A stretch of 64,000 nt of DNA, from NCBI GenBank assembly GCA_019915135.1, contig JAHLMK010000023.1, forward strand, positions 248,001 through 312,000, read 5' to 3'. The notes beneath the pieces are model-generated. The model saw only the letters and a list, made by a program, of their open reading frames with translations. It had not been told where the DNA came from and did no database searches. Position 1 is the first letter of the stretch, and the number at the start of each line of letters is the position of its first letter. This DNA is from Strobilurus pachycystidiatus (Eukaryota > Basidiomycota > Agaricomycetes > Agaricales > Physalacriaceae). Below are positions 1 through 64,000 of this stretch, piece after piece. The position numbers and the translations under genes were made by a program.

Positions 1-203
1 TCATGGCGGTGGTGGTACAATTACAAGTTATATTGGGCTGCCTAAACGGGAAAGCCCAGCGGGCCGCCGATGCCCGCCATAACAGCGCGCCCCAGTGTTT
101 CTTCTACTTTGCAACGAAGAGATTGAGAAAATAATATTACGACTATTGTATCGAACCCATAAGAAGCGTCTGCCATATAAGCTGGTATCTAAAATTACAC
201 AAA

Positions 204-1621
204 TCACGAATCCTTGCCTCCCCCCCACCCAAACCCAAACCACCCCGTACTGCTACTTCGTTCCGGACTCTTCGCCTTCTTCGGCAGCAGAGGCGCCGTC
301 TCCCCCGAGTCAATCGGCAACGAATTCACCCTCTGGATCCCCCGACTCCGCACATCACCCTCCACCGCACTCTCCAGCGCGTTCGCCAGCGCCACACGCA
401 CCAGTATGGGATCGGGGTCTTCGTCGCTCACTACGAGGCCCGGGACCTCCTCGTCGTACCCCGCACCAACCGCATTGGTATACGAGTCCCCATCCGGCAC
501 CAGGGGGAGCGGGTCCCCAAAGTCGTCTATACCAAGACGGCGCTGCCGGATCTTCCACGATATACACATGACGAGAAGGGTGCCCTGCATGATCCCCGCG
601 ACGGCGAATGTTATCCAGCCTTTCAGGTGGGTGAAAGGTTAGGTTGGGTGAGTGAAAGAGATGTGGGGAGACGTACTAGTCCAATTCGTCCCCGGCCTAA
701 GAGCGATGCTCAGCACCATCAAGACAGCACCGGGGCTCTGGATGAGCATCATCGGGATGCTCAGCGCGCCGACGAGCTTCGCTCTGTACGTGTGCGCGAT
801 CTGGGGCGCGTACTGAATGGCAGCGAGGATGGCGGACGAGACGCCGAGGAACGTCGCCCACCGCTGCGTCAGCGTGGGCTGGGCGGTCGAGATGAGGAAG
901 ACGGTCGCGAATGTGATGATGAACCTAGAACACGGACGATGAACAAGGAAAGGAGACGGGATGGGTAACATACAAGTGAGCTGCAACCACCCAGCTCAGG
1001 AGGATGGACTGCCGCCATTCCGAGCTTTTCGTGGGGGTCTTGATGTGCAGTGGGGGTCGGGTGTCGTGAGTGTCGATGTCGATCTCGTGGTATTTGAGAT
1101 GTGCGGGGTAGTATAGCATGTACAGCACCATCCTACATAGAAGAAGAAGAATGAATGAGTGCGTGATAAGATATAGGCGATGCACGCACACGAAAGTGAA
1201 CATCGCCCATTGCAGTCCGACTTGAATGACCCCGGCGGTCATCTCCAAGCAACTGCTTAAGCTCTATGCAGGGGGGACTCGTCAAGACGCTAACGCCAAA
1301 GGCGAATTTGATAAACACACAAGGATACGGCAGCAGCGCACGATGCTCCATTGCATGGTGACCCTGCAGAGGCGACGTGAAGCTACGTCGCGTAATGGAC
1401 TCGGAGGCATACATGTTCAACATCCCCGCTGCCGACGACGTCGAGCCCAGGAGGAGGAACCACGGGCTGAAGCCTTCCGAGGACCCTTTCTGGATGATCC
1501 TCAGGTGCTGCGAACTGTCAGCACAAGTACGTCCCCCACACTATCACCGTGCGCACCTGTGGCACATACGAAATAACAAGCCCACAGCATAGTCCAAAGG
1601 TGAGTGTTGCCGTGAACCAGT
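204..1621 (-). CDS. PQ-loop repeat membrane protein, 5' exon unresolved
   Basis: Seven-transmembrane PQ-loop family protein; relatives export cationic amino acids or cystine from vacuoles/lysosomes. Two PQ-loop signatures are visible: SYVPQ-HLRII around 1560-1500 and QYAPQIAHTY around 790-760. The family motif GFSPWFLLLGSTS lies around 1480-1440. The gene is split into at least seven exons; good junctions include AT|GTATGC after GMLNM (about 1410), CGT|GTGCGT (about 1190), TT|GTATGT (about 975) and A|GTACGT (about 682), all restoring frame. The ~130-residue C-terminal tail is hydrophilic and holds an acidic dileucine-like ETAPLLPKK, a possible vacuolar sorting signal. The reading frame is open upstream of HHDWFTATLTFG but has no ATG before a stop, so a very short first exon further upstream is likely. 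Substrate is unknown. Confidence 0.75.
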
Positions 1622-1816
1622 CATGGTGCTGAAACCAGATGAACAAAGTGTAGTGGGAAAAGAGAGGGGAAAGAGACGAACGGGACGGCAAGTGTCCTCA
1701 GGCTCTCGCAGCATGGTGGCAGTGGCAGGTCAAGAGAAGAAACACGTGCATGGCCTGTGTAGACTGCGTCCTTGTTGGGAACTGGGACATGTTGTTATGG
1801 CTTGAGGCACCTGCAC

Positions 1817-1912
1817 GGCGCTATAGCCAAGTGGTTACGGCGACAGATTCGAATCACTTGATGTTTCATCTGTTCCTCTTTGAGGGCGCAGGTTCAAATC
1901 CTGCTGGCGTCG
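1817..1912 (+). tRNA. tRNA-Ser(CGA) with intron
   Basis: Acceptor strand GGCGCTA pairs fully with TGGCGTC, counting two G-U pairs. The discriminator is G, as expected for serine. The anticodon stem ACAGA/TCTGT encloses TTCGAA followed by an intron of about 14 nt beginning after position 37. A long variable arm (CCTC-TTT-GAGG) and a T-arm GCAGG-TTCAAAT-CCTGC follow. The CCA is not encoded. First of six nearly identical tRNA-Ser genes in the window; they differ mainly in the anticodon and intron. Confidence 0.93.
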
Positions 1913-2001
1913 CTTAGAGCTCCGCTGTAAAGTTTTGAACTTTTGGCGTTACTAAAAGTTTTCCAATACTACCACGGTAGTACCAGGGCCAGGCCCCAGG
2001 T

Positions 2002-2330
2002 AGGGTGGCGCAGTAAACCTACCCGGAAGGTTTGAAACCGTTACTTACTGACCTCCATTTTGGCCTAGGTTTCAATACCGTTACTAACAGTTTTGATACA
2101 GGCACGTGATTGGCACACGTGATGGGTGCGCCGCCCTCCCGCCCCATCCCCGCCCTCTTGTTGCTGGTCTCAGGCTTGCCCAACAGCGCCGCGGGCATCA
2201 CGTGAAGTCATCACGTGCCGGTATTGAAACCTCCAAACCTACCCATCGACCTTTCAATACTGTATCAATACCGTTAATAACCGCAGTAAACCCTAGGTGT
2301 ATCGAAACCTAGGGTTTACTGTGCCACCCT
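2002..2330. mobile_element. Non-autonomous DNA transposon (MITE), copy 1
   Basis: A 329-bp element with terminal inverted repeats AGGGTGGCGCAGTAAACC and, at the other end, GGTTTACTGTGCCACCCT. Internally it has inverted sub-repeats of GGTTTCAATACCGTTA and several CACGTG palindromes. It has no coding capacity. The flanks GGCCCCAGGT and AGTCCCGAGT differ only by four transitions, which could be an aged 10-bp target duplication. The copy at 10380-10841 shares both ends and the CACGTG-rich interior. The rest of the gap from 1913 to 2640 shows no gene. Confidence 0.8.
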
Positions 2331-2644
2331 AGTCCCGAGTCCTGACTGTTCAAAGTTCCAACTTCCAACTTCCAAAGTCCAAACTGACTCATGATCAATT
2401 TACTTATTTCTTGAACTTGGATCCAAGTTCAAGAATTCACACTATACAATTGGTGCCACAGGGGTGGCAGAAGTTCAGGTTCCGGCCGCGTTAGGGACGA
2501 GAACTTCAACACGCCAGACTTTGAAGACTCGGACTCATGTGTGGATTTGCTTCGTTCGTTCGTTCACATAGATACAACCAAAAAACCCAACACTACACTG
2601 TATCTCTAGATCCAAGCTCACACCTCCGATCCCTGAATCCAACC

Positions 2645-4685
2645 CTACACCGCCTTCCCAACCGCCTTCCCCTTCTCCCTCCCCAGCCTCCCCTTGCCCC
2701 TCTCCCGATCCACGACCCCCCACATCCCGCGCGCCTCCTCGACGACGCGCCCCTCCCTCGCGTACGTGGCAAAGAACGCGGCGCTGGCGCGTGCGAACGG
2801 AGAACTAGAACTAGAAGGATGTGTAGAAGAGGCAGAACTAGAACTAGAAGGATGTGTAGAAGAGGTAGCACTAGGAGGATGTGTAGAAGCGGTAGAACCA
2901 GAACTAGAATGTCGAGTGTCGGTAGGGGAAGGAGAAGTGGGAGAGGTTTGGATGGCGCCCCGCACGCGCTCGAAGAAGCGCTCCATGACAGCAAGGTTGT
3001 GCATGACGAGCAGCGCGTGCGCGCCCATCTCATGTGTGTGCAGGAGGTGGTGCAGGTATGCTTTCGTGTAGGGTGCGGCGGGGGCGTCCAGTGTAGGATC
3101 ATGGGTCGAATCAGGTGTAGGATCGTCCAAGAGTGTAGGATCAGCACGGGGCCGACACGCCAAACAGTTACACCCCCCGTCCGCCGAGAGGGGCGTGAAA
3201 TCCGCCGCGTACCGCGCGTGGTACAGGTTGTGCCCGAGCTCGCGCTTCCCGCCCTTGCCCTCACCCCCCTCTCCACCACCCTCCCCACTCTCCCCTGTTC
3301 CTTCCCCACCCATTTGTGTCATTCCCTCACCAAACCCAAACTGGAAATCCAACCCAACCCCCCACGCGCCCGCGTCCTGCGCCCACCCCGCGTCAAACAG
3401 GTCCACCCCCACCTCCGCGATGAGCACCAGCATCTCGTGCGGCCCCCGTGCGGAGTGCACCATGCGCGGTTTGTGAGCGGGGAGCGGGAGGAGGGAGGTG
3501 TGTAGGAGGGGGGTGAGGGGTGGCGAGGTCGATAAGGGGGAGGTTGAGGTTGGTGTGGGAGAAGGGGAAGTTGAGGTTGGTGTGGGAGAAGGGGAAGTTG
3601 AGTTGGAGGAAGGAGAAGCAGGCGCCCGCATCCCGCGCAGCTCAAACACATACCCCTTGACGGCATCGTCCAGCCTCTCCAGCCCGGGGAGCATCTCCGC
3701 ATCCCGCCCCTCCATCAGCGTGTCTGCGAACGCCTTCCGCGCGGGGAGGACCGTCCCGCCTGCTAAAGCCACGAACACGTTTCGCGGCGGCGGGGGCGGC
3801 CCGTAGTTCTCCTGCTCCTTCTGATTGTCGCCTGATTTCCCCTTTTGATTACTTGAATCCTGATTCTGATTCTGGCCTTGCGGCGCCACCAAGTCAATCA
3901 ACCACCGCACGCCCCTTTCCAAGCTCTTCGTGACGCGCTTCTGCCCCTGCGTCCCGCCGGGGAGCGTGTCCGTGAGCGCGACGACGACGTCCGGCTCGCA
4001 CGCGGCCATGTAGGTGCGCCAGTCGGTGGGGGTTACCTGTAGGGCGGGCCACCGTTTAGCGAGTGCGAAATGAGGCAAAGTGAGCGGAGAACACACACAC
4101 CTTCCGGACACCCCGCACGCACCACGCGCTGACGTGCGCGTTCCCGTTCGGCGGGAGCTCTTGCAAGGAGGCCGGGTCGCGCAGGGACATGCACACGATG
4201 TGTTGTGCGGGGAGGAGCCCGAGGAAGCGGTGGATGGTCAGGCGAGGTTTACCGAGCCCTGGCGTGGTGTCGGGCCCGAGCGTGGATGACGGGGAAGAAG
4301 AGGGGAGGAGCGTCGGCACAGGCGGCGTGTGTTCCAGACTATAGCACCCATCAGTCCACCAACCAAACGAAAGCAAATGGAATGGCACTCACAAACTCTC
4401 AAACGGCACCCCAACCACGCCGATCGCCCCCGTCTGGCGTACGTGGTCCCGCGACAGGTGCGGGACCGCCCCGCGCGCGGTCGTCGTCACGAGGTTGGGC
4501 GTCGGGATCGTGATCGTGGTGGTGATCGTGCTCGTGTTGTCGGTGTTGTTGTTCTCGGTGTTGTCGGTGCTGTCGGTGTTGTTGTTCTCGGTGTTGTTGT
4601 TGTTATCCCGCACGAACCTCACACACCCCACCCTGGGGCCGAACTTGCGCGCCTCCGGAGTGGTGAACGTGAGCGTCCCGGGCAT
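2645..4685 (-). CDS. QTRT2: Queuine tRNA-ribosyltransferase accessory subunit 2
   Basis: Non-catalytic partner of the eukaryotic tRNA-guanine transglycosylase that inserts queuine at the wobble base of GUN-anticodon tRNAs. Family blocks in order: FGPRVGCVRF near the N-terminus, VPHLSRDHVRQ, HIVCMSLRDPAS, NAHVSAWCVRGVRK, TDWRTYMAACEPDVVVALTDT, AEVGVDLFDAGWAQDAGA, ADFTPLSADGGCNCLACR and LHTHEMGAHALLVMHN. CNCLAC plus a downstream His forms the zinc site. Three exons: 4685-about 4396 (donor GTGAGT), about 4336-4107, and 4035-2645 (acceptor CCTACAG). The start is the ATG directly before the conserved N-terminal block. Unusual Asn/Thr-, Ser/Pro/Thr- and Ser/His-rich inserts lengthen the protein well beyond typical orthologues. 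Confidence 0.86.
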
Positions 4686-5066
4686 TAGCGATGTGCGTGA
4701 TCCCGATGTGTTGATGAGTCGAGAACGTAGGATGGGACGGGTGGTGATGGAACGAGGGAGAGGGATTTTCATCAAAAGTGATCGGGGATCGGGTTCAAGC
4801 TCAACAGATATTGTAGCACGTTTGAACTTCTGCCCCCGATTGAAATTCTCCACTGGCACCAATTGTATCTACTACATACTACATTGCCCAATGTCCGTCG
4901 ACTGAGTCTGAGCAGTGAGAACAGGTCCTAGGACCTAAAATTTAAAATTTAAATCCTAAATTTGAATTTCATGCTTCAATTATTGAAAATTTGAAATGCT
5001 AAATTCAATACAACCAAAAATTCAAACTTCAAAGAAAAAGGTTTCATTCAATATGATACTTCCATG

Positions 5067-5169
5067 CGACGCCAGCAGGATTTGAACCTGCGCCCTCAAA
5101 GAGGAACAGATAGAGGAACACCTATGGCTGTATTCTAATCTGTCGCCGTAACCACTTGGCTATAGCGCC
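5067..5169 (-). tRNA. tRNA-Ser(AGA) with intron
   Basis: Same body as the tRNA-Ser at 1817, on the opposite strand. The anticodon loop reads TTAGAA, followed by an intron of about 20 nt. The acceptor stem, G discriminator, variable arm and T-arm are intact. AGA would be read as IGA after deamination and decode UCU, UCC and UCA. The AT-rich stretch 4900-5060 upstream of the QTRT2 start holds no other gene. Confidence 0.93.
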
Positions 5170-5448
5170 GTGCATGGGTGCGTAGACGTGGGCCGGGATT
5201 GTGTTGGGTGCCGGTGGGAGGCGTGTGAAATGAGAATGTATTATGTGGGGCGATCGGAACCTGACCTGATCGTTCATCAACGCGACTTCCTGGACGACTG
5301 CCACGGAGGCAAAAACCGAAAGCTTCGAGTTGACCGACCGAGACGACCACTCAACTCAGAACGAGACGAGACGCACGACCAGTGCCACATACCCACTTTC
5401 ACCACCACGGAGGCAAAACCCCAAACATATCGCCGGCCGTGAACACCC

Positions 5449-6803
5449 ATGGCGCACATCGACGTCCCCAGCATCCTCACCCACCCCCTCGTGCTCGCAC
5501 ACCTCATCGCCCCCCCACCCTTCCCCTTCCCCTTCCCATCTCGGCCGGCCACCCCCCAGCGCGCCCCCCTCCTCCCCCTCTCCCTCGTCTCCAAACGCAC
5601 CGCCCTCCCCACCACACGCCTCCTGTACTCCTACGTCGTGCTCGAAACCGCACGCGACGTGGACAAATTCGCCCTGGGCGCGCGGCATCACGTGTATACG
5701 ACGACGCTGCTCGTCTACGCGCAAGTACGCGTGCGGGCGGGGCTGTTAAGGGGGATGCCGAGTTTGGGGGTGTTGTATCTGTCTGACTTGGAAGGTGATG
5801 GGAAGGAAGGGTGGCCATTCAGCCTGACGACGCTCTACCTCGCGCGGGTGCCGTTCGGCGTGGCCGCGCCGCTGATCGCGGGCTCAGCGGGGACGTTGCG
5901 CAAGTTGCAGGTGGATACCGCTTTTGAGGTGGAAGGGGATGGGGAGGATGGGGAGGGGGGATGGGATGGGGGAGAGGGGAAGATCCACCTCCCGATCCTA
6001 AAAAGCTTCTACGGACACGCCTCCGTCCTCCCGCACATCCACGCCCCCGCCCTCCTCTCCGTCGACCTCTCCCTCCCCCCATTCCCCTTCCCCTCCCCTC
6101 CTCCCCCTTCTTCTTCTAACCACCCGACCCCCCACCCAACCCCCCTACAAACCCTCCCCCCCTCCCTCCGGCACTTCCTCGCCTCCCCGCCCACGCTCCT
6201 CCCCCCCACGCTCCTCCCCATCCTCGCACTAGCATGCCCGGGGCTCCGGACGCTGACGGGCCTGCACCTCCCCACGCCGGGGGACGTGGAGCGGGCGGGG
6301 GCGGCGTTTGTGGGGATCCGGGAGTTGAGGGCGGTGGAGGTTGTTATTGGGGAGGTGCGGGAGGGCGGTGGGCGGGGTGGCGAGGGGAGAGGAGGGTATG
6401 GCGAGGGGAGGGTGGGTGGATACAGTGACAGCAGAGGAGGAGGAGGAAGCGGCGCCAGGGGCGGAAGCGAACAGGGAGGTGGGGGAGGAGGAGGAGGAGG
6501 GAGGGACAAGTGGAACCCGATCCCGGGACACACGTGGTGCAGGGTGTTGGCGAGTGAGTTGCGGGTGTACGCGCCGGCGCTGGGGTGAGTGTGTCTGCCC
6601 TCCTTTTTTCTTTTTTTCTTTTCCTCTATTCCGTTCTCGTCATTCTCTTCCGTCCTTCTCCTTCTCCCATTCATTCAGCTCAGCCTCCACTATCCCGTAC
6701 ACACGCTAACACACCTCCCCGCAGAGAATGCATATTCCGCACCCCAACCGGGACCTGGTGCTGGATGTGGGACACCGAGCGCGAGGCCTGGGGCTTGGTC
6801 TGA
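5449..6803 (+). CDS. F-box/LRR-like hypothetical protein
   Basis: Two exons, 5449-6584 and 6725-6803, joined by a clean GTGAGT...CCCCGCAG intron that continues the frame to a TGA. The long first exon encodes Pro- and Gly-rich segments around stretches with leucine-rich character (for example LTTLYLARVPFG and LRKLQVDTAF). The layout resembles the many basidiomycete proteins with an N-terminal F-box-like helix and degenerate leucine-rich repeats, but no clear F-box consensus is seen. The extreme pyrimidine/purine strand bias around 6050-6530 creates long spurious antisense reading frames. Function is not assignable. Confidence 0.55.
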
Positions 6804-6987
6804 CCGGACCCGGGAATATAACAAACCAATCCCATTGACGGACTTGTATCTCTATCCCTGTACTCATACCTACCTGTACCTCCATCCATGTACTTGTACT
6901 CACCCATACCAACCTACCTTCTTGTACTCACACCTCACTTGTACCCGCCCCGCCAGCTGTGGCTTTCGGGCAGACTCAAATCTGTAC

Positions 6988-7093
6988 GGCGCTATAGCCA
7001 AGTGGTTACGGCGACAGATTAGAATACTTGGATACTATTCGTGATTCTATCTGTTCCTCTTTGAGGGCGCAGGTTCAAATCCTGCTGGCGTCG
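6988..7093 (+). tRNA. tRNA-Ser(AGA) with intron
   Basis: Body identical to the other tRNA-Ser genes. The anticodon loop TTAGAA is followed by an intron of about 24 nt before the 3' anticodon stem TCTGT. G discriminator, no encoded CCA. Confidence 0.93.
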
Positions 7094-7479
7094 CTAAGGA
7101 TGTGGCAAGGTTGCCCAATAATTTAAAATTTTGTCACTTGTGGCAAATGTTTTTGTTGGATTGTGACTTGTGACTTAGGGTGGAGTCCGGGTATTATTTC
7201 TGCCCCAGGCCAAAATTCAAATAATAAATTGGAAGTTCGTTCAAGTCAAAGTTTCCCTCGGAGTCGGAGTCGGAATCGGATTGCAAACGTTCAAGATTCA
7301 AGTACATACGCACTGGATTCGACTCTCCAAAGTGAACTTCGCGTCGAGAAACATCGTAAAAATCGAGTGGTTGTAGTCCAAACTCTCCCAACAGCGGACT
7401 CTTCTTCTTCGGTCTTCGGTCTCCGGTTCCCCTCACGCTCATTGGTGTCATAGTATACATGTCACCATTCCCCACCCAC

Positions 7480-8378
7480 TCACGCCGCCCCCGGGCCCGC
7501 CCCCGCGCTCCCCAGCCCAAAACACACACACAACAGCCCTATACCCGACAGGAGCTTCACCGCGCGCCAGCTCGGGCTAATACGCGCCACGGCCATGCGG
7601 TCGGCGGCCTGCTGCGCCTCCCGGCCGTGGTGGAACGACGTGTGCGGGTGGTCTGTCCATAAGTGGGTGCGGAGGGGGCGGGGGTTGCCCTGAAAGTTTT
7701 GCGGGAGAGGACCGCCGTATGGGTTTTGAGGGTGGGGGGAGGAGAAGGGGTTGGAGAAGGGGGAGTGCGAGTGCGAGTGGGTAGAAGAGGAGGTCCAGGT
7801 GTATGAGAAGTGTCCGGGGCCGGACGTGGATGAGTGGGTGTGCGTGTGCGTTTGGGTGTGTGGTTCTGGCCCTGGTCGGGCAGTGCGCTACAGTAACACA
7901 TTGACTTTAGCACCAGAATCACCCTCCACATGTGGACTGGGGAACGTACCTTCGTCCACGCATCCCGCGCACTGGCGCCTGCGCGCCGTCGCTCCCATGC
8001 TTTGTCCTTTGGGTGTTTCGGTTGCCAATGTGTTGAGGTGGACGTGGAGGAGGAGGGAAGGGATCGATCGTACACGCGCCGTTTGCGGTCGTCGCCCAGG
8101 ACGGAGTAGGCTTCGGAGGCGCGCCGGAATACCTGCGGGGTGGGGGCGTGTGTTAGCGAGCGGGTTGGGATGGACAGATAAACGGGATGGGAACGAATAG
8201 AGCACAGAACAAACAGAACCCAGAACCGAACTGTCTCGCTCACCTCGACGCTCTCGCCCTTGGTGCTCACGTCCGGGTGGTGTTTCCGGCTGAGCTGGTA
8301 GAAGCTCGACTTGATCTGCGCGCGGGACGCCGTGCGCGGGACGGCGAGCGCCGCGTAGTGGTCTTGCGCTGTGGACAT
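7480..8378 (-). CDS. J-domain (DnaJ-like) protein with C-terminal membrane anchor
   Basis: Hsp40-type co-chaperone. Three exons: 8378-about 8245, 8133-about 7951 (donor GTACGT) and about 7891-7480. The J domain occupies roughly the first 75 residues: HYAALAVPRTASRAQIKSSF, the invariant HPD in RKHHPDVS, then RRASEAYSVLGDDRKRRVYD. The linker is rich in Thr, Ser and His. The C-terminus carries a single hydrophobic helix (VKLLSGIGLLCVCFGLG), suggesting a membrane-bound form, plausibly mitochondrial or ER. The third exon uses a different frame from the longest reading frame there; splicing at CTGTAG gives the hydrophobic helix. Total about 245 residues. A specific Hsp70 partner cannot be inferred. 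Confidence 0.82.
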
Positions 8379-8629
8379 GGCGAGTTTGTGTGTGGTTATG
8401 TGGACGAGTGCGAGCCCGTGTGTGTTGGTGGAGTCCGAGTTTGTGTGAGTGCGTGTGGTGCAGTGAAGTCGTTTAAATACAAATGCGCAGATCCGGATCC
8501 GTGAACTGGGGTATCAAAGTTGGTCCCCGACACGGATTTAGCGAGAGCCTGGTCTGGGTCTTTCCGACGTCAACTGGGGTGGGTGTGGGTGTCCGTGTAG
8601 GGCGTGAAGGATGGCGCGGATGGATGACG

Positions 8630-8666
8630 AGTGGGGGTGGTGGTGGTGGTGGTGGTGGTGGGTGTG
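8630..8666. repeat. GGT microsatellite
   Basis: A run of GGT/GTG trinucleotides within 8630-8666, in non-coding sequence upstream of the J-protein gene. No other feature is seen between 8379 and the tRNA at 8838. Confidence 0.8.
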
Positions 8667-8837
8667 GAGATGGACGATCGGCCGACGGCATATCACCCGC
8701 CCCCTTCCTCCTGCGCGCTGTCTGGAGTCAGGACTCTGTACACACCCCACTGGAGTCTGGACAGTGAAAATTTGAAGCCCATTGACTTGCTTGAGATATT
8801 TTACTCAAAAAAAAAGACTCCCGTCTCGTCTCTACAG

Positions 8838-8941
8838 CGACGCCAGCAGGATTTGAACCTGCGCCCTCAAAGAGGAACAGATCGAACATTTTCCTTTTCA
8901 TGAATTCTAATCTGTCGCCGTAACCACTTGGCTATAGCGCC
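8838..8941 (-). tRNA. tRNA-Ser(AGA) with intron
   Basis: Third AGA copy. The acceptor, variable arm and T-arm match the other copies; the intron after TTAGAA is about 22 nt with unrelated sequence. Confidence 0.93.
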
Positions 8942-9280
8942 GTGGAGGTGCTATATCTGTGCGCCACACATCCGTCAGGGTTGTTTGTGAAGTCGCCTTT
9001 CCTTTCCTCTCACTCTCGCCGCTGCCCTGGAACATACTCCCATACAGCCATAGTTGACCTTTTTCTCTAAGATTCGTTTGTGGGGAAAGTTCGTATTCCT
9101 GTTCTTGTCTCGTCGTCATGGTTGACTTTGCCGGACGGACACCGCGTTCTCCACAGACTCCTTGCATGGTAAGTAACCTAGCCTGGTCTTGCATAAGACC
9201 CCTCCGTGTGTTGTACCGTGGTTCACAATATTGATATCTGCTCCCATCCTCGTCCGTGATACTGCTCTCCTTCAATGCAT

Positions 9281-9556
9281 TCTCGCGCTCATCATGATCA
9301 TCGCGACAGGAAGACGCACCGTGCCTTCGCGCAGGCTGATTGATGTTGGCATCGCGTGGGCTGGCGCCACGGACATCGGTATGTCTTTCCGTTGTGACTT
9401 GAGGCGGGATTCTCGCGCTCATCATGATCATCATCATCGCGTTCCGCACTTCTGCAACCGTGCCTTCGCGCCTCTGATGTTGGCGTTCCCGAGATGTACA
9501 ATGCGGCGCCACGGAAACCCTCGTCGGTATGTCTTTCCGTTGTGACTTGAGGCGGG
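9281..9556. repeat. Two-unit diverged tandem repeat
   Basis: Both units begin TCTCGCGCTCATCATGATCA (9281 and 9411) and end CGGTATGTCTTTCCGTTGTG followed by ACTTGAGGCGGG. The first unit is about 130 bp and the second about 146 bp, with small indels. They lie in a gene-free stretch: from 8942 to 10211 nothing else can be supported except this repeat. Confidence 0.7.
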
Positions 9557-10211
9557 TAGCGCGAGGATGTCCGATCCTTACCCTCTACCATCCCGGGTGG
9601 CTAAACCCCAAGACACCCGGGCCCACAATGAAGGTAACTGGAACTGGCTCTTCCCTCGGGCCTTGGGTATGAGTCTGACCTTCAATGAATGCATGTCTTG
9701 ACCTGGCCCGGGCTCTTGGATACAGAAGCTACGAGGACGTGCACCCTTTACTTACTTTGTTTTGTTTCGGGCACCGTCCTATAGCTTCCTCTCTCAAGCA
9801 GCAGGCCAAACGTTCCCGGGCCCCAGTTTTATGGCGGACTCGATAGGCGCCCTTCTCCACGGTCCGAGTAAGTACCTTCTCCCCGCATCCAAGTCCGTGA
9901 GTTCAAATTGACTATCCGGATCCTTCTCCCGGACGCATCCAAGTTGCTCATACCTACCTGGGAAGCTGGCTACTAGTGATTCCCCTTGACCAATTCATAG
10001 TCATCACACGACGATTCTCGTCAGTCAAAGACGAGAACCCTAGACTGGCCCTTCCAATTAGAATACTATGCATTCAACTCGCTGCGCAGGTATGGAGATT
10101 CGGACTCAGACTGGTACTCACAGGATATCTTGTGTGGCCTATTCCTCTGCTGATGGACGTTACTTCACACGACGCCAGATTTATATGCGCCACACAGGAG
10201 CAAGCCCTACC

Positions 10212-10302
10212 GGCACTATAGCCAAGTGGTTACGGCGACAGATTTGAACTCCACATTATCTGTTCCTCTTTGAGGGCGCAGGTTCGAACCCTGCTGGTGT
10301 CG
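10212..10302 (+). tRNA. tRNA-Ser(TGA) with intron
   Basis: The acceptor strands are GGCACTA and TGGTGTC. Relative to the other five genes the fourth base pair is changed on both sides (G-C to A-T), a compensatory change that supports a functional gene. The anticodon loop is TTTGAA, with a short intron of about 9 nt. It completes the set of UCN-decoding serine tRNAs. Confidence 0.93.
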
Positions 10303-10379
10303 ATATGATGATATTGTATGAAACATGCTTTTTTGAATCTTGACACTACCATGTTTTTTTTTTCGAAATATGTGATTAT

Positions 10380-10841
10380 AGGGTGGCGCAGTAAACCTCC
10401 GGGGGGTGTTAGTAACGGTATCGATACCTCCCCACCGGAGGCTCCGTAGGTTTGAAACGGTATCAATACTGGCACGTGAATTGATCACATGATTGATTCT
10501 TTGTGGCGCAATTTCCGCTGGCCAGTGGCCACCCAAACCACTTCTTGCGTGTTACTGTCTAATATGTTCTGGCCTCTCACAGTGAGAGGGTAGTGCTTCA
10601 ATGCTTCATGTCTAATATCACACTCTCACGCCCATCCTCCCTCATCTAAGCCTCAGAGAGCTTGACAAGTGGGCAGGCGCGGCGGCGCGCGCCACTGCCC
10701 CAGCACAGTCACGTGAAATGGTCATGTGCCGGTATCGAAACCTTCAAACCTACCCCCCGAGGTTTCGATACCGTATCAATACCGTTAATAACCGCAGTAA
10801 ACCCTAGGTGTATCAAAACCTAGGGTTTACTGCGCCACCCT
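10380..10841. mobile_element. Non-autonomous DNA transposon (MITE), copy 2 with intact target duplication
   Basis: A 462-bp element with perfect 18-bp terminal inverted repeats (AGGGTGGCGCAGTAAACC and its complement). It is flanked by the exact 10-bp direct repeat ATGTGATTAT (10370-10379 and 10842-10851). The interior contains inverted GGTTTGAAACGGTATCAATA-type sub-repeats and paired CACGTG motifs as in copy 1. A 10-bp duplication points to a Mutator-like or related transposase acting in trans; that assignment is inference. Confidence 0.88.
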
Positions 10842-10851
10842 ATGTGATTAT

Positions 10852-11494
10852 TGATTTGAATCTTGAATCTTGAATCTTGAATCTTGAATCTTCTTGAATC
10901 TTGAGCTTGGATCCTTGATTCTAATCCTTGTTTCTTGATGTGACAGTGCGACTCGAGAGTTGAAGTTCAAAGTCATTGACAGTGGACACTCAAGAGTCAA
11001 GTGAGGCTCGATTTCCAAGTTCTCGAGACTCAAGTAGACTTTGAGTATTTCAAAGACTTAGTACCTACTAGCTGCGGTATTTGACCATTAGACATTGGTC
11101 AATGGTTGGCCGCGATGTATCAGTTTCATATCTCACTGTGGCGCGCTGCCAATGGGGTTGGGAGCGACCGTGACGACGAACACATAACCTCTTGATGCTA
11201 ATACCTGATGTTGATGTCACCTTGACTGCTGAATTGGTTTGCCTCGGATGAATGTCGTCTGCAAGTGTCAAGCAGGAGCGAGTACGAATGTACTGGTATT
11301 GGGGATATATAGAAAGAAACTGACAGATCTAGTGAGCCAAAAGGCACATCAAGTTATAACGATCGTAAGATACAACACCATGAGCGGAGCCCGTCCTTTT
11401 AGTCTTCTTCCTCGTTGATTAAATCCAAGCGCATCATCCATCGTCACTCGTCGTCAGCATTACAAATAAATACCACCGCCCCCATGCACAACCT
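10852..11494. other. Intergenic, short TTGAATC tandem array, no gene
   Basis: Several direct copies of CTTGAATCTTGAATC at about 10856-10912, right beside the MITE, then unremarkable sequence up to the end of the diacylglycerol kinase gene. No supported coding region. Confidence 0.6.
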
Positions 11495-12328
11495 CTAGAA
11501 CGCAGTCAATGCCCAAAGAGCTGCTCCGCTCAGAATAGGCAGCGTGAGGTTATCATCGAGGTACGCAATGTCGAGACTCTCCGCGAGGCCGGTGGTCAGA
11601 CCGGCGTACACAGCCAACGCAACGCGTCCCCAATCCCCGACGTTGCTGGTGGCAAAGATGCCCAGTCCTTCCGAGAAGAAGGTCCAGGCAAGCCCCGCGC
11701 CGACCACGGCGGCACCGATGAAGCCCGCCCAGCTCTTTCCCTTCGCCCACGGAAGCGGACCCGTGTGCCGCCCATACATACGGCCGAGGGTCGACGCGGC
11801 GGTGTCCGCCCACGACAACGCCAGGATGGAATAGACCGCTATGGGGAGGGAGTACTGGCGGAGCGAGAACGAGACGCCGACGATGTAGTACACGACGCCG
11901 TTGACGGAATGCAGCTCGCTCGGGCGCATGAGGAAGCCCAGCAGGGTGTTGTACAGCAGCGCGAAGCCGGACTGCGGGAAGATGAGCCGGATGAGGTCGG
12001 CGGGGACGATGATGAGGAGTGAGGAGAGGAGGGAGGTGGTGATTAGTGGGACGAGCTGGGGTGCGGAGGGCAGGAGGTAGAGGTACAGCGTCCCGAACCC
12101 TATCGAGGAGTGCAGGATTTTGCGCGGGATCTCCCAGGTGGATTTGCGCACGCCGCCAATGCCCAGCAGACCTCTGCCTTCGGGCGCGGGATGCCCTTTG
12201 GAGGGGGAAGAGTCCTCGTCGTCGGACATGGATGAAGTGGAAGACGGCGTGTCGTCGCCAGACGGCGAAGGGTGTTCGGCCAGTTCTTCCAGGCGGCGGA
12301 TGACCGTGCTTGTGAGTCGGGTGCTCAT
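11495..12328 (-). CDS. DGK1: CTP-dependent diacylglycerol kinase (Dgk1-type)
   Basis: Integral ER/nuclear membrane enzyme that phosphorylates diacylglycerol with CTP, giving phosphatidate and counteracting lipin in lipid and membrane homeostasis. A single exon encodes 277 residues from the chosen ATG; an upstream in-frame ATG at 12439 would add 37 residues without family similarity. The N-terminus is Ser/acidic. The catalytic part begins RKSTWEIPRKILHSSIGF, followed by several hydrophobic helices, LSWADTAASTLGRMYGR (conserved Asp in the CTP-transferase fold), GPLPWAKGKSWAGF and the terminal LAESLDIAYLDDNLTLPIL. The family is also annotated as phosphatidate cytidylyltransferase-like; the length and order match Dgk1. 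Confidence 0.86.
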   Translation of the reverse strand: MSTRLTSTVIRRLEELAEHPSPSGDDTPSSTSSMSDDEDSSPSKGHPAPEGRGLLGIGGVRKSTWEIPRKILHSSIGFGTLYLYLLPSAPQLVPLITTSLLSSLLIIVPADLIRLIFPQSGFALLYNTLLGFLMRPSELHSVNGVVYYIVGVSFSLRQYSLPIAVYSILALSWADTAASTLGRMYGRHTGPLPWAKGKSWAGFIGAAVVGAGLAWTFFSEGLGIFATSNVGDWGRVALAVYAGLTTGLAESLDIAYLDDNLTLPILSGAALWALTAF

Positions 12329-12852
12329 TTGCTGGCGAGGGTATCGTTGGGCGGGTCGTGTGCGTAATGGGGAGCAAAACCAAGCCGGCCTAAAAAGGGT
12401 CGCGGTCGGTGTGTTGTTGAAAAAGGATGCCGAAATCAAATGTAAACAGTACTGACTACCCGGCCCCCCCTGTCATCTACCCATTCAATGCTCTACCACT
12501 GTTCGGAGGAATATCAATTGACGGTCAACACGGGCTCGGAGAGGGTGAGCAGTCAGTGAGAAGATATCAGCGCAGCCAAGGCGGACCGGTACCGCAGACT
12601 CAGACGTCAGCGCGCGGCAGGGGAACTGTTACACATCCTTCGGAAGGTTGAGAAGTATATGGCTGATGTCTCTCATTACATGACCGCGACTGGAGACCAC
12701 TGACTGTACGCTCAGCGGTGACATAAGATGCCAGCATCTGCTACATCGAGTAAGCCGTCGACATGCCAGACCTACCGAATCAGAGATTCCGAGACTGTAT
12801 GCTTCCCCAATAATTCGCCGCTGTGATGTATCCCACCTTCCAGAATAACCGC

Positions 12853-13569
12853 TTAAAGACAACAAGTGCCCCCATACAGTAGGAGTTCTAACCAGGCGCG
12901 CGATGTATGCAACATTACCCCAGTTCGCCATGAAACCCTCTCGATAACTCGGATAAGCACGGCGACTCGGACGACAAGTACTGTCATGGTGTTAGACTTA
13001 TAGAGGTTGACGTCCGTTGGTGTCTCCTCAGATGCCCGATAGCCTTTTGGCGTTGACGAGAAGGATGGCATGCGAATTCGGAATAGAGGACCGGGCCAAG
13101 ACGTACGGTGAAGCGTGATAATCGACTGGCGCGTTATCGTGCATCGTAACGTTGGGAAAAATCGAATTACTCGAGAACACCTGGGGGATTTCTGGACTTG
13201 AATCAGCATTTGACTATCAGCCTCCGAAAGTGCATCCTTGAGTCCTACCGCCTCAAATCGAGACAAACGTCTCGCCCATAGGAAGGAGATACGCTTCTCG
13301 GAGTCGCGATGGCGCTCCTCTGACACAAGTGAGATAGATAGTGTTGCCGCCGCCGCCGAGGCACGTCTGGACATCAAAGACAAAATAATTTGAACAGAAG
13401 AAGAGCGAAGACCCGTTCTAAAATGACGGGTAGCGCTAGATCGATAGGAAGGAGTAGGACGTCGCATAAGCTGATTCGGTACCTCCAGCGTTCCAAAGAA
13501 TAGCCCTGCTGTAGGTCCCAACCGATCGACCACTTTGAAAGGGTGATGAACCGAGATGCGTTTTTGCAC
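12853..13569 (-). CDS. Possible hypothetical gene, structure uncertain
   Basis: A minus-strand frame is open here. The stretch around MSRRASAAAATLSISL to DALSEADSQMLIQVQKSPR (about 13375-13180) is charged and helical in character. Just downstream another frame reads FPNVTMHDNAPVDYHASPYV. That would fit either an intron or a frameshift, but no convincing splice sites were found. Treat as weak evidence for a gene or a decayed one. Nothing else can be supported between 12440 and 13687. Confidence 0.22.
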   Translation of the reverse strand: MQKRISVHHPFKVVDRLGPTAGLFFGTLEVPNQLMRRPTPSYRSSATRHFRTGLRSSSVQIILSLMSRRASAAAATLSISLVSEERHRDSEKRISFLWARRLSRFEAVGLKDALSEADSQMLIQVQKSPRCSRVIRFFPTLRCTITRQSIITLHRTSWPGPLFRIRMPSFSSTPKGYRASEETPTDVNLYKSNTMTVLVVRVAVLIRVIERVSWRTGVMLHTSRAWLELLLYGGTCCL

Positions 13570-13687
13570 GGGAGCCGACTGAGGTGCTCAAATGGAAGTG
13601 AAAGATGAGGTACATATCATTGCAGAAGCCAGGCAGAACCCAATCGTGGTACAGTCGCAGCATCCAATCCTCGAATAACGCGTCCCT

Positions 13688-14067
13688 TTACGCGTTTTCT
13701 GGTGTCGGTGTCTCGTCTGCTTTCCTGTGTCTCGCTACACGCGCAGCAGCCAGAGCCTTCCTGGTGTGTTCTTTCTGGGCTTTCGACCGTCGCGTCTTGA
13801 AGCCAATCCGGGACACTGGTGTAGTCTGCAACCCAAATTGAGGCTGTAGACGACCCACACAAACGTAAAGTTCCCACTAACCTTGGGCTTCGGTTTGGAG
13901 GGGGCGGACACGGACACGGACACGGTGGCCTCGGGTTCCAGTTTCAGCGGACTATCCAGAGCCTCTCCTTCATCCGAGTCTTTCTTCTTGTGTCTCGCAG
14001 CGAGGGCCTTCTTCAGATTGTTTTGTTGTGCCTCTGATCGTCTCCTGCCAACACGAGGCCTAGGCAT
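13688..14067 (-). CDS. Small basic protein with internal duplication
   Basis: Two exons, 14067-13882 and 13825-13688, joined by GTTAGT...TTGCAG in phase 0, giving 107 residues. The same motif occurs once per exon: GRRRSEAQQNNLKKALAARH near the N-terminus and KTRRSKAQKEHTRKALAAAR in exon 2. They are separated by an acidic and Ser/Val/Lys/Pro-rich linker. The repeats are strongly basic helices, so nucleic-acid contact is possible but unproven. No family was recognised. Confidence 0.55.
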
Positions 14068-14788
14068 AGCGCGGACGTGTCGACTTCAACCTTTGGGCAA
14101 GATAAATGAACCGCGTGGAGGAGGGAGATACTTTGGCACGTACTGACGCCTTCTGATGGAGAAGGAAGGAAGGGAGAGAGACCGTGGCCGCGAGTCTCTC
14201 TTTGCCTGTCAGGTAAGCCGTCGTAAGCTCAGCACCTGTGCCGTGGAAGTAGATTCGGACCCGGGGGCCGGATGAAATTCGACTTCCCTCTTCTGGTGCG
14301 TGCAGGGTGCGTGTGTCGTCAGCTTGTGATCACCTACCGGTAATCGCGATTCGCATGGCCCGGGGCGCATACTCCCGCCAACCCCGCCTCTGCTGGCGGG
14401 TGGGTTTCTTTGTCTGGTAAATGTATGTGCCATAGTCCCAATTACAATTGAGCTTGTTGGGTACTATGCCAATATGTACATAATATTTAGACCGCCCGTA
14501 GGTTGTTGCTATCGAGCGCGAGTCTAAGGCATGAGGGCACTAGGGAGTCGGGAGGCACGCCGCCGAGCACTCGGGAGGCTTGCGCAATGTTCACAGATAG
14601 TGACGACGAACTGATGACTCACGCACCAGAAGAGGAAATGAGATTCCACCCCTCATGATTCCCGCTCAAGCTTTGATTTCTTTTATATACGCGCGTGGGG
14701 GACATATGGGAAGCATGCCCCCATACCCCCACCACGTCGTCTCGTCATTTAGCCTCTACGCAGCTCACACCACAAAGGCATACGTGCA

Positions 14789-16177
14789 ATGAGCGCGACC
14801 TCCTCAATGTTTGTTCGCCTTTACAAGGTTAGCAGGTCAACACCATGGCAATAATTCAATACTGACAAAAGGCACCATGCTTATATAGATATTTTTTCCT
14901 CCCGTTCCAGTACAGGCCGCCGACATCAAGCCTATCAAATTTGGCATACTGGGTGCGGCCAATATTGCTCCTCCGGCGCTCATTCTGCCAGCCAAGTCCC
15001 ATCCGGAGGTTGAGGTATACGCTGTTGCTGCACGGAGCCGCGAACGTGCGGAAAAGTTTGCCAAAGCGCATGGAATTCCGAAAGTCCACGCTGGGTACCA
15101 AGGTACGAGCCTCGAAGATTGCGGGATACTCATAATTAACGCGCTGAAACCACATAGCCCTGCTGGATGATCCCGATGTTGAAGTGGTATACAATCCGGT
15201 ATGATTCTCTCTCTCTTCAGTGGCGTAGCGATCGTCCGACCGTCTGCCCAGCTACCGAATGGCTTGCATTATGAATGGACAATGAAGGCGTTGTTGGCTG
15301 GGAAGCACGTTCTGCTCGAGAAGCCCTCCTCAAATACTGCAGAAGAAACTCAAGCCATGTTTGAGCTAGCGGAGCGGAAAGGGCTGGTCTTGCTTGAGGC
15401 GTTCCATTATCGGTAGGGGTGTTGACGCGACCTTCGCTGGTTCCGAACCAACTGATACGGGTTTTTAGCTTCCATCCAGCGATCCAGCGAGTCAAGGCCA
15501 TCATCCTCAGTAACGAGCTTGGCAAAGTCAAGAGTATCACGACAGAGTTTTCCTTACCGGGAGGCTGGATCCTCAAGAAAGACGACATCAGGTACACATA
15601 CTCCCTCGGCGGAGGAGCTCTCATGGACATGGGCTGTTACACTATGAACGCTCTGCGCTACCTCGCTTCTCCTTCCCAAAACACCGTCATAGATCCCACC
15701 GAGATTATCGAGGCTTCTGCAGTGCCGCATACGGATCCCAAGGTGGACAAGTCCATGACGGCCACTCTAGCCTTCCCGAACGACATCTTGGGAACTTTGA
15801 CATGCGATATGAACGCCCCTTTGCGTAAGCTCTTCAAGATCTCTGCACATGTCGTCTGCGAGGGCGGAGAGATTGGCCTATCCAACTTTGCCATCCCCAC
15901 GTTCTACCACTCCATCACGGTGACCAAAGGTGGGGTAACACGCACGGAGAAAGCGTACTTTCCCGAGTCTCGAGATGGTGTGAGGGGCAAAGGGGAGGAC
16001 TGGTGGTTGACGTATCGGTACCAGCTCGAAGGCTTTGTGGACAGGCTGAAGGGACGTGACGCGAGCCCGGAGAAGCCTTGGATAACGAAGTTCGACTCCA
16101 TCGGCAATATACAATGGATCGAGAATATCTATAAAAAGGTGGGCTCTTTCGACAACTTGACACTGTTGCGCAACTGA
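14789..16177 (+). CDS. Gfo/Idh/MocA family oxidoreductase
   Basis: NAD(P)-dependent dehydrogenase of sugars or related polyols. Five exons: 14789-14827, 14916-15102, 15158-15198, 15252-15412 and 15469-16177, all phases consistent, 378 residues. The N-terminal Rossmann motif is KFGILGAANIAPPAL. The family catalytic-region motif is HVLLEKPSSNTAEET, followed by LLEAFHYRFHPAIQRV across the last intron. The C-terminal substrate-domain segment GGALMDMGCYTMNALRYLA includes the conserved region around the catalytic His/Tyr. Closest in pattern to fungal NADP-xylose dehydrogenase-like proteins; substrate unproven. From 14100 to 14788 no gene is visible. Confidence 0.86.
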
Positions 16178-16675
16178 ACACCGATGCGTTTGCGCAGACT
16201 GGATTGGGATCTCGACCCAAGTCGGAATATCAAGTACCAACAAGCACTGTATGAGCCAATTATTAGCTATCTGCGTTACTTCACCACCGAATGTACTAGT
16301 ACACCGTAACTTCTTTTTCTTCTCTTCTCTTGCTCTCAGCTGCTGCTGCTACTACCTGTCTCTCAAGCCTGGCACCTGTGTATTATACATAGTCTTTGCC
16401 AGGACTCCTCGACAATTGTTGATTGATCCAGAATGTGTAACGACTGCTAAGGATTTAGAACCTCCCCAAGCTTTAATCGTCTTCCTCGAGGTCACAATTT
16501 CAAAGGTCCAACATTCTGGAACAGCAAAAAGTACACCATGACCACTCAAGGTACAGTTCAGCATCGCATCTAAGCTCTCGTCTGTCGTTGTAGCGGAGTG
16601 GCATGGGAGTGGCGGCAGCCTAAGCCTTGACCGACTGGAACTTGCACCTGATCTTTCGGTCTGTCGGTCCGGTGA

Positions 16676-18388
16676 ATGCTGTTCAGAATGATGCGATCAG
16701 AACCATCACATTCAGTTTCAAACTTAGACTATCACCTCGACCTGACCTCGACGCTCGTCGAGTTCAATCAGCCGCAGGCTAAAGCTCTCCACCTCCTGGC
16801 TGCATTGGCTCCATCCAATCTCGCCATCCCTATCGCGTCGATGTCGATGATCACAGCATTACCTCCTCATGTCCTCCGCACGATATTCACGTCATCTATC
16901 CCGTCAACCTCCTTCCATAGGAGAAATCCCCCGACTGTGACCTTGACCATCACTTACGGGAAGATTCGACGACGACGGGGCAACCCGGGGCCCGCTTTGC
17001 AACTTCAGGCGACTGCGCTCGCTTTGTCGCAGGTCTGCTCGTCCTGGAGAACGACGGCGCTTTCTCTCGGATTGCTATGGAGTGTCATAGAAGTATACGT
17101 CTCCCAGCAGCAGACTTGGGATGCGATACAGCAGAGGCTCGCCTTCGTTCGTCAATTTCTCGATAGGACACGGTCGCTCCCACTCTCCATCATTTTCCTC
17201 GATGATACACATTCCCTTCTCGACGACAGAGCTCATGCCCGTCTTTTGAGAAATATTCTTTCTACTGTAATTTACTATTCTCATCGCTGCGCACGCCTCT
17301 ATGTTCATGCTCCCCCACAATCAATTACAGCGCTTACGTCTTTGAGGACTCCCTTACTTCGGACATTTCAATACACAGATTCCACGCGTTCCTTTTCACT
17401 CCTCCCCCATACTAAACTTATTTCACAATCCCCCGATTCTGCTTTATGTATGGGCCTTATATTCTTGGAGACGGCGAAAGCTTTAAGAAAGCTTCACATT
17501 TCTCTATCGCCGTTCAGCGGTGGAGAGTCGATCTCGCCTAGACCATTAATCCCCATTCTCCCAAAGCTCAGGCGAAGTAGCCTGCGACATCTCCAGCTGT
17601 CGTGTCGCTCCATTGGGCAGCACCACTGGCCTCGATTGCGGAAACTCTTCTGCGGTGGGCCGTTGCGTTCTATCGCCTTGACCGACATAGAAACCTCTAG
17701 GGACGATCCGACCCATCACCCTAGTCAGACATCCCTTTCATTCCCAGTCCGACAAATCGACCTGGAACGTCTCACTGTGCACTTCAGGCGGACAGGTAGC
17801 GATGAGACCAATCTGGATCTCTTCTCGACCTTGATGATGCCCAAACTTTGCCGGTTAGACATCCACTACGACGCCGACTCTCCTCCCAACATCCCCAGTC
17901 TTCTTCCGCTTTTCGGCAGACGAAGTCGATACCTCAACGGGGGGATGGCTGTATCATTGAAGAAGCTTGTGCTTCATAATGTTACCCTCCATCCATCCCA
18001 GTTCGACGCGTTCCTAGAGCCGTTGGCGTGCCTTCGGGAGTTGAGGATCATTTTCAGCAACGAGGCTCATAGCGTCCAGGATTTCCGCGATTCTCTGCTG
18101 TCACCGCTCATGCGGCCCCATCAGCGCCCTCTGGGAGAGATGAATAGATGCCCGGATTTGAAGCATCTCACTGTAATCAATCATCTCTCTCAAGTTGATG
18201 CCGACCTGGAGAGCTACATTGCCTTCCGCTCGGACAAATTGCGCTATGTCTGTCTTGGACTGGCAACGGCGCACGCCTTGGATGCGCCCAAATCTTTACA
18301 GTCCATACCCGACCTGGAGCTTATTGTGACGAGTGGGAAACAGGCGCTGCACTTGCTAGATGAACGAAAGAAGGGTTCAATGTGTTGA
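16676..18388 (+). CDS. F-box-like/LRR hypothetical protein
   Basis: A single long exon of up to 570 residues. An F-box-like stretch MITALPPHVLRTIFTSSIPS lies about 56 residues in, followed by ALALSQVCSSWRTTALSLGLLWS. That arrangement is typical of Agaricomycete F-box proteins that recruit substrates to SCF ubiquitin ligases. The remainder has degenerate leucine-rich character (LRKLHISLSPF, LRHLQLSCRS, LCRLDIHYDAD, LRELRIIF). The true start may be one of the internal Met codons nearer the F-box. Substrate unknown. 16178-16675 contains no supported gene. Confidence 0.7.
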   Translation: MLFRMMRSEPSHSVSNLDYHLDLTSTLVEFNQPQAKALHLLAALAPSNLAIPIASMSMITALPPHVLRTIFTSSIPSTSFHRRNPPTVTLTITYGKIRRRRGNPGPALQLQATALALSQVCSSWRTTALSLGLLWSVIEVYVSQQQTWDAIQQRLAFVRQFLDRTRSLPLSIIFLDDTHSLLDDRAHARLLRNILSTVIYYSHRCARLYVHAPPQSITALTSLRTPLLRTFQYTDSTRSFSLLPHTKLISQSPDSALCMGLIFLETAKALRKLHISLSPFSGGESISPRPLIPILPKLRRSSLRHLQLSCRSIGQHHWPRLRKLFCGGPLRSIALTDIETSRDDPTHHPSQTSLSFPVRQIDLERLTVHFRRTGSDETNLDLFSTLMMPKLCRLDIHYDADSPPNIPSLLPLFGRRSRYLNGGMAVSLKKLVLHNVTLHPSQFDAFLEPLACLRELRIIFSNEAHSVQDFRDSLLSPLMRPHQRPLGEMNRCPDLKHLTVINHLSQVDADLESYIAFRSDKLRYVCLGLATAHALDAPKSLQSIPDLELIVTSGKQALHLLDERKKGSMC

Positions 18389-18679
18389 TATCGGAAGCTA
18401 CTCACTACGGGAGCAACTTTTCGAGGACTCTCTTTACCATTATCATTTTTCGGACCTGTAGGGATGTGATTTCAGTCTTGTCATCGTACAACATCCACCC
18501 TTGCGCCATAATGTCTTTGTACATAGTTGACAGCGAAGTTCTATACGTTGCATTTCTTTGACTCGTGTTCATTGCTCAAATACTACTGTTGATTTTCAAT
18601 GGCCCAGGCCGAAGTGCTTGTCACGGTGTCAGGTTGGAACACCATGTGGTCCAGGACGTCCTTCTTCTCTAACCACATT

Positions 18680-19606
18680 ATGCCCCGAACAAATGAAGAA
18701 TGGAGCGCGCTTATCTCTTCCAAGGTCTCTGCAATTTTGGGTGATACCTCAGGAATCTCCGTGGCGACACCAGCAGCTGTAGATCTTCCATCCTACATCG
18801 ATCACACCCTCTTGAAACCAGACGCGACGACTGCTGATATCGACAAGCTCTGCGATGAGGCGATCAAATACAAGTTCAAGGTATGCTCCGCCATCCCTGT
18901 GACTTCCCGGTGACTGATTGACTGTTAGTCGTGTTGCGTCAATGGGGCAAATATCCCTCACGTCGCGGCGCGTCTGGCGGGTTCTGGTGTGATACCTTGT
19001 GCAGTTATTGGCTTCCCACTTGGTGCTTCGAAGTCGGAAGTAAAAGCCTTGTCAGTCAAATCTATCGCTTGTAATGCATCTTCGGGCTCACGGCGCGTCT
19101 GCTCAGCGAAACGAGACAAGCAATCTCTGATGGAGCTCTCGAGATTGACATGGTCATCAACATCGGCGCCCTCCGCTCAAGGGACTACACAACAGTATTT
19201 TCAGACATTGCAGCTTGCGTCGCACAAAACATTGTGCTCAAGGTCATCCTCGAGACCGTATTTCTGACAGAGGAGGAAGTCATCGCCGCGTCATTTATCG
19301 CCGCAGAAGCCGGCGCACAGTTTGTCAAGACTTGTACCGGCTTTTTGGGAGGTGCAGCGAGTTCACGACACGTCCAGCTGATGAAGAAGACGGTAGCGTA
19401 CCAAGCTGGAGTGAAGGTGAAAGCGAGTGCAGGAATCCGAAGCTTGGAGAAATGCACAGAAATGATAACTGCAGGAGCGGACCGAATAGGAACGTAAGTG
19501 GCGCGCGTCTCCATTCATTTCAACAATCATGTTCAAGACGGTGGCGTTATCTAGGTCATCTGGCGTTGCGATCATGGAGGGGGCAACGACGATTGGAGGA
19601 TACTGA
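18680..19606 (+). CDS. deoC: Deoxyribose-phosphate aldolase
   Basis: Class I aldolase splitting 2-deoxyribose-5-phosphate into glyceraldehyde-3-phosphate and acetaldehyde. Four exons: 18680-18880, 18929-19050, 19107-19493, 19555-19606. Motifs: [12 protein letters not shown] at the N-terminus, [43 protein letters not shown], then FVKTCTGF with the Schiff-base Lys and [11 protein letters not shown] with the second active-site Lys. It ends [16 protein letters not shown]. An upstream in-frame ATG at 18599 would add 27 residues; the chosen start leaves a short leader as in homologues. All catalytic residues are present. Confidence 0.9.
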
Positions 19607-19713
19607 ACCGCGGGTCTGCACCTGAATGCCAAGCTTTACGAACTCACAGCTCGAGTTAGGTTGCACATAATAAAATTAAACCATACACTATGCTATCCAA
19701 TTTTGCGAAAAAT

Positions 19714-20430
19714 CTACTCCTCCTTCTTGGCCGTCGCGACACGCTTTTCAGCAGCGGCAATGGCAGCGGCATCGGTCTGAGGACCAGGTGCAGCCATGCC
19801 AAACATGCCAGGTCCGGCCTTGAAGGGCCTTTCGGGAGCTTTCTTGCCAAGGATGTGGATGGCGACAAGTTGTGCGTCGTAGACACCCTTGAGACCCATG
19901 AGGGATTGTATGAAAAGGGGCTGGGTGAACTTCATGTATCCGTGGAGGAAGGCCATCATAGCGACGCCAGTGTAGACAGAACGAAGCTGGAGCGAATGTG
20001 AGAACGACGTGAATGGAATTGAAGTGCGACATACGAGCTTGGAGGTTTCAGCAAGGTCGTAGTCGCGCACTGTGGTGGTGATAAGCTGACCGGGCTCTCC
20101 AGACATGGGCGAGGGCGCCTCGACTGAGGTTATGACATGTCAACCACTAATTTTTCGGCTCGTGCTGGGTAAACATACCGTATTTCAGTACGGTCTGGTC
20201 GTTCTTCTTCTTGATGACGAATGTCACGTAGTAGTAGATGCCGAGGATAATGGCCTGCGTGAGGACGTATCCAATGCGGGCATAAGTGAGCACCTCAGGA
20301 TCGTCGAATGGTATTTTGCGGGCAACTATGAGGATGTTGTGTCACTGCCAGGAAACGGCAAACGCGGCGGAGGCGACGTACCCTGCATCGCGCCCAGCGA
20401 GATAACCATGTTCTGCATTCCGGCGTTCAT
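19714..20430 (-). CDS. PHO88: PHO88/SND3 family ER membrane protein
   Basis: ER membrane protein first linked to phosphate transport and later identified as SND3, a component of an SRP-independent ER targeting route. Four exons: 20430-20382, 20325-20179, 20123-20035 and 19986-19714. Conserved blocks: VARKIPFDDPEVLTYARIGY, NDQTVLKYVEAPSPM, GQLITTTVRDYDLAETSKL, TGVAMMAFLHGYMKFTQPLF and LVAIHILGKKAPERPFK. The second block is preceded by a hydrophobic helix. The gene is divergent from HSP60 with about 310 bp between the starts. Confidence 0.9.
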
Positions 20431-20580
20431 GTTGAGCAGGTGTGACGAGTGAACGGCGGGAGGAGGGCGGGCTTCAGGTGACAGACGTGGAGAAAAGCCT
20501 GCAGTGGAAAACCCATGCCGGTGGACGTGGCCTGAGCACGTGGAAGCCGGGATTTGCCGGGTGACAAATTTTTATACCGA

Positions 20581-22611
<2,031 letters not shown>

Positions 22612-22853
22612 AGGAGGACCGAGTCGACTTTTTCACTTGACGGGGCATACTGATGGATTGCTGTGTTGAAACACTGACTTGACTGTATCTTATTTTTTCT
22701 AATTAGCTCGTTGCATATCACCCCCCACTCAATACACATCTCATAATGCATTATCTATGTGAACGTTTGCATTTGTGAGGCGTTGATCGACTGGCTACAG
22801 TTAGGGTTAGGTGCTATTACAAAGTCTCACACGCTCTCTTTCCATCTATCACC

Positions 22854-23683
22854 ATGTCTGGTACAACCGAAGAGTACGTACCGCTCACCTTTCAGATCCT
22901 CGTCACTCATTATCGTTTAGACCACCAAAGAAAACCCGCCCGCGTCTGGACCGCAAGGTCTTTGGTCTGGTGCTCGGCACACTCCAAAAGGCATCCCATG
23001 AAGACAAAGTGCACCGCGCGTCCGAGGCCGCCAAAAAACGCCAGCAGCTCGAGACGAGACTAGCTTCCAAGCTCCGGAGCGAAACTGCAGTAGTGCGACG
23101 GAAGGAGGACGCGCGACGGGACAAGACTACTGCGCTCCGCAAAGAGGAAGAGTGGGGTGTCAGAGATAGCGTGGCGAAGCAGCGGCGGAAACGACTACCC
23201 TTGCTGGCGGGATTCCTGTGCACGGCTGGCGACAAGCTCGAAGTGAAGCGCGGGCATCCGCCGCCGGTGTACTACTTGCCCAAGGTGCTATTGCCGGAAC
23301 AGGAAGAGGTGCTGGCGCGGCGGCGGAACGAAGCGAGCGAGGCAGCAGAGGTAGAATGGGCGGCGTTCAAGGAGGAGCGGAGTGCTGGTATACGGGAGAT
23401 TGAGGAACTGAGGAGGAAGGTGAGTGAGGCCGAGAAAGCGGAGAGGGAGGAGGGCAAGGAAAAGATGGACGTGGACATGGACAAGAAGGACGGCGACGAG
23501 CCCATGGAGGATGCACAGCCGGAGGACACGACGAAGATGGACGGACAAACGGAGCAGCCATCGACGACTACCGAGCAGGAGCAGGAGAAGGTCGAAAAGG
23601 TGGAACCCGAGCCAGAAGTGCCTGCTGTGCCGGAGAAAAAGGATGAACCCATGCAGGCAGACGAGGACGAGGTTGAGTACTGA
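22854..23683 (+). CDS. Pinin/SDK/MemA-domain protein
   Basis: Nuclear protein of the pinin family, linked in animals to the exon-junction complex and splicing. Two exons: a 20-nt first exon (22854-22873) ending GA|GTACGT, and 22921-23683. The family core begins KKTRPRLDRKVFGLVLGTLQ and continues with a charged coiled coil (HRASEAAKKRQQLETRLASK to RRKRLPLLAGFL). The C-terminal third is Glu/Lys/Pro-rich with repeated MDVDMDKK- and PMEDAQPED-type segments. About 260 residues; the compact core followed by an acidic tail is usual for fungal members. Confidence 0.82.
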
Positions 23684-24013
23684 TCTACGTATTCATGGCA
23701 TGCTTGACTATGATACCCAGCCCGATATCATTGAACGACGTATATTGATCTCAGGTGCACACTGTATAACATGTAGCCCGATAAGAGTCGATAGATTCCT
23801 TTTTCACAACGGGTCTCTTCCCATGCATACGTTCACGAGGTTCTGTGTATACTCCAGCCACATTCCAGCAGTGTAGTCATAGACAGAAGACCTTCTGAAA
23901 TATAATTCATGTTGGGCATGCGTACTTGAACACGATTGTTTTCAGCACAGGTTCGTATATGAAACTTCTTGTTGATATGTAACTACGTTCGCGCTATATG
24001 TCGAAGAAGGATC

Positions 24014-25288
24014 TCAAAATCTTCCCAATGGATCAAGAGCCGGTCGACCATAGGTCGGCAGTGGCTCAGGCTTGTTCTCCAGGACCCCTTCAATTCGTGC
24101 CAGGAGCTCATCCGTCAATTTCGGAAGAACCTCTAAAGCTTTGAGATTCTCGAGCACCTGCTCAGGACGCGAGGCCCCAAGGATGACGGTCGAGGTGTTC
24201 GGATTACGCGCTACCCAAGCCAGCGCAAGTGCAGACATGCTGGTCTGCAGCTCTGTATGAACTTGTATCAGACCGTGTTGTTTTCGTGGTCAAGAATGAA
24301 GCGAGTATACCTTCAGCAATCTTCGTCAGCTCACGAACTTTGCGAATCTTCTCTTGACCTTCAGGCGTAGACAGCTGCTTGGCCACATGAGAAAGTCCGT
24401 TGGCTTCGTTGGAAAGACGCGACTCTGGGGGAATGCCGTCGTTATATTTCCCTGTCAAGATACCGCTCTGCAAAGCGCTGAACACGGTTGTGCCCATCCC
24501 GTAATTCTTATACAGCGGAGCATATTCTTTCTCCGGACGCTCTCGATGAAGCATGCTGTGCAGAGTGTGAGTCGAGATCGATTGATTTGACAAGGAGGAC
24601 CTTACTTGTGCTGACATTGCTCTGCGATTGGAGCTATCAATCCCAGCTTGTCCGCGATGTGATGAGCCTCCTCTATCTCTTGAGCGGACCATTCAGACGT
24701 GGCCCAATAGAAGGCCCACCCTTTCGAGATGACATAGTTGAAGGCGCGAACGATCTCCTCTATCGGAACGTTGGTGTCACATCTATGCGCAAAGATCACG
24801 TCGACATAATCCATCTGAAGTCTTTCTAACGATTCCTGGGTTCCTTCGATGATGCTGTTGGATCACGATGCATAAGCTCCATCATTTTAGGTCCGATAGC
24901 AACTCACTGCTTCCTAGAGAGACCACTGGCATTAGGTCCAGGTCGGACACCCCAGAAGAGCTTGGTCGTTATCACTAGATCTGAACGGCGAAGGCCAAGT
25001 TCCTTGATGACTCTGCCCATCTCGACTTCGCTCTTCCCAGCCGCGTAAGCCTCCGCGGTGTCAAACATGTTGATTCCATTCTCAAAGGCTACTTTGATGA
25101 TGTCCTGGCAGTGCTATCAGGCGCGGAAGTTCTGTCTACATAGGATTATCGCGTACCTTCACAGGATCGCCGACCACAGTCCCGCCAAGCGTCAGCCATC
25201 CGCCCAACGAGAACAGTGGAACTCTTAGTCCACTTGGTCCAAGTCGTCGGAAGGGCATGCCTTTGGGATCGTACTCGAGGATGGCCAT
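24014..25288 (-). CDS. Aldo-keto reductase, potassium-channel beta-subunit type
   Basis: NADPH-dependent (alpha/beta)8-barrel reductase similar to the AKR6 (Kv beta) group. At least five exons between the ATG of MAILEYDPKGMPFRRLGPSG and the stop. The catalytic tetrad is visible: Asp and Tyr in NMFDTAEAYAAGKSE, Lys in VITTKLFWG, His in DVIFAHRCD. Cofactor-end motifs are GMGTTVFSALQSGILTGKY and NTSTVILGASRPEQVLENL. It is preceded upstream (25289-26156) by a region without supported genes that contains clustered CACGTG sequences at 25730-25760. Physiological substrate unknown. Confidence 0.86.
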
Positions 25289-26156
25289 CGTGATAGAGTG
25301 AGAGAGATGTCTGTTTTGGCGCAAGCTCCCAGGAAAGCAACAACCGGTGAAATTTCGGACCGGAGCTACATACCATGGGACGCCATTGCCTGCCAATGGG
25401 CCTACCAATGCCATGGTGTGCTAGACCGTCCGATGTCAAGCGGGAATCGTCTACATTTCTTCGGTAGCATCGCGACAGTTCGGATGGTATCGACGGACGA
25501 TCCAGAGAACTGTGATATGTAAGTGCGGGATCGTGACTCAATGAGGCAAGCAAAAGAGTCCACAGCGAAGAGAGTAAGACGGAACGGAGGTGGTCGCAAT
25601 GGTCATCTTCGGAAGCTTTGGGTGGTCTAGCGAAGCTAGAATCTGCTAGAGTGGACTCGATAACTTATAAGTACCTCGTCGAGTGAATCACCATATAACA
25701 CCGTCCCCCCCTAATAGTAATTGAACCTCTGCCACGTGAAACGGTCACGTGGAGGTGCACGACGTGGCGGGAAACTTGAAAGACTTGAAGTTAGAGTCTT
25801 AGAGAGGGACAGCATTCAAATTGGGGGCAGAAGCAGAGTTCTACACATTCAGGATTAGCTTCCATATCACACCAGCACCTACTAGTGAGTGGAGAAGCCA
25901 GAAGATATAAGCCAAATAGAGAAATTTCATCACATCATGATCTTGAGGCGCGCGTAAATTGCGCCACGCAGTGGCACCAGGCACACACATCGGATAAGTA
26001 ATGCTACCGTATCCACTCACAAGTGCTCAGTGCTCACTTGTGACTTGAACATGCTGCTGCCTGCAGCTTGCGGTATTGCAAAAATCAAGATTTAAAAATT
26101 AAAAATTAAAAATCAAAAGGAAAATATCAAAATACCTTCTCTCATACGCAAAAGAG
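25289..26156. other. Intergenic region, no gene seen
   Basis: Upstream flank of the aldo-keto reductase. Contains two CACGTG palindromes near 25735-25755 and an AT-rich run of AAAAATTAAAAA type near 26090-26120 just before the tRNA. No coding region can be supported. Confidence 0.5.
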
Positions 26157-26252
26157 CGACGCCAGCAGGATTTGAACCTGCGCCCTCAAAGAGGAACAGA
26201 TAAGTTCGCCAAGGATTCGAATCTGTCGCCGTAACCACTTGGCTATAGCGCC
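26157..26252 (-). tRNA. tRNA-Ser(CGA) with intron
   Basis: Sixth tRNA-Ser gene, about 16 kb away from the other five. Anticodon loop TTCGAA, intron of about 14 nt, intact acceptor, variable and T arms, G discriminator. Confidence 0.93.
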
Positions 26253-26459
26253 CTGACGCTGTTCGGAGTATTGACCAATAATATTTGGGTATCTTACAAT
26301 CTCCCTCAGCCGACATCACAAAAAAGATCGGACAGTATCATAAGTCTGCGTTTGCTGACCGTATGCAATCTACTACACTTACCCGATGATGAAGGTGGCC
26401 ATGAAGCCAGCGCCTAGAAGCTACGGCGGCAGAGAATGACTTGACTCACTATTGCACAT

Positions 26460-28627
26460 CTACCTGTACTTATCACATATTGCCTGCCAGCCCAACTTCA
26501 AGAGAAGCAGAGGATGGAATAGATCGAGAGAAACCACATCCACCATCATGGCCAACCGCCAAAGTAGCTCCCCTACATGTGGAAAGAATTTAGTCTCTGC
26601 TCCGCTGAACCTCTGATAAATGTTGTGTACCTGCTTGCTTATCCTAGGTGACAAGTCAGACGGTTGCCTTCTGAAGATTTGAAAGTTCCACGGACCTTCA
26701 GTGCAAGACGCAAGAATTGGCCTAGAAGATGACGTTGAGGAGCACCCCAATCCAGAGTTTCACCCTCAAGTGGAATCGTGGTAGGATGACTGTAATCTGT
26801 AAATGGGGTCAAATCTTGAGGTCACTCAACAATCCGTTTATGTCTGATTACCAGATGCCTTGGTTCCTTCCCTAGTGCAAGGAGAATATCAGTACTATGG
26901 TTCGAAAACAGCATGTCAACCCACCAGATGCTTTTGCTCTTCTGTGCCTGCGACTTGAAAAATCGCGAGGAAAAGTCCCTCGGCAATGCATGAGTCTTGG
27001 TGGCATCCGGGGCATATTTAACACCACAAAGATGAGTGTTGAGGACTGCTGCTCCAAGTAGGGCTTTGAATGCACCTTGTCTATCGAATAGTAAACGCCT
27101 CACGTTCAAATCATGCCTGAGGCACGAGCCTACCCGAAGACGGGGTTCACGCGGGAGACACTATCCCCAATGGCAGTCCAATTTGAGGGGAGGCCAACCG
27201 CTGCCTCATAGTGAATGAGGAATGATGGTGCTCGAATCAGAGGTAAGTTCGACATACAATGAGAACGCGGAAATTCTCACGAGCGCGGACAAAACTGTAT
27301 GCCCTAGTATGCTCTATTTCTTTCAGCATATCCAAAAACTTTATAAACCATTCATAGACAGGTCGTTCGGTCGGCAGGCCCAACGTGTGGCGCTTGATGT
27401 CTTCAATTGTGTGCACGGCCCGGTCCAGAGCGTACCCTCCACAGGCAATGACAACTTTTGTTGGACGGTCAGATTTTACGAGAATACTATCGAGTTCGAG
27501 AAGCTTACGCCGATTATGCTCCACCTTCGCAACGATTAGACAATTGTGACCGTCCTCTCCTAGCATGGGATTCGTGACGTATATGTGGCCTCCGACATTG
27601 TCCCAGCCACCTGGGATGGGAAGCCGAGCAGCGAGGTCGGGTGGTATTGTGAAGTACGTAGAGGTGTAGTGCATCTTTGGATCGAAAGAAACTTTGTACT
27701 TGGCAAAGTCGCGACCTGTCGCTCGTTTGAGCCATTTCACGGTGCAATCTAGGGAGTCAAACAATGAGAATCTGGCTTCGCGCCAACAGAAAGACATACC
27801 GACAACAAGGTCAGCAGCAACGGTGTCCGTAGTGCCGTCGGATTTACGGACAGATACGGAGCTTGCGTAGCCGTCAGGCCCAACGTCCAGGCCAGAAACA
27901 GTCCCCACAATTTGTTGTATGTTGGAAGACGTGCTGAATGTCAGTCGCCTGATGATGGTCTCCAGCGCTTTACGCGATGCGAACAATGTCTTGGGAGCTT
28001 TGCGTGGCGTAGCGTACGGATGGCCGCGAATGTGCATCTTCGTAATCATCGGCGCAACACTGCGAACGAGCCTGAGTTATCATCACGAAAATGACTGACG
28101 AAGGAAATCCTACGAAATTTCAGACTTTGAACATTCCGCGTCAAAGTTGGGAAACAGGTATCGTAACCCACAATACAAGAAGCGAAAAGTGACTATCAAT
28201 CGGGAAGGTTGTTATTGATAGTGTTGGATCCAGTCAGACAAGTACTTACCGTGCAAGGAGTCATATTGCATGATACGCGACCGTGTGTTCTGCTGCGTCC
28301 AGCTATGGAGGACACATCCATCCGGAGAAGCAAGCCATCCTTCGGGCTCGATGATGAGAACATTCGTGAAATGATCGCTGCACACGCGAGCGGTAAGAAG
28401 ACCACCGATACTGTGTAGAGTTGTGATCAGTGTGCAGGAGGTCAACGAGGGTATCCTGACCTGCCCCCACAAACCACGGCAGTCCCGCGAATCTTCGACC
28501 CGGAGGGTCGAGCCAGTCCAAGGAGAGGGAGATCCAGATTGGCGGTTGTCTTCCACAAGAGGTAGTATCGAAGTGTCTTCCAGGCCGCAATCAGAGAGAG
28601 ACAGAAAGCAGTAATGAGGAGTAGCAT
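26460..28627 (-). CDS. FAD-dependent monooxygenase-like protein
   Basis: Flavoprotein of the FAD/NAD(P)-binding superfamily with a hydrophobic N-terminal anchor (MLLLITAFCLSLIAAW). At least eight exons. Splicing AG|GTCAGG...ACAG restores the dinucleotide-binding motif VVCGGSIGGLLTARVC followed by the acidic VLIIEPEG. Later exons give LRYLFPNFDAECSKSEIS, VAPMITKMHIRGHPYATP and DLVVDCTVKWLKRATG. Splicing C|GTGAGA (about 27285) restores VRAPPSFLIHYEAAVGLPSN and the second FAD motif TAIGDSVSRVNPVFGQG. The C-terminus ends in SLDLFHPLLLLKLGWQAI. Similar fungal proteins act on terpenoid, aromatic or fatty substrates; the specific reaction is unknown. The last two introns were not fully resolved. Confidence 0.72.
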
Positions 28628-28785
28628 GTTGGGAGATGATTTTGATGAGCATAGAGTGAAGGACCGTCTTTATGAGTGAACCAGAAACAAGGGCTGGCGC
28701 GCAAGCCGAGTACGCCGTCAATTCCAGGACTAGAATTGTTGATGAGCGCTGAACGCTAACTAATACCAGTATACTGGCTTCCAAG

Positions 28786-29165
28786 TCATGCTGACCTGCC
28801 CGAGCGGTGTTGACTTGCCTGCGACTGTGTCGGCCACACCCAAGATCTCCGGGAGACTCCCGAATCTCTAGGTTTGATGAAAGATATTACGCCGGCGCTA
28901 CTCGCAGTTGTGAAGTCAATAACCGCCGTGGTAGGCATGTAAACGCCATAGAATCTGAAAACGTATATGAGCGCTGATCGTGATTGGCAGTGCATGATGA
29001 TGATTCAGATGGGGGGAGACGAAGGTTGATGACAATGAGAGGACAAAAACCTTGACTTTCAAGTTATTCAAGGTCATGTGTTTGCCTCCCACCACGACCA
29101 CACCATTGTCACCAAGTTTGGTTCGTTCGGGCGTCTCCCTTACTGGCTCCTCGCTTATGGACATG
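28786..29165 (-). CDS. Possible short divergent hypothetical gene
   Basis: A minus-strand start reads MSISEEPVRETPERTKLGDN then GVVVVGGKHMTLNNLKVK, and after a probable intron a frame reads FYGVYMPTTAVIDFTTASSA. The donor is weak and the phase does not fit cleanly. It lies about 200 bp from, and divergent to, the methyltransferase gene. Could be a real small protein or chance. The gap 28628-29362 holds nothing else. Confidence 0.25.
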
Positions 29166-29362
29166 CGACTAGGGATTGATGGGAATATAAAAGCACTCTG
29201 TGGGCAGACGCTAACCGACGGAAGGGTTTGCATACGCGGTTTGGAAGCAGGTCCTGCACAGTCTTGAGGTGAGTGTGATTCGGCCTTCTAACTGCTTTGC
29301 AGATTTGATCACCTTGAGCAGAAGACTCAAAGCACGCGCTGCTATATCGCTGATACCAGGAC

Positions 29363-30628
29363 ATGGACGCCCTGCTGGCACTATTCATACCCCTTCTCGT
29401 TGCATATATTATCGTTCGCGTGCTCCCCATGCGCCCGTTTGCTCCCTCGAATCGCCCGGTCCCTCCCATCTCGCCAGGTGCAGTATTCCTGCATCACACA
29501 ACTCCAGCCGCGTTGTCCTCCATCCTACGCGTTCTCCCGTCTTTCTCCACCTCCCACTCCCAGACGCTGTTTCCAGCAATGCCCCACCCCTCACTACCAC
29601 GCACGCAAATGCGGCTCCTGCGCGGCATTGGGTACGAAGAAAAGCTCAGGCGAGGACGGCAGTATGGAGAGGCAAACGCACGCGTCGTTGGCTGGATCGG
29701 TGATATCGTTAGAGCTCAGCTTTCGGACCAGCCGCCTAGTCGTCCGTGGTCCTGGTGGCGGCAACTATGGAAATCTGGGGATGGAAATGCGAGCGACGTT
29801 GGGCGTATCCGCGAGGCACTCCGACACGTCGTGCGGGACTGGAGCGACGAAGGACGGAAAGAACGCGAGAAGGTGTTCGCACCAATTTTGGACGCGTTGG
29901 CTCTGTCAGGGCAAGGGACGCGTCGCATTCTCATTCCAGGATGTGGACTAGGTCGACTGGCGTACGAGGTGGCACGAATGGACCCAACATGGGAGGTGAC
30001 TGCTATTGAGATGTCGCCGTATATGAATATCGTGAGACGTGCAATCTTGCCTCCGGACGGGGCCAGCATCGATGGACAGCACTCGATGTACCCATACTCA
30101 TGGTGGTGGTCGCATCAGCGCAACACCGAGAACCTCTTTCGTCCCGTCTCATTTCCCGATAGCACACCCGTTCGAATGCCCAATCTCAAGTTTGAGGAGG
30201 GTGACTTTTTGCAACATCGGGATGACTCCTTCCTCTCCGCTCTTGCACCGGATCCATTGGCCATAGCCCTCCCCGGTCCACGTTCTTCTCCTTCTCCCAG
30301 AGGCTACGACACCATCATCACCCTGTTTTTCATCGACGCTCTCCCCAATATAGTCCGCACCATCTCACGTATATACTCTCTCCTTCGGCCTGGTGGTGTC
30401 TGGATCAACCTCGGCCCATTGCTGTACGGTGTGGGCGGAAAGGCAAACCAGAGGGTCGAGCTGACATTAGACGAGGTTGTGGATGTAGCAGAGGCCATAG
30501 GCTTTGAGTTCAAGCGCATGGAAGGAGATAGGACGACTCGTACCATTGAGTGCGAGTACACTTGTGATGACCGTGCAATGATGCGTTGGGTATACCAGGC
30601 AGAGCATTGGATTGCACACAAAACCTAA
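29363..30628 (+). CDS. Carnosine N-methyltransferase homologue (N2227 family)
   Basis: SAM-dependent methyltransferase of the CARNMT1/N2227 family; the human member makes anserine from carnosine. A single exon of 421 residues. The N-terminus starts with a hydrophobic segment (MDALLALFIPLLVAYIIVRV), which is an addition compared with the human enzyme. Family motifs: RRILIPGCGLGRLAYEVAR (SAM binding), VTAIEMSPYMNIVRRAIL, GYDTIITLFFIDALPNIVRT, GGVWINLGPLLYG and FKRMEGDRTTRTIECEYTCD. The true substrate in a fungus is unknown, because carnosine is not a typical fungal metabolite. Confidence 0.85.
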   Translation: MDALLALFIPLLVAYIIVRVLPMRPFAPSNRPVPPISPGAVFLHHTTPAALSSILRVLPSFSTSHSQTLFPAMPHPSLPRTQMRLLRGIGYEEKLRRGRQYGEANARVVGWIGDIVRAQLSDQPPSRPWSWWRQLWKSGDGNASDVGRIREALRHVVRDWSDEGRKEREKVFAPILDALALSGQGTRRILIPGCGLGRLAYEVARMDPTWEVTAIEMSPYMNIVRRAILPPDGASIDGQHSMYPYSWWWSHQRNTENLFRPVSFPDSTPVRMPNLKFEEGDFLQHRDDSFLSALAPDPLAIALPGPRSSPSPRGYDTIITLFFIDALPNIVRTISRIYSLLRPGGVWINLGPLLYGVGGKANQRVELTLDEVVDVAEAIGFEFKRMEGDRTTRTIECEYTCDDRAMMRWVYQAEHWIAHKT

Positions 30629-32218
30629 TCAAACTAGACGGCAGTGGCTAATTCGCTACGCATTCTGCTCGTGCAGAAAAAGCAACATCTGGCATCAACA
30701 TCTTTCGTTTCGTTTCAACGGTTGTAACTTATTGTATTGAGTATTTGCCTACGCTACAGCCCTAGTAAACCTACAGTAAAGAACAAAGTGGAAGAGGATG
30801 CAAACAAGATGTCAACCCATCGTGAACGCCCCCGCATTTTGAGAGCGGGCACGCTGTTTGGTATTCCGGGATCCTTGCGTTGATGTTCCGGGCGTTTAAA
30901 ACGGCGCACGAGTAGGAAAAGAGTCGCGCGCCGTAGTTATCGCCCGGGTCGACACAGTAAAAAAAGACACCCCATGAGGCGGGTGGGTATGAGAAGCTGG
31001 TTGTTGCTGTAGTTGTTATACGAAAATGGCGTGGGCAACCTATTTGGTGAGGAGATGTGAGGCAGGTCAAATGAATGGAGGCCTGTAGAAGCGATGGGAG
31101 TGCAATTGATATATCATTAGGCGAATGTGAGGAAGAGAGAGGGAGTTAGAAGCTGGTTGGGAGTGACAGTGAAATAGGGCAGTGGTCCGGTGGAGGACGT
31201 TGGTTACTTGGTAAGGAAGGGACCGGAGGAAATTTTCGAGGTCATCGATGATCGTGGGAAACATTCGGCAACAGCCGCAGACACGACGAGGTGTGCTTCC
31301 GAAGATTACTGTAACCAGGTGTCCCCGAGGGCCCAATCCTTGCGTATGGTTGCTTAGATTCTGGAATAAAAAACAACAATTATGGTCGGGATGTCAGACA
31401 TTGATAGCAGTGGCTCAAACAAGCTCGCGAATGGCGGCCTTCGGCCGCCATTCGCTCGCATGTTTTCGCCCTAAGTATTCATAGTAATACATAGAATCAC
31501 TGTACCACTACCCAAACAGTTCAGGCCTGACGACGCCATCAGTGTAGAGGCGCACTGTAAACAAGTGCTCGCTGCACAGTACTTCGTGGCAGCATATAGA
31601 TCTTACGATCTCTAGATTCCTCTCAAATCTTTGAGAATGTAAGGCTTGAGGTTGTTCAAATTTGGATGCCCGGACTCCCTTGGTAATGACGGCTCGAACA
31701 AGCTCGCCGAATAGCGGCCTTCGGCCGCCATTCGCTCGCATGTTTTCGCCTAAGTAAGTAGTGATCTAGTAACCTCAGACAGCGATCATGGTGCGAAAGG
31801 AGTACACTGGCATTCCTGCGTGCACAGACGCGAGTGCTCAAGATTTTTGATGGTATCGTGCTTAGCTGAGGTTAATGGTGAGACGACCGTAGCGCCGCTG
31901 GATGCCGGGACGCTGCCCTCGCTGCCACGCTCATCCGAATATTCTACAAAATTGAGCTTCCAGCCAAAATAGGGGTATGTTTCCCATTGTAGCCACGGCC
32001 ATCAATAAGTGAGACAACGGCATCCATTATTTCCTTTTCCTGTGAGTAGGGAGAGTCCTTGCTTGAACGCAAGGAAATACTGTATACGACGTTGATTACA
32101 ATTTGGTCTGGAATAATTGATACAAGCAGGTTAGAACATTGTGATGCTACATATGGTCCAAAGAGTGCGGGAATAATGAAAGTGGTCGTACTTGTCTAAG
32201 AGTCCAGACGTCCATGTC
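30629..32218. other. Intergenic region with hairpin repeats
   Basis: No coding region can be supported. The only structured sequence is the repeat pair at 31414-31475 and 31690-31756, described separately. The left part is the 3' flank of the methyltransferase and the right part the 3' flank of the GH16 gene. Confidence 0.5.
31414..31756. repeat. Two copies of a ~60-bp hairpin repeat
   Basis: Copies at about 31414-31475 and 31690-31756 share GGCTC-AACAAGCTCGC, then GCGGCCTTCGGCCGCCATTC and GCTCGCATGTTTTCGCC followed by TAAGTA. The first copy forms a near-perfect hairpin with arms GCGAATGGCGGCC/GGCCGCCATTCGC around a TTC loop. One arm base is changed in the second copy. Could be a tiny mobile element or an RNA hairpin; no terminal duplications were recognised. 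Confidence 0.7.
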
Positions 32219-34735
32219 TCAATCACAACCATCCACCAGGGAGTTTTTGGGCACGGTTTGCCCATAGTCGTCTACCCAGGTAGTCAGATTGGGGTTTGTA
32301 TATGCGTCAGAGTATCTGATGGTATCTGTGATCAGTATGCCTGTCATCAAACGATGGTTGAACGTACGTTGCGATGTACGCTGCGGTGGGGAAGTCGTCC
32401 GGGTCGCATCCAACGTTGAGGTTGTCCGGGTCTTGATACACTCGCACGTAGTCGATGAGCATGTAGACAGGGAACACCATGTCGTCCAAATCGATAGAAC
32501 CAAAGTTATAGGACATTCCCAAATTGGCCAATAAGTACTGGAAACCGTCAATATTGGTGTACAGTAAGACCACGCAAGACAAATGATCAAGAACGTACCA
32601 TGGGTTCATTGGGAACTGGGCGAGCGGATATCTCAGTGTCCGTGTCAGCCCCAACACCAGCAGCGTTCAAGGTCCAGGCTAGAACACCGTTGTTCACCCA
32701 ACTGATGTACTGCACAAACATGAGCAAGGCTGGAAGATATCTTCAGAAATTGACCCTCACAGCATCGTCTGCTGCATAACCTGTGACAAATCAGTCATTG
32801 CCCAAGTTTTCTATCTGAGGTGCTTACCAGGTTTATACTCGAATCCATAAACGGCGAAGCAACCACTTTCGTACTGGTAGCAATCCTGATTCGTTTCGCT
32901 GACTACAGACGTGGATTGCTGATAGTCTCCTCCAAGATAACTGTTGAGACTCGAGACCGTAGAGTCGGCAATAATCAAGTTGTCCGTGGTGTTGTCCCAT
33001 ACGTACCCCGCGTTGAATGGCTGAGCGCGACGAGGTCAGGAAAGATGCAGACTCGAATGTTGCGAGTACGTACGGCCCATTGTCCAGACTGCGAGACATA
33101 TCCTACGCTATCACTGACCTTTTTGTGTGTTTCGTTCAGTGTGACGGCAGTGAAGTAAAGAGCTTGGTACTGACTTGGGCTTCAAACATGTCAATTTCCG
33201 GGGCTGACCGTCCGACATAGGTCCCATCGCTGTGTTTAGGACCGGGGTGACTTTCTCCATCGCACGTACAACGCGATAGCCGTTGACCAGGAAGGTAAGA
33301 TAGCTCATAATTGTAATCAGAAGTGCCGCTGGTCGTTGCAGCGGTCGGTAATCCGTCGATAGTCTGATTGGGTGCTGTCCCGACGTCGCATGCATCGTAT
33401 GAGTACGGCCACTACGAGTTTCGGTCAGGGGAGCGGGACGATGAGTAAGAACTGGCTTACAGTTCCTTCCAAACTTGCGCCATAACCAGCACGGCCAAGA
33501 TTACCCATCGCCCAAACAGCGGGCCACAAACCTACGACAGAGCTGGCCCCAGGAAGTTGTACGCCAGCCTCAAAATAGCCACCCGTGAAACAGAACTTGT
33601 TCCTATAGATCGATCAGCGAGATGGCCTGGAGTGGTGGCACGAACGATTTCTACCATGATGACAGCATCCCTGGAAGCAATTATCAGCCTGGAGCCTAGA
33701 TTTTGAACAACATATCGAAACGAACCTCCTTGATAATCTAGTCCATGAGTTGACTTTTCTGACAGCGTGATTTTCAAGGAGCCGTTTTCAGTCGTTATCC
33801 CACCCGGTGAGTACCACTCCAGGTTGTTTGTCGACTGCAGACAAGTTGAGAAAACGACGGATGAAGTTATAGAGATTGTACCCAGTAATGCAAATCGGCC
33901 GCTTCCCAGTACGGATCTTCCCCGGGATAGAATGTTCGACCCTCCTGCTCGAACTCGTCTGAAAACACCAGAACCCAGTCAGACCTGTCGCGCAAGCTTG
34001 CTTTGGTGTATGCAGATGAAGGTGTATCTTGGTCTATCAGACCAAAGTTGCCCATAGATGGGACCTGATTCGCGATGTCAGAACATGATGGACGGATGGA
34101 GGGGTATCTCGTACTTGTCCTGACGCGTTTACTCCCAAAGGCTCATTTGTGCTCGAGGATGATATCTGGTTTTGTATATAGGTCAAGACAGGGTAGCCCA
34201 GGCTAAGAAAGTGCGTTAGTCAGAGTAAGATCTCGCGCGAAGGCTTCAAGCAGAGCAACTCACAAAAGCATGAGAATACAAAGAGCAAGAAGCACCAGGC
34301 AGCCCAAGTTGGCGAATCCTCTCTTGGAAAACGATATGGTCTCATCCTCCCCATTTTGAACAGTGGATAAATGGAGGTCATCGTCTGGTTCGGGGACGTT
34401 GGGAGAAATATTGGAGCCCCATGACCGTGGGTCTGCCCCAAGCGAGAACTGCGAAGATGAAGGAGACTTCGTCAGGAGCGCGCTTTGGCGTCTAGTAGAC
34501 GCAGAGGACAGACCTTCTCAGATATTGACGCTACTCGCGAGCCCGATGAGGCGGCAGTATATGGAGACTCTGCCTACATAATGAAGGTCATTGTTAGCCC
34601 AGGATGACACCGCTTGCTGCTCACCCAGGAATTGCGAGCACTTGAGGGACCCCATTGATGCGAGTTGGTTGTCGAAGACGGCGAAATCAAGCTGGCGGTT
34701 GAGCCTTCGGTAGCACCGCGACGCGCGTAGGCCAT
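32219..34735 (-). CDS. SKN1/KRE6-type GH16 beta-glucan synthesis protein
   Basis: Type II membrane protein of the secretory pathway needed for beta-1,6-glucan assembly in the cell wall. About ten exons from [20 protein letters not shown] to a TGA at 32219. A Ser-rich cytosolic N-terminus is followed by one membrane helix ([18 protein letters not shown], about 34250-34310). Luminal GH16/SKN1 motifs are [62 protein letters not shown], the catalytic-type [11 protein letters not shown] (about 33180-33212) and [12 protein letters not shown] with [10 protein letters not shown]. Two Cys near the C-terminus may pair. Several introns were placed by frame only. Confidence 0.83.
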
Positions 34736-36539
34736 AACCTGGTATTTGAGTCTAGGAGGAGGAGGGAAAGGTATATGATGATAGGTCGTTTACAAGGAAA
34801 AGGGCATGGATGGAGGCTCGATGAGGGAGCAGTCAAAACATTTGAAGAGGGGTATATCATTGTAACGACGTTATTAATATAACTTGCCAGCGCTGCGGGA
34901 TTCGACTCAAACGCGAGAGGGCGCAATCGCGCGATCAAACTTACAACATGAGGTTGAGGCGGCCAATTTTGCCGCCGCTCAGCTCTCCACCGTCGGATAT
35001 AGCCTGAGGCGGACATTCGAACACTAGAACTTGTACCAGGAGCTAGCTTTCAAAGTGAGTGAATACGGCAGGACTGCGGAGGGCATCTGGAAGCATGGAA
35101 GTTAGAGTCTGAGAAGAAAAACCGGAGTCTTCCGTGCCACTGATTGCCAAAACGGCTTACACTGCGCTCCCTGCGCAGGCGCAGTCATTTGGGTGCTGTC
35201 TCCAATTTAGCAGCCTGTAATAACGCGTTATTAAGGTGAACGATTATCTTCATCCGACGATAGAGGCTGGAATTCGAGACTGACGCGTCGTGTAAGTAGT
35301 TAGGCTTGATCATCTCTTGCTCAGAATTCTTCCTTATATTTGGCCATTGGCACCGTCCATCGTTGGCCTCGCTTGATTGCAAGCGCAGTTGAAGCGCTCT
35401 CCTTCAAATTCTGATCAGTGTTAGTTACTTAGTACACGGCTCTGACTTGAAGCTTGTAGCCTCGACCTCTGAATCGAGATTCAATACGCTGATTCTACGC
35501 GCCTCTTCGTCTGTCTCTGGGAAGACATGCACCTTCAATCAAGCTCTGCCAACGGCGGTATATCATCTGACCGGTACCCTCTCCGACACCACTTCTCGGA
35601 AAATCGAATCCAAATGCTCAGTCTACATAGCTCGCTACGGCGAACAGCATGGATGACGGGGAGTACTTGTCTGCTCTACTGTTTGACTCCTCCGTTGATG
35701 TCGTACACACTATGCTTGACGTAAAATGCTCACGATGATGTGTGGCGTTGATGTATCGGCATCAGATTTCCTTGTGAACGCGGCCCATCGCAGCAAGAGT
35801 CCCACGCCGCTCGAAGCGCTTCATTTTCTTGCGACATCTAAGCTCTTCAGAATCTCTTTGGTTCATCGCTTCCGCGGACTCGCGAGCTCGCAGATTAACG
35901 GGGCACTCGTGCAGGTCAATCACATTCAAACACGGATCTCCGTGCAGGTTCTGCTCAGCCGCCTTGACCGTTACACGTACGGGTTGAGTTTGTGGCTCAG
36001 GCAGAAATCTTCTGTTCTGGATTTACGACAGCCAGCAACGGAGCACATGAAATTCAAAGCGGGGAACTCTGGCGAACAGGTCGTTATGGATCAAGGCGTC
36101 AATAAAGTTAAAAATCCTGATGTGACACGAGTGCCTGAGAAACATTTAAGCATTCAAAAATACAAATTGAAACGAAGGGTTGCTCGGAGACAGACATTAA
36201 ATTTACTGTATATCATCTATGACCAGAGGCGGACCAGAGGGCGGAGCGCGCCAATACATTTACACATCCGAGCGTTGTCCCGGCAACTCTAACTTAATTA
36301 ACGGACTCGGAGGATATTAGGGTCGCCGATCTACGTTGGACGGGACGACGGGGGAACCCATTCGCGGCCACGATGCTGGCACGAGGAGGCGCAGGTTCTG
36401 CTATTGTTCTGCTATGACTCTGTTCGGCGTTCAAGGGCATTATTGCAATCAAAACTAAGCGAAGCACAAGGGGCCGCTGTATGATAGGCTGATTAGTGTG
36501 ACCCGTGACATTTCCCTGTTTTCTTTCTCCCAGCCTGCC
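34736..36539. other. Long intergenic region, no supported gene
   Basis: A plus-strand frame of 188 codons exists at 35726-36292, but it has no recognisable motif and lacks neighbouring exons. It is not called. No repeats longer than about 20 bp were noticed. The right 200 bp is the presumed promoter of the Ser-rich gene. Confidence 0.4.
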
Positions 36540-38324
36540 ATGGCAGGCGTACCGCTGCTCGAAGCATTCCCCGCCCCACCTTCTTTTATCCCGCCATCCC
36601 CCTCGCCATCCGCCACACTTTCTTTCAATCCTCCCCCATCGCGCCCCCCGGCCTCACCTTTGCCGCCGGTGCCGGGTCCATCCCGTTTCTCCTGGCAAGA
36701 TGCCCACCGTCTTCTCTCCAGCAGGGAAGACTCCATATCCAACATTTCCATGCACGACTTGCCGGACGACGATGACGATGACGACGACGACGTGAACGCA
36801 ATTACCACTACTACTCGAGCTGCGGCTGCCGTGCAGGCAAAAAGAGCTAGCTGGCGAAGCACTTTTAGCGACCGCAGTGTCCGGCCCATTGCGTTATCCC
36901 AGTCTACTTCTTCTATTCCTACAGGGCGGTCGGGCTCTCCAGACATTCCGGACATGATATCGCGCACGCCCCGACCGCGGCGCAGTTCCTCCTCCACTTT
37001 CTCCAGCCGGCCCTCATCTACCTCACGTCCACCCTCCTCCACCAGAAGACGAGCTTCCTCTCCTATTGGCATGCCCTATGATAGGTCCAGCACATTTACT
37101 AATTCGACATGGGAAGAGGCCGACTTCATTGATGACTATGGCGAGCTCGAAAGGCAGCTGGAAGGCGAAGGAAGCGATTCGGACTCTAGTTTGGACTTGC
37201 ACACTCCCCTTCCGTGAGTTTCACACCTTGCTCGCTCGACTCACCAGACTCATAGTTTCACCAGTCACCTAATGGTGAAGCATGGGTTGCTATCCCCTAA
37301 CTCCAAGCTTCTTCCGAAATCAATCTCCATGGACTCCTTGACTAGCGACGAAGGGTCTGATCCGAGAGCGAGTTCGATTAGCCTTCGTGAGTCTGACAGA
37401 TAATGCTTCTCGCATTTATTACGGGTACCTGACCTGCATCTACCAGACTCCAAGACGAGCAAATCGATCCTTAAAGATTCGCGCGACACACCCCGTCGAC
37501 GAGTTAGACACAGGGATGGTAAACTCTTGCGTGGCGGTATAGGTTTGACAACTGGTCTAGGTTGGAGCGATAGGTGAGATTCTGACTTGTCGATAGTGCA
37601 TGAAGTCTGATATCTGCCCAGTGAGGATGAAGACGCACCTTCTCCACTTACTCGTCGTATATCATCGCTCAACCTCAAGCGTGCAACCAGTGAAGGCGGA
37701 TCAGAGGACAAGAGCCTCCGAATGGTTCGGTCATCATCGTCGAGCTTGGCATCAGGATGGCGATCCACGATGAGCTCAGGCTATACGATGCCACGGTCGC
37801 GACTATCGTCCTCATCTTCCATGTCCTCCTTCAACCCTCCACGTTCACGTGCATCGTCTTCATCCACATCGTCCTCGTATAATCATCCTCCCGTCTCACT
37901 TCGAGGCTTCGATAAGGTTTTCCAACAAGGACTCATCGAAGAAGGGGATGTTTACCGACATCCAACGCTCCCAGCAAGTCCGACACACACCCTCATAGAC
38001 AAGGACAAGTTGCTTCCCTCTTTACCGAATCCAAAGACTGGAAGTATCAGGCGACCCACCAAAGTCCAGCTGCGAGTAGACCAGCGAGCGAGGATGGGTG
38101 CCCCTTCTTCTACTACGAGCTCATTAGACCGCAAGCACAGTGAGGGCTCGTACAAGGGGGCACCGAAAGCTCTGAAACTCCCGACCAGCACGCGCATAGC
38201 CAGTAGCAACCCGCCCACAAGCGAGCGTCCAGTCCCTGTTCCGAAGGTGTCACTGATTGGAAGTGGTCCAAGACCCAGAACGGGTACGGGCATGGTGTAT
38301 CGGTCGAGTGGCGTCGCTCTGTGA
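36540..38324 (+). CDS. Ser/Pro-rich hypothetical protein
   Basis: Four exons: 36540-37213, 37265-about 37388, about 37448-37574 and about 37622-38324, joined by ordinary short introns in consistent frame; about 540 residues. Composition is dominated by Ser, Pro and Arg, with an early acidic run of ten Asp after MHDLP and repeated RPRRSSSSTFSS- and SRLSSSSSMSSF-type segments. Such sequence suggests a disordered phosphoprotein, perhaps signalling or cytoskeletal. Short conserved-looking islands are LHTPLPHLMVKHGLLSPNSK and VSLRGFDKVFQQGLIEEGDV. No domain recognised. Confidence 0.68.
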
Positions 38325-39077
38325 TGATGATAGAAGTGGTCAAGTAGAGAGACGAGGCTCATGGCTTTGATTTGGTTACCCACAGGATTTATACCACTAG
38401 TATGACAGTTCCGTGTTGTGTCCTTGTTCTCTATTTTTTTTTGTTACCGGATTGTTTCATCTATACCACACATTCAGCCTATCTCTCAGTTGTACACCAC
38501 ATTTCTATGCTCACTAGATTACTTACAAATAGTTGTAATTTTTGTCAATTTCGTCTTCGATAGTACTATTACTACTGCTACCATGTACTTTTCCTGGCAG
38601 ACCCGTCGAGGTCCGAGCGAGCGGCCCCGGTAAAGGGTGTGGTATGCCACTATAAGCCCAGGCAGAAGCGCCGAAGCTGATACAGAGAAAGTGCAGCCTG
38701 TCAATCACGAACAATGAAAGTCGAAACACCAGTCTCGATGCCATGGCCAGGAACGACCTCCCTCCCTCCGCTGTTTACCTGACTTCCGTATAGAACCAGG
38801 GGGATGGCCTGTATAGAACTCTGGATTTCATATGCGCACGACAGCTGAACGCGTAGCATTCTGACCCCCGGCACGGAGAACTCCCAGCATAGTCCTGACG
38901 ACCACCAGAGACCTCAGTCCATTGAATTTCAGTCATGTAGATAAGATATACATCATGTGCTGCGCTACCATCACGGTACAGCTTATCAAACATCACTGGC
39001 CTGGCCAACAAAGATGCAAGTTCGACTGAGAGTGATGAGGGTACCGTACCAAACGTCATGTTCCATGTAGGTGAGAC

Positions 39078-40854
39078 TCAGGCTGGCGACAAACTTGGAA
39101 TGGACTTCGTCAGAACATTCACAATTTCGGTATGTTCCGTTTGCCTCACGGCCGTGCCGTCAAAGTAGGTCGAGGTAACCCTCGCCTCTTGGAGATCCCA
39201 ATCCAAGAACTTGCGGGACTTCATGTCCATTTCGAACGCTCCCTGCGGCGACGACAGAGACGTGAGATGTGCCAATAAATTGACGAGGACATGACTTACC
39301 AATCGAGTCATCCATCTATCATCGCTATCGTCTTCTCCGTTGAGCTCTATGATGCGGATCCAAAAATCGTGTAGTTTGGGTAAATACTCGGCCAAGGCAT
39401 CGACGAGCTGAGGGTTCAAGGTGTGTACCACCAAGCTGAGAGATTCCAGCGACGTCGAGATGCTCATGAAAAGACTGAACGCGTTGAGAAGCACCTTCAC
39501 GCCCTGGAGTGAGAGGTACATGCTGACACCATACACGTCTAGATTCGTGACGCTATGCACGGGAGAAACAGTACGGTGTGTAGTAGACCACTAGAAGAGG
39601 AGTATTGAAGGACTGATAGAGCGTATAAGAGGCTAGGTTACGAACCTGATCAACAGCGAGCATATGGTGGAAGCCAAGACTGACGGAGCGCAGAGATGGA
39701 GGGAAGCAGGAGATAGCATCTACGACACCAAGTTCAAGGGAGTTCACAGTTAATTCCAGCTCCTCCAGAGCGCTTCCCCTCGCGGACGTCAACCTGGCGG
39801 AAAGCTCCTTTACTTGGATAACGTCTAGAGCAAGCCCGTTGAGGCAGAGACGCGTCAAGGAATGAAGATTTCGCTGAATTCCGTTCAATGCCGGACTGAA
39901 CGAAGCAAGAGTTATGAAAAGTCCCAGGGAGTTCATAGAGACGAGCCCATCGCTGTCACAAAGTCGGGCAATGGTACGGTCAAGTTGCTCCAAGCGACCT
40001 TCATCGACATCCCCTCCATTGACTCCCCAGCTGAAGTCTGAGAGTGTCTCTTCATGCGCGAGAAGGACGCGGAGCAAGGCCTCCTCACGAAGGACCGGTA
40101 GAAGGAGTGACAGTTTCCGAAGACGGGGAATATATCCGAGAGATAGGACAGTGGGAGTGAGATCAACATGTGATGTCAATATGAGGGTATCCAAAGTCGA
40201 GCGCGCGTTATTGATGAAGCTTGCGAGGACATGGGAGGGATCATCCCCATGCATATCGCCCGTCCGGTCCAACAGAAATTCGACTGATTGTAGTGATGGG
40301 AATGTGTGGGGTATCGACATGTTCAGTAGGCTGCGAAAGCGCCCTGCTGGAGCAGTGAGGGAGAGTACGCGCAAAGTTGGGGCAAGGCGCCTCCATGCTG
40401 CGCAGAGGAATGGAACCAGATCATGCGAGAAGATGTGATCGCGGCAGTTCACGTGAAACTCGTGGACATTCTGCATCCCGTGAAGAGCCCGTGTCATAGC
40501 CAGAATGATTTCATCGGAAGAGTATATCGTGGAACCGCGGCGATGGTGGGAAGTAAAAACGGCGAAGGTGTCGACGTTCAGGCGTTTGACGCGTCTAGCA
40601 ACAATCGGGTCTCTGGCGATGCAGTCGCAAGGTTTTAGCTAGTAATCACCACAGGAGATGGGAACGTACCTAAGTCTCTCCAGGAGGGCCATCTTCTCGT
40701 CGTCGAAATCATTGAAATTGACGTGACGATACTTCCTGTTCATAGATATACAGTATAGAGCGCGGTTGACTCCATAAAGTGTGCGAAGATGCCCGTCGGG
40801 AACATAGACCGAAATGCATTCCCAAATGTCGTAGGGCAACTGGACGCCAGCCAT
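39078..40854 (-). CDS. F-box-like/LRR hypothetical protein
   Basis: N-terminal exon 40854-about 40670 encodes an F-box-like start, QLPYDIWECISVYVPDGHLR. It is joined by AG|GTACGT to a second exon beginning DPIVARRVKRLNVDTFAV. The body has degenerate leucine-rich repeats such as SLQSVEFLLDR, LRKLSLLLPVL, LTRLCLNGLAL and LEELELTVNSL. Four or five exons. The 3' end is uncertain: reading on in another frame gives SLSLTYMEHDVWYGTL, so the last exon may extend past 39078. Probably a substrate adaptor of an SCF ligase. Confidence 0.6.
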
Positions 40855-41335
40855 GTTACAGTGGATCGGAGAAGGGGTGTGCTTTGAAACGATGGTTCAG
40901 CATGAGAATGCAGATATTTAAGTTAAGACAGTGGGAGAATGTTGGGGTTGATTGCTGACGTCCATGATCAGAGATAAGCATCCCCACGATAACGTGCAGA
41001 TGGAGATAAGGCAGCGGTCAGAGTAGGCAAGGACTGACTGACTTGTCATGGTTCAGATGTCCTTCTGGAGGTAAGCAATTGGCAAGGTGGGGCAGTGTCC
41101 GTTCCGTGGATTCAACAGGACACGGATATCCGACGGAAAACGATTGAAAGCAGACGAGCGGCCGGCCACATTGCGTTATATGAGAAACATATGACGTCCC
41201 AGAGTCGTCCCATTATGTCCAATGCTTCTTGTAGGGCCATGTAGGTAAATGAGCGTTGCAATGTATCAAATCATGAAGTTTTCTGGTTCGACGTTGTCAG
41301 AGGACTAGACCGCGTCGAAAAATCTAGACGATACT

Positions 41336-42527
41336 TCATACAATCTCCCAATTAATTTTCTTTCCAGACCAGAACGGAACCACACGTTCCTGCTCGAAGG
41401 TATACTCCTCGTCGACCAACCGCCCTTCGACCTTTCGAATTTTCACCTCCGTACCCTTAGGCGCTGGCTGCTGATAGAATTCGCGACCAAAGTTACTGAC
41501 GAAGTCCTCCAGTTTGTCAAGTTGGCCAAAGGACTCCAAGATGTGTGCAACAAGGGGAAGAAGTATAGGCTGAGTGTATATTCCTGCGGCACACCCATGA
41601 GAAGGCGTACTGGTGGACTTGGTATGGGGAGGATGGGGCGCAGAGTCCGAACCCAGAAAGAAACGTCGATGCCCTGGAGGATATGATTAATTTAAGAAAG
41701 AGAAGGCGTGGATGAAGATTACCTTCTGCTATGATCTCACGCAAGGCAAGTCGGTCATCAGGATATTTCGCCACAGGCTTGCAATAGTTCCATGCTTGAC
41801 CTGCCCAGTCATCAACAGTAAGTGCAAGGTGATGGGCGGTGATAGTGCAGGCGACGGTCTCGCCACATGATTTGACGGCTTCTACAGCAGCACGCGTCGT
41901 AGCATGTTCCAGAACGACGCGCAATTTGGGAAAGTGTTCGTGAATTGAAAGCAAATGCGGCAAGAACTTTGGTTCCGCGTTCAAGATGTGCACGTTCTAC
42001 GTAGGCGAGAGTCAACGTCAATATGGATTTGACTTCATTTCGACTTACTGTGTCTGCGTCAGATGGTATTTCGCCATGCAAATTCAAGACCATGCCAACC
42101 TCTTGCATGACCTCAAAGATGGGATAGTACATTTCGTACGATTCTATCCCGCCATCAGAGTTGGTTGTTACTCCGCGAGGGTACGACTTGACACCAACGA
42201 TGCCTGCCTTTCTCGCCTTGCGTATTTCGTCTGGAGTAAGGTCTGGCGAAAGGTAGAGAGTCATGAGATATTCAACACTGGGATCGATTTTTTTCAGCTC
42301 TTCTTGGTATGCCAACGCCTGTCCAGTCGAGGTGATGGGTGGTTTGAGGTTGGGCTGATTGAGGACATGAGCCAAGTGATTCGAATGACGGATAAGAATT
42401 TTTAAGATACCATAACATAGGCCAGATTGAATCCTCCCTTGCGGACATGAGGAGTAACTAGTTGGGAGAGTGCGCCTTGACGAAGATGGACGTGAAAATC
42501 AGCAGGAGATGTGATGGTAATTTCCAT
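41336..42527 (-). CDS. URA4: Dihydroorotase
   Basis: Third enzyme of pyrimidine synthesis, a zinc hydrolase closing carbamoyl aspartate to dihydroorotate, of the single-function PyrC/Ura4 type. About six exons. Motifs in order: ADFHVHLRQGALSQ (metal-binding HxH), GIVGVKSYPRGVTTNSDGG (Lys that is carboxylated), VLNLHGEIPSD, RVVLEHATTRAAVEAV, TITAHHLALTVDDW and FLGSDSAPHP (catalytic Asp). It ends VVPFWSGKKINWEIV. All active-site residues are present. Separate from the multifunctional URA2-type protein. Confidence 0.92.
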
Positions 42528-44640
42528 GATGAGTGTTCGATAATAGATCTATGTAGAGCGCTTTCCCAGGATCCCTAACGGGTATTCAAATATTCATGAC
42601 TCCGCTGGAAGCTGAGTTGGCCACGCTGAGTGTACTGGTTCCGGATGCTTGCTCGTGCTGATCCTGCAGCCGTTGATGTGATATCTAAGCTCCCACTACA
42701 TGTCATTGCTCCAGAACTGAATGCGAGCCTTGAACAGAACAAAGGCAGTGGCCGAATTTCCTGCCGTTCTGCTGCCGATACGTTGCCGTCTCAACAGATA
42801 GCTCTGTCCTGCTCGGCCGATCTAAAGTGACGTGGCCGGCCAGCGCCAAGCATCGCGGCCGGCCGCGATATTTGATAAGTACAGGTTCTGTAGCCTACAG
42901 TACATACCACAGGCTGAAATATATGGGCTCACTGCTATCCAAAACCTGCCGCACCTAAGCCTCAGACCCTAGCTGCGAGATCGACCCAGTACCTCTGGGA
43001 GCGACAGGTTCTATTATCGTCGCGTAATGGCAGGTTTATTTCTGCCGTCACCACCCTCGCCGCCCCTCCTCTCGCCTCGCTCTCGCCTGTGCGCTTCAGT
43101 TGCACGGCGGCATCCTTCTGCCCGCTCTGCCGCATGTGACAGGTTTATCCGAATTTTTTCGGTTCTCGCTGGCAGGTCTACTGACCTGCGCCCTCATATC
43201 GGCAGCTGGCAGGTAGGTTTATGCGATTCTTTTCGGTTCTCGCTGGCAGGTTTACTTACCCGCACACTCATATCGGCAGCGGCAGGTTTAGAAATCGATC
43301 CCAAATCCGGAGGAGGGGGCGCTCAGGTTCACTGACCTACACCCTTCTCAGCTCCGCGGCAGGTTCAGAATCTGGATCCAATTTGGTGGCCACCCAGGTT
43401 TACAGACCTACGATCGGTTTTTTAGCACCGGTAGGTTCAGAATCCCCTTCATTCGATTGATCAGGTTTACGTACCTACACCCTCGCTCTCGCCTGTGCGC
43501 TTCAGTTGCACGGCGGCATCCTTCTGCCCGCTCTGCCGCATGTGACAGATTTATCCGAATGTTTTCGGTTCTCGCTGGCAGGTCTACTGACCTGCGCCCT
43601 CATATCGGCAGCTGGCAGGTAGGTTTATGCGATTCTTTTCGGTTCTCGCTGGCAGGTTTACTTACCCGCACACTCATATCGGCAGCGGCAGGTTTAGAAA
43701 TCGATCCCAAATCCGCAGGAGGGGGCGCTCAGGTTCACTGACCTACACCCTTCTCAGCTCCGCGGCAGGTTCAGAATCTGGATCCAATTTGGTGGCCACC
43801 CAGGTTTACAGACCTACGATCGGTTTTTAAGCACCGGTAGGTTCAGAATCCCCTTCATTCGATTGATCAGGTTTACGTACCTACACTCATTTCGGTAGGG
43901 CCAGGTTCAGAAACCCAAACCCAATGCGACCGGTATGCCGGCTGGGTCTCCCATTAGGGTACGCTCGCTCATCTGTCTACTTCCTAAACATTGCTAGCAA
44001 AGGTTCAAATTTCTTCTGCCGCCCCTTACCTCGCTCGACTTCCTTCTTGTTGCATTGTTTACCGTTCGCAGGTTTACTGGCCTGCCTCACGTGTAGGTTC
44101 ATGAACCGACAAACAGGTCTGTGTACCTGCCGATGATTGACGGCAGGTTCTTTCTCTACCAGTCAGGTTTATTGACCTGTCATTGGCGCCCAGGTTCATG
44201 AACCCGCCCAGTCTCAGGTGCGTTTATTTTTGCAGGTCCTACGCCAAGCTGACCTGTCGTTTGCCACCAAATTCACGGACTCGCAGAATCCCAGATCGGG
44301 AGCGCATCTATCGTTGTAGGTCCTACGACAACAGTCAGGTTTACTGCCCTGTCGTTCGCCACTAGGTTCACAGACCTGCCCAGTCCCAGATTGATAGCAT
44401 ATTTGTCTCGCATGACCTGTTCGTGGGTTACTGTTTCTCACGGCAATCAGGCCTTGCAAGTGTGCTACAGCGCAATATTGTGTGCACATAACGACACTGC
44501 AAGTAGATCTGCTCTGTACTACTTCCCTGGGTTTGCTGACCCGAGGCTAGCTGACAGGTTCTTGAATGCACTCACTCTGGATTTGGTGGGTTTCCCACCC
44601 CATCGATTGTCGCAGGTACAGTACTGACGTCTTATACAAG
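42528..44640. other. Gene-poor, repeat-rich region
   Basis: No believable gene. Contains the perfect 18-bp palindrome ATCGCGGCCGGCCGCGAT at 42852-42869, the 400-bp tandem duplication at 43081-43886, and dozens of AGGTTTA/AGGTTCA motifs. Many of those motifs are followed 4-6 bp later by GACCTG or ACCTAC, forming quasi-palindromes. Open frames here are side-products of the repeats. Confidence 0.7.
43081..43886. repeat. 400-bp tandem duplication
   Basis: 43081-43480 and 43487-43886 align with a constant offset of 406 bp and about four substitutions. Each unit also contains a diverged internal repeat of about 80 bp beginning TTCGGTTCTCGCTGGCAGGT and ending CTCATATCGGCAGC. The high identity indicates a recent event. 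Confidence 0.92.
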
Positions 44641-44641
44641 C

Positions 44642-44839
44642 ATGGCAGGTTCAACAGCCTCGCAGGTTCCTCAAACGGGACAGCTGGCTCGGTCGTATCG
44701 TGAGTTCTTTCATTCATTTGTTTGCTGAATCGTCTCGCCTATTCACTGTACATTCACAGCCGAGCTACCACTACTACGGGGATACAGTAACGACCGTCTC
44801 AAGTTTCATACCATAGCGACCGATAATATTTGTCCTCTC
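44642..44839 (+). pseudogene. Possible 5' remnant of a gene
   Basis: An ATG at 44642 opens MAGSTASQVPQTGQLARSY. A plausible GTGAGT...TCACAG intron then gives PELPLLRGYSNDRLKFHT before a stop inside the convergent F-box gene. It sits at the right edge of the repeat-rich region. Looks like a truncated coding start, but chance cannot be excluded. Confidence 0.25.
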
Positions 44840-46202
44840 CTCTAGTTCGTGATAGCGCTTCACCGTCTGTCCACCCTTGTGAATTTTGCTCATGCATTTG
44901 GAGGATACCTTTCTCAGCCATTCACCATGAATTTCCACCTTTTTCGGCGTCCTCGCCATGAAGAAAACCCTTAGGTCGTCAACTACTCCGCGACCCCTCA
45001 GACTTTGCACCCAGGTTGTAAACTCGCCTTGGCAGAAAGTAGCCATGTTGAGCCACTCTTCTCTGCTAGGAATCTCGATTCCAACGTCGATCGTGAACCC
45101 GATATGCAGGCATTCTACGCGTTCGATCGTGCGCAAGGTCTTGATCATGCCAAGGGTATCTCGCACTGCGCCCCAAACTCCCAGGAAGGTGAGTGCCGTG
45201 CCTTTGAGGTTTACCTCCGTCTCCCATCTCTGAACTCCACCTAAATAGACTGAGATGAGAATCGGAGGCCCAGAGATGAACAACAGTAATCATACCTCGG
45301 TATCGCTTTGTGTCCAGCGTCAATGTTCTCAACGTCCGGCGGGATCCTTCCACAAGGGAGTTGACATCGCTGATGCTATACTTATTTGTGATCATCCACT
45401 TCAGTCTCTTCAAACCTGTAATGCTCTTCCACCATGCTTCGAAGCAGAACACTGTAGGTCCAGCCCAAAATGTCACGCCAAACTCCACATATTTCAGCGA
45501 GCGTAGTGCGACCTGAGCCTTCGACCACCGTGTTCTCCACTGCTCTCGACCAAGCGGAGGGAAGATGAACTTGTAGTGAGGATTGTCCCGATCGCTTATG
45601 ATGGACCCGGTCGACTGGACTCCCGTGAACGAAAGTACTCTGAGGTTGGGAGTATACGGGAGAACAAAGGCGAACAGACCCGGTAAAGATATGCGCCCAT
45701 TTTTGAAGGTAAAATACCTCAGATGAGGGAGTGAGTCCTTGTCGATGTTGTCGAGAAGCAGTGAAGTGGATGGATAAAGGCCGTTTTTATGGTTCCAGTC
45801 CAGCAATTGAATGTCTACCATCTCTAGAGACGACAGCGTTCGGAAACAGGACACGAGGGCCATGATATCCGGCAACGAGGACGGTTCCTCGCTCTCCAAC
45901 AGCAACAACGACTTCACCCAGACAGCGAGGTAGGCGTGCTTTGGATTTCGGATCGTCTCATGATATTCAAGAATCTACTCAGTGGGCTGAACATTATTTC
46001 ATCTATTTCTGACCATTTTTGCACGCACCGTCGATGGCTTTATCTTCTTGATGACGACTTCACGGAAGACTAGAGGTCCCAGCCCGGCATTGGCTGTCTT
46101 GCTGACACTACGAGTGTCCCTCAACGATTGCATTCCGTCGCTGCAATCCTCCAGGAGATGTCGACCCATCTCAGTCCACAGTTCTGCCGGCCAGTCGTCC
46201 AT
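44774..46202 (-). CDS. F-box-like/LRR protein, paralogue A
   Basis: The first exon starts DDWPAELWTEMGRHLLEDCS, an F-box-like helix. The main exon begins near 45917 and the last exon near 45250. The central segment reads GLFAFVLPYTPNLRVLSFTG, then QWRTRWSKAQVALRSLKYVE, FGVTFWAGPTVFCFEAWWKS and ITGLKRLKWMI. The same spaced residues (W..RWS..Q..L.SL, WAG, WW, GL..L.W) occur in the gene at 62848, so the two are paralogues. Its start is 113 bp from the divergent gene at 46315. Confidence 0.65.
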
Positions 46203-46314
46203 GGTAGAGTGTCGCGTCGAAGTATAGTTAACCCAATTTGGGTATGGTTCAGGCGATCACTCAATTCTGCTGACTTATATAGCGGTTCCTTCCATCGAGT
46301 TACCTCCGCCCACT

Positions 46315-48170
46315 ATGAGCACCCACCCCTCTGCCTCGATAGGTTACATCCCACTCGAGCTGGTCGACACCATCATCGACATTTTGTGTTTACAAGACCG
46401 CCTCTATGCACATTCCCTCATTCTTGTGTGTCGTTCTTTTTGCAGAGCGCGCAAATACCTCTTCCGCGAGGTCACTGTCGATGTCACTTATTCATCTCCT
46501 TATCGCGGTACAGCTGGCCTGGACACTGTTCCTCGTGTTCATGTCTCCCGGCTCTGGAAACCGACACCCTGCACACACTCGCCGGAGGTTGTGCTTTCAT
46601 TCTTCCAGAACGTCGGCGAGAGGAATGCTCCTCATGTTACTCAGCTCACCTTTCGAGGTCATGGTCCTCGGATACGGCGTTTTGGGCTAGAGTCAGACAG
46701 ACTGTCGAACTTCTCCGACATGGTTCAACTTTTTCCGCGCCTTCAGTGTCTTTCCTTTCGGGATTTTGACCTTCTCCCCATCACCCTCCCACCCGCTCAG
46801 CCCTCCATATCTCATTTCACATTCGACCATAGCATCGCCTGCCCCGCAGCTCCCTTTCATAGCCTTTTGCTCACTCTGGGGAGCATTACGCACCTGACTC
46901 TCATTGGCAGCACAGTCATCGATGGCGTTCCCGAATGGAAGCGTCGACCCTTTACGTTCCCCAACATACGCGTCTTGTCTATTACTGTCCGCCGATCCGC
47001 TCTGGAAATGCTCCTTTTCAGGGATTATTTCTTCCCCGCTGTCGCTGAGCTGCACATTACCGCGCCAATGCTCCACATTCAAAACATGGCCCGTGTCCTC
47101 AAACAAGCCTCATCCAGAGTGACCTCGATGTTCTTTTCCTTTGGTGAGCCCTTGACTGAATCAGAATCTTTTGTCTCATACTATTAGCAGCTTTTTTCCC
47201 CTACTATACTCCGAATGGACATTACAGCTATTCGTGGTATCAGCCCCCCGGTCCGTGGCCAGAGATCTTTGCGGAGATGCCCCTACTTCGGGACATCTCT
47301 GTTCGTCTTTCTGAGCCGGACTTATATGGACTGGGCACTCTCCTCAAGAATCTTCCCTATCCTCAAATCGAGACTCTCAGCATTCGCTTGCTTCTTTCCG
47401 GAGAGGTTCTCGAGGTTGCCGAGGGATTCAATAAACAGCTCGTCAATCATCGCATGGCTTACGAGGCAATCCAGGCCATCCGCACCACCATCTATCTCCT
47501 ATCATCCCTACCAACATTCCGCGGACCGGCCCGTCTGACTGTTGGACTGGATGTGGCATTCTTGGACATGTGGTCGTTCTATGATCGAGAGTGGTTCTTT
47601 GACCTCAGTACAGCCATTGTCGAACTCCTTGATCTTCCACCAGACAAGCTTCTCTTTGCGGTGGCGTCAGATACTGAACACCTCTTCTCAACAGAGGTGA
47701 GCGGTCGACAACGATTGGACCTCCGGGAAAGGTATTCGGCCATTATGGACGAGCACTACCAGTGGTCGCTCTACTACTGTCCCGATTTATGGAACAGCGC
47801 CGATGAGTATGGGAGTTGGCGGGACCCGACTGTCCGCCTCAATCTGATTGAAGCCAATAGCACAAATCTTCCGCTTCCGGTTCAGGAAGAGCCGCCAATC
47901 GACACTACGTACCCATATCAACCATCCGATACAAGCGACTGGTTCGACGATGTGACTCTTCCAATACAGATCTTTCCATGCTCTCTGCTTGAGGAGGATG
48001 GCTCGGACTTCGTCGATGGTTCTTACTTCACCTCTCCGACAAACAGAGCTGACCATATTGCAGACAGTCACTCGTCAACGTCGTCGCAGTCCTCCACAGA
48101 AGCCTCGTCAACGTCGTCGCAGTCCACAGAGGCTGATGCCAGTGGAGATTCCAATACAGAATCCTCTTAA
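46315..48170 (+). CDS. F-box protein
   Basis: Two exons, 46315-47143 and 47188-48170; the intron GTGAGC...CTATTAG keeps frame, giving 603 residues. The N-terminus IGYIPLELVDTIIDILCLQD then ILVCRSFCRARKYLFREVTV is a good F-box with the following helix. The middle has leucine-rich character; the C-terminal tail is Ser/Thr-rich (repeated ASSTSSQSS). Likely SCF substrate receptor, substrate unknown. The long second exon should not be read as an independent gene although it has its own Met at 47277. Confidence 0.75.
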
Positions 48171-48274
48171 TCGAACGATGGGGAAGACCACAGTGGGAAG
48201 AATGCCTCGGATCGCTCACAAAGTTGAATGAGGGGGGCTACAGCCGGTGTTGCGCAAAGAGTATAGAATGTCAA

Positions 48275-48961
48275 CTAGGTACTGCTATGCAAATCAACCA
48301 GTCTCGCCAACCGTTCAATTTCCTGTTGTTGTTTTTCGATCGTCATGGTAAGGTTTCCAGCCTCTTCCTCTGCTGCAGCCCTCTTTCTTCTCTCCTCGGC
48401 CAATGCCTTCTCACGATTGATAGCCTGCTTACGCTCGGCCCCCTTCAAGGTGGTGAAGATATCCTGGAACGACTGCTCTGTATCATTGACAAATTCGTTG
48501 GCATCAGCAGCGAATCGAGGCGAGATATAGCTAGTAAACGGAATGGAGTCGTGACGGTGTTGAGCAACAAAGTATATCCAGGAGTCGGTCTCAATGGCCA
48601 ACTCTTCGAGCTATGCAACGATGAGTGGAACCGTTGACACAATGCCTGGCGACTTACACGAGGAATGATCTCTCGGAGACTAGCACCAAACCGCTTCTTG
48701 GAATCCGAACTGCTGTCAATGACAGGACGAAGGGGCCTTGGACGCAGCACCTCTCGATACAACACCGTCAACAACGTACTACAGAGTAATAGAATCCTTA
48801 CCATAGACTTTATCGCCGCGATTGACACCAGATACCAGGCCATAGATATTGTTAGACTTAGAAGCCCGGATTCGTCTTCCATGGCCGTCGACTTTGGGTT
48901 TAGGGCGAGCAGTGGACTTTCGCGCTCCTTGGGGAGATGACATTGGCTGTGGGGACGACAT
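48275..48961 (-). CDS. Small protein with C-terminal coiled coil
   Basis: Three exons: 48961-48802, 48752-48658 and 48610-48275, with phases that fit exactly (donors GTAAGG and GTAAGT), 196 residues. N-terminal half is basic (GARKSTARPKPKVDGHGRRI) followed by VLRPRPLRPVIDSSSDSKKR. The C-terminal half runs SFQDIFTTLKGAERKQAINR into a charged coiled coil and a leucine-spaced end (IEKQQQEIERLARLVDL). No known family. It converges on the F-box gene at 46315 with a 104-bp gap. Confidence 0.6.
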
Positions 48962-49512
48962 CGCAACAGAAGGTGGCGTTTCCGGTCCAATAAATATCCA
49001 ATAAATATCTCAATGTCGAACTGCAATCGAATTCGGAGTTTGCCGATCAACATCAGACGTACCTCTCCTGACACGTGCTTGATGTAGCTTTGATCTTCGA
49101 AGTTCTACTGTCGTATTTGGACTGCGATGACTTTGAAATGTGGCAGCGGTGCAATCCTTGCTGAGAGCTTTCGTATTTTCTACCAAGCAGCCACAAGATG
49201 CAAGAGGACAAGTAGCAAGCATCTTCGAATCAGGCCCAACAAAGTTCCACATGTAAGTGGCAGCCATGCGCGCATTGTCGCACTTTGTAACTGTTCTGAA
49301 TTTCAAAAGATACTACCCCTATGACGGAGACAATATTTTCTTCTGTCGAATTAGCGCAAAATATTTGGTTGGTAAGTGGCAGAGAACGTCCGAATATCCC
49401 CATTCTCATATCGCTGTCTAGGGTCTCTATTTTCTCCGACTAGTGTTTAGAACCTCCTGCTCCGACCCGCTCTTAGAACCTCGCACTCAGCCTGATCGCT
49501 TTTTTCGATACG

Positions 49513-52500
49513 ATGCCACCAAAGAAGAACCTCTCAGTGGACACTACAAGTCCGGAATCCATTCAAAGTCATCTCAAGAAAGCTGAGGATGCTCTCGCCA
49601 AATTTGACGCGAAACAGGCTAGTTCGACAGTTAAGCACAGGCAGGCCACCATTGACAAGAACCGTACGCACTTCCTCGCCTGTTACTTTGATCTCATCTC
49701 ATGCTCTTCATCAGGAGCAATTCGCGTGGGCCTGTCTAATGAGATCGCCTCATATAAGGCGCAGCTACGTGGTGAGTTATCTTTGAATCGTCCTTAGTCT
49801 AGTACTGAGTCTTACCTCTCTAGCTCTCAAAAAAGCTCCTGATACGCAAGGGACTGATTCGGAGAGTGAGCTCTCTGAACTGCCTTCTAGTCCCGATGAG
49901 CTGTCTTCTCATGATGCGCACATTCACAAACCTCTGAAATTGGTGGTTCCAGTACTTTCTTCTGGCAAGTCAGACGTTTCGAAATCGATTTCACCTGTGA
50001 AGCGTACGACACGCTCCACCGCCTCATCTGTCGTCAGTCAATCTTAACTCCCTGCTCTTACATTATCTCACTCTGTCAAACAGACTGAGAGCAATGAACC
50101 CACAGTACCACCGACTCCTCAAAAGAGAAGGGGTAAACAGCGTACTGCATCCAAATTGACGCCGACTGTGGAACCCGCTGCATCGAACTCAGTGGTTCCA
50201 CACACTCCCACTTCCCAGTCGTCAACGGCTGTAGGACCTGTTGTTTTGAAGTCGCAGGTTCCACAAGCTCCTGCTCTCCAGTCGTTGTTGCCCCCGGAAC
50301 CTGCTGTGACGAAGCCGCAGGTTGTACACCCTGTTCAAGCCACAACGTCGCCGGCTGTAGAACTCGCTTCTCCACCCAAGCCTTTGTCAGATGTAAAGCC
50401 CGCTACATCACAGCCACGGGTTCCACCTCCTCCCCCGACCAAATTGTTGCCGGCCGTAGAACCCTCTGCATCGAAGCCACGGGTTCCACCTCCTCCCCCG
50501 CCCAAATTGTTGCCGGCCGTAGAACCCACTGCATCGAAGCTGCACGTCCCAAACCCTCCTGATCCTCAGTCATCAACGGCTGAAGAACCCACTTCCCCAT
50601 CCAAGTCGTCGCCGGCCGTAGAACCTGCTGCATCAAAATTGCAGGTCCCACACCCTCCTGCCCTCCAGTCGTCGCCGGTCGTGGAACCTGCTGCATCAAA
50701 GCCGCAGGCTCCAGATCCTCCTGCCCCCCAGTCGGCGCCGGCTGTTACCACTGCATCGAAAGCGCCGGTTTCACACCCTCCTGATCCCCAGCTGTCAACG
50801 GTTGAAGAACCCGCTGTCCCATCCAAGTCGTCGCCGGCCGTAGAACCTGCTGCATCAAAGCCGCAGGGTTCACGCCCTCCTGCCCTCCAGTCGTCGCCGG
50901 CCGTAGAACCTGCTGCATCAAAGCCGCAGGTTTCACGCCCTCCTGCCCTCCAGTCGTCGCCGGTTGTGGAACCCCCTGCATCGAAGTTGGAAGTTCCCCA
51001 CCCACCCCCTTCAGAAGCGTCTCAGCTATCTCGAGTCGCAGAGAATCCAGTGCCTTCCAAGACTTTGCCGGCGAGCGAATCTACTGGGAAGCACATCGTA
51101 TTTCATCATAATGTAAAAAAACAAGGCGAGCATCTCTTTCCTGACCTTTCGCGTCTATTGATGAGTATCCCAACAGATGGGATTTTGAACGAGAAAAGGA
51201 AGATATGGGAGAGGCCGGCCCAGCAAGGCTCAGGGAGTCTGGATGATCATCTAGATGAGAAGTCTAGTAAGTCGTCGGTTCTTAATTATCGTTCAACACT
51301 TACATTAATTACTGCTAGACTCGTCGAAAAAGGGTTGGAAACCGCGATCGAGAGAAGAGTTATTGGCTCAATTCAAAGCGCAACAAAGCCGAACTTCATC
51401 AGACCAGCCTTCGTCCCAACGTGAGGCAGGGAGCAGCAAACTGTACCGAGGCCTACCTCAAAGAATTCCTCCGCAACGACCCACATTTCCGGCAAGCTCT
51501 CCGACGAGTATCTCTGCTCCTCCAATTGTATCGGGCCTGGACCGCGAAACAAGCCATCAAGTGCGTTATAAAGTATGGCGCTCAGTAAAGTGATGTTCAT
51601 GCTTTTGTAGGAGCACACAGATATGGTGGTCGACACGTGCGATTCTTCCTCTGGTTCCAACCTTCAAGCCACATCTGCAGACCTATCGCCTGCACAGCAG
51701 ATGGTATGTATTTTAATTCATCAGCTTCTGGCCCTCTATATGCTGATGTCAATCCTCTCCAGGCTGACAACTTCATCGATCCCAGCTTGCTTGACATGAA
51801 CTCGAAAGCTTCTGTCTCTGCGCCACCAATGCAAGACGACACACATGTCTCCATTCAATACCTCCCAGTTGACGATCCTCCCCTTGATTCTGATGAACTA
51901 GCCTCCGGCATCCCCTCGCAACTCGTTGTACCGTCTGTTAAACGTCAACGGGAAGAGTTGGACGAAGTCGTTGCTCCCTCCAAGAAGAAGAGGACCAAAA
52001 AGAACGCCTCTTCGCGTACGACACTGAATGCCCAGACAATTCGGGCGCAGACTCCAATGCCTGTCAAGGACGAGGACGAAGACCCTGGAGATGGAGCCGA
52101 GCCAAGTGCGCGTAACTCTCAGAAGGAAGCTGACGCTGCCTTGAAAAAGGTATACTCGTTGAACTACCTCAAAAGACTTCAGGCTGTCGACTCTGACGGT
52201 TCAGAGCTTGAGGATTTGCGAGGTTGGTGTCTCTATCTCTTCTGTATCTTTGAGACATTGAAATATCGCATTCTAGAGCAAGGTCAAGCTGAGATTGACG
52301 CATATCTCGATAATTATCCTGATCCACCAAAGCTCTCCGCCGCTGTTCGAATGCTCGCGCGTGAGAACTCCTCATTTCTTCCACAAGCTGGGACAATCAG
52401 TCGCGAACTTGCACTTCATGTCCTTACCTCGCTGAACGGTAACACCATGTGCCGATACCATCACTATACGGATAAACGCAGTCTAGTGAACGACAACGAC

Positions 52501-52926
52501 ATTGCCTCTCCCTATGGTCACTTGACGGGTATTGAGGCACCTCGAGCCAGCTCGGCCAAAGGAGGTTCGACGCCTATCGAAGCAGGAAAACCGGCTCATT
52601 GCGGCTGCAATGTCGAAGATATCCTCTGGGACTTCTTTTTGTTCAAGTCCACCGTAATGGCGGGCAAGAATCAAATCGAGGAGGGTTGGAATGCCCAGTA
52701 TCTGCCGCCTCGATTACGAAAACTTACCCTCACTGCGCTTCAGAAGTACTGTTTTCTGACCATTAATGAGCTGTATAGCCACCCTTCCGGTCGTTCCTCA
52801 CTACGAGATGACGAAGCCATGCTGGAGCATACCATACGCTTGTGCACAGCCCAGCTCAGCCATCTAACGAAGGAAAGGGACCGCCTTCGGGTACAGAATG
52901 GGGCTGCTATTGGTGCCTTAGTGTAA
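49513..52926 (+). CDS. Large hypothetical protein with Pro-rich minisatellite
   Basis: Eight or so exons beginning 49513-49663, 49715-49771, 49824-about 50034, about 50087-51270, 51319-51558, about 51611-51701, 51764-52223 and 52274-52926; junctions checked are in frame. About 1,000 residues. The N-terminus is a short helix-rich region with Lys. The middle contains many diverged copies of a 21-residue unit like PPALQSSPAVEPAASKPQVS, encoded by a 63-bp minisatellite (about 50160-51000). A basic, nuclear-localisation-like KKKRTKKN follows (about 51990). The C-terminal ~220 residues look globular and include CGCNVEDILWDFFLFKSTV. Not recognised; first gene of a co-oriented block ending in the KDZ transposase. 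Confidence 0.6.
50160..51000 (+). repeat. 63-bp coding minisatellite
   Basis: Diverged tandem units of about 63 bp built around CCAGTCGTCGCCGGCCGTAG then AACCTGCTGCATCAAAGCCG. Their multiple-of-three length keeps the reading frame of the gene at 49513. Units near 50640-50970 are the most similar to each other. Confidence 0.75.
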
Positions 52927-53189
52927 TTTGGCTTTGTTGGTCGCCCTCAGACTCGTGTGGCGGAGTAATGAGATAACAAAGTGTAGTATGATTGGGTCTG
53001 GAATTCTGATGGTGTTATGAGTATTGCCGACATCCGTAGTAAATTAGTGTGAAATTTGTTTTGATATTTGAGATCCGCAGAGATCTGGAAGGAGGGATCT
53101 TCAAAGGACCTCAACATCGGACGTGCGGAATCATTAGGGATCAATATTGACTTTTTCGGAATCCCTGATCTCTTCAGAGCTCTCCCATC

Positions 53190-53854
53190 ATGCCCCCGTA
53201 CGACGGAACAGTCTCAATGGCGCACTTCCAACGTGGTCCACACTATGAGGGAAACGAGAAGTTGCAGACGTACGAGCTTCTCTTCCTTCTAGTAATTCTC
53301 GACGATCTGACGTACCCAGCATGCTCAGTAACAGCTGTCGCAAGCTCCATGTTGAGAAACAGCTTCAACATTCGGGAGAACGTGTGTTTCTTGCTTCCTC
53401 CCGTTACATTGAGTAGCTAACAGAAACCTCTAGGCCGTACGAATCCACACTGGCCAATGTCATACAGTCTCGGCACCATTCTGACTCGACTGAACGGCGA
53501 CTGGCTGATTCTTCCGCTACTGGCGTGTGGCGTCTTCAGCCATGAAAATATTCCTCGCTTCAAGGGGCCACTTGGATATTGTGGGTATGATCGTATACTT
53601 TTTGAGGCTCTTGGCATTCGTAGCGGAAGCCGTAACGCCCACTTGTTGTTGGTGTTCTTGGGAATGCATCCCGAGGAGGAGATCCAACGCCCAAGTGAGC
53701 TTCATTTTCTTTCGAGAGGCGTTCGCCTAAACTTGTACTCTTAGGCCCATCTTTGGATCTTGCGATGCCTATTGACATATTCCACGGTGATTTACGTCAC
53801 GGTTCTACGCCGGCGTGGAGGAGAGACAAAGATAGCCCACAGTCAGAACCTTAG
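53190..53854 (+). CDS. Four-exon orphan protein
   Basis: Exons 53190-53291, 53345-53381, 53434-53694 and 53745-53854 join in exact phase (GTAATT, GTGTGT and GTGAGC donors), 169 residues. The third exon encodes the most protein-like part, SYSLGTILTRLNGDWLILPL to HENIPRFKGPLGYCGYDRIL and HLLLVFLGMHPEEEIQRP. The last exon gives DLAMPIDIFHGDLRHGST. No family recognised. Lies in the same-strand block upstream of the TET/JBP gene. Confidence 0.45.
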
Positions 53855-54063
53855 CTCGATCTTATACACTGTAGAATATTGCCAGTAGCCCAAGTTTTTG
53901 TTTGATGAAACACGAGTCCCGCTTGTTCAACAATAGCCTGATCAGGAAAGTGTCAGTAACCATCTTGGGCAACTTTGTCGGACCGCATATTCCGTCTTGT
54001 CTGAGGCGTCGCAGATCGAGTGTAGGAAACCACAACTAAATTGTACCTTGTATCAAGGTGAAG

Positions 54064-54208
54064 GAAGGTTTAACGGGTGAAGGAAGGTTTAACGACTCAA
54101 TCAGCATTGATTTCAGTGAGGACTATGAGTTATAGAACGATTAAAACTGGGTTCCTGTAAAGAATCCTATAAAAGTCCTATAAAAGTCCTATAAAAGTCC
54201 TATAAGAA
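54064..54208. promoter_or_regulatory. Short direct repeats with four TATAAAAG-like boxes
   Basis: Two copies of GTGAAGGAAGGTTTAACG (about 54058-54093) are followed by four copies of TCCTATAAAAG/TCCTATAAGA at about 54164-54208. They end about 130 bp before the ATG at 54337. The tandem TATA-like boxes could position transcription of that gene; function is inference. Confidence 0.4.
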
Positions 54209-54336
54209 TTACACGGGACTCATGCTCACAAGCGTATTGTTACTTCATCATAAGCCACTTCCTTGCACTGCTGTCCTGTACGCTTGTCAGCACGTGGTGT
54301 TTACTCGTCCTTGCGGCTACCATTCCTTCTACCACC

Positions 54337-55003
54337 ATGGGTCGCAAGCGCATATACCAGACTGCAGAGCAAAAAAAGGAGGCAAAGCAGGCAGCGAGAA
54401 TGCGGTACTACCGTCGGTACGCACACATCCATTCATATTCATTTGAAGCTTCGACTTATATGAAAGTGGCGTATAGGCATCGCAAGCAGATCAAGCGAAC
54501 GCAGAATGCAAAATACGCGGCTAGACGTGACAAGGAGGCAGAGAAAGACCCAGAGAAGCTAGTCAAACGTCGGTCAGTGGCGATGTCTTCAAAGTGAGTC
54601 ATTAAAATGTCAACTTGAACTGGAACTGACTCAATACAGAACCGTGGATCATCATCTCGAGAACTTAATCTCTCAGGCCAGACGACAAGACGAGAAACTC
54701 AACAGCCTTACCAGCGGGGACACTTGTACCTTCGTACTATCCCTGGGGGAGGACTGTGCGGAAATGGACTCCGAGAGCGCTCAAGCCGCTGTCGAGTCAA
54801 TATTGAAGACAGTCATTGACATGCACGCTCCGGCTCGAAAGGCATTGACCAACATCTACCAGCGGTACGGAAAGGGAGAACCAGCGTGGTCCGAGGCGCA
54901 TACTATCGGTCAACGGTTCTATGACATTGCGGAGAGGCTGGATAGAATGGTACGGGCGTTACAGGACGATACTTTGCAGGATTATATACAGTCTCTAGTT
55001 TGA
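54337..55003 (+). CDS. Short basic GRKR-type protein
   Basis: Exon 1 begins GRKRIYQTAEQKKEAKQAAR then MRYYRR. An in-frame 60-nt intron (54417-54476, GTACGC...GTATAG) is likely, because removing it gives the continuous basic run RYYRRHRKQIKRTQNAKYAA. A second intron is GTGAGT (54594)...TACAG, with the last exon 54640-55003. The C-terminal half is an acidic helical region (AQAAVESILKTVIDMHAPAR). About 186 residues. The GRK-x-x-Y-x-T-x-E-x-K start followed by an Arg/Lys helix recurs in many Agaricomycete hypothetical proteins; DNA binding is plausible but unproven. Confidence 0.55.
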
Positions 55004-55080
55004 ATGTGAATCATGTGTTGCCGGTAGAATTGTAGTGAAAGCGAGTGATCGGCTCTTCTCTTGCTTGACTCTTGACCACT

Positions 55081-55567
55081 ATGTCCGCGTTCGATAGCCT
55101 CCAGAAAGCCTCTGGCCGTGAGTCACTCTCTGGTCATTCTTCGGTGACTTACCAGTAGCAGCGCCTACTCCCATATATCTCTTCGATCCCATCCTGACTG
55201 AGGATGACTTCGCCACGGGTGACACTGTGTACCGCGTCGGGGAAGTCTACGCCAAAGTCCCGGTAGCCGCTCTTCGTCCCATACACATCATCGACCATCC
55301 TGGCTCATACGTCCGATTCTATGTTATTCTCCGTGGCCGTCATGTTGGGATTGTTCTGTCAGCGTCAGTGTTCATTCATGGCACTTTCATCCAAGCCCGT
55401 TCTGACAATGTTTGGGCGCCAGTGCCGAAATGCTCAGAGAGACTCACGGTGCCTCTGGTGGATACGGTTTCAAGTATACGCATCAGGGCGATGCGGTTCG
55501 TGCCTTCAATGACGCTTTGCGAAACGGAGAGGTTCAAATTGTCGGCGCCAGAAAACCACGCTCGTAA
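55081..55567 (+). CDS. RNase H1 N-terminal-domain-like protein
   Basis: Three exons, 55081-55117, 55159-55363 and 55423-55567, joined in phase (GTGAGT, GTCAGT donors; branch-like TTCTGAC before the second acceptor). The assembled C-terminal part contains YVILRGRHVGIVLSAAEMLR then GASGGYGFKYTHQGDAVRAF. This fits the small RNA/DNA-hybrid-binding fold at the N-terminus of RNase H1: YxxxRGRxxGI, a G-A/S-GGY-x-x-K turn and a final AF helix. No RNase H catalytic domain follows. GTAAGT at the apparent stop suggests the gene may continue through another short exon to about 55675. Confidence 0.45.
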
Positions 55568-56819
55568 GTAACCTCAGTAGGCTTGTACCATCACATTCAG
55601 ATATCTGACTTGAGGAAATGCTCCCAGATCTATAGAATCTGTGAAGCGAGGTTTCATCTGTTGCGTGGTAGTATAGTACACGAATTGTCCTGCGAGCGCA
55701 CCTCACAAGACGAATATGAACATATCCAGAGGTGTACTAAGTCCTCTCCGGCCCGCTTCCAGAATTTCAATACGCATGCCGCACCATCGTGACATCCAAG
55801 TGGGTGTTCAGTGATACAGGCACGCCACTTCAAATATTATCACTGTGTCAGGTATCAGCGGTATTGGAGATTGTTTCACGCACCGCATGCTCCTTGACAT
55901 ACTCTGTAATCTGACTGCATTTCTGATAGCAAATAATTTCATGCGTCATAATGGTGGCGCACCTGAAATCCTCAGCCTTGAGGAAGTACGATCGATCGAC
56001 AGAAAAGCCCCATGGATGCTAGCCAGAACAGAACAGTCCCGTGGAAGCTATCAGTCCACGCGGCACAAATTGGCAATGGTTGAGGGGTATTGAGGCAATT
56101 GAGGCATGATCGTTGCGCCTAACGGCTGCATGCAACAGGTCATATGTGGCGCAGCACCTCAGAAATGATGGTTGTTACCCTGATAAGATACCGAGAACTT
56201 TTCTCAAGAAGGCGTGGTAAGCAAGCTCAGCAACGGTTGGCTCAAGAGGACTTGGCAGCCCGCGTGTACCGGTGACATGCGCATAGCTGAGAAATGAAAT
56301 AGAGGCAGACAGGAGTAGGAAGGCGATAATGAACCCTCGACATAAGCCGAGAAAAGAGCGGATGCCGGCCATCGGCCGCCATGCGGACCAATCGGATCGG
56401 GCGCCGTACCTTCGCTCTTTACTGACGACTGTCTCCTTCGTAATATGAGAGCCGTCCTCGCTTGCAACTCCAGGAGCTCAACTTGCGCTCACTTGTGAAG
56501 TGCGCAATGGAGCAGCAGGAGGTGTTGACGGACATTGGTGGGTTGCCGTTTACCACTCGTGCGCGTCAGTCTCAACTGACTTATCAAATTCTAAGAATTT
56601 CAACTGACTTAGCACTACTGCGACGCCCAGGTTTCTGGACCTCGGGATATTCTCTACCCGCGTCGGGTTTCCATACCTGTGGATCATTGACGTGGCCTGA
56701 GCGTTTGTCCATGCGTCCGTGGAACCTGTGGAAGTCGCAGGTTTGACAACCTTATCAGCAATTTCAATCACCTCGATGCTATTTAAGCTGGCCGAGGACT
56801 CCAATTGCATGGTAACTCG
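55568..56819. other. Intergenic region, no confident gene
   Basis: Open frames are short. A minus-strand frame at 56372-56175 starts with a hydrophobic helix (FIIAFLLLSASISFLS) but has no supporting exon. From about 56620 to 56750 several AGGTTT/ACCTGT motifs resemble those of the 43-44.6 kb repeat region. Confidence 0.45.
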
Positions 56820-56893
56820 ATGGCACCGCCCACATCTGGTGAGTAATATTCTCGCCCTTTCCTCTTACGCCCCTCGCCTTTCCTCATACCGGC

Positions 56894-57121
56894 ACTCCCG
56901 CCCTTGGGAGACGTGTCGCCATGTTGGTGATACTTTGCCACCAGAGTCGTTGGCGGATCTCACACTCCCGCCCTTGGGTGAAGTGGGGACGCCTCGACCA
57001 GTTCATCATCGGGTATCGCATCCCCGCCCCTGGGTGAAGCAGCCTGTCGTACGATCGCGCATCCCGCCCTTGGGCGGCGCGTCTTGTTCTGTTGTATGAC
57101 CGCGCACCCCCGCCCTTGTGC
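56894..57121. repeat. Five CCGCCCTTGGG boxes in intron 1 of the TET/JBP gene
   Basis: Motifs related to ACTCCCGCCCTTGGGAG occur at about 56894, 56964, 57019, 57060 and 57105, spaced 40-70 bp. They lie inside the inferred 379-nt first intron (56839-57217), unusually long for this genome. Could be transcription-factor sites or a decayed minisatellite. Confidence 0.7.
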
Positions 57122-58434
57122 GGCGCATCTTGTCATCTTATGGCGCCTTCCTCCCTCTGGTTCTCTTATAGCGTTGTGATTGTTGTTGAGTGTGATGGTG
57201 GTACTTATCATTCCTAGGTCGTGTCACTCGCCAGGCCATGTTGCCCGAAATCTTTGCCGACTCGGACAACAACCTCCAACTGGACTTCGACCTTGCCTCT
57301 CTGTCGTCCCGCGTCCCCGATGTGGACTCCGACCTTGACGACTCTGACTCTGAGGGTGATGGAACTTGTAGCGGCAATCTCGAGGCTGAAGAGTCTGCGG
57401 GCAGTCGGGCTCCAGCTTATGGTCGCAAGTGGCACTCCCCTGCCGCTGACGATAGTCCCTCGGTTCCCCCGCTATCCGGAAAGGCTCGACGCAAGCAACG
57501 GTCGCGTCAAAGTGAGCGCAATAAGCGTTATCTCCAGAGAGCGGAGAGAGCGTTGGATGAAGAGATGGATGCCATCGAGAAACGCAGTCGCGGCAAAGGC
57601 CTGGTAAGTTTAATTTATTCATGCTTGTATTGGAGTACTCACCAATGCGTAGGGAACCAAGGACTGTCTACGCCGACGCATCAAACGCATTGATCCCATC
57701 AGTGCCGATTTCGAGACCCCCTCTACTGGCTATACTGGTCCTCGCCGTTCAAGTGCTAAGATGCAAGGTCCCAAGCTTCGCAACATTCACGACAATCCAG
57801 AGGGTTTCGCACTGAAGTATAACCTTCATATTTTGCGTTGGAACGGCAAGTAAGTCGTGAACTCTATCTTTCTTTCAACACAAATTCAACATCTTTATGA
57901 AGAGATCCCGTCCGCATTCTGGACAAGCATCGTCGTCTGATTACGTACCTTGCAGGCCGTCCCACTGACGAGCCGGATCGCCCGCCACACACCAATTGGG
58001 ACCTTCTCATGAAGCGACTAACTGTGATGTTTGCAGAGGCTGAGCAGCAGCTCAAGCTGCCTGCTTGTAATCGCAATCATCGCCGCGGCCCGTACGACAG
58101 TATCGCCATTGGGCCGTCGCTGGGCAATGGCCAGAAATACCCAACGGACCTTCAAATCTCAGCTTGGAACCAGGCCATTCTTGAGCGTCTGATGAACACG
58201 GAGGAGATGTCGCGAGTGATCGGTTACATCAATAGTGAGTACTCTTCGTCGTCTTTACGTCCTGTTTTCTCATGCGACCTCAGGAGCCTTCGAGACTGCC
58301 CTTCCAGAGATGCACGACGTTTACCAATCGACTCTCAATGGATTTCTCGACCATCATCCTCTCCTTCGCACGGCGTTCGAACATTCACCATTCTCTACGT
58401 GCACCTTCAACCTTGGTACCAGCAAAAGACCCGC

Positions 58435-59042
58435 TGATAGACTTGCAGTTAATCTGAAGTCTAATCAGGCATGTTAGCTCAGTGGTTAGAGCATCCCAAC
58501 TAGACTGAGAAGGTCTCTGGTTCGATTCCAGGACAAGCCGCTTTTAGTCATTCTGCATTTGGGATTACATAATGCACAACATCTGGAGCCCACCCCGGAC
58601 CTGATTATCTAATCAGGGACGAACCCCAGTGCAACATGTAATCCTAGTCAGGTGACTTTGAGTGTCCTCACCCTACTTTGGAATAACAGTTAATAGTCGC
58701 ACAATGATGACGGAGCTCTGTTGTGTCACTTCCTTGCTCGCTGAAATCCTGTGAGTCCGTGGTCTAGGCTGCGGCGGGGACGCCGCGATTTCAAAGAAAG
58801 AGGGGAATGATAGACTTGCAGTTAATCTGAAGTCTAATCAGGCATGTTAGCTCAGTGGTTAGAGCATCCCAACTAGACTGAGAAGGTCTCTGGTTCGATT
58901 CCAGGACAAGCCGCTTTTAGTCATTCTGCATTTGGGATTACATAATGACTGAGCTAGAGCATCCCAACTAGACTGAGAAGGTCTCTGGTTCGATTCCAGG
59001 ACAAGCCGCTTTTAGTCATTCTGCATTTGGGATTACATAATG
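58435..59042. repeat. tRNA-derived (SINE-like) repeat array, three copies
   Basis: Identical 140-bp units at 58435-58574 and 58808-58947, and a third copy lacking the 5' half at about 58948-59042. Each full unit has a 73-nt tRNA-like core (58468-58540, 58841-58913) with A box TTAGCTCAGTGG and B box GGTTCGATTCC. A 7-bp acceptor pairing (one mismatch) is followed by G and a TTTT. The anticodon stem has a mismatch and position 33 is C rather than T, so it is not a normal tRNA. The tail TCATTCTGCATTTGGGATTA plus CATAATG follows every copy. A 233-bp unrelated spacer separates copies 1 and 2. Confidence 0.85.
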
Positions 59043-59602
59043 CACAACACCGCGGCTACCGAAAACCATCTTGACTCGCAGAACAAAGCTGCTGGGGTCT
59101 GCAGCACCACTGCGGGCGGGCCGTTTGACCACAAGCAGGGCGGACATCTCATCCTGTGGGACCTGAAGCTCATGATTGAGTTTCCGTCGGGAAGTACCAT
59201 TCTACTTCCATCCGCGATCATCGAACATAGTAACTTTCCTGTGGCGCGAGGCGATCATCGGTGGTCCTTCACTCAATACACAGCCGCAGCGCTGTTTCGC
59301 TGGGTGGATAATGGCTACAAGAGCAACAGAGCTATCCTGGAAGGAAAAGATAAGGAGGAGATTCGTCGTTGGGAGATCCGTCAGCAGCAAGTGTGGGCGG
59401 AGGGATTGGACCTTTTCCCTCGTGTGTAAAGTTCCATATACTACATTCAGCTCTATACTACAATTTTCATGCGTGCTTTACTTGTCCGAAAAATTATGCA
59501 CTGATTCAAAATGATGTTTGCATATACATGGGATCGAACTTGGAAGCCACTGCGATTGTAAAAGACGTGATCGATTATTTCACTTGTTTTCCTTCTGTCT
59601 GT

Positions 59603-62600
59603 ATGGCTCCGATTCAGTCACGCCCACGAATACCCATTCCGCCTTCTCCTCCTAAAATTCGAAAACAGAGACATGTCCCAGTCCTACTCAAGAGCCCACA
59701 GAAGGTGGCGCTTGTACGACGACCTGTCAATCAACGACGCGCCAATGACAATCCGCGTCAGCGCGTACAAACGGTAGACAATGCTCTCAAGGAATTCGTT
59801 GAGGAGCATACCTCGACCCCGGATGGTAATGGACCCACACCTGGCGCGTCGTATGAACTAACTCCCGTCAGTGACTTGGCAGCCGGATCAGTCATTGCTT
59901 GAGATCATACTGCAGAATCAGCCTGTACACGACGACCCACCTGATAACCACGACCCGCCTGACATCTCAGACTTCATGACAGAGATGGACGTCAACGACA
60001 GCAACGCTGCACCCCACTCCACTTTACGCCAACCCGATTGCCATGCTTATAACTATCTGGATTATATGGAGGCTGTGAATGCCGACGATGGTGGATTTAT
60101 TCTGTTGCAACACAATCTCTACATCGTTCAGGGCTGGGACTACATTCACTCCCGTATCTTGGTACGCACAATTCCAAGCATTCATATGGAGCTCTGAATG
60201 TGTGTTACTACCTGTCAGGATATATGGTACCACTTCCGTTGCGTAACTATTGGCTCCAAGTTCAGCATACAATGCGACTGTCCAAAAGGGAAGAGTACTG
60301 AGTGGATGTGCGTGCACGAGCAGTACTTCAAAGAGTACCACGAAGATCGGTTTGCCAAGGAAGAGTTGGTTTATGAGACCGGTACGTCCGCTTGGTCTCT
60401 TTCGCCTTGCATAATGCTCATATAGTGTGGGCTTGCGTAGGTCAGGCCGTTATAATGTTTGCAACCAGTGATCAGGAGAGTTTATTCTCCGTGAACGGTA
60501 CGCGGGATGGACTGGAGGATCTGACGAAGCGTGTCATCGTTTCCGTTCGGTCTCGACAGGGTGACGAACAGATGGACGGCGAATGGGAATGCGGTCGAGA
60601 GCCTGGTCGTATGTGCGATCACATCTCCAGGACCAAGCGACATCTGGCAGAGCTACTGGCTGGCAAACCGCTCAATGACGAAGAAACTGCAAGAATTGTA
60701 TCTGGGTATGACGAAGACGTCGAAGGGGATATGCCTGGTCAGTGGATCTTGTATGAACTTGATACTATTGCCTGACTTCGTGCTATGAACAGATGCCTAT
60801 AACAGTCGGAAGGTCACTAGTCATGCGGATCTGGCCTCCTCATATCTTCCCATTCGTCCTCCAAAGTGGGCATCACTGGAGACAGACGTTGGGCTCTACC
60901 CGCGAGTGCCACCCATTCGAAGTTCATTTATGGGGGTTTTGAAGTTGACAGCTGATAGCGCATGTCCCTGCTCTACGACACACCGAACCAAATTCCTTCC
61001 TGATCACCCAATCGACACAATCACTGCAACTCTTTACACGCTCACTCAGGCGCTTTCTATCGAAATCGAAGTACAACTCTGCAGTTCTTGTCCTGCTGTG
61101 CGTCGTAGATGTATCGGACCAGAGGGACGCAAATTCGGGATCTTCAATTATAACAACAAACGCCTATTCACGCACGATCTGCTCGAGGACTATACTGCTG
61201 CCTTTACGTCTTCTGAAACCCCCTTTGATGCGTTTGTTGGATGTGTAGCAAAGCGGTATGACGCCCTAGATCAGACATTTGTCTCCAAAGGCCTTTTTCG
61301 TTCGGCCTGGTTTGCATATGCACGCCTCCTTCATTTTGAGGACGACATGATATGCAGGGCGTGCGGACCAACACCAAACGACGTCATATTCGATGGAACG
61401 GTAGTCGCATTTGGCAAGAAGCATCGCTTGGACACACTCGAGCCTCCTACAACGGTGAACGAGCAATTCTCACCTTGTCGAGCAGACATTCGGTATCCCA
61501 AAAAAACACAGTTCTTCCCCTCACGGGACCTTCGACGATGGATCCGACAAGTTCTCAGTGCTAGCAAAGGTTCCACGTCGACTACAAGCCCTGACGCCGA
61601 CGCCTTGGAAATACAAGCTCTTGAGATCAACAAGAGGATTTCCGAGTGCACCAGTATATTGCAAAAGATTCGGCCTACACTCGCGTGGCTATTCGAGGAG
61701 GACTTTGGGTTCACACCCTTTGCGGAAGGTAGACGGCCTCCAGCTGAGCGCAAGGACTTCTGGTTCCAGGTACGTCTCTTATCAATCACATTCACGTCGA
61801 CTTAGTCCTCCCACATAGCTCTCATCACACGAATCTGTCCTTCAGACGCTGACACATAATGCTGGTGCAGATCTCAGTCGATATCTTCAAGACCCGTCCG
61901 ACTTCAATCTCTCCAAACTGGTCATCGTTCCCTGTGTATACAACTTACTCGTTCAACATCGTCTGCGAAAAGGATCAAATTTGACTTGGATAATGGACGT
62001 TTGTAGCTGGATGGTGACTCGAGTACAAGACGTCCAAGCGCAAGTCGTTGTCCCTCGCGATGTCACCGCAAACTATGACTTCAATTTTGCTGACCATCTA
62101 CCTAGCTGGGAGGAGGTCAGTCCACGTCTGCCAGCTTCTCTTCGCTTCATAATTGTCAATGACAAACTCTTCCAGACTGGATGTCTTTACAGCATGCCCC
62201 AAATTCGATTTCGACCCAGTTATCCTGGACTGAAGCATGATTCTTCCGTCGAGCAGGTAAAAAAGCAAGATGAGACATGTAACAAGTTCTACGCCTCATA
62301 CGGGGCGCGTCGACTCACCGGAGGTATCATGTGTGCATGGTGCACGCACAGCATCTGCTACGGTTTCCACTGTATTCCAACGGGAGAGGGGCGCAACGAT
62401 GTTTTCTCAGCCATTTGGACACGTTGGCCACAGGCTCCCAAGCGTATCATCTATGATTTCGCGTGTGCTCTGGGGCCATACTGTTTGACACGCGAGGGCC
62501 AATTTTTCAGTGACACATTCTTCCTCATTGACGGCTTTCATTCGAAGGGCCACACAAAATGTTCACCTGCCTGTTTTGTGCAAACATATGTTCCATTGGA

Positions 62601-62763
62601 TCCGGAGCTCGGCAAGGTGAACACGAGTGCAGCAGAATGTGGTAACGGAGGGCTGAGCCGAATCAAGAAGTCTGTGAGTTATATGGGCCAACGTCGAGCG
62701 GTAATCTACATGCGGACATTTGTATGTATCTGGAACCGTATGAAGATGCGGCGAATGGAGTAG
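59603..62763 (+). CDS. KDZ-type transposase (Kyakuja-Dileera group-like)
   Basis: DNA transposase of the Kyakuja-Dileera-Zisupton superfamily, about 950 residues, six or so exons; introns near 60162-60218, 60380-60440, 60736-60793 and 61770-61846. Near the N-terminus FSIQCDCPKGKSTEWMCVHE is a CxCx(n)CxH SWIM-type zinc finger. Next come cysteine clusters like those named CxC5/CxC6: SACPCSTTHR, LCSSCPAVRRRC and DDMICRACGPTPNDVIFDGT. The catalytic region reads TGGIMCAWCTHSICYGFHCI, RIIYDFACALGPYCLTREGQ, IDGFHSKGHTKCSPACFV and NTSAAECGNGGLSRIKKSVS then YMGQRRAVIYMRTFVCIWNR. The segment around 59774-59881 changes frame, so an extra intron or a frameshift lies there. Starts 173 bp after the TET/JBP gene, same strand. 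Confidence 0.8.
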
Positions 62764-62847
62764 TAATTGTTACAGGGATGACAAGTCCGAAAGCGATAGA
62801 TAAGATCAAAACAACGATTGCATACTCATCGTTGTCACTAGCACATC

Positions 62848-64000
62848 ATGAACAGTCTTCCAGCGGAGACCTGGGGTGAGATAGCAGAGCAATTGGACCC
62901 TACCTGCGACTTTGCTACACTCTGTAATGCTAGAGGTGTCAACCGGATGGCCCACGACGTGTTGAGTCCGATACTCTTCATGTCGATTACGATCTCTGAT
63001 TTCCATGACACAAAGGTGAGGAGAGGATTTACATTGGACCGAAACCAGACTTACATTTCGCAGCTCATCTCGAAGAGCGCCTTCTTTCTTAACAACCCAG
63101 ATACACCTATCAAGACCTGGGCAAGGTCCCTTACCCTATCGCAGGGCGCATCGGGTGTCGACACCAATGTCATGATGATCTTCCTCTCATTCTTCCCGGA
63201 GCTGCGGAACCTAACAGTCAATCAAACCGAATTCTATGACTGGACGCCCCAGGACGACGGATTCATCGGGCTCGTTAGGCATCAAGACCACCAGCCGCCT
63301 GTAGCCCCAAAGCTGCAGGCATTGCAGCTGCAGGACACCAACATGAATCTCCAGTGTCTATTCGGGCTTGTCCTTCCCTTCACCACAGCGCTGCGCACAT
63401 TGATTGTCGATGGACACCATGGCACGATGGGAGCCCGAGGGGGATTACTTGGCCCGCACGAAATTGGTCTCCGTGAGCGTTATCCGACCGAGGAAGACCG
63501 GCTGGAATGGGAACGTCGCTGGAGCGCCTCCCAGAATACGCTGTCATCGTTGAGAGTATTGAAGATGGGCTCGACATGGTGGGCCGGGGAAGCTATGTCT
63601 GTCACGGTCTACCCGACGTGGTGGTCGGGCTTGGTTGGGCTTGAGGAGCTACACTGGGCGGTACATCAGAGGCATAGCAGGAAGTTGTGTGAGCGCGTCG
63701 TCCAGCAAAGCTCGAACACCTTGAAGTGTGCACAGATTCAGATTGGCAGTGAGTAACGTTCAATCATGTGGCGTTCGCTGAGAGATCAATGAAACAGACT
63801 CAAGAACCCTGGATACAAGGATGACGTTGGAAAACGCCAGACAGCTCGAGCACTTGACCGTTCGAGCATCCCAAGCGGACACTGAATATGTCCTGCAGTC
63901 GCTCCAAGGAATGACCGAGTCTAAACGAGTGCAATGGCTTCGAGTTGTCTGGGTTCTTGGTGTGAAACTCACCAAATCAAATCGAACCCGGATGATTCGA
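62848..64000 (+). CDS. F-box-like/LRR protein, paralogue B (cut by window end)
   Basis: Exon 1 62848-63748 ends A|GTGAGT; exon 2 starts 63798 and is still open at the window edge. N-terminus NSLPAETWGEIAEQLDPTCD is F-box-like. The body has LQALQLQDTNMNLQCLFGLV, then EWERRWSASQNTLSSLRVLK, MGSTWWAGEAMSV and WWSGLVGLEELHW, matching the protein at 44774-46202 in spacing and key residues. Lies 84 bp downstream of the transposase stop, so any right end of the mobile element must fall in that gap or inside this gene. Confidence 0.65.

What the first reader, a model, noticed from the sequence alone, without database searches (positions are those of the whole stretch)
56820..62763. TET/JBP DNA dioxygenase next to a KDZ transposase: a DNA-modifying mobile element
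A Fe(II)/2OG dioxygenase with HxD, distal His and Arg in place sits 173 bp from a transposase with SWIM-like and CxC clusters and a KDZ-like core, same strand. Genomic linkage of these two families in basidiomycetes is established. Here it raises the question whether the element, or others it serves in trans, modifies host or its own DNA.
Basis: partly seen in the sequence, partly recalled or inferred. Interest (0 to 1): 0.85.

Follow-up and report, generated by a model that had tools for sequence, protein, structure and literature searches.

The report
24-kb transposon carrying a TET gene
In a mushroom-like fungus, a gene for a likely DNA-modifying enzyme sits beside a transposase inside one large jumping element with clean insertion scars; past selection preserved both genes, although in this copy the enzyme gene has since been interrupted by a smaller jumping element.

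Summary
The adjacency is real. The dioxygenase is TET/JBP by predicted fold (a 45%-identical relative models closest to CcTET, NgTET1 and TET2, ahead of FTO and AlkB). Its neighbour is a 940-aa SWIM/CxC4-KDZ transposase. Both lie inside a 23,965-bp element (window 42795 to 66759, past the window's end) with inverted subterminal repeats and the 8-bp duplication CGTCTCAA. A 36.3-kb sister on contig C3 has its own duplication (ACAAAGGG), as do a 20.4-kb relative on C17 and a 5.2-kb one on C14. Between C23 and C3 the dioxygenase and transposase diverged together (dS 1.1-1.6, dN/dS 0.04-0.10) while the ends stay nearly identical: an old constrained core in young ends. TET-carrying KDZ transposons are already described (Kojima 2025), so this is a variant: large, CxC4 type, with a TET lacking CcTET's Gly331/Asp337. 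Which base it oxidises, if any, is not shown.

The parts
42787..42794 (.). left copy of the 8-bp target site duplication CGTCTCAA (right copy at C23:314760-314767, outside the window)
42795..64000 (+). giant KDZ element, part inside the window; its right end (CACCTGTCCC) is at C23:314759 = window position 66759; 23,965 bp in all
   Evidence: boundary of homology with C3:670503-706817 plus an 8-bp duplication on each copy
42823..42901 (+). left subterminal inverted repeat, 81% to 66653-66731 on the other strand
43075..43886 (.). 406-bp tandem duplication inside the left end, also present in the C3 copy at 99%
45066..45974 (-). open frame, possible cargo gene of unknown family
   Evidence: no Pfam match
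46228..48170 (+). two overlapping open frames (46228-47187 and 47160-48170), possible cargo gene, F-box-like only by eye; dS 0.02 and 0.10 to C3
   Evidence: no Pfam match
51589..52926 (+). open frame of 445 aa, orphan; its C3 counterpart has 3 stop codons, so it may not be a gene
   Evidence: no relatives
56820..56838 (+). putative first exon of the TET/JBP gene (ATG to GTGAGT)
   Evidence: direct reading; not tested with RNA
57218..58434 (+). TET/JBP gene, exons 57218-57603, 57653-57849, 57903-58234, 58284-58434
   Evidence: homology with C3; splice sites by reading
58435..59049 (+). Helenus-type TRIM retrotransposon inside the TET/JBP gene: LTR1 58435-58581, internal 58582-58807 with primer-binding-site-like and polypurine stretches, LTR2 58808-59049 with a 95-bp tandem duplication; tRNA-Leu-like genes 58468-58541 and 58841-58914; 4-bp duplication CCGC at 58431-58434 and 59050-59053
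59052..59429 (+). last exon of the TET/JBP gene: HxD at 59067-59075, distal His 59226, Arg 59259
59603..62763 (+). SWIM/CxC4-KDZ transposase, 940 aa, exons 59603-59825, 59872-60161, 60219-60381, 60426-60737, 60793-61769, 61846-62115, 62176-62763; candidate catalytic D 61392, D 62455, E 62635
60942..61319 (+). CxC4 cysteine cluster (PF18717), residues 380-505
62842..63756 (+). open frame downstream of the transposase, possible cargo, F-box-like only by eye; dS 0.05 to C3
   Evidence: no Pfam match

Best explanation
This is a large cut-and-paste DNA transposon of the KDZ class. Its SWIM/CxC4-KDZ transposase binds the inverted subterminal repeats and inserts the whole unit (20-36 kb) with an 8-bp staggered cut (8-bp duplication shown; excision and transposase action inferred). 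The TET/JBP dioxygenase is one of the element's own genes: it has diverged together with the transposase under strong purifying selection (shown for the C23/C3 pair). It most likely oxidises modified bases on the element's or nearby DNA, so that host methylation does not silence or block it (inferred). The window copy has probably lost its own dioxygenase to a later TRIM insertion and, if still mobile, would rely on dioxygenase made elsewhere; the C3 copy has the opposite defect.
Against: No activity, expression or methylation data. The window copy's TET is interrupted and the C3 transposase has an in-frame TAG at C3:688935, so neither TET-bearing copy is complete. The related C17 element shows no TET match (10.5 kb of its middle was not read), so TET is not needed by every member. 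49 of 70 TET-family loci have no listed KDZ within 5 kb (the KDZ list was cut, so this is an upper figure). The TET lacks Gly331 and Asp337 of CcTET. For the partial model of the element's own exon the margin over non-TET folds is small: a prolyl hydroxylase ranks above NgTET1 in Foldseek. No such ends were seen in the stretches read around the CxC4-KDZ genes of C5, C15 and C38. No empty site of the 24-kb element was looked for.
Confidence: 0.72

Rival explanations
1. Segmental or haplotype duplication of a chromosome stretch that happens to hold a TET gene and a KDZ gene, rather than transposition of one unit.
For: The C3 and C23 blocks are collinear over more than 20 kb.
Against: Homology stops sharply at both ends, each copy has its own 8-bp duplication, and two further loci show the same end type with other duplications. 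The flanking HSP60-like frame has one match in the genome.
Confidence: 0.04
2. The dioxygenase is a passive passenger caught between the ends, of no use to the element.
For: C17 element without a TET match; the window copy is interrupted yet the element persists.
Against: dN/dS 0.04-0.10 at about the same silent divergence as the transposase; repeated KDZ linkage genome-wide; 12 of 21 linked pairs have TET upstream on the same strand.
Confidence: 0.13
3. The dioxygenase serves other elements or the host in trans, with many of the ~70 loci feeding a shared pool; individual copies can be lost without cost.
For: About 70 loci of the family, 49 not within 5 kb of a listed KDZ gene; TET interrupted in C23, transposase broken in C3. 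Kojima 2025 notes oxidised 5mC on retrotransposons too (PMC12730594, first part of section 4 read).
Against: Purifying selection on the element-borne pair suggests a benefit in cis or to the lineage.
Confidence: 0.35
4. The dioxygenase is another 2OG oxygenase (AlkB/FTO or prolyl hydroxylase type), not TET/JBP.
For: No match to the Tet_JBP model above cut-off (13 matches in the genome, 0 over cut-off); no sequence match to CcTET at E up to 1, or 5 with the profile; PF13640 (2OG-FeII_Oxy_3) matches 11 of 37 members, best 0.006, which is the value of the window's own exon; two relatives are called prolyl 4-hydroxylase by their source.
Against: Fold comparison puts CcTET, NgTET1, TET2 and CMD1 above all others; Tet_JBP matches 10 of 37 members at E up to 1, best 0.0011; 7 of the 13 Tet_JBP matches in the genome fall on loci of this family.
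Confidence: 0.06

Closest known systems
TET+ Kyakuja and Zisupton transposons of Agaricomycetes (Kojima 2025, PMC12730594; abstract, introduction, section 2.1, sections 3.1, 3.2, 3.4, first part of section 4 and passages read)
   Same: KDZ-class transposase and TET/JBP gene inside one unit with target duplication; 8-bp duplication as in Zisupton
   Different: Kyakuja is reported with 7-bp duplications, CA..TG ends and no TIRs, not so here; AG-type TET of Kyakuja keeps CcTET Asp337 and Gly/Ser331, here Cys and Asn; the body here is 20-36 kb (sizes of Kojima's families not seen)
Active KDZ1-KDZ3 of Cryptococcus (PMC12810828, passages read)
   Same: KDZ core with a cysteine cluster, TIRs, 8-bp (KDZ1) or 4-8-bp duplications
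   Different: about 9-11 kb, CxC1 instead of CxC4; the passages read mention no TET gene
CcTET of Coprinopsis cinerea (PDB 7vpn, 7w5p, 8jkk)
   Different: 16% identity; Gly331 and Asp337 replaced by Asn and Cys
Helenus TRIM (Kojima 2024, PMC10886601, abstract and passages read)
   Same: short LTR element with a tRNA-like gene in each LTR, primer-binding and polypurine stretches; reported from three Agaricomycetes
   Different: 4-bp duplication at both copies here, fungal Helenus reported with 5 bp

Membership tests
TET/JBP dioxygenases | double-stranded beta-helix fold closest to TET enzymes | tested here: met
TET/JBP dioxygenases | HxD, distal His and 2OG-binding Arg | tested here: met
TET/JBP dioxygenases | match to Pfam Tet_JBP (PF12851) over its cut-off (a usual but not a defining sign; fungal members can be too diverged) | tested here: not met
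   0 of 13 matches in the genome over cut-off; 10 of 37 family members match weakly, best 0.0011. Membership rests on the fold and the triad
TET/JBP dioxygenases | oxidation of 5mC or another base in DNA | not testable with these tools
   no biochemical data
AG-type TET (Kojima 2025) | Asp at CcTET 337 and Gly/Ser at 331 | tested here: not met
   CcTET HRDTSGPIEGMD (numbering by spacing from HxD) against HLDSQNKAAGVC here; Asn and Cys at 90% or more in the family
PE-type TET (Kojima 2025) | HxE instead of HxD | tested here: not met
   HxD present
KDZ transposases | KDZ catalytic core (PF18758) | tested here: met
   at family level: 22 of 30 aligned members match at E up to 0.1, best 8.3e-7; 6 of the 29 relatives were picked because they carried that annotation. 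The window protein itself has no match up to E 10 but shares D530, D839 and E899 with them
KDZ transposases | associated cysteine cluster | tested here: met
   CxC4 PF18717, E 7.5e-40
Zisupton | TIRs and 8-bp target duplication | tested here: met
   the inverted repeats of the 24-kb copy are subterminal and 81% alike. Dileera is also reported with 8 bp
Zisupton | placement with Zisupton in a transposase tree | not tested
   no labelled reference sequences at hand
Kyakuja | 7-bp target duplication, CA..TG ends, no TIR | tested here: not met
   8 bp at the 4 loci whose ends were found, ends C(A/G)GATA..CCC, inverted repeats present
Helenus TRIM (the insert in the TET gene) | tRNA-like sequence in both LTRs | tested here: met
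   Rfam tRNA 52 bits in each; LTRs of the C19 copy identical, 147 bp
Helenus TRIM (the insert in the TET gene) | 5-bp target duplication in fungi | tested here: not met
   4 bp at both copies: CCGC (C23) and GCGG (C19); hence 'Helenus-type', not filed as a fungal Helenus

The most novel reading that the evidence does not exclude
The dioxygenase and transposase form one exchangeable, co-selected cassette that is swapped between giant elements with otherwise near-identical ends, and this TET lineage (Asn/Cys where CcTET has Gly/Asp) has a different base specificity from the known fungal TETs; damaged copies persist because the two proteins work in trans across copies.
Probability: 0.2. Interest if true: 0.75.

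Novelty: new variant of a known kind. Interest (0 to 1): 0.5.

Why it matters
Whether fungal transposons use TET enzymes against silencing is an open question (PMC12730594 says the function is not experimentally validated). This genome gives a test case: a defined 24-kb unit, one sister with an uninterrupted dioxygenase and a broken transposase, another the other way round, a related element without a TET match, and an enzyme lineage whose active site differs from CcTET. The dN/dS result ties selection on the dioxygenase to that on the transposase.

Tried and rejected
Considered and rejected: the insert as a plain SINE or a pair of host tRNA genes (it has TG..CA LTRs, a primer-binding-site-like stretch, a polypurine stretch and a 4-bp duplication). 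C3/C23 as two haplotypes. PF20515 as the family of this TET: 3 matches in the genome, none at this locus, and one of those exons has no match to CcTET. A genome-wide search with the 37001-57000 stretch did not list even its own copy or most of the C3 copy, so absence in such DNA searches is not evidence. Cargo genes: of 10 translated open frames (8 from the window, one each from L029 and L028) 9 have no Pfam match up to E 1 and one a chance-level match; the 445-aa frame has no relatives, so no cargo function is claimed. tblastx rows carry linked E-values; short rows were ignored. Sequence searches of the TET protein against solved structures gave nothing relevant although the fold search did. 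The paper by Iyer and others (2014) that first described the TET-KDZ linkage is not held; it is known to me only through PMC12730594 and recall. Paper searches for CxC4/SWIM KDZ and for giant or F-box-bearing KDZ elements listed nothing on a TET-bearing CxC4 element; that is no proof that none is in print.
Full report
WHAT WAS CHECKED. The window is C23:248001-312000 of an unnamed 51.8-Mb genome in 61 contigs. Apart from a few relatives without a name, the listed relatives of both proteins come from mushroom-forming fungi (120 of 233 and 105 of 105 listed), so the host is most likely an agaricomycete (inference).

THE TRANSPOSASE. Splicing six short GT-AG introns (chosen by reading and by comparison with C3, no RNA) gives an uninterrupted 940-aa protein. 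It matches CxC4, 'cysteine cluster associated with KDZ transposases' (E 7.5e-40), and nothing else in Pfam up to E 10. I aligned it with 29 of the 120 listed relatives, 6 of them chosen because they carry a PF18758 annotation (6 of the 120 do). Of these 30 members 30 match CxC4 and 22 match the KDZ core model PF18758 at E up to 0.1, best 8.3e-7; the window protein is not among the 22. D530 (90% or more), D839 and E899 (invariant) are candidates for the DDE triad and D864-x-F-H867...H871..C874 (invariant) for a metal-binding part of the core (roles inferred). The SWIM-like C190, C192, C202, H204 are at 90% or more.

THE MOBILE UNIT. A diverged copy of both genes sits on C3. Its homology with C23 starts at window 42795 = C3:670503 and ends at window 66759 = C3:706817. 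Both units begin CAGATAG and end CACCTGTCCC; an inverted subterminal repeat of about 80 bp (81%) lies near each end. The repeat core is found in exactly these four places at 0 mismatches (two further hits at 3 mismatches, one control hit). Each unit has its own perfect 8-bp direct repeat: CGTCTCAA on C23 and ACAAAGGG on C3. Two relatives found by their ends do too: C17:641962-662359 (20,398 bp, holds a CxC4-KDZ gene, ATTACCGT) and C14:822886-828077 (5,192 bp, TIRs 98% identical over 402 bp, AATAATTC); most of the C14 unit and 10.5 kb of the C17 unit were not read. For C17 the duplication was read off the left flank and then found once in the 12.5 kb searched, directly after a sequence like the right end. 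In the 20 kb read on C5 and on C15 and the 10 kb on C38, no such ends were found. The HSP60-like frame (named by eye) 20 kb to the left has a single match in the genome, and with the sharp ends this argues against uncollapsed haplotypes. The C3 unit is longer because of about 12.8 kb of extra sequence between C3:693826 and 706604, which holds repeated open frames, probably a nested element.

MOSAIC AND SELECTION. Identity between the C23 and C3 units in 300-bp bins is 97-100% over 42795-47594 apart from one bin at 91%, 60-96% from there to 62294, 86% in the next bin, and 92-100% over 62595-66794; 55995-57194, 58395-58994 and 66195-66494 gave no value. dS: three flanking open frames 0.02-0.10; two frames at 50-53 kb 0.35-0.51 (each with 3 stop codons in C3, so doubtful genes); dioxygenase 1.31 and 1.60; transposase 1.12, its last exon 0.61. 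So the dioxygenase-transposase core is much older than the ends around it: cores (or ends) have been exchanged by recombination, with one breakpoint inside the last transposase exon (inference from the step in identity). Both proteins are under strong purifying selection at this depth: dN/dS 0.098 and 0.035 for the dioxygenase (345 and 124 codons), 0.082 for the transposase (923 codons, 1 stop codon set aside). dS above 1 is near saturation, so the ratios are rough, and they rest on one pair of copies.

WHO IS BROKEN. In the window the dioxygenase is interrupted by a 615-bp insert (58435-59049): two LTRs starting TG and ending CA, each with a tRNA-Leu-like gene (Rfam 52 bits), TGGAGCCCACCCCGGACC just after LTR1 (primer-binding-site-like, by eye), AAAGAAAGAGGGGAA before LTR2, a 95-bp tandem duplication in LTR2, and a 4-bp duplication CCGC. 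The C3 copy lacks the insert. The only other copy found, C19:545998-546517, has two identical 147-bp LTRs and the duplication GCGG. This fits Helenus, TRIMs with tRNA-like LTRs (PMC10886601), save for 4 bp instead of the 5 bp reported for fungi. The upstream frame ends at a stop at 58475. The C3 copy has an uninterrupted dioxygenase frame (475 aa) but a TAG in the transposase at C3:688935. Each copy thus lacks what the other has; whether they help each other is not known.

LINKAGE IN THE GENOME. The last exon as query finds 73 matches, the KDZ model 174 (listing cut), CxC4 six. I entered 71 of the 73 TET matches, leaving out two fragments inside or beside listed loci (C40:63144 and C42:81822); they merged to 70 loci. 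From the listed rows I left out N-terminal fragments lying beside an entered row and added the six CxC4 matches; these merged to 126 KDZ loci. In 12 of 21 TET lies upstream on the same strand. Of the 7 loci of this CxC4 transposase type, 2 have TET within 5 kb (C23, C3); C5 and C15 have a weak TET match (about 30% identity) about 14 kb away on the other strand; for C17, C38 and C10 one search shows none nearby.

MECHANISM. Shown: one unit, its ends, 8-bp duplications, uninterrupted transposase frame, TET fold (by models), shared purifying selection. Inferred: transposase cuts at the subterminal repeats and inserts with an 8-bp stagger, as active KDZ1 of Cryptococcus makes 8-bp duplications (PMC12810828, passages read); the dioxygenase oxidises modified bases on transposon DNA and so relieves silencing, as proposed for TET+ transposons (PMC12730594). 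In Laccaria and Coprinopsis 5hmC and 5fC are enriched at TET genes, and 5hmC was reported in transposons of Coprinopsis (PMC8889193, passages read), which is compatible with action in cis and in trans.

VERDICT. The kind is known (linkage first described in 2014, recalled; complete TET+ transposons in PMC12730594, 2025). This is a CxC4 variant, larger than the KDZ elements whose sizes I saw (9-11 kb in PMC12810828), with a divergent TET: a useful natural test set rather than a new principle.

Noticed in passing
window 58435-59049; C19:545998-546517 (L030): Helenus-type TRIM with a tRNA-Leu-like gene in each LTR; 4-bp duplications instead of the 5 bp reported for fungal Helenus; only two copies found by the polypurine-LTR junction pattern.
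   Followed up: yes
window 1817-1912, 5067-5169, 6988-7093, 8838-8941, 10212-10302, 26157-26252: Six further tRNA genes (Rfam), five of them within 8.5 kb and on alternating strands, 91-106 bases long, so probably with introns.
   Followed up: no
C14:822886-828077 (L048, L049): 5.2-kb relative with 402-bp TIRs 98% identical and an 8-bp duplication: probably a recently mobile small member; its inside was not read.
   Followed up: partly
C5:88001-108000 and C15:993001-1013000 (L038-L041): Two collinear stretches, 68-86% identical in pieces, each with a weak TET match about 14 kb from a CxC4-KDZ gene on the other strand; ends not found.
   Followed up: partly
C3:693826-706604 (L028): About 12.8 kb of extra sequence nested in the C3 unit, with the same open frame repeated about 6.4 kb apart.
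   Followed up: no
C10:584381-584840 (L050): A different TET gene in the same genome that does match CcTET by sequence (E 5e-6), so the genome holds at least two TET lineages besides the three PF20515 matches.
   Followed up: partly
window 50048-51424: Proline-rich open frame with 63-bp tandem repeats; off-diagonal alignments with C3 suggest that the repeats differ between the copies; may not be a gene.
   Followed up: no
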